Positions 1-34,381 of a stretch of 34,381 nt of DNA are shown piece after piece. Position numbers and translations under genes: made by a program. This DNA is from a virus, in the IMG/VR virus record IMGVR_UViG_3300010354_000286, positions 1-34,381 of that record; one strand, given 5' to 3'. Positions within the stretch are counted from its first letter, which is position 1. Every line of letters begins with the position of its first letter. The notes under the pieces were generated by a model. It was not told the origin of the DNA, did no database searches, and worked only from the letters and a program-made list of their open reading frames with translations.

Positions 1-526
1 CATCCAGAAATAAAATATTGAATGACATACCACGAACCGCAGAAGCAGAAGTAGAAGCAGCCAAGATCTTACTTCCATTCTCAAGTTCAAGAGAACCTTT
101 ATTCCAAGAAATAATACCTTGTTGCATCCACTTTGGAAGATTTTCATAAGCGGTTTGAAGTCTGTCTAAAAGTTCTCTAGCTGTTGCTGCTTTGTTAGCC
201 AGAATACCTATATTTACGTTATCATTAAATACAGCATAGTGTAATAAAAACGCCACTACAGTGGTCGATTTACCCGTCTGACGAGGCATTTTACAGATAT
301 TGAATCTATGCTTATGAAAATTGCTAATTAATTTTTCTTGGAAATGATATGGAGTAAATGTTTGAAGTCCGTGATCAAGCGTTACAATTTTGACATAATT
401 TTTAGCAAAATAAACAGGATCCTTCATGCATTTAGCAATCTCAAGAACTTGCTCCTCAGTAAATTCATGAGTTGTATTTGCTTTTTTTAATAAAGGATTA
501 CCAAGATATACATCATTACTTGCCAT
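1..526 (-). CDS. 17: terminase large subunit gp17, N-terminal part (cut by window edge)
   Basis: DNA-packaging motor ATPase of the T4 gp17 family; the whole protein would also carry the headful nuclease. Only the first 175 codons are here, reading off the left edge. The translation begins MASNDVYLGNP and holds a Walker A motif, PRQTGKST, at residues 81-88, preceded by a Q-motif-like TPYHFQEK at 58-65. It ends in NILFLD (170-175), the start of Walker B, whose catalytic Glu lies beyond the edge. The start is the ATG at 526-524, 14 nt after the preceding stop, with a weak AGG-containing leader. Walker A comes about 80 residues earlier than in T4 gp17, so the N-terminus is shorter. The nuclease domain cannot be assessed. 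Location next to gp16 supports the call. Confidence 0.95.
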   Translation of the reverse strand, partial: MASNDVYLGNPLLKKANTTHEFTEEQVLEIAKCMKDPVYFAKNYVKIVTLDHGLQTFTPYHFQEKLISNFHKHRFNICKMPRQTGKSTTVVAFLLHYAVFNDNVNIGILANKAATARELLDRLQTAYENLPKWMQQGIISWNKGSLELENGSKILAASTSASAVRGMSFNILFLD

Positions 527-540
527 AATAAACCTACTTA

Positions 541-2520
541 TTAGTTACAATTCCAACGACGAAGTGCTTTATTAATTCTTGAATCCGGATCTCTTGCTGT
601 TTTTGCTGAAGTGAGTTTTGATTTCATACCTTTCATTCTACGGCAGAATGAAGCACGACGCTTTGCTCTTTTGCCAGTGGGATTTTTTTCGGTTACTGCA
701 GTTTTTAATTTTGAACCTGGATTTTCTCTACGATAAGCATTAACTGCTTTTTGACTTAATCCATCAGTTTTGTCTTGACGATTAACTTTTTGCCAATCTT
801 CATCAATTTCAACTTCCTCCCCCATTGCTTTTACATAATTTTTATTAGATCCTAGTTTTGCTGAACTTCCGCCTTGAGAACCACAAACTTGAATCAAAGG
901 TTGTTCTGGTTGAATTTCCGAAATTGAATGATAAACTAATATTGATCCGGGATAAACCTTTTGTAGTTCAGCATTAATTTCTTGACGAGAAGGCATTTTG
1001 ACTTGAGGAAAGAACATTCTCATCGAATAATATTTTCCTCTCCAAGAAAGTGTAACAGCGACAACGTTACCAGTTTGTGCTTGAAGTCTCACTGCCTCTT
1101 TAATTTGGGATTTAAATCCTTTGATTGGTTCGGGTTCAATTAAATCAACAACTTCAGCAAAAGTATTTCCTTCAGCATCTTCAATTGTCACATCTTCTTT
1201 TTTTACGCAGTTTGGATATTTTTTTCCAAACATTGTTTTCATGCCTTTCTTTTCATATCCAGACCAACATTTTTCAGATATAATTTCATCTAAAATTATA
1301 TCAACTAACTTTTGCTCTTCCATTTCTCCGCTAGCAATGTAGTCTGCAGCAGTATCAATATAATCTGCCGCTTTTGTTATTTTAGATTGAACCCAAGCTT
1401 CAAGATCACCTTCACCTTTACCAACTTTTGCTTGAAGTCTTTTTACTGCATTAGCGATAGTTTTTAATTCAGATCTGGCCATAGAATATTCATGATCTTT
1501 AACGGAAACTTTATCCCATGCTTTTTTTCCATAAGAACACTCTGATCTAGTTTCTCTTTTGTTGCATAAAGGACAATATCTTTTCTCTTCGTGCATAGTT
1601 TGCTCTGATTTAGTTCCCCAGTTATTGGCACCAACTTTACGGCATTTAACCAATGCCCCAGAAGCATAGGCACTTGGCCAAACGTCATATCTAGATTTCA
1701 CTTTATGATAACAAGCGTCTTTTTTGCCACTACCTTTTCCCGGTCGGTCTTTTTCTGCTTCGTTAATAATCATGGATTCCTTTAGTTTTGGTTCTGGTTT
1801 TATATAATTTGGGTTCCTTTTCCCCTTAGTAAAAGTTGAAACCAATGTTGGTTTTGCTGCTCCAGATTTTTGTTGTTGATCGGGGTCTTTTTCTCTTTTG
1901 CGACGAACTGCAGACTTAATTAAAGATTCTCCCTTTTCTCCCTTTTTTTTGAGAGCAGCAAGTCTTCCGCTACTAAAACATTTTGGTGTCTTAGTTTCCC
2001 CCGGTTCATTTGCACATGGCGATCCATCTGATTGAACCCAACCGGGTTTTCCATCTTTAGATTTTGATCCCTTAAACCAATGATGAAGATTGCCTTCTTT
2101 CAAGTTAGCAATCCAATCATCTGGAGTTTTATTGTGCTTTTTTACAAAAGAATTATGAAGTTGTTTAGCAGTCATGTCATGTTTTTTCATAATCTGACGC
2201 ATTAGTTTGTCAATAGAATTATATGAAGTATTATGAAGTTTTTTTAGGCCAAACTCAAGATCTTTAACCGCATCATTCTCACACCCACAATGTTCTTTAA
2301 CTTGCGTTTTTGCAGTTTTTTCCATTTTTTTTAGACGGGTATAATAATCAGGAATTTCATCTAAATGCTGAAGAGCAATTTTTTTTGCTAAATCATGATT
2401 TTTTGTATGCTCATGCTCAATTGGCTCTCCAATATCAAGCTGCTTTTGTATAAAAGAAATATCGAGGTGATGTTTCTTTGCTATTTGTTCGATTGTTTTG
2501 TGTGACTTGATAAGAGACAT
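541..2520 (-). CDS. Cys-rich basic mosaic protein of unknown function between gp16 and gp17
   Basis: Unknown function. The 659 residues look like a chain of short modules: an N-terminal helical part (about 5-68) with EHTKN and LDEIPDYYTRL, resembling DUF5661-type domains; a GWVQSDGSPC...CFSSGRLAALKKKG segment (160-196); a KKDACYHKVKSRYDVWPSAYA module (266-302) with paired Cys; a CPLC...C zinc-ribbon-like cluster (316-328); a helical stretch with EAWVQSKITKAADYID (375-389); a second short Cys module (418-438); a mixed alpha/beta part (465-545); and a very basic C-terminus with CRRMKGMKSKL (626-636). I recall such modules as recurrent in marine phage and large-virus proteins, but assign no activity. 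The position suggests a role in packaging or as an internal head protein; this is inference. A late-type box lies 20 nt upstream. Confidence 0.85.
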   Translation of the reverse strand: MSLIKSHKTIEQIAKKHHLDISFIQKQLDIGEPIEHEHTKNHDLAKKIALQHLDEIPDYYTRLKKMEKTAKTQVKEHCGCENDAVKDLEFGLKKLHNTSYNSIDKLMRQIMKKHDMTAKQLHNSFVKKHNKTPDDWIANLKEGNLHHWFKGSKSKDGKPGWVQSDGSPCANEPGETKTPKCFSSGRLAALKKKGEKGESLIKSAVRRKREKDPDQQQKSGAAKPTLVSTFTKGKRNPNYIKPEPKLKESMIINEAEKDRPGKGSGKKDACYHKVKSRYDVWPSAYASGALVKCRKVGANNWGTKSEQTMHEEKRYCPLCNKRETRSECSYGKKAWDKVSVKDHEYSMARSELKTIANAVKRLQAKVGKGEGDLEAWVQSKITKAADYIDTAADYIASGEMEEQKLVDIILDEIISEKCWSGYEKKGMKTMFGKKYPNCVKKEDVTIEDAEGNTFAEVVDLIEPEPIKGFKSQIKEAVRLQAQTGNVVAVTLSWRGKYYSMRMFFPQVKMPSRQEINAELQKVYPGSILVYHSISEIQPEQPLIQVCGSQGGSSAKLGSNKNYVKAMGEEVEIDEDWQKVNRQDKTDGLSQKAVNAYRRENPGSKLKTAVTEKNPTGKRAKRRASFCRRMKGMKSKLTSAKTARDPDSRINKALRRWNCN

Positions 2521-2540
2521 TATTAAAATGAACCTGTATC

Positions 2541-2548
2541 TATTTATT
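2541..2548 (-). promoter_or_regulatory. late-promoter-like box AATAAATA
   Basis: AATAAATA on the minus strand fits NATAAATA, the T4-type late -10 form. It ends 20 nt before the ATG of the 659-residue gene. Its TAA (2546-2544) is also the stop codon of gp16. The call is by motif and spacing only. Confidence 0.5.
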
Positions 2549-2963
2549 GTTCTTTAGACTGTTGCTTGAGTAATTTTGCTAACTCAGCAGTTGATCCGAC
2601 AAAAAGGGCATTATTAACTGTTGTTGGTCCCTTTGGATTTTCTTCTTCAATATCTTTTAATTTTTTTTGAAGATCCATTAATTTGTCTGTGGCATCAGCA
2701 ACATTTTTAATTAATTGACCAGCAACTTCATATGCACGAGGCATTTCTGATTCTTGAGCAAGTTCAAGAATCCCGTTGATTGCCTCTTGACCCTTTTCAA
2801 TTATTGAGTATAAATTTCCTCTAGTATAATCATAGTCTTTTCTAATGTCATCAATTGCAGATGAAGTTTTTTCTATTTTTTCAACTATTGTTTTAGATTC
2901 AATAGGAACTATTTCGCTTTCTATGTTAAAAGTTTCGTTAAGATTATCAAATTTTTTTGTCAT
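2544..2963 (-). CDS. 16: terminase small subunit gp16
   Basis: Recognises DNA and regulates the gp17 packaging motor in T4-type phages. The 139 residues are slightly shorter than T4 gp16 (164). Almost all is predicted helical and highly charged. A central region (about 40-110) has heptad-like hydrophobic spacing, for example YSIIEKGQEAINGILELAQ and ATDKLMDLQKKLKDIEEE, matching the central oligomerisation helices of gp16. The C-terminus (STAELAKLLKQQ) is a short amphipathic helix. It sits between gp15 and the gene before gp17. The start is the ATG at 2963-2961, 15 nt after the gp15 stop. The leader is A-rich with no clear Shine-Dalgarno. Confidence 0.88.
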   Translation of the reverse strand: MTKKFDNLNETFNIESEIVPIESKTIVEKIEKTSSAIDDIRKDYDYTRGNLYSIIEKGQEAINGILELAQESEMPRAYEVAGQLIKNVADATDKLMDLQKKLKDIEEENPKGPTTVNNALFVGSTAELAKLLKQQSKEQ

Positions 2964-2978
2964 TTTATTTTTTTATTA

Positions 2979-3977
2979 TTAATTAAAAGATCCACTAAAA
3001 CCAAAATCATCACCATCTTCAATTAATAAATTATCTGAGTTAGTAATTGATTTAATTTCAGATCCCGCTAAATGAGGAGTAATTGTTGTGTTATCTTTCC
3101 CCCTTTCAACAGTTAAAACATTTCCTGATTTTTGCAATACAAATATTTCTTCTCCTTCTATATCCAAATAAGTATTGATTGCAATAGAACTTGCGTCATT
3201 TACTGTTATGGTAGTATCTGTAACTGATATATCGTTAGTCAAATTAGTTACTACAATTCCGGTATAATTTTGTATTGCTCTTGGATTTGCAGTATAAACA
3301 ACATCTCTCGTGACGGATTTTGTATCTCCAGAAACAAATCCAAGAGAAACTTTTTTGATAACGTCTTTTGTGACAGAAGATATTGGACCAAATAAGTAAG
3401 TTTTTGCAGTGAATCTTAAAGTATAAGTTAAAACTCTTCTTGTATTAAAATCACCTTCATAGTCATCCTGCATAGTTATATTTTCTAAAATAACAGGAAT
3501 GTCTCTTTTTTCATTAATCGTATCAACCAAATCCACAGTTAGCGTGTATGCTGGTTGAAAATATGGTAAAATTTGTTCCACAATTTGAAGAACATCGTCA
3601 TTTAATTTTGACATTATACTCAATTCAAATTGCATATTATATGGAACTGGTAAATATGCTTTTTTAGTTTCTGTGCTATCTTCTGAAGATTTTACTGTAA
3701 AATATTGTGTAGTAGTTGATTTTCTTCCGGGATCGTAAGTTAATCCTGTAAATTCAAAAGACATTCTTGGTAATGTAATTTGAACTGGTTTACTTAGATT
3801 TTCCGATTGATTCAATCTTGCAAGAAATTTTTGAGTTGGTCCATATGCCAAAGGAACTTTAATAATACTGACTACATCATCAGAATTATTTTTGTGTCTA
3901 ATACTTATATTATTGAATAAAGAACCAAAAGAAATTACAGTTCTTCTTAGTATTTCGTGATAAAAATATTCAAACAT
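2979..3977 (-). CDS. 15: tail sheath stabiliser / tail completion protein gp15, with an added C-terminal module
   Basis: Caps the tail and joins it to the neck in T4-type phages. The start MFEYFYHEILRRTVISFGSLF and the body with VPLAYGPTQKFLARL (41-55), PRMSFEF (70-76), QPAYTLTV (141-148) and LRFTAKTYLFGP (187-198) are typical of cyanophage gp15. At 332 residues it is longer than T4 gp15 (272). The excess lies at about 240-313: a beta-rich unit with EGEEIFVLQKSGNVLTVERG and a TPHLAGSEI tail. A related unit is found in the two giant proteins of this window. The last residues (DNLLIEDGDDFGFSG) look like a family C-terminal peptide. A CTAAATA box lies 24 nt upstream of the start. Confidence 0.92.
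   Translation of the reverse strand: MFEYFYHEILRRTVISFGSLFNNISIRHKNNSDDVVSIIKVPLAYGPTQKFLARLNQSENLSKPVQITLPRMSFEFTGLTYDPGRKSTTTQYFTVKSSEDSTETKKAYLPVPYNMQFELSIMSKLNDDVLQIVEQILPYFQPAYTLTVDLVDTINEKRDIPVILENITMQDDYEGDFNTRRVLTYTLRFTAKTYLFGPISSVTKDVIKKVSLGFVSGDTKSVTRDVVYTANPRAIQNYTGIVVTNLTNDISVTDTTITVNDASSIAINTYLDIEGEEIFVLQKSGNVLTVERGKDNTTITPHLAGSEIKSITNSDNLLIEDGDDFGFSGSFN
3038..3258 (-). repeat. module B (GNxLTxxRG...GT/H type) in gp15
   Basis: Residues about 240-313 of gp15 carry the pattern EEI-x-x-x(4-5)-SGN-x-LT-x-x-RG-x(5-6)-T-x-H-x-x-G. Similar units occur in the DUF4815 protein (NEIIGYTGVSGNVLTSITRG, about 7695-7930) and in the giant protein (NNEIMQIRSVGFQTSG, then LIVRRPLLGT and an EHDQ, about 19170-19350). 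This is a protein-level resemblance read by eye. Confidence 0.6.
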
Positions 3978-4001
3978 TTGATTAACTTATGATATAACTA
4001 A

Positions 4002-4009
4002 TATTTAGG
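4002..4009 (-). promoter_or_regulatory. late-promoter-like box CCTAAATA upstream of gp15
   Basis: CCTAAATA on the minus strand ends 24 nt before the gp15 ATG. It differs from NATAAATA at the second base. It lies in the 36-nt spacer after the gp14 stop and is one of the few non-coding stretches in the block. Confidence 0.42.
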
Positions 4010-4013
4010 TAAC

Positions 4014-5405
4014 TTAAGGCATTCCGAAAGGATTAACTTCACTGAAGTCAATAATAGAATCAGATTCTTCTTCAATTGATTTGTTATTGGCATATCCATC
4101 ATCAACTGCAGAAAATTCATCAAAAGAGAATATGGATCTAGAAGCACTTGATTCAGATCCTACAAGTGTTTCTCCTCTTATGAAGTCGCCATCTACATTT
4201 GAAAGTTGAAGTATATTCGTTGTTGAATTCCAATTTTTAACTATAGCAGTAGATCCACTTTGAGAACCTGTCACCACCTCATTAAATACAAAATCTCCTA
4301 TAGAAACAATTGGAGGACTTTCGATAGAAATTGATGGTGGAACCGTATATCCTAATCCAGAATTTGTAATATAAATCGCTGTAATAGAACCGGCAGCAGA
4401 AACAATAGCAGTTGCAGCAGCAGAAACTGATGAGATTCCCGTAAATGTAATTGTCGGGGGAGTAACATATCCAGAACCACCATCTGTTACTGTAATTACT
4501 CCAACAATACCATCTCCAATAGAGGAAATTCCAGTAGCTCCATTCCCCCCTCCACCAATAAATCTAACTGCCGGTGCAACTGTATATCCGTATCCAGAAT
4601 TTACTATTTGAACGCTTTGAACCGATTTTGCATTGGGAAAAATATTGTCATTACAAACCACAATGCCACCAATCATCTGAGCAATTGCTATAGCAGTTTT
4701 ACCTCCAGATGGAGCAGAAGAAATTCCAACAGTAGGTGTGCTTGTATATCCACCTCCACGGTTGGTAACTGTAATATATCGAACTCCACCATTTACGATT
4801 GCTGCAGTTGCAAAAGCTGTTACTGCAGTTCCAACCATAGTGAAATTGACAATATTACCGATATTTTTTGGTACAAGCAATTCATCAATTTCATCAATAG
4901 AAGTATTAACAATTTCATCTTCATACCTAAAGAGTTCACATTTTAAAACATAAGTATATAATCCCTGAAGTTGATAAAATGGTTTTTCATGCTCAACATA
5001 CTTAATTTCAAATAATCTTTTTCCGAGAGGAAAATAAATTAAATCTCCCTCTTTTGGTCGAGATGATACTTTTATATTTGGTTGACTTTTTATAAGCGGT
5101 GAGATATAATTGTTATATCTCTCTCTTGAAATTGTGAGAGTAACTTCATTTAAGGCTTGAATGCCAAATTTCGATAAAATAGTTGGATTATCACCATACC
5201 CCTCATAACTTTCCAAATAAGCTTCAATTGGATATGCATTATTGAATTCTGACTCAATAACTTCTCTTAATACTGTTTTTTCTGTAACAAATTGTCTTGG
5301 AAGATAATAAACTTCAACTCCATACATCCTCAATTGCTCATTGATTAAATCTTGAATAAGGCTTTGTTCTGATTGAGATCCTTGAAGAAAAAATGGATTG
5401 AGCAT
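4014..5405 (-). CDS. 14: neck protein gp14, enlarged by beta-repeat modules
   Basis: Head-completion/neck protein joining head and tail in T4-type phages. Residues 1-185 are the recognisable gp14 core: MLNPFFLQGSQSEQSLIQDL, then GVEVYYLPR (29-37), FGIQALNEVTL (80-90) and LKCELFRYEDE (154-164). The C-terminus SIIDFSEVNPFGMP is also what I know from cyanophage gp14. Between them, about 200-430 is unlike the core. It has a Gly-rich run with four GxGY-type units (GGGY 217, GYGY 271, GSGY 310, GLGY 350), followed by a unit with VVTGSQSGSTAIVKNWNS and RGETLVGSESSA (378-421). At 463 residues it is much longer than T4 gp14 (256). The gene starts 4 nt after the gp13 stop, without a clear Shine-Dalgarno. 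Confidence 0.9.
   Translation of the reverse strand: MLNPFFLQGSQSEQSLIQDLINEQLRMYGVEVYYLPRQFVTEKTVLREVIESEFNNAYPIEAYLESYEGYGDNPTILSKFGIQALNEVTLTISRERYNNYISPLIKSQPNIKVSSRPKEGDLIYFPLGKRLFEIKYVEHEKPFYQLQGLYTYVLKCELFRYEDEIVNTSIDEIDELLVPKNIGNIVNFTMVGTAVTAFATAAIVNGGVRYITVTNRGGGYTSTPTVGISSAPSGGKTAIAIAQMIGGIVVCNDNIFPNAKSVQSVQIVNSGYGYTVAPAVRFIGGGGNGATGISSIGDGIVGVITVTDGGSGYVTPPTITFTGISSVSAAATAIVSAAGSITAIYITNSGLGYTVPPSISIESPPIVSIGDFVFNEVVTGSQSGSTAIVKNWNSTTNILQLSNVDGDFIRGETLVGSESSASRSIFSFDEFSAVDDGYANNKSIEEESDSIIDFSEVNPFGMP
4310..4790 (-). repeat. module A (GxGY beta repeats) inside gp14
   Basis: Residues about 205-365 of gp14 hold four units of the form (V/I)-x-(V/I)-x-x-x-G-x-GY-x-x-x-P-x-(V/I). Glycine/alanine-rich spacers such as GGGGNGATG separate them. 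The same unit occurs in the gp8-like, DUF4815 and giant proteins. The spacing suggests a repeated beta-hairpin fold; that is inference. Confidence 0.75.
4393..4413 (-). repeat. 21-nt DNA repeat, copy 1 (in gp14)
   Basis: Pattern on the plus strand: gcag-N-agaaac-N-at-N-gcagtt. The copies at 17377-17397 and 18610-18630 in the giant gene share 18 of 21 bases in all three. It encodes the TAIVSAAG peptide of module A. Confidence 0.7.
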
Positions 5406-5409
5406 GAGT

Positions 5410-6264
5410 TTATCCGATCATATCGTAAGGTGGAAGTTCGTAAGTATTTGACATTCTTTCCATTAACATGTCAATCTCCCTTTGGGCATCATCATACATT
5501 TGTCTTCCATTCAACTCAACACCCCCTGGAAGTTTGACTCCAGTAAATTTCATCATATTTTGCCCCCATTGCTTTTTAATTAAAGAAGTTAAATATGGTT
5601 TTAGAAAAGAGTCATTCCAAACTTTTGAGTAATCATTTGGATCAAGAGTTGAATAACAATCTATAATAAAAATTTGCCCCTCCGTTACCGATCCCCAGTC
5701 TATATCAAGATACAGTCTATCTTGTCTTTTATTAAATCTTATCTGCTTTTGGGTATTTAATAAGAAATCCAAATCTTCAAGATATGTTTTAACCATAGCG
5801 TAACTCAAAAGTTCAGTTGTTCCCCAATAATAAACATCATTTAAAAATAACTGATACTTAACACTAAACATATTGTGAGTGATTGTATTTGCTCCATCAA
5901 ACATGAATATTTTATTAATTCCTATTATGTTTGGTGGAACTTGTAAATAGTTACTATTTTCATAAAAAGTAAATGTTGTCGCAGTTCCTACTATGTTTGC
6001 TACAGCTGATGTGCTTGCTATACCAACTGAACTTGTAGCTTTGGATCCAAATCCAGCTCTTCCTCTATCAATATCTTCTTGTGTTACTTGATACTTATAA
6101 AATGTTGGATAAACTCCATCAAAATGTCTTTCTTGAAAGAACTGTATAGCATCATCCACTAGATCTTCAATCTGTTCGTCTGCGACATTAATTTCTAAAA
6201 CTGGATATCCCAATTTTCTTTTGCAATAATCAATAAGTTCTTGCCTAGTGGATGGTTGTGCCAT
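5410..6264 (-). CDS. 13: neck protein gp13
   Basis: Head-completion/neck protein that, with gp14, closes the portal after packaging and receives the tail. The N-terminus TRQELIDYCKRKLGYPVLEI (about 6-25), then DEQIEDLVDDAIQFFQERHFDG (29-50), is the hallmark of cyanophage gp13. The rest includes INKIFMFD, YYWGTTELLSYAM and a C-terminal helical part with QWGQNMMKFTGVKLPGGVEL. Its 284 residues compare with 309 in T4. A short Gly/Ser/Thr stretch (SVGIASTSAVANIVGTATT) resembles the G-I/V-G-S/T runs of the giant proteins. The ATG overlaps the stop of the preceding 56-residue gene (TAATG), suggesting translational coupling. Confidence 0.95.
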   Translation of the reverse strand: MAQPSTRQELIDYCKRKLGYPVLEINVADEQIEDLVDDAIQFFQERHFDGVYPTFYKYQVTQEDIDRGRAGFGSKATSSVGIASTSAVANIVGTATTFTFYENSNYLQVPPNIIGINKIFMFDGANTITHNMFSVKYQLFLNDVYYWGTTELLSYAMVKTYLEDLDFLLNTQKQIRFNKRQDRLYLDIDWGSVTEGQIFIIDCYSTLDPNDYSKVWNDSFLKPYLTSLIKKQWGQNMMKFTGVKLPGGVELNGRQMYDDAQREIDMLMERMSNTYELPPYDMIG

Positions 6265-6434
6265 TAGAATTTAAAACTCGCTACTACTTCTTGTTGTTTA
6301 AAATATAATTTGATATAAGATTTTGCTAAACTTTTCAAAGTTTCAATATCATCTATACTATCTATATCTCTAGATATTTTTTCATATTCAAATAATTTAC
6401 TCATATTTTCTATAGAGATATCTTTATGATCCAT
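6264..6434 (-). CDS. conserved small protein, 56 residues, unknown function
   Basis: Translation MDHKDISIENMSKLFEYEKI...VVASFKF. It is acidic/basic mixed and probably all helix. Its ATG overlaps the end of the 74-residue gene by 11 nt and follows a GAGGAA ribosome-binding site. Its stop shares one base with the gp13 start codon (TAATG). I recall a similar short protein just before gp13 in other cyanophages, but no function. Overlaps on both sides and a proper ribosome-binding site support a real gene. Confidence 0.82.
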   Translation of the reverse strand: MDHKDISIENMSKLFEYEKISRDIDSIDDIETLKSLAKSYIKLYFKQQEVVASFKF

Positions 6435-6648
6435 TTGCCAAATTCCTCAGTAAAATTTTAATTTCATCCAAATCATTTTTAATTTGATTGACGTTTTTTT
6501 CCACCTGATCTATCCTTTTATTTTGATTATAAAGTCTTTTATAATTATTTTCATATTCAATATAACCATTTAGGTCATTATTAATAATAGCATTACTTTC
6601 AATATTTCTCATCAAATAGTTTTTATCTTTTACCTTTATGTGTTCCAT
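6424..6648 (-). CDS. small coiled-coil protein, 74 residues, unknown function
   Basis: Translation begins MEHIKVKDKNYLMRNIESNA; the second half (about 42-70) is a heptad-like run, RIDQVEKNVNQIKNDLDEIK followed by ILLRNL, predicted to form a coiled coil. It starts 7 nt after the stop of the DUF4815 gene and overlaps the next gene by 11 nt, so it is probably co-translated with gp13. Cyanophages often carry a small gene of this kind here. A structural or chaperone role would fit the setting, but nothing in the sequence proves it. Confidence 0.82.
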   Translation of the reverse strand: MEHIKVKDKNYLMRNIESNAIINNDLNGYIEYENNYKRLYNQNKRIDQVEKNVNQIKNDLDEIKILLRNLANGS

Positions 6649-6655
6649 AGTTTAA

Positions 6656-9600
6656 TTAATCTACTTCGGGTAATCTGGTTGCAATCGCTCTAAGTTGAGA
6701 CAATAATGGAGGAGACGCTTGATTTGTTCCTGCCATTACAATCTTAATAGCAAATGCAGTAAATGGTGGTAAATTATCAACGGTATAAGTGTATTCCTTA
6801 AATTCCCCATCGTTTGATTCTTTAACAAAGATGTCAGAAGATCCATCACTTAATGAGGTATCAATTATACTCCTACCAATTCCATCCAGTTTATAGTTAG
6901 AATATCCTGGGAATAATTCAAAAGAATCTTGATCAATAGGTTGGTCTGGTCTAAAAATTTGATAAAGAACTCTTATATCATTAGTTTCATTTTTGTTTGC
7001 GGAAAGAATAACATTAATTGAATTAGCTGGAATGGTCAAATAAATTGGTTCAGTGACGTATACAGCTGCGTGTGGATCATTATCAACTCCCCTAACTTCC
7101 AAACTGTCTGCATAACTAGAAACTTCATCTAATCCTACTGGATTGTTAATTAAATTCGAGGTTAATAATAGTGAAGGTGGTGGGTTAATATCAATGACAG
7201 GAGAAACTCTTTCATCATTTGTGCTCATTAAAATGTCTAAACTGAAAGATTTTCTTTGTGGAGATTCTGTGATGAATTTTTGCTCATTAATGTCTGAGCA
7301 AATGATTCTTGGTGATTGGAAATAAAGTCTTCCGTTTAATGGAAAATCTTGATATCCTGCATCAACAAAAGATTTTTCATTTCCACTAACACTCGTGCCA
7401 GTAAAGGTTCTTAGTCTAGATGTCATATCAGTTTCGGATAAAACAACACTGTTAATTTTTAAACCAAGAACTTCATATTGGATGTTATTTGAAAGAATTG
7501 TTCCAGCTCTTCCTGATTGAATTGTTTTGCTGAAGTATAAGTCATTGGATCTATCCGATCCAATACCAACACCATCAAAATCAGTGGAACCAGTGTCAAT
7601 TTTGATATAGTAACTATTAAGATCAATTGGGTGAGTGTTTGTATCTACTTCAGAAAAATTGTGAACTTTATTAATTCTTCTTATAGAAATTCCATTATAT
7701 TCATATTTAAATACTGGTGAATTAATGTCATAAGATTGAGCCTGAGATCCATCTACACCCCTTGTAATAGAAGTCAAAACATTTCCAGAAACTCCAGTAT
7801 ATCCAATAATTTCATTGCCAATGATTACATATCCAACATTTGATGCACTAACCGGTTTCCCCTCAAATTGCGTGAAACCTGCGCCAGATTGAACAGATAT
7901 TGAAGTATCGGAGTCACCTAATTCTTCAGATAATATTGTATTAAATGTATCTGAAGTTGGTCTAAATTCTTCAATTTTAACATAATTTTCTGGAGAATGC
8001 ATTCCATGATTTTGATGGAAAACTTTCATGTGAAGCCCATCATAATATTGATCTTCTATAATTGTAGATATAGTCACTCCAGCTCCGATTTGTGTTGTTA
8101 TGCCTGAAGAATTGATATAATTAATTGTTGTAATTCCGGAAGAAAATGTTCCTTGAACTTCATCTATAATAAATGTATTTGTTGATCCAATTGATACAAC
8201 AGTAACTTTTCCTCCATATCCAAGATTTTCTAATCTTGGAATTCTCAGCGAATCTCCTATTAAATATCCGAATCCACCAGATGTTATAGTAACTGTAGAA
8301 ATTCCTGCCGTGGTAACTCCAATTGTTGCCACTGCGCCTGTTCCATTACCAGTTTCTGTTTGGAGTGATATATTTGTAAAAGTTCCCACACTATAACCAA
8401 TTCCAACATTTGATATTATTACGCCGGATTGAGATGTAGATATACTTCCCCCAATACCGATTAAAGTTCCTGTCGCTGAATTTTGTGACAGAGTAACTCC
8501 TGGAACTACATTTTCTACATCAAATCCAGTGGAACCCAAACCAACAATAATTTTTTTAGATAAAGGAGTAAAACTATTTGTTGATGTTACTGTCAACTTG
8601 TTATTTCCAACAGAAAGTTTGGGATTGAAGAATCTAACAATTCCTTCATTAACAAATGAAGCTCTATAAATTACATACTTTAGATCTTCAAATTGCGAAG
8701 GAGTCCACGTAGTTCCATTTTGGGATTTGAAGAGACTTCCTAAAGTTGGTTGAGTTGATATTCTAGTTCCTGTAAGAATATCGGTTTCTCCTAATCTAGA
8801 AATAAAGACCCTGTAGTTGGGACTATCGGAAAGAAGAACAATTGAATATTCTGAGTTTGGAACCTCATTTACTCTAACTGATTGCTCTTGTGCTGGTGAT
8901 AAGTATACTGGAGATGGGAACACAAATCTCGTCGCAACACTTCCATCGGATGAAACATTTACATTTTCTGGTTCTAATGTAACTTCTGAAAATGGAATTA
9001 TAACGTTACTGGGAACCCCTGCAATCATAGTTCTTAATTGCAAAGTAACTGGAATATCATCATCTTTGGTTTCAAAGAAAATATCAACTCCGGTTAAAAA
9101 TATACCAGTTTCATCTTCGACAAAGAAGGATTGTGCTAGAGGATCTTTTCTTACTTGTCTCCTCCTCGATGATCTTCCTTCTGGAAGTAAAGATGCTTTT
9201 ATGCGAGCAACATCCCAACTAGAAACTCCGGTGGAATTGGGTCTAAGTGAATCTGCAGGAGCTGGCCAAGTATTCTTTGTTAAATTAAATTTGCCGGTTC
9301 TCAATATTGGAAAATATACATAATCTCCAACACGAATTCCCCAAGTTCCAATATGCTTAACTGTTTTAAGAATTGAAGTTGTTCTAAATCTAATAAAATT
9401 TCTTGGCCTTACAAAATCTCGATAATCTGCAATTGGAGCATTTCCTACTCTAGAATCAACTTGCCCAGAATAAGCACTTACTCTTTGTCTTGCATAAGAT
9501 CCAGTTCCAGAAGAACTATCATATACTACTGCACCATTCCATTTAATGACAACATCTCCAGCCTTCTCATATGGGGAATTATCATCGTCAGAAACTCTAG

Positions 9601-12600
9601 AAAACCATCCACACAATGCTTCACTTGCTGTGGTTAATGCTGGGTTTTTATTAACAGAAACACTACTGCAAATTTCTACGTCAGCATCACTTTCTTCAGG
9701 TAAATTGGGATCAGGTAATGTAGGTGGTTCTGGAATTGATGGCTTCGGATTTGAAACTAATGGAGTTCTCGTTGTAATTATGTTAATTTCAGTAATTTCT
9801 ATAGACCCAGATGACGTAAATTCTGTTTCCGCGCTAGAATCTGCTGTTGATGAAAGTGATGAAATATTATTGGATCCAACACTGAGAGTGTTTCCTACCA
9901 CTTTGAAAGTATTTTGTCCGTTTATCCATTTTGGATTTCCTGGAACAGTTGAATCTGGAATGAATAAAGATCCTATGAGTCTGCCATTATTATCAGACAC
10001 TAAACGAATATCGGTAATAGTAGCAACAGCACCTGATGTTTTACCGATTAGTTTCATTCCAACACCAACAGAACCAAAAAATTCAACCTCTGTTGGTAAT
10101 TGTAAAGATCTAGTATCTACATTCAATACTGTAGATGATCCAGAATAAACTACCTCGGGTGCAGTTTGAGTGTATGGTATAAGCTTATATGTTTCTTGTG
10201 GTTCACTATACGGACCTGTTTTGTGGTTTGGTGTGCATAACCTAAATTTGATTTTTGCCGTTGTAAAATGTGGATCACTTTCTACAGTCTCTCCTACTTG
10301 GAAAGAACCAGAAATCATACTAATTTCAAGAAGTTTTGGAATGATGTAGTTGGAAACATCTATATTTTCAAAGAAAGGTGAGAATTTTGATCTTGGTTTA
10401 AGATTCTTGATATCAAACTCAATATTTCTACTTCTCAAATACTGGATATTTTCAGTATTCTTGTCTATCATTACTTCCGTATTTGTATCAAATTCATCCT
10501 CAAAAGAAGGTGGTGATTCATCTTCCTCAATTGGAGGAGTTGGAGATGTTTGATTTGCTGGTGGAGTAAAATCTAGACTGATAATTCCTCTATTTCTCTT
10601 TCTCCCTCGACCGGAACGAGAATTTAAAATCCTTGTAATGTAGTCCTCTGCAATATCAGGTGGAACAAGCTGTCTAACTAAATCAGCAAAACTAATTCCA
10701 TTTTTATTTTTTTTGAATATTTTTTTTGCGTTTCTGCTGTCCCACTCAAGATGAATGGTAGTTCCATTAACAATTCCATTACTTACTTTCCTATCAACTA
10801 AATCTCTAGAAATTAATTCTACAGTGCCTTTACTATAACGACTTCCAATTCTTAACCATTTATTTCTATAATATCTTCCATATCTTCCAAATGAATAATA
10901 TTTTCCATTTATCAATCTCCACCTTCTTCTTTTTAGTAACAAATTGTCAGTTAAAATGTCTCTAGCGTTGGCAATCCAATCGAAAGGAGGAACCCCAGAA
11001 TTTGGTGATGGTGGTAGAGAAGAAATTGGAATGTCATCAAGATTATCTTTTATTACCGGAGAATTATCTATTGTGGTTTCTTTAGTTATTACCTTCTCTT
11101 CAATCCAATCATCAAAACTTGGACGAAGTTCTATTGTTCCCTCCCAATATCCAATTAGATATGGAACAACATTTTCTGTTGTTGATGCATACGTTTGGGA
11201 ATCAAATATTGTACTATTATAACTTAATGTAATTAATTCTCCCGTTTTTGTAATATTAGGAGATCCAATATCTGATGGGTAGCTCTTATCGGAGTTTGCA
11301 GAAAAAGTATCAGTAAATCCGGCAATTGCTTCGCTACCTAGCTCTAATTCTAAAGAAGTTGTGTAATGTAAAGGTCTTAATGTATTTGATGAAAAATCTA
11401 CAGATGATCTGAATAGAGGGTTTTGCAAATCATGATATGCATGAGAATCAAAATTATCAACAAAAAATCCACATTTAAATCTGTCTAATCCAGTAACTGA
11501 GTCTTTTATACTATAATTTTCAGTTTTACTTTCCAGCATAGAAAGTGTAGTATATTTTTCCAACCTATTAATTCTATCCTCTAGGAGAGAAATATCCTCC
11601 ATCCTATATCTTTTATGTTGAGAAATATCAATTTTTACGTTTTTCGTATTATAGAGATAAGGTGGAAGCGTAATACTTGCAATATCAAGTGTATTTGGTG
11701 GAAAATCTGGGGTTGATGGTGATTCATTAGGAATTCCTTTTGCAACTTCAAAAGAACCATCTTGTTTCAGATATATTATATCAATTCTGGGCAAATAATA
11801 TGAATATGATAAAATTAAATTTTCATCTGGACACAGTGTATATTTAGAATATTGCCCTTCTCCGCTAAAGTTTCTTGATTCAAACTCAAATGGTGATTTT
11901 GAATTTGCATCCAAGACAAAGGGAGAAACTCTTGGTCTTATGTCAATATGATCTGATAATCTACGATTTTCATATAAAGGAATATCATATTTAAATGAAT
12001 TTGCCGGGTAACTATTGACTGCAACAAATTCTCCAGTGTCACCTGAATTAATTGTATAATTTTGAAAAACTATTTTTAATTTTCTAGTAGGGATACTTGT
12101 ATTTTCTTTTCTAATAAGTCTACCATAATCATAATGTGTTGATCGTTGCCCATCATCTACAAAGAAATTTTGACTAATATCTTTTGATGTAGATATTATT
12201 TTAGATGTTATTGTTGCGTTAACTTTTGATTGTTCTCCAGTGATAACTTCCTCTACAGAAAATTGATTTCTATTTAAGTAAATATATTCTAGAGAATCAA
12301 CAGATATTTTTCCTACAACTAATGCAGCTGCACCACTTGATTTTCCTGTAATTTGTTCACCAATTACAAAATCTTGGTTGGTATTTGAAGCACCGGTAAA
12401 TCCAGTAAGTTGAATTCTTGGTAGTTGTGGTTCAGAAGTGTCAGAAGATTCATAAACAGCAAGAACTCTGACAATATCTGGAACATTTAGACATATCTCA
12501 TCGTCTTGAACTCTTACCCCATAAACTCCACTATACTCTAATCCATCATTAAGCGTCGTTGTACCAATACCAGATGCTACATTTCGTGATTTGTCAATAA

Positions 12601-14965
12601 CTAATGTTGATGCTGTGTTGAAATTTTTTATTTTAAAACTTGGATTAACGTTTTTAACAGTTGTTATTACTGTTGCCGTTCCACTCGTACGTGTTAATCC
12701 ATAAAAAGTAAGAATTTTTCCAGTTGTATCGAGATCATACTTATCGAACCTCATTGGTTCTATTGATCCATCAGCATAAATTATTACAAATCTATCCTCA
12801 TCAAAAGAAGCAAAATATAAATCAGGTTCCGTTAGGGTTAAAGTTATATATCCGTTAGAAAAAACCTGATTATTAAATTCTCTTCGTTGTAGTATTTCTT
12901 GACTTTCTAAACTAATATTTGAAATATTATCAAACCTCAATTTAGTCATTAATGAAGTATTTGAAGATTCACTTAGTCCAGTGAGTTTAATTATATTAGC
13001 TACCTCAATCAATTCTGATGGCAATTTTCCATCACATATAGAAGAAACTGAAGTAATTCCGGAAACTGTAAATGAGAGACCATCGTTAGCGACGTTTTCT
13101 ACTTTGTTATAGATTACATCTCCACCTAAAATAGTGCTAGCATATGAAACAATATCTCCAGACTTAATTTTGTTTGTAAAGACAACATCAAGTCCAGCAG
13201 ATATAGTGCTTATTCCCCCACTAGATGCAGTAATTGTGAAAATTGTTCCACTTGGCGATATTAATTCTTTTTGAGATAAAACAACATCACTATTAAAAGT
13301 AGAAATTCCACTAGAGGAGTAAATAGACTTTACATCACTAATATTAAAGTCAGTGACTTCATTTATTAACCTTCCATCATCTAAACCATTTATTGTGATT
13401 GGTTCATTTTCTAGAAACGTTCCAGATACACCATAAAGAGTTAGGATTCTATTGTTCGTAATACTTGATTTTAGAAATCCGGATGCTCCACTTCTTTTTC
13501 CTTTAATTAACGCAGGTGTTTCTAAGGAAGAGATGCTTGTAGTTAATCCAATCCGAGTAAAAGTTTCGATATCAAATAATCTTAAATTGAGACGACTTTT
13601 ATCATCAACATAATTGGTTTCTGGAATAAAATCATACACTCTCGCTACACCAATTGTTGTGCCAGCTGCAACATGAGATGAAACTCCTATCCTTGAGTTC
13701 ATCAAAGATACAAATGCCGTTGTTCCTAGTCCAACTGTAGGGGATCCAAAACCTCTATTTAAAATTAAAGAAGTTCCTGCATCATAACGTATAACTTCAT
13801 TTTCAATAGTTTTTGTGGTTCTTGGTTTTTCGGATACTAACTCTACCGAAGAAATTTTTTCGACATCATATCCATTAACATATGCTTTTCCAGAGCTTAT
13901 TTTATAAATTAGTAAATCATCAGATGGAGTGTTTCCATTTGCAGTAAGTTCATTGCTATAATATAAACCATCAGATCTTACTCTATCGTTTAATGACTCT
14001 CTTACCGTAACATTAAATGGTTTAATATAATAATTTCCAGATTCCTCATAAGTTCTTTTTGCTAACTCATCACGAATTAAACTATACTGAGTAGTTTCTT
14101 TCTTGAATATTAGATTTCCATTTTCAACTCTTAATATCTCTACGAAGTTATCTGTTTCGGAATCGTCTATATTTTTTTTCGCAAGAAATATCTCTATTTT
14201 GAATCTATCGGATCCTGGCGCCGCATAATTAGAAAATCCTTTTGCATTATCAAAAAGAGATTCATCTTCGTCCGAAGAAACTATACTTTCAACTACATCA
14301 AATCCTATTTTATATGATGGTGTAGAACTATACTGGTCTAAAATAATTCTTTGAGTTTTAACACTTACAAAATTACCACGAATAAAATAAACTCCATCAT
14401 TTACAATTGCAGAAGATCCTACTGAATTTGCATTTGATGATTTTGTATTACAAATTCCTTCATTCGCTTGTATTGTAAATCCAAGATCACCATAGGTTAG
14501 GGGTGATTGTAAAATTAATGTTTCGCCATCAGAAAATTGAAAATTTTCAAAATTAGCGCCGCCATTTTCTAGATATTTTACATATAATGTAAAACTATTT
14601 CTTTCAGAATCATTTTCATTGAGTGTATAAACTACTTCGGCCAAAACTCCACTTATAGATCCTCTAATTTTTTTCCCTAAAAGATTGGAGAAATATAATG
14701 ATATTGGAGTTCCATTGTATGAATTTTCAATCTCCACTGCATAAAGTGGATTATCAATTCTAATGAGACCTGGAACCACTACCGATCCTTCTTTAAATAT
14801 ATGGTTTCCAAACTGCTCAATTTGATTCTGAAGAATGGATTGTAAAGTTGTTAGTTCTCTTGCCTGGATGGGATATCCGGGCTTAAAAAGAACTTTTTGA
14901 TAGTTTTTATCCTTATCAAAATCATCAAAATATGGAGATACATTTAAATTTGTTTTTTGTGGCAT
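6656..14965 (-). CDS. giant DUF4815-type virion structural protein (gp9/gp10 position)
   Basis: Predicted tail/baseplate structural protein of 2769 residues. The N-terminus, FDKDKNYQKVLFKPGYPIQA then RELTTLQSILQNQIEQFGNH (about 16-55), is the DUF4815 signature. Residues about 1338-1490 are an Arg/Lys-rich insert (LLKRRRWRLINGKYY, SRSGRGRKRNRG) ending in a Pro/acidic linker (SPTPPIEEDESPPSFEDEFD). A second Pro-rich linker (NPKPSIPEPPTLPDPN) is near 1731-1758. Residues about 1943-2108 begin DPLAQSFFVEDETGIFLTGV and then VDIFFETKDDDIPVTLQLRT, a conserved T4-like cyanophage tail domain. Modules A, B and C occur within it. It follows the gp8-like gene by 6 nt. In T4 this slot holds gp9, gp10, gp11 and gp12; which of these it replaces is not clear. 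It probably lies at the baseplate periphery or fibre attachment. Confidence 0.85.
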   Translation of the reverse strand: MPQKTNLNVSPYFDDFDKDKNYQKVLFKPGYPIQARELTTLQSILQNQIEQFGNHIFKEGSVVVPGLIRIDNPLYAVEIENSYNGTPISLYFSNLLGKKIRGSISGVLAEVVYTLNENDSERNSFTLYVKYLENGGANFENFQFSDGETLILQSPLTYGDLGFTIQANEGICNTKSSNANSVGSSAIVNDGVYFIRGNFVSVKTQRIILDQYSSTPSYKIGFDVVESIVSSDEDESLFDNAKGFSNYAAPGSDRFKIEIFLAKKNIDDSETDNFVEILRVENGNLIFKKETTQYSLIRDELAKRTYEESGNYYIKPFNVTVRESLNDRVRSDGLYYSNELTANGNTPSDDLLIYKISSGKAYVNGYDVEKISSVELVSEKPRTTKTIENEVIRYDAGTSLILNRGFGSPTVGLGTTAFVSLMNSRIGVSSHVAAGTTIGVARVYDFIPETNYVDDKSRLNLRLFDIETFTRIGLTTSISSLETPALIKGKRSGASGFLKSSITNNRILTLYGVSGTFLENEPITINGLDDGRLINEVTDFNISDVKSIYSSSGISTFNSDVVLSQKELISPSGTIFTITASSGGISTISAGLDVVFTNKIKSGDIVSYASTILGGDVIYNKVENVANDGLSFTVSGITSVSSICDGKLPSELIEVANIIKLTGLSESSNTSLMTKLRFDNISNISLESQEILQRREFNNQVFSNGYITLTLTEPDLYFASFDEDRFVIIYADGSIEPMRFDKYDLDTTGKILTFYGLTRTSGTATVITTVKNVNPSFKIKNFNTASTLVIDKSRNVASGIGTTTLNDGLEYSGVYGVRVQDDEICLNVPDIVRVLAVYESSDTSEPQLPRIQLTGFTGASNTNQDFVIGEQITGKSSGAAALVVGKISVDSLEYIYLNRNQFSVEEVITGEQSKVNATITSKIISTSKDISQNFFVDDGQRSTHYDYGRLIRKENTSIPTRKLKIVFQNYTINSGDTGEFVAVNSYPANSFKYDIPLYENRRLSDHIDIRPRVSPFVLDANSKSPFEFESRNFSGEGQYSKYTLCPDENLILSYSYYLPRIDIIYLKQDGSFEVAKGIPNESPSTPDFPPNTLDIASITLPPYLYNTKNVKIDISQHKRYRMEDISLLEDRINRLEKYTTLSMLESKTENYSIKDSVTGLDRFKCGFFVDNFDSHAYHDLQNPLFRSSVDFSSNTLRPLHYTTSLELELGSEAIAGFTDTFSANSDKSYPSDIGSPNITKTGELITLSYNSTIFDSQTYASTTENVVPYLIGYWEGTIELRPSFDDWIEEKVITKETTIDNSPVIKDNLDDIPISSLPPSPNSGVPPFDWIANARDILTDNLLLKRRRWRLINGKYYSFGRYGRYYRNKWLRIGSRYSKGTVELISRDLVDRKVSNGIVNGTTIHLEWDSRNAKKIFKKNKNGISFADLVRQLVPPDIAEDYITRILNSRSGRGRKRNRGIISLDFTPPANQTSPTPPIEEDESPPSFEDEFDTNTEVMIDKNTENIQYLRSRNIEFDIKNLKPRSKFSPFFENIDVSNYIIPKLLEISMISGSFQVGETVESDPHFTTAKIKFRLCTPNHKTGPYSEPQETYKLIPYTQTAPEVVYSGSSTVLNVDTRSLQLPTEVEFFGSVGVGMKLIGKTSGAVATITDIRLVSDNNGRLIGSLFIPDSTVPGNPKWINGQNTFKVVGNTLSVGSNNISSLSSTADSSAETEFTSSGSIEITEINIITTRTPLVSNPKPSIPEPPTLPDPNLPEESDADVEICSSVSVNKNPALTTASEALCGWFSRVSDDDNSPYEKAGDVVIKWNGAVVYDSSSGTGSYARQRVSAYSGQVDSRVGNAPIADYRDFVRPRNFIRFRTTSILKTVKHIGTWGIRVGDYVYFPILRTGKFNLTKNTWPAPADSLRPNSTGVSSWDVARIKASLLPEGRSSRRRQVRKDPLAQSFFVEDETGIFLTGVDIFFETKDDDIPVTLQLRTMIAGVPSNVIIPFSEVTLEPENVNVSSDGSVATRFVFPSPVYLSPAQEQSVRVNEVPNSEYSIVLLSDSPNYRVFISRLGETDILTGTRISTQPTLGSLFKSQNGTTWTPSQFEDLKYVIYRASFVNEGIVRFFNPKLSVGNNKLTVTSTNSFTPLSKKIIVGLGSTGFDVENVVPGVTLSQNSATGTLIGIGGSISTSQSGVIISNVGIGYSVGTFTNISLQTETGNGTGAVATIGVTTAGISTVTITSGGFGYLIGDSLRIPRLENLGYGGKVTVVSIGSTNTFIIDEVQGTFSSGITTINYINSSGITTQIGAGVTISTIIEDQYYDGLHMKVFHQNHGMHSPENYVKIEEFRPTSDTFNTILSEELGDSDTSISVQSGAGFTQFEGKPVSASNVGYVIIGNEIIGYTGVSGNVLTSITRGVDGSQAQSYDINSPVFKYEYNGISIRRINKVHNFSEVDTNTHPIDLNSYYIKIDTGSTDFDGVGIGSDRSNDLYFSKTIQSGRAGTILSNNIQYEVLGLKINSVVLSETDMTSRLRTFTGTSVSGNEKSFVDAGYQDFPLNGRLYFQSPRIICSDINEQKFITESPQRKSFSLDILMSTNDERVSPVIDINPPPSLLLTSNLINNPVGLDEVSSYADSLEVRGVDNDPHAAVYVTEPIYLTIPANSINVILSANKNETNDIRVLYQIFRPDQPIDQDSFELFPGYSNYKLDGIGRSIIDTSLSDGSSDIFVKESNDGEFKEYTYTVDNLPPFTAFAIKIVMAGTNQASPPLLSQLRAIATRLPEVD
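7695..7930 (-). repeat. module B copy in the DUF4815 protein
   Basis: Encodes a beta-type unit with DTSISVQSGAGFTQFEG, NEIIGYTGVSGNVLTSITRG and VDGSQAQ. It is the clearest partner of the gp15 C-terminal module. Confidence 0.6.
8205..8435 (-). repeat. module A copy in the DUF4815 protein
   Basis: Two GxGY-like units (NVGIGYSVGTF and SGGFGYLIGDSLRIP) flank a Gly/Thr-rich spacer (GNGTGAVATIGVTT), matching the gp14 repeat layout. Confidence 0.65.
12190..12370 (-). repeat. module C (GxxSGAxAxV...GExIxGxxS) in the DUF4815 protein
   Basis: Encodes VIGEQITGKSSGAAALVVGK followed about 20 residues later by VEEVITGEQSKVNATIT. This is the same arrangement as residues 370-425 of gp14. A looser copy (LIKGKRSGASGFLKSSITNN) is near 13380-13520. 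Confidence 0.6.
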
Positions 14966-14971
14966 GATTCT

Positions 14972-16543
14972 TTAAAATTGCAAAATGATCTTAACGTCTT
15001 CTTTTTGATTTTGAGACCTTGTGATCGAAGGTCTATTATCAACATATAATGTGTCTCCAGAATGTTTTTTTACTTCAGGAGATGCCATTCCTTCTACAAA
15101 CTCTTGACCTAAGTAATATGTCTTATTATTTATGACAATACTTGAGGATGGAGATACTTCTGTACCAAAACTCACATCAATTAATAAAGAATAATCATCT
15201 CCTACTATGGATAAATTTCCCCCTGTTCCTGGGGAAGAAGTAAATTTTATAGATTCAAATCCATATGTTGGCGAAAAATTGTCACTACCATCAAAATTAA
15301 ACCCGTATAGAGTTCTATCTTGCCAATATTTTAAAATCCCAGTGTTAGAATCGTAGGAAATAACTTTACCAACCGCTGTTGTTCCTGTAGATACTGTTTG
15401 TGTAATTAAACTATCTGGAGCATAAACAGCATCTTGAAAATTTCCTCCCAATTTCATAGCATAAACGGCACTAACTTTATCGTCAGTTAAAATTTGATCG
15501 GAGTTAAATCCAAGTGGATTTTTTATAATTCCAAATCTTGCTACTTGATTGCCTATGATGAAATCTGGATTTTCTAAATCATTTTCTATTCTAGAATAAA
15601 TTAGAACATTATATGCACCAAGTTCTCTATAAATATCATACCCATGACCACCCAAGGGAGGAATAACCACTTCAAAAACGGGAGAAGAATAACCGATCTC
15701 CGTTGTAGATATATCACTAGACTCAATATCTACGGATGCATAGGTATAACCAGAACCTCCATTAGAAACAGTTATTGATTCTACTTGAAAATTATCATTT
15801 ATAACAATTGTTGCGGTTGCTCCAGTTCCATCACCTTTAATTGGTATGTTTGAATAAATTCCCGGGGATCCTAAATTATTTCCCCTATCTCTAATAATTA
15901 TATTCTTAATTTGCGATGACGTTTTTGCATTTTCTTTTATTAACGAAGTGCTTTCGTCATTCCCCCAATCCTTTGGAACTGGTATATAATTAATTCCATC
16001 AAACTTAATAATATCGCTTGGTGAAATAGTATAAAGATATTTCCACAAATACCCATCACCACTAGTTCCTGCAGGTCTTGGTTCAAAATCAATAAAAGTT
16101 GGTTCATCCAAAGATGGTTTTCCTTCCGGATTTTCCGGATCTGATCCATTATGAATACAAACATAAACTTTATATTCGCTATTAACGATATAATAGTTTG
16201 CGGAATATAAATTAGTTGCTTGTGAAGGGAGTGATAAATTATTTCGACTAATTTTATGACGATACATGTCATAAGTAGTCCCAGATTGCCAAGAAATCTT
16301 TCTAACTACTTGTTTAACATCTTCCGGTTTAATTTTTTTTAATGCAATTGTAGTATCCCAATAATCATTTTCATCATCAAAACTATCTTTGGGTGCCGGT
16401 GGGTTGATATCCCAATCAGAATCATATTCTGATGCATTCGGTAATCCAATAAAAACATAATATGAATTGGAGGAAGATGTTGCCGATGAAACAAAGTTCT
16501 TGGCATTCAATATCCGTAATTGGTCAGTTATAATTGCAGACAT
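14972..16543 (-). CDS. 8: baseplate wedge protein, gp8-like
   Basis: Placed as the T4 gp8 counterpart from its position between the gp7-slot giant and the gp9/10-slot protein, and from its N-terminus (SAIITDQLRILNAKNFVSSA, then NSYYVFIGLPNASEYDSDWD), which I associate with cyanophage gp8. The first half carries IALKKIKPEDVKQVVRKISW, YIVNSEYKVYVCIHNG and DGYLWKYLYTISPSDIIKF, a conserved core. The second half includes a module A unit (GDGTGATATIVINDN, then VSNGGSGYTYASVDIES; nt about 15740-15905) and a module C-like unit (TGTTAVGKVISYDSNTGIL). Its 523 residues exceed T4 gp8 (334), consistent with added modules. Two overlapping late-promoter-like boxes lie upstream. Confidence 0.78.
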   Translation of the reverse strand: MSAIITDQLRILNAKNFVSSATSSSNSYYVFIGLPNASEYDSDWDINPPAPKDSFDDENDYWDTTIALKKIKPEDVKQVVRKISWQSGTTYDMYRHKISRNNLSLPSQATNLYSANYYIVNSEYKVYVCIHNGSDPENPEGKPSLDEPTFIDFEPRPAGTSGDGYLWKYLYTISPSDIIKFDGINYIPVPKDWGNDESTSLIKENAKTSSQIKNIIIRDRGNNLGSPGIYSNIPIKGDGTGATATIVINDNFQVESITVSNGGSGYTYASVDIESSDISTTEIGYSSPVFEVVIPPLGGHGYDIYRELGAYNVLIYSRIENDLENPDFIIGNQVARFGIIKNPLGFNSDQILTDDKVSAVYAMKLGGNFQDAVYAPDSLITQTVSTGTTAVGKVISYDSNTGILKYWQDRTLYGFNFDGSDNFSPTYGFESIKFTSSPGTGGNLSIVGDDYSLLIDVSFGTEVSPSSSIVINNKTYYLGQEFVEGMASPEVKKHSGDTLYVDNRPSITRSQNQKEDVKIILQF

Positions 16544-16555
16544 TTTGAGATTTTT

Positions 16556-16567
16556 TATTTATTTATG
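16556..16567 (-). promoter_or_regulatory. tandem late-promoter-like boxes upstream of gp8
   Basis: Minus strand reads CATAAATAAATA: CATAAATA (16567-16560) and AATAAATA (16563-16556) overlap, and both fit NATAAATA. The first ends 16 nt before the gp8-like ATG. Its TAA (16565-16563) is the stop codon of the giant gene. Confidence 0.5.
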
Positions 16568-19500
16568 TTGTGGAATAACCAATATATTTAAGAGAATTTG
16601 ATCTTATCACGCTAGGAGAAGTTGAAATTCCAGCATATCCATTAATATTTGCAGTGAACTGTTTGGGGGTTTTTCTAGTAAAATCACTAATAAGTCCCCA
16701 AGAATAATTTCCAAAAAATTCACTATACCCAGTTCCGGTTAACCCATTGTAATTTTGAACACTTGCAATAACTCTAGTTACATATGTTATACCTATTCCT
16801 GGAACAGATGTTTGTGCAATAGAAACCGAAGTAGCACTGTAAATGTTATCTAAAAATGTAGTACCAATACCAACAATAGATCCTGAAGAATCGAGAGCAG
16901 TAACTCCATTTCCAATGTTAGAATTTGTTACAACAAATAAATATCCCGTTTGAATTCCACTGATACCAGTAGATGCTATTCCAACAAATGGATTTATCAA
17001 AGAATTTCTAACGTAAGACAATGGGGGAATAAAAAGATCAAATGCTATTCCCGTAGAAGCTACGCCAACTGAAGTAGTGGAAATTCCGACAATAATTCCA
17101 AAATCTCCATGATAGCTTGCACTTGTAATATCCTCTTGAATTAAAGATGGCGATTCTATAATTATTAGAGGTGGATTTGATGATGTATATCCAATACCAG
17201 AATCATTTATAATTATAGAGGAAACCGTTCCACCAACCGATATAACGGATGTTGCTAAAGCAGTGCTTCCTATTCCCACCGTCAAACCATATCCAACTGG
17301 GTTTTGAATTATAATTGCTGGTGATGTGGAATAACCAACTCCACCATCTAAAACTACAATTGATGATATAGTTCCTGCAGAAGAAACGATTGCAGTTGCT
17401 GATGCTGATACTAAGTTATCTTGGGAGATTATTTTAAATGATTTCTGTGGAATATTATTTGTTCCATCCTGAACATATTCTCTACCGCTATCAAAGAAAG
17501 TTTTTACATTTTCTACAAATATCACAGTAGAAGAAGTGCTAACATTACTTATAATGTTTGTTGTGGGATAAATTAGTGGTTCATACATCACTCTAGTCTT
17601 TCCAATATATTTTCCATTCACGAATTTATCTTCAGTCTGTTTGCACAAGGTTACGGGTCTCTTTAAAAGAAGATTGGAAGAAATACCAATTCCAAAATAA
17701 GGATTTGTAACCACTAGGTCACTATTTGTAATTTGTTCAATAAGTCGTTCATTTTCATCTAGTAATGAATTATTAGAATTAATATTAATAGTATCTCCAA
17801 TCTCAACCTGTTCCAAAATATCTACATTTTGAACATCGACACCACCTGTTCCTTTATATAAAAGTATTTTTATACTATCTTCAATTTTTGGAGCCTCGAC
17901 AAATTCAATTACACTTCCTCCGGAGAATAAGTATCCTTCACCGGGAACTTGTAAAACATCATTTATAAAAACTAAAAGTGTTGCTTGAACATCAATTTTT
18001 GACCCCTTTTTCGCTCTTATTGACGTTTGTTGCCCGTCAATTTTAATTGGGAATAATTTTCTGGATCCGTCAATGAGATTTTCAATGGAGTCTAAAACTT
18101 GCAAATCTCCGAGTGACCAACCAACGAAGTTGTCGCTATAAGTTTTATCTACAGTTATTTGAAACTCCTCAAATGATAAAGATGTATTTGTTGGAATACC
18201 AGAAACTCCCCCTGAAGAAACTGTCAAAACATCTCCTACTCTATATCCAAAACCATAATTTTTAATTTCAAAATTAATAACACTTGATCCCTGACCTACA
18301 ACAATGTTTACTTTAGCTCCCGTGCCAATTCCAGAAGTACCAACACCAGAACTATAAACCAAAGGAATATCACTATAAGAAAGTGGGGAATCGAAAATTA
18401 CAATAGGCGGATTTGATGTAGTGTATCCTATTCCCGGATTAGTAATAGCAACACTTACAATACTTCCATCGATAATAGATGCTGTGCCAATATAATGAAT
18501 ATTTGGTGTTCCAACATCAGAAGTTGTTACGCCAACATTAACTGTGGTTTGAATTCCAGATCTATATCCAGATCCACTGTTACCAATACTAACTGATAAT
18601 ATTGTTCCCGCAGCAGAAACTATGGCAGTTCCTCCAGCAGACACTAAAGGTTGATACCCAAACCCGTGCGTTGACGCCACAGAAACAATTATTCCTCCTC
18701 TCGGAATATTAGTTAAATTAATATCATAATCATAATTTATATTTGTATTGCCATCAAAAGAAATAGAAGTTATTCCAGAATTCTCTTTTAAAGTATATTG
18801 ATTATTTTGTATTGTTCCACTTGTTTTGCTTGGAGATTGGAAAACATTATTAATTAAAATAATTGCATTTGAAGTAGATATTCCATTTATATTAGTTGAA
18901 TTTGAAGTGATGTTAAATTGAGTAGTGAACCCTGTAAATTCGGATGATATTTCGTCAAAAACATAATTTTTCTCATAAGTATCAAACAAACTATTTTCAA
19001 TGCCAGATCTTAAAAAGACTCTGCCACTAAATGTAGATGTATCTTTTATGCCAAGATAATCAACTTCGTCATACTTTGTGCTTGTATTGGATTGTAAAAT
19101 TTTTCCATAGGGAGGATCGGAAAAATAAATTGTGTTATTAATAATATTATAATTTCCCTTTACTTTGGTTACAACATCAAACTGATCATGTTCCTGTGAA
19201 ATTGTTCCTAATAGTGGTCTTCTTACAATAAGTCTTCCAGATGTTTGAAATCCAACAGACCTAATTTGCATAATCTCATTATTAATCTTGATTAAATCTC
19301 CACCAATAAAATCTTCAGGATTAATTATGTCAACAAAAGAACCGAATCTAGATAAAGAAGTTGATAGACCCGTTGTTGTTCCTGAAGAAACAACCGGATA
19401 TTGTATCACGTTATCAATTGTTATTAAGCATTTTGAATTTTGTTTCTTTGCCACGAATGAATGTATTGGTCTTCCTAAAACTTCTGGCGCAAGAGATGTT

Positions 19501-22500
19501 AAATTCAAAACCCTCGGAATAGTAGATAATGCATCTGAAGACGAAGCGGAAACTTTAACTTTAAAGTCGTTTTCTTTGACAATGTATAAAGTTTTTGGAA
19601 GTTTATTTGTAGATCCAATTCCAATTATACTAGTTGTAGCAATTCCAATTGCATTTTCCGTGGATTCATCCGAATCTGGATATGAATACTCTATTTCTTC
19701 GCCGGTTGCAAAAAAGTGACCTCCAACAAATTCAATAGTATCTTTATCTACATTTACTGATGTTGAAGAACTTCCAACAAAGTTTCTTTGGAAAATAGGA
19801 ATTTGATTGTATGTTAAGTCAAAACTTTGCTTAAGATTTAGCAATGTTCCTAGATATTCTCCATTACTAAATGAAATACTAGAACTATTCGTGAATGATT
19901 TCTTATTCTCATAGGATTCGTTGAATTCTGATAGTAAAAATTTAGAATATCTTACTTCAACATCAATATCAGGTAGAGGTGTGAATAATAATCTAGTTTT
20001 TGTATCTAAAACATCACTCGTAAATACTCCAAGACTTTCGTTAGAATAAATGATGCCAAATTCTGTAATAGAAGAAGTTAATCCACTACCAACAACAACT
20101 ATTTCTGAAGTCTGATAGTTATTATTTGTAGTGTCTCCAATACTTACGACATAATAAGAACCAGTACTTTTTGTGGTAAATTCGGAAATAACTTGAGGTG
20201 TTGGAGAAGAAGAAGACGATATAGAAACTACTCCCGATTCAATTTCTCCTGAGGAATACTGATGAGTTCCTACACCGCTTGATGATTGGTTTGCTATTGA
20301 TATTGCAAAAGTATTAATATTAATTGAGCTTCCATAACCAACAATTGGGTTCATTTTTAGAATTAAATTTCCACCATCTATACTTGCAGTATAAATTCCT
20401 TCACCATCACCACCAGAATAACTTTGAATATTTGATGAAGTTAATAATCCATATTCTAGAATATCTACATTTAAATCATCATGCAAGATGGTTAATTCAT
20501 TAAATTCACAATAACTTCTATCGGTGGATCCAATTTGAACCAATACCTTAGATGTTCTATATGATGTAGGGATACTTAAAATAGTTGTAGTTGAAGAAGT
20601 ACTGACTGATGAAGATTCTGATTGAATATTAACAATATCTCCAACAGATAAATTATCAGTCATAGTAGTTCCAATTCCACTAGATATATCAGCAAAATTG
20701 AATGAAAGTATGTTTACATCATAACTATCCTCAGTAAATTTAATTGGATAATATTCTATCTGAAGAGAATCCCCGACAATAGAAGTATCAAAAAATCCTA
20801 AGGTAGAAAATGTAGGAACAAAACCATACTGATTAATATATGCGAATTGTTCGTGTTGAATTAAACTTATGATTCCAACTTCAATTTCATCCGCAGAAAT
20901 TTTATTTTGAACACTAAAAAAGTATTTTTGTGATTGAATTTCTGATGTAAGGAAAGAACTTACTACGCTAAAATTATTAGTTGATCTATTACTGTTAAAT
21001 GATGAAGATATATCATCAATGACTAAAACATTATTGCCAATCAATTCAATGTAATCTTGAATTATTTTAGAATTAAATGTTATCTCATTTGATCCGATTC
21101 GAGAATCAATGGTAATATTATTTTCTCTCACCAAATCAAAGTCTGGATAGCAATTTATATTAAAAATGCTATAAATGTCTGCTATTCCCTCAATACTACT
21201 TCCTGTCTGTTCCTTTAACATTCCAGAATTTTTAGAATCTGAATCAATGATCAAATCACTAAACTTTTTAAATCCGGATGTATGAGTGAGAATACTTACA
21301 TTTTCATTCCACTTTTCAAATTCAACTTTAGACTGAACAGAGTATGAGAAGTATTGATAATAATCGTTATCATGTATTCTTTGGCTATTATAATTTAAAA
21401 ATCCAGTTTCTTTACTCCATCCTTTATTGACAACCGAAGACTCCGAAACATTAAATAATACTCTAAATTCCTCTACTTTTTTTATAGATGCTATACTATT
21501 GGATGATGTTCCTCTAATAACATCTCCAACTAAAAATTGATCAGATGTAGAAACTTTTAATATGTTTCTGTTTTCATCATGAAATTCTACAATTCCTTTT
21601 GATTTGTTGGATAAAACTATTTCATTATTGGAGAATTTTTTCTTTTTTGTTTTAATTTCAAAAGTTGGTAGTAAATTTACATTAATAACTCTTCCTGATC
21701 CTGAAGAATTTAAAGAGTCAAATGTGCCAAGAATTTCTCCATCATTTAAATAGTTTCCAATACTATATGAGATGGTAGCTCCAATTCCTCCAATATTTGG
21801 ATCTCTGCTAGTTATAGTAAAGAATGCATAGTTATATTCTTCGGAGTTATATCCTCTTAATGTGGATCCTATACCAACACTTATATTTTCTACAAAAATT
21901 CTATCACCAACATTAAAGGGAAAATCTGTAATATTGCTATATGAATTTGCCAGACCAACAGTTACAGTTTTATCTGAAGGATTAAAATAAATTGAAGAAA
22001 TACCAACCCCGTTATTATTATTAATTGCTAAAATTCTAGGGGAATAATCACTCAAAGTGTTTGTATTCTTTATAATACTTACTTTGTGGTTGTTGATATC
22101 ATAATCCAAAATTACATCATTTATTTTTTCTTGTCTATAAGTGTCAAACAATACTAAATCTGGCTTTATAGAATATTTTTTCCCAGGTAATAATACATTG
22201 ACACTTTCTAAAGTGGAAAAGGATTCTATTTCAAGCAATGAAGAAAACTTTCCTGTTGGTCTAAGAGAAAGGTCTGAAGAATAATCAAATCCAATATCCA
22301 ATATTTCAATATTACTTTTTCCAACTTTTCCGATATTTTTGCCTTCGGCATATAAAATTGCACCACGACCAGTTTGAGTTTTTATTGACTCTACTTTGGG
22401 TAAAGTTTTAAAATTAACTGGTGATGATATGACATTTACCTTGTAAATTTCTCCAGTAGCACTGGAAGATTTTATAAAATATTCTATTTCGGAAGTATTT

Positions 22501-25500
22501 TTATCATAAGAAGAAATTTCCGGTGTATATTGTGGTTGATATGTAAATGAGGTAGAAGAAACCCCGACTACTGAATATTTGCCATTGTATAAACTATTAT
22601 CAACGATAATTTGGCTAGCATTTTCGATATCACTATCAACAATAATTTCTAAATTTTCTGAATCATTTGTTTTTATGTCGATAGGTGATAATTTGTAATA
22701 TAGTTTATTTGGTATATTTTTTGTGTCTATTTCAACATAAGATCCAGAGTCAACCCCAACAGATCCAAATCTAACAACATCAAAAATCTTTGTTTTGCCA
22801 GATGATTCATATTCATTTTGGAAATTGGGATCGCTATAAAAATCTAATCTAAAAGCAGGTTGATTAGTAGACCCTTTTTTATATGAAAGTGAGGAATCTG
22901 ACAAATCAAATCTAATTTTGGAATTTTTAATTACATTTATTGGTGGATTAATTTTTGAAATAACTCCACCAGAAGTTGAAGTAAAGTCAACATAATTTGG
23001 ATTATTTTTAATGGAATTATAATAAGTTTCAGATAATCTAATTTTATCTTCACTTACAACTATAACATAATAGATTTTATCATTTTCCAATCCACCTATC
23101 GGTGAATCTGATGTATAAATTATTTTTTGTCCGTTCTTTAGTTTATGATTTCTAAGTGTAAGGGTGTCTTTAACTGCATCAACATCAGATGAAATAAATT
23201 CAATAATGTCTGCAGTGAATCTTCTATGCTTTTTGTTATACTTTAATTTTATAGACGTAGAAATCCCCGAGGTGACTTTTATTTCTATAATATCATTTCT
23301 GGATATTCCATGAGGTTCCTCTGTTTCAACAGTTACTATACTCTTAGTAACATCAGATAAAAGAATATTGTCATAGTTAGTTTTAAAACTATGAGTATTC
23401 CCCAATCCAATTGAGGTAAAGTATAAAATTCCAGATTTACTTGTTTCAATGCCAACATACTCTCCTAACGATCCAATTCCAACTCTGAAAGTGGAAATGC
23501 CTATTAAATCTTCTGATAATTTAATGACATATAGATTTTGGGATGAAGGTAAAGTAAATGTTGAAATGCCATTAGTCGAAACACCTAGAGATGTTCCTCC
23601 ATTTGAACTATAAATTACTTTATCTCCTGTTTTGAGTTGGTGATTTTCAATGTAAATTGATTGTGTTGGTATTGATTTTACATTCCACTTATTAATATAT
23701 GCAGTGACACCAATTCCAGATAATGAAGAAGTGTCAAAATTAATACTAATAGAAGATTCGCCTATAGAAACAATTTTCTTTTTGGTAGTATTGAATGAAG
23801 AATTTGTTGCATTAACAATATCAACATATCCACCATTCGTATAACTTTCTAAATCTTTAATATCAATAAAATATAAAAATGTAGTTGATCCAGTTCCTAC
23901 TGCAACTGGATGATTAAACTCATTAACATCCAAAAACAAAGTTGAAGTTATACCAACTCCAGAAGTAGTTCCAACGCCAACAGAAGTTGTGGGATCAAAG
24001 TATAACTCCTTGTTTGAAGAAAAATTATAAGATGTTGAAATACCAAAAGAAATTTTAAATTTTCTTGGATTTTCTGTTATAGCAATTCCAGCAGAAATTG
24101 ATGTTAACCCAATAGTATTATTTTGATTTCTTAGTATTCTGATTTGCGATTTTTGGGGATTAATATTCAATACTTTTACTTGTTCATCCCCAAGAAAATA
24201 TATATCATTCTCTCTGATCTTAGATGAATCAAGAGATCCAGATATGTTTAAATAAGTAACTATTCCGGTAACAGAAGATGAATCTATTCCAGAATTGATT
24301 CTTAGTTGATGCTTATCTACAGTTATTTTTTCAAAAATATTGTAATCATACGAAGAGGTGATATTGACAACATCATTTGTTGATAAATTATGTGGAACAG
24401 TAGCATATCCAACATAATCATTATTATTAATTTTAACAAACTCCACAAGAGAAATGGAAGTTGTAGACGCACTTACTCTATTAACTACTTTTCCTTTTAG
24501 TTCGGATACAAAAGATTTTACCTCAGAATTATCTAAAATAATTTTATCTCCTATGGCGTATCCAGTTCCTCCGGTTATAATGCCAATAGAGTCAACAGAA
24601 TTTTTTAATACTGTTTTTACTGAAGAAATTTGCGTTTTGGTTTTATTCGGATTAGTAAAGTAGTCGTAATGGGAATTTTTGTTTAATATTCCATATGGTT
24701 TTGTATTTCGTAGTAGGGATGTTTTATTAATATCCGTCTTTTGTGATGATAAAAATCTATCAAAATTAAATGGAATAGAACTAGATTTATAAGTATTGCC
24801 AATTACATATGGGAAAATTGGTTTTTTGTATTTAAAAAATGATCCAGTTGATTGTGGATTACCAGAATCAATAGTGCAAAAATATGCATAAACTCCATTT
24901 GGGAAATCGGGTGTTACGCAGAATCTTCCATTGTGCTCGTCTAGATTCCCCAATCCCACATACTCATAATCTTCAACAAAAATTCCCAATGGATAGTTTG
25001 GTCTATTATTAATATTTGTTTTAAGTTCATATCCAGAAACCATGGGAACAACTTGTCCCCCTAAAATTGATGAATAACCATATGGACCATATATTGGGTT
25101 TCCATCGTATGCCCATCCAATGATCGGAGAGTGTGTTTTTGATGTTGATTCTACGCCACTAGGAATGTTAGGAGTAATATCAAGCAATTCTAGGTCTGGA
25201 TTATAAATTAATTTTCCATTAAAGCTTCTAGTTCCAAGAACACATGATCTCAATTTTCTTGGAGCATATAAATGAGTATATTCTAGTTCGTCATTATTTT
25301 TAAACTTCGAGTAAAGAACGCCATCATCATCAGAAATTTGATTATTTTTAAATAATCTTTCAAATAAATTAATTCTCCAACTTTTTATATTTGTTTCAAA
25401 CTTTGCCTCCTTTCCGGAGGATATTACGTTTATAATTGTTTCTGGTTCATAGTTACTACCTCCAGAAATTATCTCAACTTTTTTGAGGAGGTTATTTTCT

Positions 25501-28500
25501 ATAATAGGAACCAAAACGGATCCGGATCCCTTCCCAAGTATTTTTATACTCGGAGTAGAATAATACTCAGATCCAACATTGTTGATTATAACATCGACAA
25601 TTTTTCCATCTTTAATGATTGGAGATACTTGTGCATTTTTTCCAGTCAGTAATGTGATAGTAGGTTGTTTTTTTAAGTTAATAATCTCAGAACCGTATGA
25701 AGACCCTTTATTTTCTAAATGAACAGAAGTGATTTCTCCATTAAATATTGGTCTTAGTGATATAGGATCAGTATAAGTAGATCCTATACCAGTTTTATAT
25801 GATATATTTAAAGATATTGGTTCATAATTAAAAATATGAGTTCCTATTCCAGATGAAGTAAAATCTACATATTCTTTTGTTTTGTAGAATATATCTTTTT
25901 GCGTATTTCCAATAGAAACATTTGATAGTTTAATTTCATTATTACTAATTTTAGTTACGTAATATGATGTATTTGAAGACATCCCACCAATTGGTGTTCC
26001 TGTAGAGGTATATACTATAATTTCTCCACTTTCATAACCATGATTTTCAATTTTTATTGAATTAGAAAAAGTGCTTATTCCGGAGGAAGATACTGTTCTT
26101 TTCTTAGTTTCATAATCAAAACCAGAATCAATAACATTAACAGATCCTATTTTTTTCTTTTTCAATAAAGATTTTAAAATATGAACACCAGTTCCTATTC
26201 CAGACAATCCTACTGTGTTAACTCCAGAAATTGAATCTTGTAAACTTAAATGCAGTTTAATTTTAAATGGATCAACTACTGAAACATAGTATTGGGAATT
26301 TGTTGATAACCCAGATATTTTAGTTTGACTTTGAGGATCGTAAAAAACAATCTCATTGTCTCTAAACTTATGATAAGTTGTAAATCCAATAATATTATTG
26401 GAAGTATTAATTCCAGTTTTTGCATTGAAGTATGATATATGATCCGTTGACACTAAGTTTACAAAAACTCTAGCATTTTTTCCATTTCCTCCAATAAAAG
26501 TTACAGATGGAGTTTCGATAATATCAAATCCTGGATTTATAATGTCAACTCTTTTAAGAGATCCTTTAATTGACAAATGTCCAACTGCCCCACTACCATT
26601 ATCATCTTTGATACTTAAAAAAGGAGGATTAATGATATCATATTCACTTCCTGCACTAACAGGTAATATGCTTTCAATTTCTCCATAATGCACAACATCA
26701 TTTGATTTATAATTTAAGAGTTCAACACCATTTACAAATATACCAGTTGTTCCTGGTTTGGTTTCTTCTGAATTATCAGAAACTGATGAATTTGGAATTG
26801 ATATTTTTTTTAATATATTTTGTGGTTTTAATCTTTTTGGAGTAAGAGATTCGTTACTAAATTCAGTTAGGGTTAATTTATTATTATTGACAGTTCCAGT
26901 TACTTTAATAAAATTTCCAGCAATAATATTTTCCCTACTTTTTACTAACTTAAAATTATATTCATCAACAACACTTATAAAATAAATTCCTTTGGGAATA
27001 TTTAATCTATTGATATCATCTTCTGGGTAATATACAACAGAATCTCCACTGTAGAGTCCATGCTTATCATTTGATCTAATTACTTCACTATTTGTATATC
27101 TACCAGAAAATAATATAGACCTATCAACTATAGAAATTGAGTCATAACCGGGTATTGATTGAGAATTTACATAAACATCTTTATTTTCATCTACATAGAC
27201 ATTTTGAACATTTGCAGAATATTTTAATAGATCTGAATAATCTGATGTTCTTACTTTTGAAATATTTTTTCTTAATTTATATGTAGTATTTAAATTAATA
27301 TCTTCAAATTCATTTTCTAAATTTTTATCATCAATACCACCGATTAGAAAAGTTTTTAGATCTACAACATCTTTAATAATTCCATTTTTAATTTGCCCTT
27401 CCGAATAAAGCAATGAAATAGGATCTCCAATTTTAAGTATATTTTCATCATATACTTCAATTTGATATGTGGGAGGATTTGCAGAATCCTTTAAAAGAAT
27501 GCTTTTAACATCATATTCTACTGGTATGTTATAGATCCAATTATTGCCTCTTATATCGTCAAGATTGTATCCAAGAGTTTCTATTTGAATTTTTTCTCCG
27601 GGTGAAGCATAATGCGGAGAATTTTCTATCTCTAACGAAGATAAAACCCCTGTAATATTTACTTTGATAATTTTTGATTGGTTGAACCCATAAGCAAATG
27701 TATTGATTCTGATTAAATCATTGGCATTAATATCTTGAGTAATTCCACTACAATTCAAAAACTGAGTTGATGTTTTTGACAAATATGAAACGATTATTTT
27801 TTGATTCTTGCTATTATAAACTTCTATTTCTCCGGATTCTGGAAATCCTATAGTTGAATCAACGTCAATATAATCAGACTGCGCTGGAATATTATTTGTT
27901 GCTTTAGTCTTGGGGTGAATAGTAAATTTTCCAATATTGGAGTCGTCTTCAACTTCCTGAGTTCTATCTAAACTAATTTTATAGTAAAATTTATCCCCTC
28001 TTTGAATCAATTCAACTTTACTTATTGTTCCCTTTGCTTGAGGAATATTTAAATATTCATCTTGAAAAAGAGATAAATTTTCCAACTCTTCTGGATTTTC
28101 TCCATCCAAAGGCTCTACTACAAGATCTCTAAAAATATTATATTGAGCATCAGAAGGTTGGATTAAATAATCTCTAGGTCTAATTATGTTTACATCTTCG
28201 CCAAAAAGTGATCTAAAAAGGAGTTCAAAGGAGCAATCTGTGCCTTTTGATGCATAAAACTGCTTTAGATTGCGAACAAATACTGCCTCATTAATTTGGT
28301 TATAAAAATTTTCTTCTTCAAATCCGGGTGCAATTTGAACTTTTATTTTTTTGAAAAATTCTTTTAAAAAGATAATACTTAGGTTTAAAACTTCAGACCC
28401 TAAAGCATGAGTTTGAATATTTGTTTCTTCAAAGATTAGTTTGTCGCTAAAATTTTCTGATTGATAAGATGCGGTCGCACTAAATCCGCGAGAACATCCT

Positions 28501-29078
28501 GTAAGTTTGGATCCTATAATTTCACACTGGTAAATATTTGTTGAATTATACCCGGAAATTTTATCATTTAATATAGGAGCAGAATCCAACTCTACAGACA
28601 AACCATCTTCAATATTAATAATTTTGCAGGTTTTAATAATATTTCCAATATTATCTTTTACAATTAAAATTTTTCCAATCCATTCTGACTTCACATCTTC
28701 AGATACTACAGATGTAGATTCTGGAGTTATGATGAATTTCGTTTCTTCTAAAATATCTTCAATTAAAGAATCGTACCAAATAATTTCATCATTGATTTTA
28801 ATTAATCCATATTTTTTAGGGAATCCATTTGCGGAATGAATAAAGATTTCATTTTCAAATGATAATGGATATATTAAACTCGTACTCAAAGATAGATTAG
28901 AAACACTATCAATTTGAACATACTTATCGATATTATTGATAATATCTAAGGATGCGCTTTGATTTTCTTGTGATTTGTAATATTGCGATAAAAACTCTAC
29001 TACTAGAGGAAATTCTTCCTTTACATATTGAGGTACTAGATTTTCAATAATTGAATAGAATTTGATGGTATCTTTCAT
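16563..29078 (-). CDS. giant 4171-residue virion protein with YHYH-type domain (gp7 position)
   Basis: Predicted baseplate/tail protein in the T4 gp7 slot, directly after gp6; T4 gp7 has 1032 residues. No similarity to T4 gp7 is visible by eye. The N-terminus (IIENLVPQYVKEEFPLVVEF, LSQYYKSQE, NQINEAVFVRNLKQFYASKG, SFELLFRSLFGEDVNIIRP) is of a kind seen at the start of cyanophage structural proteins. Near residues 1300-1410 is a YHYH-family domain: HSPIIGWAYDGNPIYGPYGY, then LDEHNGRFCVTPDFPNGVYA. The rest is a long array of beta-type segments with many G-I/V-G-S/T tetrapeptides and modules A, B and C. Near 3663-3749 is the repeat LLVFINDVLQVPGEGYLFSG with VIEFVEAP, common in phage fibre and tail proteins. 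It starts 1 nt after the gp6 stop. No internal stop is seen. Confidence 0.85.
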   Translation of the reverse strand: MKDTIKFYSIIENLVPQYVKEEFPLVVEFLSQYYKSQENQSASLDIINNIDKYVQIDSVSNLSLSTSLIYPLSFENEIFIHSANGFPKKYGLIKINDEIIWYDSLIEDILEETKFIITPESTSVVSEDVKSEWIGKILIVKDNIGNIIKTCKIINIEDGLSVELDSAPILNDKISGYNSTNIYQCEIIGSKLTGCSRGFSATASYQSENFSDKLIFEETNIQTHALGSEVLNLSIIFLKEFFKKIKVQIAPGFEEENFYNQINEAVFVRNLKQFYASKGTDCSFELLFRSLFGEDVNIIRPRDYLIQPSDAQYNIFRDLVVEPLDGENPEELENLSLFQDEYLNIPQAKGTISKVELIQRGDKFYYKISLDRTQEVEDDSNIGKFTIHPKTKATNNIPAQSDYIDVDSTIGFPESGEIEVYNSKNQKIIVSYLSKTSTQFLNCSGITQDINANDLIRINTFAYGFNQSKIIKVNITGVLSSLEIENSPHYASPGEKIQIETLGYNLDDIRGNNWIYNIPVEYDVKSILLKDSANPPTYQIEVYDENILKIGDPISLLYSEGQIKNGIIKDVVDLKTFLIGGIDDKNLENEFEDINLNTTYKLRKNISKVRTSDYSDLLKYSANVQNVYVDENKDVYVNSQSIPGYDSISIVDRSILFSGRYTNSEVIRSNDKHGLYSGDSVVYYPEDDINRLNIPKGIYFISVVDEYNFKLVKSRENIIAGNFIKVTGTVNNNKLTLTEFSNESLTPKRLKPQNILKKISIPNSSVSDNSEETKPGTTGIFVNGVELLNYKSNDVVHYGEIESILPVSAGSEYDIINPPFLSIKDDNGSGAVGHLSIKGSLKRVDIINPGFDIIETPSVTFIGGNGKNARVFVNLVSTDHISYFNAKTGINTSNNIIGFTTYHKFRDNEIVFYDPQSQTKISGLSTNSQYYVSVVDPFKIKLHLSLQDSISGVNTVGLSGIGTGVHILKSLLKKKKIGSVNVIDSGFDYETKKRTVSSSGISTFSNSIKIENHGYESGEIIVYTSTGTPIGGMSSNTSYYVTKISNNEIKLSNVSIGNTQKDIFYKTKEYVDFTSSGIGTHIFNYEPISLNISYKTGIGSTYTDPISLRPIFNGEITSVHLENKGSSYGSEIINLKKQPTITLLTGKNAQVSPIIKDGKIVDVIINNVGSEYYSTPSIKILGKGSGSVLVPIIENNLLKKVEIISGGSNYEPETIINVISSGKEAKFETNIKSWRINLFERLFKNNQISDDDGVLYSKFKNNDELEYTHLYAPRKLRSCVLGTRSFNGKLIYNPDLELLDITPNIPSGVESTSKTHSPIIGWAYDGNPIYGPYGYSSILGGQVVPMVSGYELKTNINNRPNYPLGIFVEDYEYVGLGNLDEHNGRFCVTPDFPNGVYAYFCTIDSGNPQSTGSFFKYKKPIFPYVIGNTYKSSSIPFNFDRFLSSQKTDINKTSLLRNTKPYGILNKNSHYDYFTNPNKTKTQISSVKTVLKNSVDSIGIITGGTGYAIGDKIILDNSEVKSFVSELKGKVVNRVSASTTSISLVEFVKINNNDYVGYATVPHNLSTNDVVNITSSYDYNIFEKITVDKHQLRINSGIDSSSVTGIVTYLNISGSLDSSKIRENDIYFLGDEQVKVLNINPQKSQIRILRNQNNTIGLTSISAGIAITENPRKFKISFGISTSYNFSSNKELYFDPTTSVGVGTTSGVGITSTLFLDVNEFNHPVAVGTGSTTFLYFIDIKDLESYTNGGYVDIVNATNSSFNTTKKKIVSIGESSISINFDTSSLSGIGVTAYINKWNVKSIPTQSIYIENHQLKTGDKVIYSSNGGTSLGVSTNGISTFTLPSSQNLYVIKLSEDLIGISTFRVGIGSLGEYVGIETSKSGILYFTSIGLGNTHSFKTNYDNILLSDVTKSIVTVETEEPHGISRNDIIEIKVTSGISTSIKLKYNKKHRRFTADIIEFISSDVDAVKDTLTLRNHKLKNGQKIIYTSDSPIGGLENDKIYYVIVVSEDKIRLSETYYNSIKNNPNYVDFTSTSGGVISKINPPINVIKNSKIRFDLSDSSLSYKKGSTNQPAFRLDFYSDPNFQNEYESSGKTKIFDVVRFGSVGVDSGSYVEIDTKNIPNKLYYKLSPIDIKTNDSENLEIIVDSDIENASQIIVDNSLYNGKYSVVGVSSTSFTYQPQYTPEISSYDKNTSEIEYFIKSSSATGEIYKVNVISSPVNFKTLPKVESIKTQTGRGAILYAEGKNIGKVGKSNIEILDIGFDYSSDLSLRPTGKFSSLLEIESFSTLESVNVLLPGKKYSIKPDLVLFDTYRQEKINDVILDYDINNHKVSIIKNTNTLSDYSPRILAINNNNGVGISSIYFNPSDKTVTVGLANSYSNITDFPFNVGDRIFVENISVGIGSTLRGYNSEEYNYAFFTITSRDPNIGGIGATISYSIGNYLNDGEILGTFDSLNSSGSGRVINVNLLPTFEIKTKKKKFSNNEIVLSNKSKGIVEFHDENRNILKVSTSDQFLVGDVIRGTSSNSIASIKKVEEFRVLFNVSESSVVNKGWSKETGFLNYNSQRIHDNDYYQYFSYSVQSKVEFEKWNENVSILTHTSGFKKFSDLIIDSDSKNSGMLKEQTGSSIEGIADIYSIFNINCYPDFDLVRENNITIDSRIGSNEITFNSKIIQDYIELIGNNVLVIDDISSSFNSNRSTNNFSVVSSFLTSEIQSQKYFFSVQNKISADEIEVGIISLIQHEQFAYINQYGFVPTFSTLGFFDTSIVGDSLQIEYYPIKFTEDSYDVNILSFNFADISSGIGTTMTDNLSVGDIVNIQSESSSVSTSSTTTILSIPTSYRTSKVLVQIGSTDRSYCEFNELTILHDDLNVDILEYGLLTSSNIQSYSGGDGEGIYTASIDGGNLILKMNPIVGYGSSININTFAISIANQSSSGVGTHQYSSGEIESGVVSISSSSSPTPQVISEFTTKSTGSYYVVSIGDTTNNNYQTSEIVVVGSGLTSSITEFGIIYSNESLGVFTSDVLDTKTRLLFTPLPDIDVEVRYSKFLLSEFNESYENKKSFTNSSSISFSNGEYLGTLLNLKQSFDLTYNQIPIFQRNFVGSSSTSVNVDKDTIEFVGGHFFATGEEIEYSYPDSDESTENAIGIATTSIIGIGSTNKLPKTLYIVKENDFKVKVSASSSDALSTIPRVLNLTSLAPEVLGRPIHSFVAKKQNSKCLITIDNVIQYPVVSSGTTTGLSTSLSRFGSFVDIINPEDFIGGDLIKINNEIMQIRSVGFQTSGRLIVRRPLLGTISQEHDQFDVVTKVKGNYNIINNTIYFSDPPYGKILQSNTSTKYDEVDYLGIKDTSTFSGRVFLRSGIENSLFDTYEKNYVFDEISSEFTGFTTQFNITSNSTNINGISTSNAIILINNVFQSPSKTSGTIQNNQYTLKENSGITSISFDGNTNINYDYDINLTNIPRGGIIVSVASTHGFGYQPLVSAGGTAIVSAAGTILSVSIGNSGSGYRSGIQTTVNVGVTTSDVGTPNIHYIGTASIIDGSIVSVAITNPGIGYTTSNPPIVIFDSPLSYSDIPLVYSSGVGTSGIGTGAKVNIVVGQGSSVINFEIKNYGFGYRVGDVLTVSSGGVSGIPTNTSLSFEEFQITVDKTYSDNFVGWSLGDLQVLDSIENLIDGSRKLFPIKIDGQQTSIRAKKGSKIDVQATLLVFINDVLQVPGEGYLFSGGSVIEFVEAPKIEDSIKILLYKGTGGVDVQNVDILEQVEIGDTININSNNSLLDENERLIEQITNSDLVVTNPYFGIGISSNLLLKRPVTLCKQTEDKFVNGKYIGKTRVMYEPLIYPTTNIISNVSTSSTVIFVENVKTFFDSGREYVQDGTNNIPQKSFKIISQDNLVSASATAIVSSAGTISSIVVLDGGVGYSTSPAIIIQNPVGYGLTVGIGSTALATSVISVGGTVSSIIINDSGIGYTSSNPPLIIIESPSLIQEDITSASYHGDFGIIVGISTTSVGVASTGIAFDLFIPPLSYVRNSLINPFVGIASTGISGIQTGYLFVVTNSNIGNGVTALDSSGSIVGIGTTFLDNIYSATSVSIAQTSVPGIGITYVTRVIASVQNYNGLTGTGYSEFFGNYSWGLISDFTRKTPKQFTANINGYAGISTSPSVIRSNSLKYIGYSTT
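17150..17430 (-). repeat. module A tandem copy near the C-terminus of the giant protein
   Basis: Two successive units, each with a TAIVS/LATSV-type strand, a (V/I)xxGG/SGxGY turn and a P-x-I-I-I strand (for example VVLDGGVGYSTSPAIIIQNP). It contains the 21-nt DNA repeat copy at 17377-17397. Confidence 0.72.
17377..17397 (-). repeat. 21-nt DNA repeat, copy 2 (giant gene)
   Basis: Same plus-strand pattern as at 4393-4413 and 18610-18630, with three variable positions. It encodes TAIVSSAG. Confidence 0.7.
18190..18665 (-). repeat. module A array in the giant protein
   Basis: Three GxGY units in a row (NSGSGYRSG, NPGIGYTTSNPP, NYGFGYRVGDVL) with Gly/Ser-rich spacers such as SGVGTSGIGTGAKV. It includes the 21-nt DNA repeat copy at 18610-18630. 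Confidence 0.72.
18610..18630 (-). repeat. 21-nt DNA repeat, copy 3 (giant gene)
   Basis: Third copy of the gcag-N-agaaac-N-at-N-gcagtt pattern, encoding TAIVSAAG exactly as in gp14. Confidence 0.7.
19170..19350 (-). repeat. module B copy in the giant protein
   Basis: Encodes FVDIINPEDF, LIKINNEIMQIRSVGFQTSG, LIVRRPLLGT and a following SQEHD. It matches the gp15 module in order: a strand, an EI/EIM strand, a G-x-L-x-V-x-R turn, and a GT...H end. Confidence 0.55.
24890..25140 (-). other. YHYH-family domain segment within the giant protein
   Basis: Residues about 1300-1410 contain GWAYDGNPIYGPYG and LDEHNGRFCVTP...GVYAYFCTID, core motifs of the YHYH family (PF14240). The name-giving YHYH tetrapeptide is not visible in the preceding 60 residues, so this copy may be incomplete or divergent. 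Its role in a virion protein is unknown. Confidence 0.75.
25410..25760 (-). repeat. diverged module A array in the giant protein
   Basis: Successive units LENKGSSYGSEII, VIINNVGSEYYSTPSIKILG and VEIISGGSNYEPETI, with Gly/Ala spacers. Here the GxGY turn has drifted to G-S-x-Y. Another pair lies at about 26470-26665 (SAGSEYDIINPPFLSI, NPGFDIIETPSVTFIGGNG). Confidence 0.6.
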
Positions 29079-29079
29079 T

Positions 29080-30999
29080 TTATTTTCTTATGAATTCTCT
29101 AGGAGAGTAACTTGAGGTTGTTTTATATATTGATCCAGAAATGTCGGATCCTGAAGAAATAGTATCTATCAGCATATTGACATCACTATTCGTAACATCG
29201 AGTTGTAGATACAAATCTTGAAGTCCTATCACATCATTTGAATATGGAGTAGCTACTATTTCGATGATAGGATCATTTAATTTAGTTTTAAATGTTGCTA
29301 CTAAATTCACTGGAGAAAGTATAATTTCGCCTTTTTCATAATCAATTTTTCCTGCATTTTGATTAATGACTACTGGAGTTGTTGTTTCAGGGTCTAATCG
29401 GAAAAAGATGATTCTACCAGTTTTGAGGTCAGGATTTGGAATATCAGATAGATATAAGTCAAAATTAAATTGACCAGTTCTAAATGCAGAAGATCTTATG
29501 TTATATCCGTTAGGGTCATTGATATTAAACCTATTGCCAAAACAAATTTCATATTCTGAAAATTGATTCAAAACTGGTTTAAGATCTCTTCTAATAATAA
29601 TTTTGGTAATATTAGAGGTGATAGCACCATCTGTTTCGTCAATTAATTTTAAGAATTTGCTATATTTAAATCTAGCACCATACTTATTTAACTCCTGAGA
29701 ATCTGAGTATTTTATTATATTGTTTGTAATTTTTGATTTTAAATTATTAGGAGATTGTGATAAATTTGTATTATAATAAACAGTTGAGTCAAATTCAATA
29801 TAAAGATATTTTAGGTCAATAATTTCAGTAACAATACCAGCAACACTATAACTTCTTAATAAATCTTTTAAATTTTGCTTTACTGATTGAGCAAGATATT
29901 CTCCAGAAAATGGTTTGATTGCAATAAAAACCTTTCCATATTTCGGCGGATTTAATTCTTCTCCACCAAAAACAGAAATAGACTCTGCTTCTGGGTATAA
30001 AGAACTTACAATTGTTTCATAATCAGTTGCAGTTACAGCTCTTTTTTGGGTAGAATATAGTCTTGGGGCAAATTTTTTAATTGATTCAATAGATTCAATT
30101 TCTCTTCCTCCATCAGTTGGGGAATTTGTTGTAATAAGTGATATTCCGTTTGTAACTACTCTTCCGTTGTTGTCTCTTAATTTTCCGTTAAATCTAAAAG
30201 ATGACACTCCATTTCCATTTTCTCCTCCATTACTAACAATATAACTAATTTCAACAACGTTATTGTTGTCTAATTTTTTTCCAAAAATACCATCACCGAA
30301 AATTAATTCATATCTTTGATCTTCTATTTCTTTAATAAAAAATATTCTTGACTCGGAATCAACTTTACACACATCTTCACAAAGAGTAAATTTGCGAATA
30401 ACTGTACTCTCTGGTGAATTTCTTACCTCAACTCGAATAGATGAAGTATCTATATTTTCATTTGGAAGAATAAATTTTTGATTTTTATCGTTTGAATTTA
30501 CTGTAAAAGTTTGTAAAATATAAGTTCCTTCCCGAACAATAACATTTTCAAATAAAGCAATATTGTTAGTAACTGGAACGGTTATATCGTCAGTAATTGA
30601 AAAAGTATAACTTTGATTACCAAAAGAAAATGAAGAAGAGCAAACTGTTCCTTTTAGCAGTGTCAATGCGATGGGATTTGTAGTTTTATACTGAGAAGTA
30701 TCTACGAAAAATGAGATATTTCCTTTCGCAGATGTTCTTGATCTCGGCGTATAACCAATATGACTTGCCAAAGAAACAACATTCTCTCTTAAAGTAGCAC
30801 TGTCAAGAAATACCTCATTACTAAGCATATTAGCGTTGTATGAGGATATGTATGTATTATATGACAAAAGATCTATAATTGTTGAAAGATTTGATCCTTC
30901 AAAATCATAGTCAGTAAAATTTGAGTTCGCTCTTAAATATTGAATTAGCGAACTTTTAATTTGGTCAAAATCTAAGTTAGTGAAATTAACTAGTGCCAT
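29080..30999 (-). CDS. 6: baseplate wedge protein gp6
   Basis: Core wedge subunit of the contractile-tail baseplate (baseplate J family); gp6 dimers form the ring that holds wedges together. The N-terminus (LVNFTNLDFDQIKSSLIQYL, then DYDFEGSNLSTIIDLLSYNT at about 34-53 and EVFLDSATLRENVVSLASHI at about 63-82) is diagnostic. The middle (KFAPRLYSTQKRAVTATDYE, SLYPEAESISVFGGEELNPP) matches the conserved J-family core. The C-terminal half carries the dimerisation region. Its 639 residues are close to T4 gp6 (660). The ATG follows the gp25 stop directly with no spacer, and the giant gene starts 1 nt after its own stop, so gp25, gp6 and the giant gene are probably one transcription unit. Confidence 0.97.
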   Translation of the reverse strand: MALVNFTNLDFDQIKSSLIQYLRANSNFTDYDFEGSNLSTIIDLLSYNTYISSYNANMLSNEVFLDSATLRENVVSLASHIGYTPRSRTSAKGNISFFVDTSQYKTTNPIALTLLKGTVCSSSFSFGNQSYTFSITDDITVPVTNNIALFENVIVREGTYILQTFTVNSNDKNQKFILPNENIDTSSIRVEVRNSPESTVIRKFTLCEDVCKVDSESRIFFIKEIEDQRYELIFGDGIFGKKLDNNNVVEISYIVSNGGENGNGVSSFRFNGKLRDNNGRVVTNGISLITTNSPTDGGREIESIESIKKFAPRLYSTQKRAVTATDYETIVSSLYPEAESISVFGGEELNPPKYGKVFIAIKPFSGEYLAQSVKQNLKDLLRSYSVAGIVTEIIDLKYLYIEFDSTVYYNTNLSQSPNNLKSKITNNIIKYSDSQELNKYGARFKYSKFLKLIDETDGAITSNITKIIIRRDLKPVLNQFSEYEICFGNRFNINDPNGYNIRSSAFRTGQFNFDLYLSDIPNPDLKTGRIIFFRLDPETTTPVVINQNAGKIDYEKGEIILSPVNLVATFKTKLNDPIIEIVATPYSNDVIGLQDLYLQLDVTNSDVNMLIDTISSGSDISGSIYKTTSSYSPREFIRK

Positions 31000-31401
31000 T
31001 TATCGTGTTGGCTGAAGTGCGAATGTTAGTTGTTGCGGAGGAACATCAATTCCAATGATTCTATAATTTATTGATACATTAAATTCATAGTTGTCAAAAT
31101 TTGGGCTTACAGTAATATTAATCAAACTTACTCTTGGTTCATAATTTTCAATTGAATTTCTAATTTCTCCTTCAATAATTGAAGCAGTAATTGAATCAAT
31201 ATTTTCAAAAAGAGAGCGACTTATTTTCGAACCAAAATTTTGATTGAAAAATTTTTCTCCGGGATATGTAAATACTAAATTTCGAATGGAACGAGCAATC
31301 GCAGTTTCATTTTTAAGACCAATCAAGTCATTGTTGATTGGATTGATTTTAAATGACATACTAATGTCTTTGAAACCTTGATTTATTCGCTCTAAAGGCA
31401 T
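31000..31401 (-). CDS. 25: baseplate wedge protein gp25
   Basis: Wedge core protein of the gp25 family, which has a lysozyme-like fold and binds sheath and wedge. Its 133 residues nearly equal T4 gp25 (132). Visible family marks are the N-terminal KDISMSFKINPINNDLIGLK, AIARSIRNLVFTYPGEKFFN, FGSKISRSLFEN, and the EPR motif (YEPRVSLINI) near residues 91-100, the most conserved part of the family. Upstream is a late-promoter-like box AATAAATA ending 20 nt before the ATG, with an AAAGG-like leader reading ACCTTT rather than a real ribosome-binding site. It is followed with no spacer by gp6. Confidence 0.97.
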   Translation of the reverse strand: MPLERINQGFKDISMSFKINPINNDLIGLKNETAIARSIRNLVFTYPGEKFFNQNFGSKISRSLFENIDSITASIIEGEIRNSIENYEPRVSLINITVSPNFDNYEFNVSINYRIIGIDVPPQQLTFALQPTR

Positions 31402-31421
31402 AAAGGTAATATAATCTGTAT

Positions 31422-31429
31422 TATTTATT
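31422..31429 (-). promoter_or_regulatory. late-promoter-like box AATAAATA upstream of gp25
   Basis: Minus-strand AATAAATA, 20 nt before the gp25 ATG. Its TAA (31427-31425) is also the stop codon of the 85-residue gene. A likely entry point for transcription of gp25, gp6 and the giant gene. Confidence 0.5.
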
Positions 31430-31682
31430 CTGGTTTTTTGAATTCATAAAGTGGTTCAGTTCCATATTCCCAATCGTCATAATCACTATCATTGCGAATT
31501 TTCTCATGAATTTCATTTTGGTGATAAAAATCATGTTTTTTAGGGGTTAAATCGTCATTTGAGATTTCGCGAAGCATTTTTTGTTGAGAAATTTTATTTT
31601 CCCACCCATATTCGCTTGACAAATATTCAGTTCCCCAATTATTTCTCATAAAATTTACATTTTTGTCAACTTTTTTAGTCAT
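31425..31682 (-). CDS. hypothetical protein, 85 residues
   Basis: Unknown function. Highly charged and aromatic (MTKKVDKNVNFMRNNWGTEY at the start; DSDYDDWEYGTEPLYEFKKP at the end), with no membrane segment. The ribosome-binding site AGGAG lies 8 nt before the ATG. That site falls in a weak hairpin (31690-31710; TTCTGAT with ATCAGGA, one G-U pair), so its access could be limited. I recall similar short proteins in cyanophages near gp25 without an assigned role. Its TAA stop lies inside the late-type box for gp25. Confidence 0.8.
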   Translation of the reverse strand: MTKKVDKNVNFMRNNWGTEYLSSEYGWENKISQQKMLREISNDDLTPKKHDFYHQNEIHEKIRNDSDYDDWEYGTEPLYEFKKPE

Positions 31683-31714
31683 TTTTTTCTCCTGATTCGT
31701 TAGATCAGAACTTT

Positions 31715-32185
31715 TTACGGGGTTTCTATCCCGTTTTTAATAATATTATAGTCATCTTCTAGAATTTCTTTCAAATACGCATCATCCCACTGATCATAAT
31801 AAGAGGTTTTTGCTAGTTTTTTTCTGAGTTGACGTAATTTTTTTGCTGGTTGACCTAAAATTAAATTGTATTTGCCATTATTTGTCTGAACACCGTTAAT
31901 AAATGTATCATATGACCCACAGTCTTCAAAAAATTTCCAATTATCATATTTTTGGTTGCAAATATTGACCCAATTTTGAACTTCATGAAGATTAAAATGA
32001 TCTTCAATGATATAAATGATCACATCCAGGTCTTCAATGGGGTTAATGTCGCTTGCAGGGCACTCTAAGATCTTAAATTTAGAGTTTGCTGCAAAAGGAC
32101 AAATTGCAAATCCATTCAATTCTTTTCGGACTGTAGAAATTTTTTGAATCCACTTTAAGATATAGAGTTCTTTTTCCGAAAACAT
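31715..32185 (-). CDS. hypothetical protein, 156 residues
   Basis: Unknown function. Visible features are LNGFAICPFAANSKFKILEC (about 23-42), a DLDVIIYIIEDHFNLHEVQ stretch, and the basic AKKLRQLRKKLAKTSYYDQW (about 119-138). The CPFA motif is faintly like DUF1415 proteins, which is not enough for a call. There is no other Met in the frame, so the ATG at 32185-32183 is the only ATG start. It abuts the T-tract of a hairpin with no room for a ribosome-binding site. The stop overlaps a small GC-rich hairpin (ACGGG...CCCGT). It may be a late gene transcribed from inside that upstream hairpin. Confidence 0.78.
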   Translation of the reverse strand: MFSEKELYILKWIQKISTVRKELNGFAICPFAANSKFKILECPASDINPIEDLDVIIYIIEDHFNLHEVQNWVNICNQKYDNWKFFEDCGSYDTFINGVQTNNGKYNLILGQPAKKLRQLRKKLAKTSYYDQWDDAYLKEILEDDYNIIKNGIETP

Positions 32186-32219
32186 AAAAAAAGAGTGCTT
32201 ATGTCTATTTAAGCACTCT
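32186..32219 (-). terminator. Rho-independent terminator after the 46-residue gene
   Basis: A perfect 10-bp stem (AGAGTGCTTA at 32219-32210 with TAAGCACTCT at 32201-32192, minus strand), 8-nt loop, followed by TTTTTTT (32192-32186). It lies 9 nt after the stop at 32228. It should end the glycosyltransferase/46-residue transcript. Confidence 0.85.
32206..32213 (-). promoter_or_regulatory. late-promoter-like box CTTAAATA inside the terminator hairpin
   Basis: Minus-strand CTTAAATA, one mismatch (second base) from NATAAATA, ends 20 nt before the ATG of the 156-residue gene. That is the same spacing as for gp25 and the 659-residue gene. It spans the first arm and loop of the hairpin. Confidence 0.35.
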
Positions 32220-32227
32220 GAATAATA

Positions 32228-32368
32228 TTATTTTCCTTGACCCCTATACTTCTTCTTTCTTCCGTTACGAGAAGTAGCACTGAGTAATGTTCGAGAAGAA
32301 CGTCCTTGACGAGTCTTCTTTGGTGATCCTGGTTCAAAAATAGTTTTATTTGATCCGCCTTTTGCCAT
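32228..32368 (-). CDS. small Arg/Lys-rich protein, 46 residues
   Basis: Translation MAKGGSNKTIFEPGSPKKTR...NGRKKKYRGQGK; very basic, with no acidic residue except one Glu at position 12, and low in hydrophobics. A strong ribosome-binding site, AGGAGGT, sits 5 nt before the ATG in the spacer after the glycosyltransferase stop. A nearly identical small protein is, from memory, widespread in T4-like cyanophages. Function unknown; charge suggests binding to nucleic acid or to another virion/host component (inference). It is the last gene before the terminator. Confidence 0.88.
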   Translation of the reverse strand: MAKGGSNKTIFEPGSPKKTRQGRSSRTLLSATSRNGRKKKYRGQGK

Positions 32369-32380
32369 AATAACCTCCTA

Positions 32381-33151
32381 TTAGATTACGCGAGTTTTTT
32401 CATGTCCAACTCTGATACGAGGATCGCACCAGATTTCATATCCAGCTTCTTTCGCATCAAGACAGAAAGAAACATCCTCTCCACACATATCCTGAACAGC
32501 TCCAGATTCAAAGACTTGCATCTTGGGAGCAAACCAAGGATACTCAAGATTTTCAAAGACTCCCTTTTTGATTAGAACCCAACCAAATCCAGTGTAATCC
32601 ACTGTAAAGGGCTTTCGACGCTTTGAAATTGATTCAACAGTTTCATGATTCATGACTCCACCATTTTTTCGGAAATCATCTTCTTCCAACCAGTGTGCTA
32701 CTGAGGTCGTGTGCCCATCTTCTGTGGCATACCATCCAGCAACAATCTCTTTCTCTTCTCCTTCTTCAGGCAGAGCTAAATCACAGAGTTTCCAGAATAA
32801 TTCTGAATTAAAGACAATATCAGAATCAATCCAGAGTTGATAATCATAATGTAATTTACCATCCCAAGGAATCTGTTTAGGTCCACGAAGAACATTTGCT
32901 CCCAAAACTTTACATCGTGCAAAGTTAACCATTGATGAGTAATCCTGTGAAATTTGAATACTCATTCCATTTTGAACAAGATCAAAACAAAGTTGAACAA
33001 ATGCTTTTAGAAAGATAAATGAACATCCTCTGCCTGGTAAGCAGAAAACAATAGACTTACCTTTCATTCTTTCTTTAATTGCATCAATATCCCAATCTTC
33101 CATTGATTTGGGTTTTGGTGCGTTTGCTTTTACTGTAAATCCTTTTGCCAT
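32381..33151 (-). CDS. glycosyltransferase, GT-A type
   Basis: Predicted to transfer a sugar from a nucleotide-sugar donor; the acceptor is unknown and could be virion protein, DNA or a host surface component. A DSD metal-binding motif is at 109-111 (YQLWIDSDIVF). A GEDVSFCLDAKEAGYEIWCD segment begins at residue 224, with a following His (VGHEK, 250), the usual order in GT-A folds with an acidic catalytic region and a C-terminal His. SIVFCLPGRGCSFIF (33-47) is the first strand region. Its 256 residues fit a single domain. It ends 12 nt before the 46-residue gene, with which it likely forms an operon. A sigma-70-like promoter lies directly upstream, so it is probably early or middle. Confidence 0.88.
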   Translation of the reverse strand: MAKGFTVKANAPKPKSMEDWDIDAIKERMKGKSIVFCLPGRGCSFIFLKAFVQLCFDLVQNGMSIQISQDYSSMVNFARCKVLGANVLRGPKQIPWDGKLHYDYQLWIDSDIVFNSELFWKLCDLALPEEGEEKEIVAGWYATEDGHTTSVAHWLEEDDFRKNGGVMNHETVESISKRRKPFTVDYTGFGWVLIKKGVFENLEYPWFAPKMQVFESGAVQDMCGEDVSFCLDAKEAGYEIWCDPRIRVGHEKTRVI

Positions 33152-33174
33152 AAGTTAAATTAACCTTCAGATCA

Positions 33175-33204
33175 ATTTTATCAGTCTATATATGCTTTTG
33201 TCAA
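33175..33204 (-). promoter_or_regulatory. sigma-70-like promoter for the glycosyltransferase
   Basis: Minus-strand TTGACA (33204-33199), 18-nt spacer, TAAAAT (33180-33175): a full -35 match and five of six in the -10. The -35 contains the TGA stop of the upstream 59-residue gene. Start expected near 33168. Confidence 0.65.
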
Positions 33205-33380
33205 TATAATGAATTTAAGTTAACAACCAACTCCTCATATGAAAGATCCTTTACCACATAGTCGGTATGCATTAATCCGACAAGTTGATTTAACGTATTC
33301 CATATCACTTTGAACTCTTCCTCTTTTACTGAGTGAAAAAGACATTTATCTTTTGCGTAGATATGATAAATTTTTTCCAT
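33201..33380 (-). CDS. small protein, 59 residues, unknown function
   Basis: Translation MEKIYHIYAKDKCLFHSVKE...LVVNLNSLY. Mixed alpha/beta composition, no membrane segment. I recall similar short proteins in cyanophage genomes. The ATG (33380-33378) forms the foot of a 17-bp perfect inverted repeat and has no Shine-Dalgarno. Its TGA stop lies in the -35 of the next promoter. Its frame begins 12 nt beyond the stop of the 47-residue gene. Confidence 0.8.
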   Translation of the reverse strand: MEKIYHIYAKDKCLFHSVKEEEFKVIWNTLNQLVGLMHTDYVVKDLSYEELVVNLNSLY

Positions 33381-33416
33381 ATATAATGCGATTATTTTGT
33401 AATCGCATTATATATG
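33378..33416 (-). promoter_or_regulatory. 17-bp perfect inverted repeat at the start of the 59-residue gene
   Basis: Plus-strand arms 33378-33394 and 33400-33416, loop TTTTG; each arm holds AATGCGATTA or its complement. The RNA hairpin pairs the ATG of the 59-residue gene and contains the stop of the 47-residue gene. No T-tract follows, so it is not a standard terminator. Confidence 0.8.
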
Positions 33417-33535
33417 ACAATTATCAGAACACCTATAGGTATTCCAATAATACGAAACATCTTTCCAGGATAGCGTATTAACCATCCCGCAAAGACTACC
33501 TTCCAGAAGTTCCAATAAGGATATCTTTTCTTCAT
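33392..33535 (-). CDS. small single-pass membrane protein, 47 residues
   Basis: Translation MKKRYPYWNFWKVVFAGWLI, then RYPGKMFRIIGIPIGVLIIV and IYNAITK. The end (about 28-43) is a strongly hydrophobic segment, predicted to span the membrane; the N-terminus is basic and aromatic (KKRYPYW), consistent with it being on the inside. Its ATG overlaps the stop of the HNH-like gene (ATGA), which implies coupled translation. Function unknown; small early membrane proteins of phages sometimes alter the host envelope. Confidence 0.8.
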   Translation of the reverse strand: MKKRYPYWNFWKVVFAGWLIRYPGKMFRIIGIPIGVLIIVIYNAITK

Positions 33536-33972
33536 TGAATAAATCGAGATGTTACAGTTTCTCTATGATGAATAATATCAACTGAATCATAATTATGAGG
33601 ATTTGGAATAAATGTCTCTGCTACTAATCTGTGAATATTCACCTTTTTTTGTCGCAGAAATTTTCCATTCTCATCCCGAAGCGTGATGTTAATGGAAGGA
33701 TACTGATATTTTGGGTGTGATGGATTTCCCCTCAGATGCGTGTTCAGAGGTATCAATCCATACTCATTTAATTCAGTATTCCTATCATAAATTCCAGGAG
33801 ATCTGTATGCTTTCCCATCATCTGCAATATAATATCCAGGATATTGAGTTTCTTTAATAGTTTCCGGAATTTTTATTGGAGGAAATTTTGGAGGGTCGAT
33901 TATATTATTCTTTTTCCTCAGATAATATCTTCTTCTTGCTTCTTTTTGTTTTTGCGGATCTTTATGCGGCAT
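33532..33972 (-). CDS. truncated HNH-like protein lacking the HNH core
   Basis: An N-terminal basic motif (PHKDPQKQKEARRRYYLRKK, 2-21) of the kind found in phage HNH and NUMOD proteins is followed by a NUMOD4-like beta region (GYYIADDGKAYRSPGI, 46-61). The KKVNIHRLVAETFIPNPHN stretch (109-127) is the usual lead-in to an HNH nuclease. In intact members it is followed by a conserved NHIDG-type segment, N residues and a C-terminal half. Here the protein ends 19 residues later (SVDIIHHRETVTSRFIQ), so most of the HNH core is missing. It may be a DNA-binding remnant. No Shine-Dalgarno is seen. It overlaps the next gene by 4 nt (ATGA). Confidence 0.75.
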   Translation of the reverse strand: MPHKDPQKQKEARRRYYLRKKNNIIDPPKFPPIKIPETIKETQYPGYYIADDGKAYRSPGIYDRNTELNEYGLIPLNTHLRGNPSHPKYQYPSINITLRDENGKFLRQKKVNIHRLVAETFIPNPHNYDSVDIIHHRETVTSRFIQ

Positions 33973-34125
33973 TTTTTTCTGGAAAAAATTTTTTTATGAG
34001 AGCGATAGAAAGGTCGAAAAAGACATACAGTGTAGGTTACAGGGATCCAAAAAAATAATATACGACAACGCCGCGCCGCGCTATAACAAACCGCCCAGAA
34101 TTAACTGCCTATTCATGACACTGCC

Positions 34126-34154
34126 ATCATAACATAATGCGGCACCAGTGTCAA
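34126..34154 (-). promoter_or_regulatory. sigma-70-like promoter upstream of the HNH-like gene
   Basis: Minus-strand TTGACA (34154-34149), 17-nt spacer, TATGAT (34131-34126). Matches are 6/6 and 5/6. It would drive the HNH-like, 47-residue and 59-residue genes, with a start near 34119. Confidence 0.7.
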
Positions 34155-34165
34155 CCAGTGCCGCA
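34138..34165 (-). promoter_or_regulatory. 8-bp inverted repeat flanking the -35 (possible operator or weak terminator)
   Basis: Perfect arms TGCGGCAC / GTGCCGCA (34138-34145 and 34158-34165) with a 12-nt loop that contains the -35. It begins 13 nt after the stop of the 44-residue gene. It could be an operator for the promoter or a terminator of that gene, but no T-tract follows. Confidence 0.55.
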
Positions 34166-34178
34166 CAGTAATTATAAC

Positions 34179-34313
34179 TCAGACAGCAAACACCTCCGCG
34201 ACGATATCAATATTCTCCTGCTCAATATCGGCAACGATGACATCGAGAATCTCAAGAATCTCAGCGCCAGTGTTACCTTGTGCCAGCAGAGAAAATGCAA
34301 TCGACTTGGACAT
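34179..34313 (-). CDS. small conserved protein, 44 residues
   Basis: Translation MSKSIAFSLLAQGNTGAEIL, then EILDVIVADIEQENIDIVAE, VFAV; acidic and probably one or two helices. I recall close relatives in cyanophages and in marine Synechococcus, but no function. Codons are GC-rich (many C/G third bases) compared with the AT-rich structural genes, suggesting an origin or selection unlike the neighbours. No Shine-Dalgarno is visible in the leader. A possible -10, TATAAA, is at 34363-34358; a -35 would fall at or beyond the window edge. Confidence 0.8.
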   Translation of the reverse strand: MSKSIAFSLLAQGNTGAEILEILDVIVADIEQENIDIVAEVFAV

Positions 34314-34381
34314 AATGAAGAAGAAGTGTGTTAGTTAGTGTGTTAACAGTGAGTGTCTTTATAGGGGCGCATCTCATTCCC

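Follow-up and report, generated by a model that had tools for sequence, protein, structure and literature searches.

A variable array of GxGY beta-units in the gp14 head-closure protein of a T4-like virus and related units in baseplate-region proteins

Introduction

Head-closure proteins are regarded as conserved plumbing, and Ig-like domains are optional beta-domains that lie scattered over phage structural proteins. In the T4 virion, residues 178-256 of gp14 contact gp15, and fibritin docks on domain III of gp13 (PMC12270204). In lactococcal siphophages of the 936 group, carbohydrate-binding modules decorate the neck, the Dit protein and the major tail protein (PMC6669499). It is already known that phages reuse small beta-modules in their virion proteins, those of the neck among them. 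The apparently new elements here are a GxGY repeat, the variation of its copy number in a head-closure protein and its occurrence in baseplate-region proteins as well; as judged from titles, abstracts and passages, we found no description of the repeat in the literature searched.

Gene block and nearest relatives

The window (the whole stretch of DNA analyzed, 34,381 nucleotides) is an IMG/VR virus fragment that carries a T4-like virion gene block with all genes on the minus strand: gp25, gp6, a 4171-residue protein (the giant protein), gp8, a 2769-residue DUF4815 protein, gp13, gp14 and gp15, with what looks, by eye, like the beginning of the terminase large subunit gene at the end. We take the giant gene to occupy the gp7 position of the T4 gene order; the syntenic gene in Bellamy and ACG-2014f is annotated as ‘baseplate wedge initiator’. 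The gp13-gp14-gp15 order is preserved, and the closest isolates at gp14-gp13 are the Synechococcus phages S-SM2 and Bellamy, so the host of the window virus is probably a picocyanobacterium. The first-pass annotation had described the unit in four adjacent virion genes; these do lie in a single block, but they are not strictly adjacent because gp13 sits between gp14 and the DUF4815 gene. Between the terminase gene and an ORF at 2544-2963 we also noted a 659-residue ORF (541-2520) with DUF5661 and DUF6321 domains that is apparently a mosaic of several phage families.

Architecture of gp14

The first 180 residues of gp14 (4866-5405, minus strand, as are all features below) form the conserved head-closure core and are a clear member of the T4-type Hc2 (stopper) proteins. 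The core matched PF11649 at 4e-30 and PHROG 460 at 2.5e-130, gp14 matched T4 gp14 in the PDB by sequence at 3e-26, Foldseek placed the gp14 model on chain 0 of 9mkb at 1.7e-8, and VIA aligned the core with T4 gp14 at Z 8.3-8.7. Every significant Foldseek match of the model among solved structures was T4 gp14. In BFVD, the whole model matched, among others, a P22 gp10-like protein and neck proteins of Tenacibaculum phage PTm1; these may be matches to the core.

The core is followed by the first strand of a C-terminal beta-barrel (module B; residues 183-190, 4836-4859) and then by an array of four GxGY beta-units (residues 191-367, 4305-4835), which lie at about 4710-4814, 4545-4691, 4431-4541 and 4314-4424 and are supported by a unit HMM, by pLDDT and by the absence of the block in T4-type and P-TIM40 gp14. 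The remainder of the barrel (residues 368-430, 4116-4304) has strands at residues 377-429 with pLDDT 86-93 and occurs without the array in cyanophage P-TIM40. The protein ends in a ‘DFSExNPFG’ tail (residues 440-463, 4017-4088) that is common to all aligned cyanophage gp14 proteins, and a ‘DF.E’-like end is also seen in T4-type gp14 proteins. VIA alignments with archaeal aIF2gamma span residues 183-430 of gp14 but cover only about 68 residues at a middling Z of about 6; we read this match as the split module B barrel of the predicted structure. The insert had been proposed to span about residues 200-365 between a normal core and a normal C-terminus. Its limits were right and its N-terminal flank is normal by PF11649, PHROG 460 and VIA; the C-terminus is not simply normal, as a barrel segment of about residues 368-430 separates the array from the conserved tail.

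The AlphaFold model of gp14 has a mean pLDDT of 80.5, with values mostly of 91-97 over residues 191-430 and a dip to 70-84 near residues 241-260, and its strand pattern repeats four times on the GxGY register.

The GxGY unit in four virion proteins

Each unit is about 40 residues long and consists of a strand, a second strand, the GxGY turn and a third strand; gp14 has four units, the giant protein at least five, and gp8 and the DUF4815 protein one pair each. We scored a strict motif, [VIL]x[VIL]x(2-4)GxG[YF]x(2-5)P, against the expectation from 500 shuffles and found four occurrences in gp14 (0.02 expected), four in the giant protein (0.06 expected), and none in gp8 or the DUF4815 protein. 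The earlier claim that a ‘(V/I)-x-(V/I)-xxx-G-x-GY-xxx-P’ motif is common to all four proteins thus holds for gp14 and the giant protein, whereas the units of gp8 and the DUF4815 protein lack the proline.

The sequence relation among all four proteins was nevertheless borne out by a 42-residue unit HMM trained on units from gp14, gp8, giant-protein residues 3464-3739 and bacteria; the training set included the window gp8 and its relatives, and left out the DUF4815 protein and giant-protein residues 3890-3986. The HMM found the four gp14 units at E-values of 3e-11 to 8e-16 and five strong units in the giant protein at 1e-6 to 3e-10: three at residues 3475-3634 (18177-18656; 1e-6 to 3e-9) and two, held out of training, at residues 3890-3986 (17121-17411; 2e-8 and 3e-10). 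Three or four further units of the giant protein, within residues 828-1525 (24504-26597; at residues 828, 1095, 1145 and 1492), are weak and degenerate, with E-values of only 0.006 to 0.09. In gp8, a tandem pair at residues 207-279 (15707-15925) has a degenerate first member, and its second part (residues 234-279) scored 1e-10, or 2.4e-7 with an HMM built from gp14 units alone. The pair in the DUF4815 protein (residues 2172-2244, 8234-8452) has a weak first member, and residues 2197-2244, held out, scored 3.2e-6. Scores far exceeded shuffled controls in all four proteins; against the best of 100 local-composition shuffles, gp8 reached 31.1 bits (7.6 for the shuffles) and the DUF4815 protein 16.7 bits (0.3). 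The units are short and glycine-rich, so the kinship of individual units depends on few residues. Not all GxGY strings are units: of the three in gp8, those at residues 153 and 290 were rejected, as was the one at residue 2352 of the DUF4815 protein.

A modeled giant-protein segment (pLDDT about 79-89 in the first two units, lower in the third) repeated the strand pattern of gp14 when DSSP assignments were compared on the GxGY register, the models not being superposed. At this level of predicted strand order, the comparison gives no sign of different folds. Foldseek gave no significant solved-structure match for the giant segment.

The unit is one of several small beta-modules shared within the block, since modules B and C are likewise shared. 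Module B has weaker relatives in the DUF4815 and giant proteins; ‘GExIxGxxSGA’ barrel segments common to gp14 (4116-4304) and the DUF4815 protein (12203-12388 and 13397-13510) matched at E-values of about 1e-3 to 8e-6. Module C is a different insert, at residues 241-325 of gp15 (3003-3257), ahead of the conserved ‘DDFGF’ tail. It was defined by presence and absence among gp15 proteins, being present in S-SM2 and Bellamy and absent in T4-type phages, S-RIM, P-TIM40 and ACG-2014f, and it has a relative at residues 2343-2411 of the DUF4815 protein (7733-7939; E 1e-4).

Two other domains were noted in the giant protein. Directly after the three GxGY units, residues 3658-3739 (17862-18107) form a predicted domain similar to the N-terminal domain of gp17, the T7 tail fibre, and of related proteins (VIA Z 7.0-7.5 to 9k09, 8dsp, 7boz and 8ck1), and residues 1311-1404 (24867-25148), also within this gp7-position protein, match the YHYH domain PF14240 at 1.2e-24.

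Variation of the array among gp14 proteins

In an alignment of 18 gp14 proteins, the core (up to about residue 180) and the tail at the C-terminus were common and the middle was variable. There were no units in gp14 of T4-type (256 residues), Vi01-like (213), Vibrio K414 (224) and Stenotrophomonas (212) phages or of P-TIM40 (291); one strong and one weak unit in ACG-2014d and S-RIM2/8/12 (355-390); and two to four units in the remaining proteins (463-492). The great majority of gp14 proteins in the clade of the window carry four units. Among 216 metagenomic gp14 proteins, most were 450-490 residues long. Units 3 and 4 are missing from one of 380 residues (L189) and unit 4 from one of 436 residues (L060), and six of 836-952 residues had five to eight motif matches with the same core and tail; since all these lengths come from assembled metagenomes, individual values may be in error. 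In the six long proteins (L207, L232, L238, L257, L260 and L261) the extra units are accompanied by a further, non-GxGY block.

The array is therefore a block of zero to eight or more units among related viruses, absent, partial, fourfold or multiple in gp14 proteins that are otherwise alignable, and whole units seem to be the steps in which its copy number changes. It is not uniformly present in gp14, being missing from T4-type phages and P-TIM40. The pair in gp8 also varies: in an alignment it was missing from the T4-type phage phi-Grn1 and present in other cyanophages and in Stenotrophomonas phage Yut3.

Insertion points and kinship of units

The gp14 of P-TIM40 has the module B barrel without the array, and the giant protein of the same phage carries many units. 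Compared with P-TIM40, the S-RIM array lies between the strand ‘FTVGEEVVG’ and ‘AEVKSW’, whereas in the window, S-SM2, P-SSM2, S-SKS1 and related phages the equivalent strand, ‘FVFNEVVTG’, comes only after the array. The pairwise alignments to P-TIM40 on the window side are weak, with 110-118 aligned residues of which about 37-47% are identical. Since two different loops of one C-terminal barrel appear to be occupied, the alignments suggest at least two insertions into the gp14 barrel, in two cyanophage lineages; relocation of the array is a possible alternative.

The occupation of two loops also bears on the proposal that the unit is ancestral to gp14, with the C-terminal stretch ‘YVVVNNRGKSFESSP’ of T4 gp14 as a remnant from which the array grew in place by duplication. 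A phmmer alignment of this T4 segment with unit 1 (‘YITVTNRGGGYTSTP’) speaks for such a remnant, but with the unit HMM the segment reached -4.5 bits, less than the 2.8 bits of the best among 1000 shuffled T4 tails, and we rejected it as a unit; together with an array found in two different loops, this makes an ancestral unit highly improbable.

Between phages, units that occupy the same position share 50-78% of their residues (59-68% across gp14 proteins). Unit 4 of gp14 averaged 42% identity to giant-protein unit 1, compared to 29-34% to the other gp14 units, and unit 4 of the window shares 47% of its residues with the giant-protein unit at residue 3913 (62% in DNA). That unit 4 is nearer to giant-protein units than to its own neighbors favors a transfer between the genes, and the identity of same-position units between phages makes that exchange old. 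Recent gene conversion between gp14 and the giant gene was rejected, the best DNA identity being 62% and the units being conserved by position across phages; by these sequence comparisons, the present genome shows no recent exchange. The suggestion that the unit is a mobile structural module is mostly supported: block presence and absence, copy number, two insertion points, predicted strand order and the kinship of unit 4 with the giant protein fit it, with a movement that is old rather than recent.

Spread beyond the window

Most of the units in five cyanophage genomes belong to gp14, the giant protein and gp8, and further ones lie in a tail-fibre-like protein of P-SSM2, the DUF4815 protein and ORFs of unknown function; a T4-like control genome had none. 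A tblastn search of phage records with the bare array returned 31 Synechococcus, Prochlorococcus or marine-virus records, in which the matched proteins were neck proteins wherever named. No curated family in Pfam or NCBIfam matched the unit above cut-off; a two-unit consensus gave sub-cut-off matches only and, with phmmer against the PDB, chance matches only. The GxGY unit thus indicates a repeat family outside the coverage of Pfam and NCBIfam. One of the unit-consensus matches was to PF22639, domain I of tail sheath gp18 (8e-4, 19.8 bits with a cut-off of 27), and the unit may be present in some sheath proteins.

Outside phages, large proteins of PVC bacteria contain the unit as well, the consensus matching ten places in a Kiritimatiellota genome and six in a Verrucomicrobia genome. 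The scan of genome contigs used phage sequence and reached only two bacterial loci, so this spread is a lower bound. In a Verrucomicrobia metagenome-assembled genome (L183), a GxGY pair appears, by eye, to interrupt a multicopper-oxidase-like sequence, which, if true, would be another sign of insertion into loops of unrelated domains.

The occurrence of units in unrelated proteins, bacterial ones included, along with the wide range of copy number and the clean loss of units in L189 and L060, is what would be expected if independently folding repeats were merely tolerated in exposed loops and spread between virion genes as neutral spacers with no selected function in gp14. We consider this doubtful, as by far the most gp14 proteins of the clade have retained four units and the unit positions each show 59-68% identity, a conservation that suggests selection.

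Proposed role at the neck

Fibritin_C was found in none of eight cyanophage genomes and in the one T4-like control, and the segment on which fibritin docks (domain III) is missing from gp13 of the window and of the other cyanophages aligned. Given these absences and the contact of gp14 with gp15 in T4, we propose an array held out at the neck as a contact or spacer element. The GxGY run would be inserted in a surface loop of the beta-barrel between the gp14 stopper core and the gp15-facing tail, and six copies of gp14, a number taken from the T4 neck, would hold six beta-arms out around the head-tail junction. Such an array would gain and lose whole units, would have come to share its unit with the gp7-position protein, gp8 and the DUF4815 protein by shuffling long ago, and would act, at a neck probably without fibritin whiskers, as an optional element for surface contact or spacing. 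We judge this overall picture of beta-units in a gp14 barrel loop, six neck arms, whole-unit gain and loss and old shuffling with the three other proteins to be probable. The decoration or host-contact unit envisaged in the first-pass annotation fits the absence of fibritin and of the gp13 docking segment; P-TIM40 and other array-free cyanophages are also without whiskers, so neck decoration is not required, and surface contact as the specific role is put forward only tentatively.

A different role, in which the units do not protrude but lie against gp15 and the first ring of the sheath, so that the added modules of gp14 and gp15 stiffen the head-tail connection, draws on the binding of gp15 by residues 178-256 of T4 gp14 in the virion (PMC12270204) and on the gain of module C by gp15 of the same clade. 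Such reinforcement is unlikely, because a copy number that runs from zero to at least eight in related phages does not readily suit a fixed interface, and the array and module C do not always occur together (ACG-2014f has units and no module C). A wider proposal, which we also regard as improbable, is that a strand-strand-GxGY-strand family is a general currency of shuffling among phage virion and bacterial surface proteins, and that at least two insertions into gp14 produced six length-variable neck arms that replace fibritin whiskers as a contact device.

Our preferred reading, an optional array of beta-units at the neck, suggests that whiskerless phages abundant in aquatic habitats may have an exposed structure at the neck. 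An array that varies from zero to at least eight units and is shared with baseplate-region proteins offers a simple testable case of module exchange within a virion, and the data point towards a structural part that phages can reuse by fitting it into the proteins of their particles.

Comparison with known systems

The gp14 of T4 itself has neither the GxGY array nor the module B barrel, and is 256 residues long compared to 463 in the window. The fibritin (gpWac) whiskers and collar of T4 are unrelated in sequence to the array, but they would be comparable as fibrous neck elements if the array is exposed. Ig-like domains differ from the GxGY units, which have about 40 residues and three strands each; gp14 matched no Pfam Ig family, and Pfam and NCBIfam scans of gp14, gp8, the DUF4815 protein and the giant protein gave no Ig-like or bacterial Ig match over cut-off. 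The tailspikes Dpo31 and Dpo36 (PDB 28lx and 8ck1) contain two GxGY stretches at residues 443-461 and 487-504, with a profile E-value of 2.4e-4 for the sequence; the best single stretch alone reached only 0.04, and the likeness is one of sequence. The Kiritimatiellota and Verrucomicrobia proteins share tandem GxGY units and a ‘GGGGxGA’ spacer and are about 50% identical to the unit consensus, but they are cellular proteins of about 1400-2700 residues. The modules of the 936-group lactococcal siphophages are BppA-type carbohydrate-binding modules with demonstrated host binding, whereas GxGY is a short tandem repeat; what the two have in common is that a single kind of beta-module recurs, as an extension or as an insert, in several virion proteins, including those of the neck (PMC6669499).
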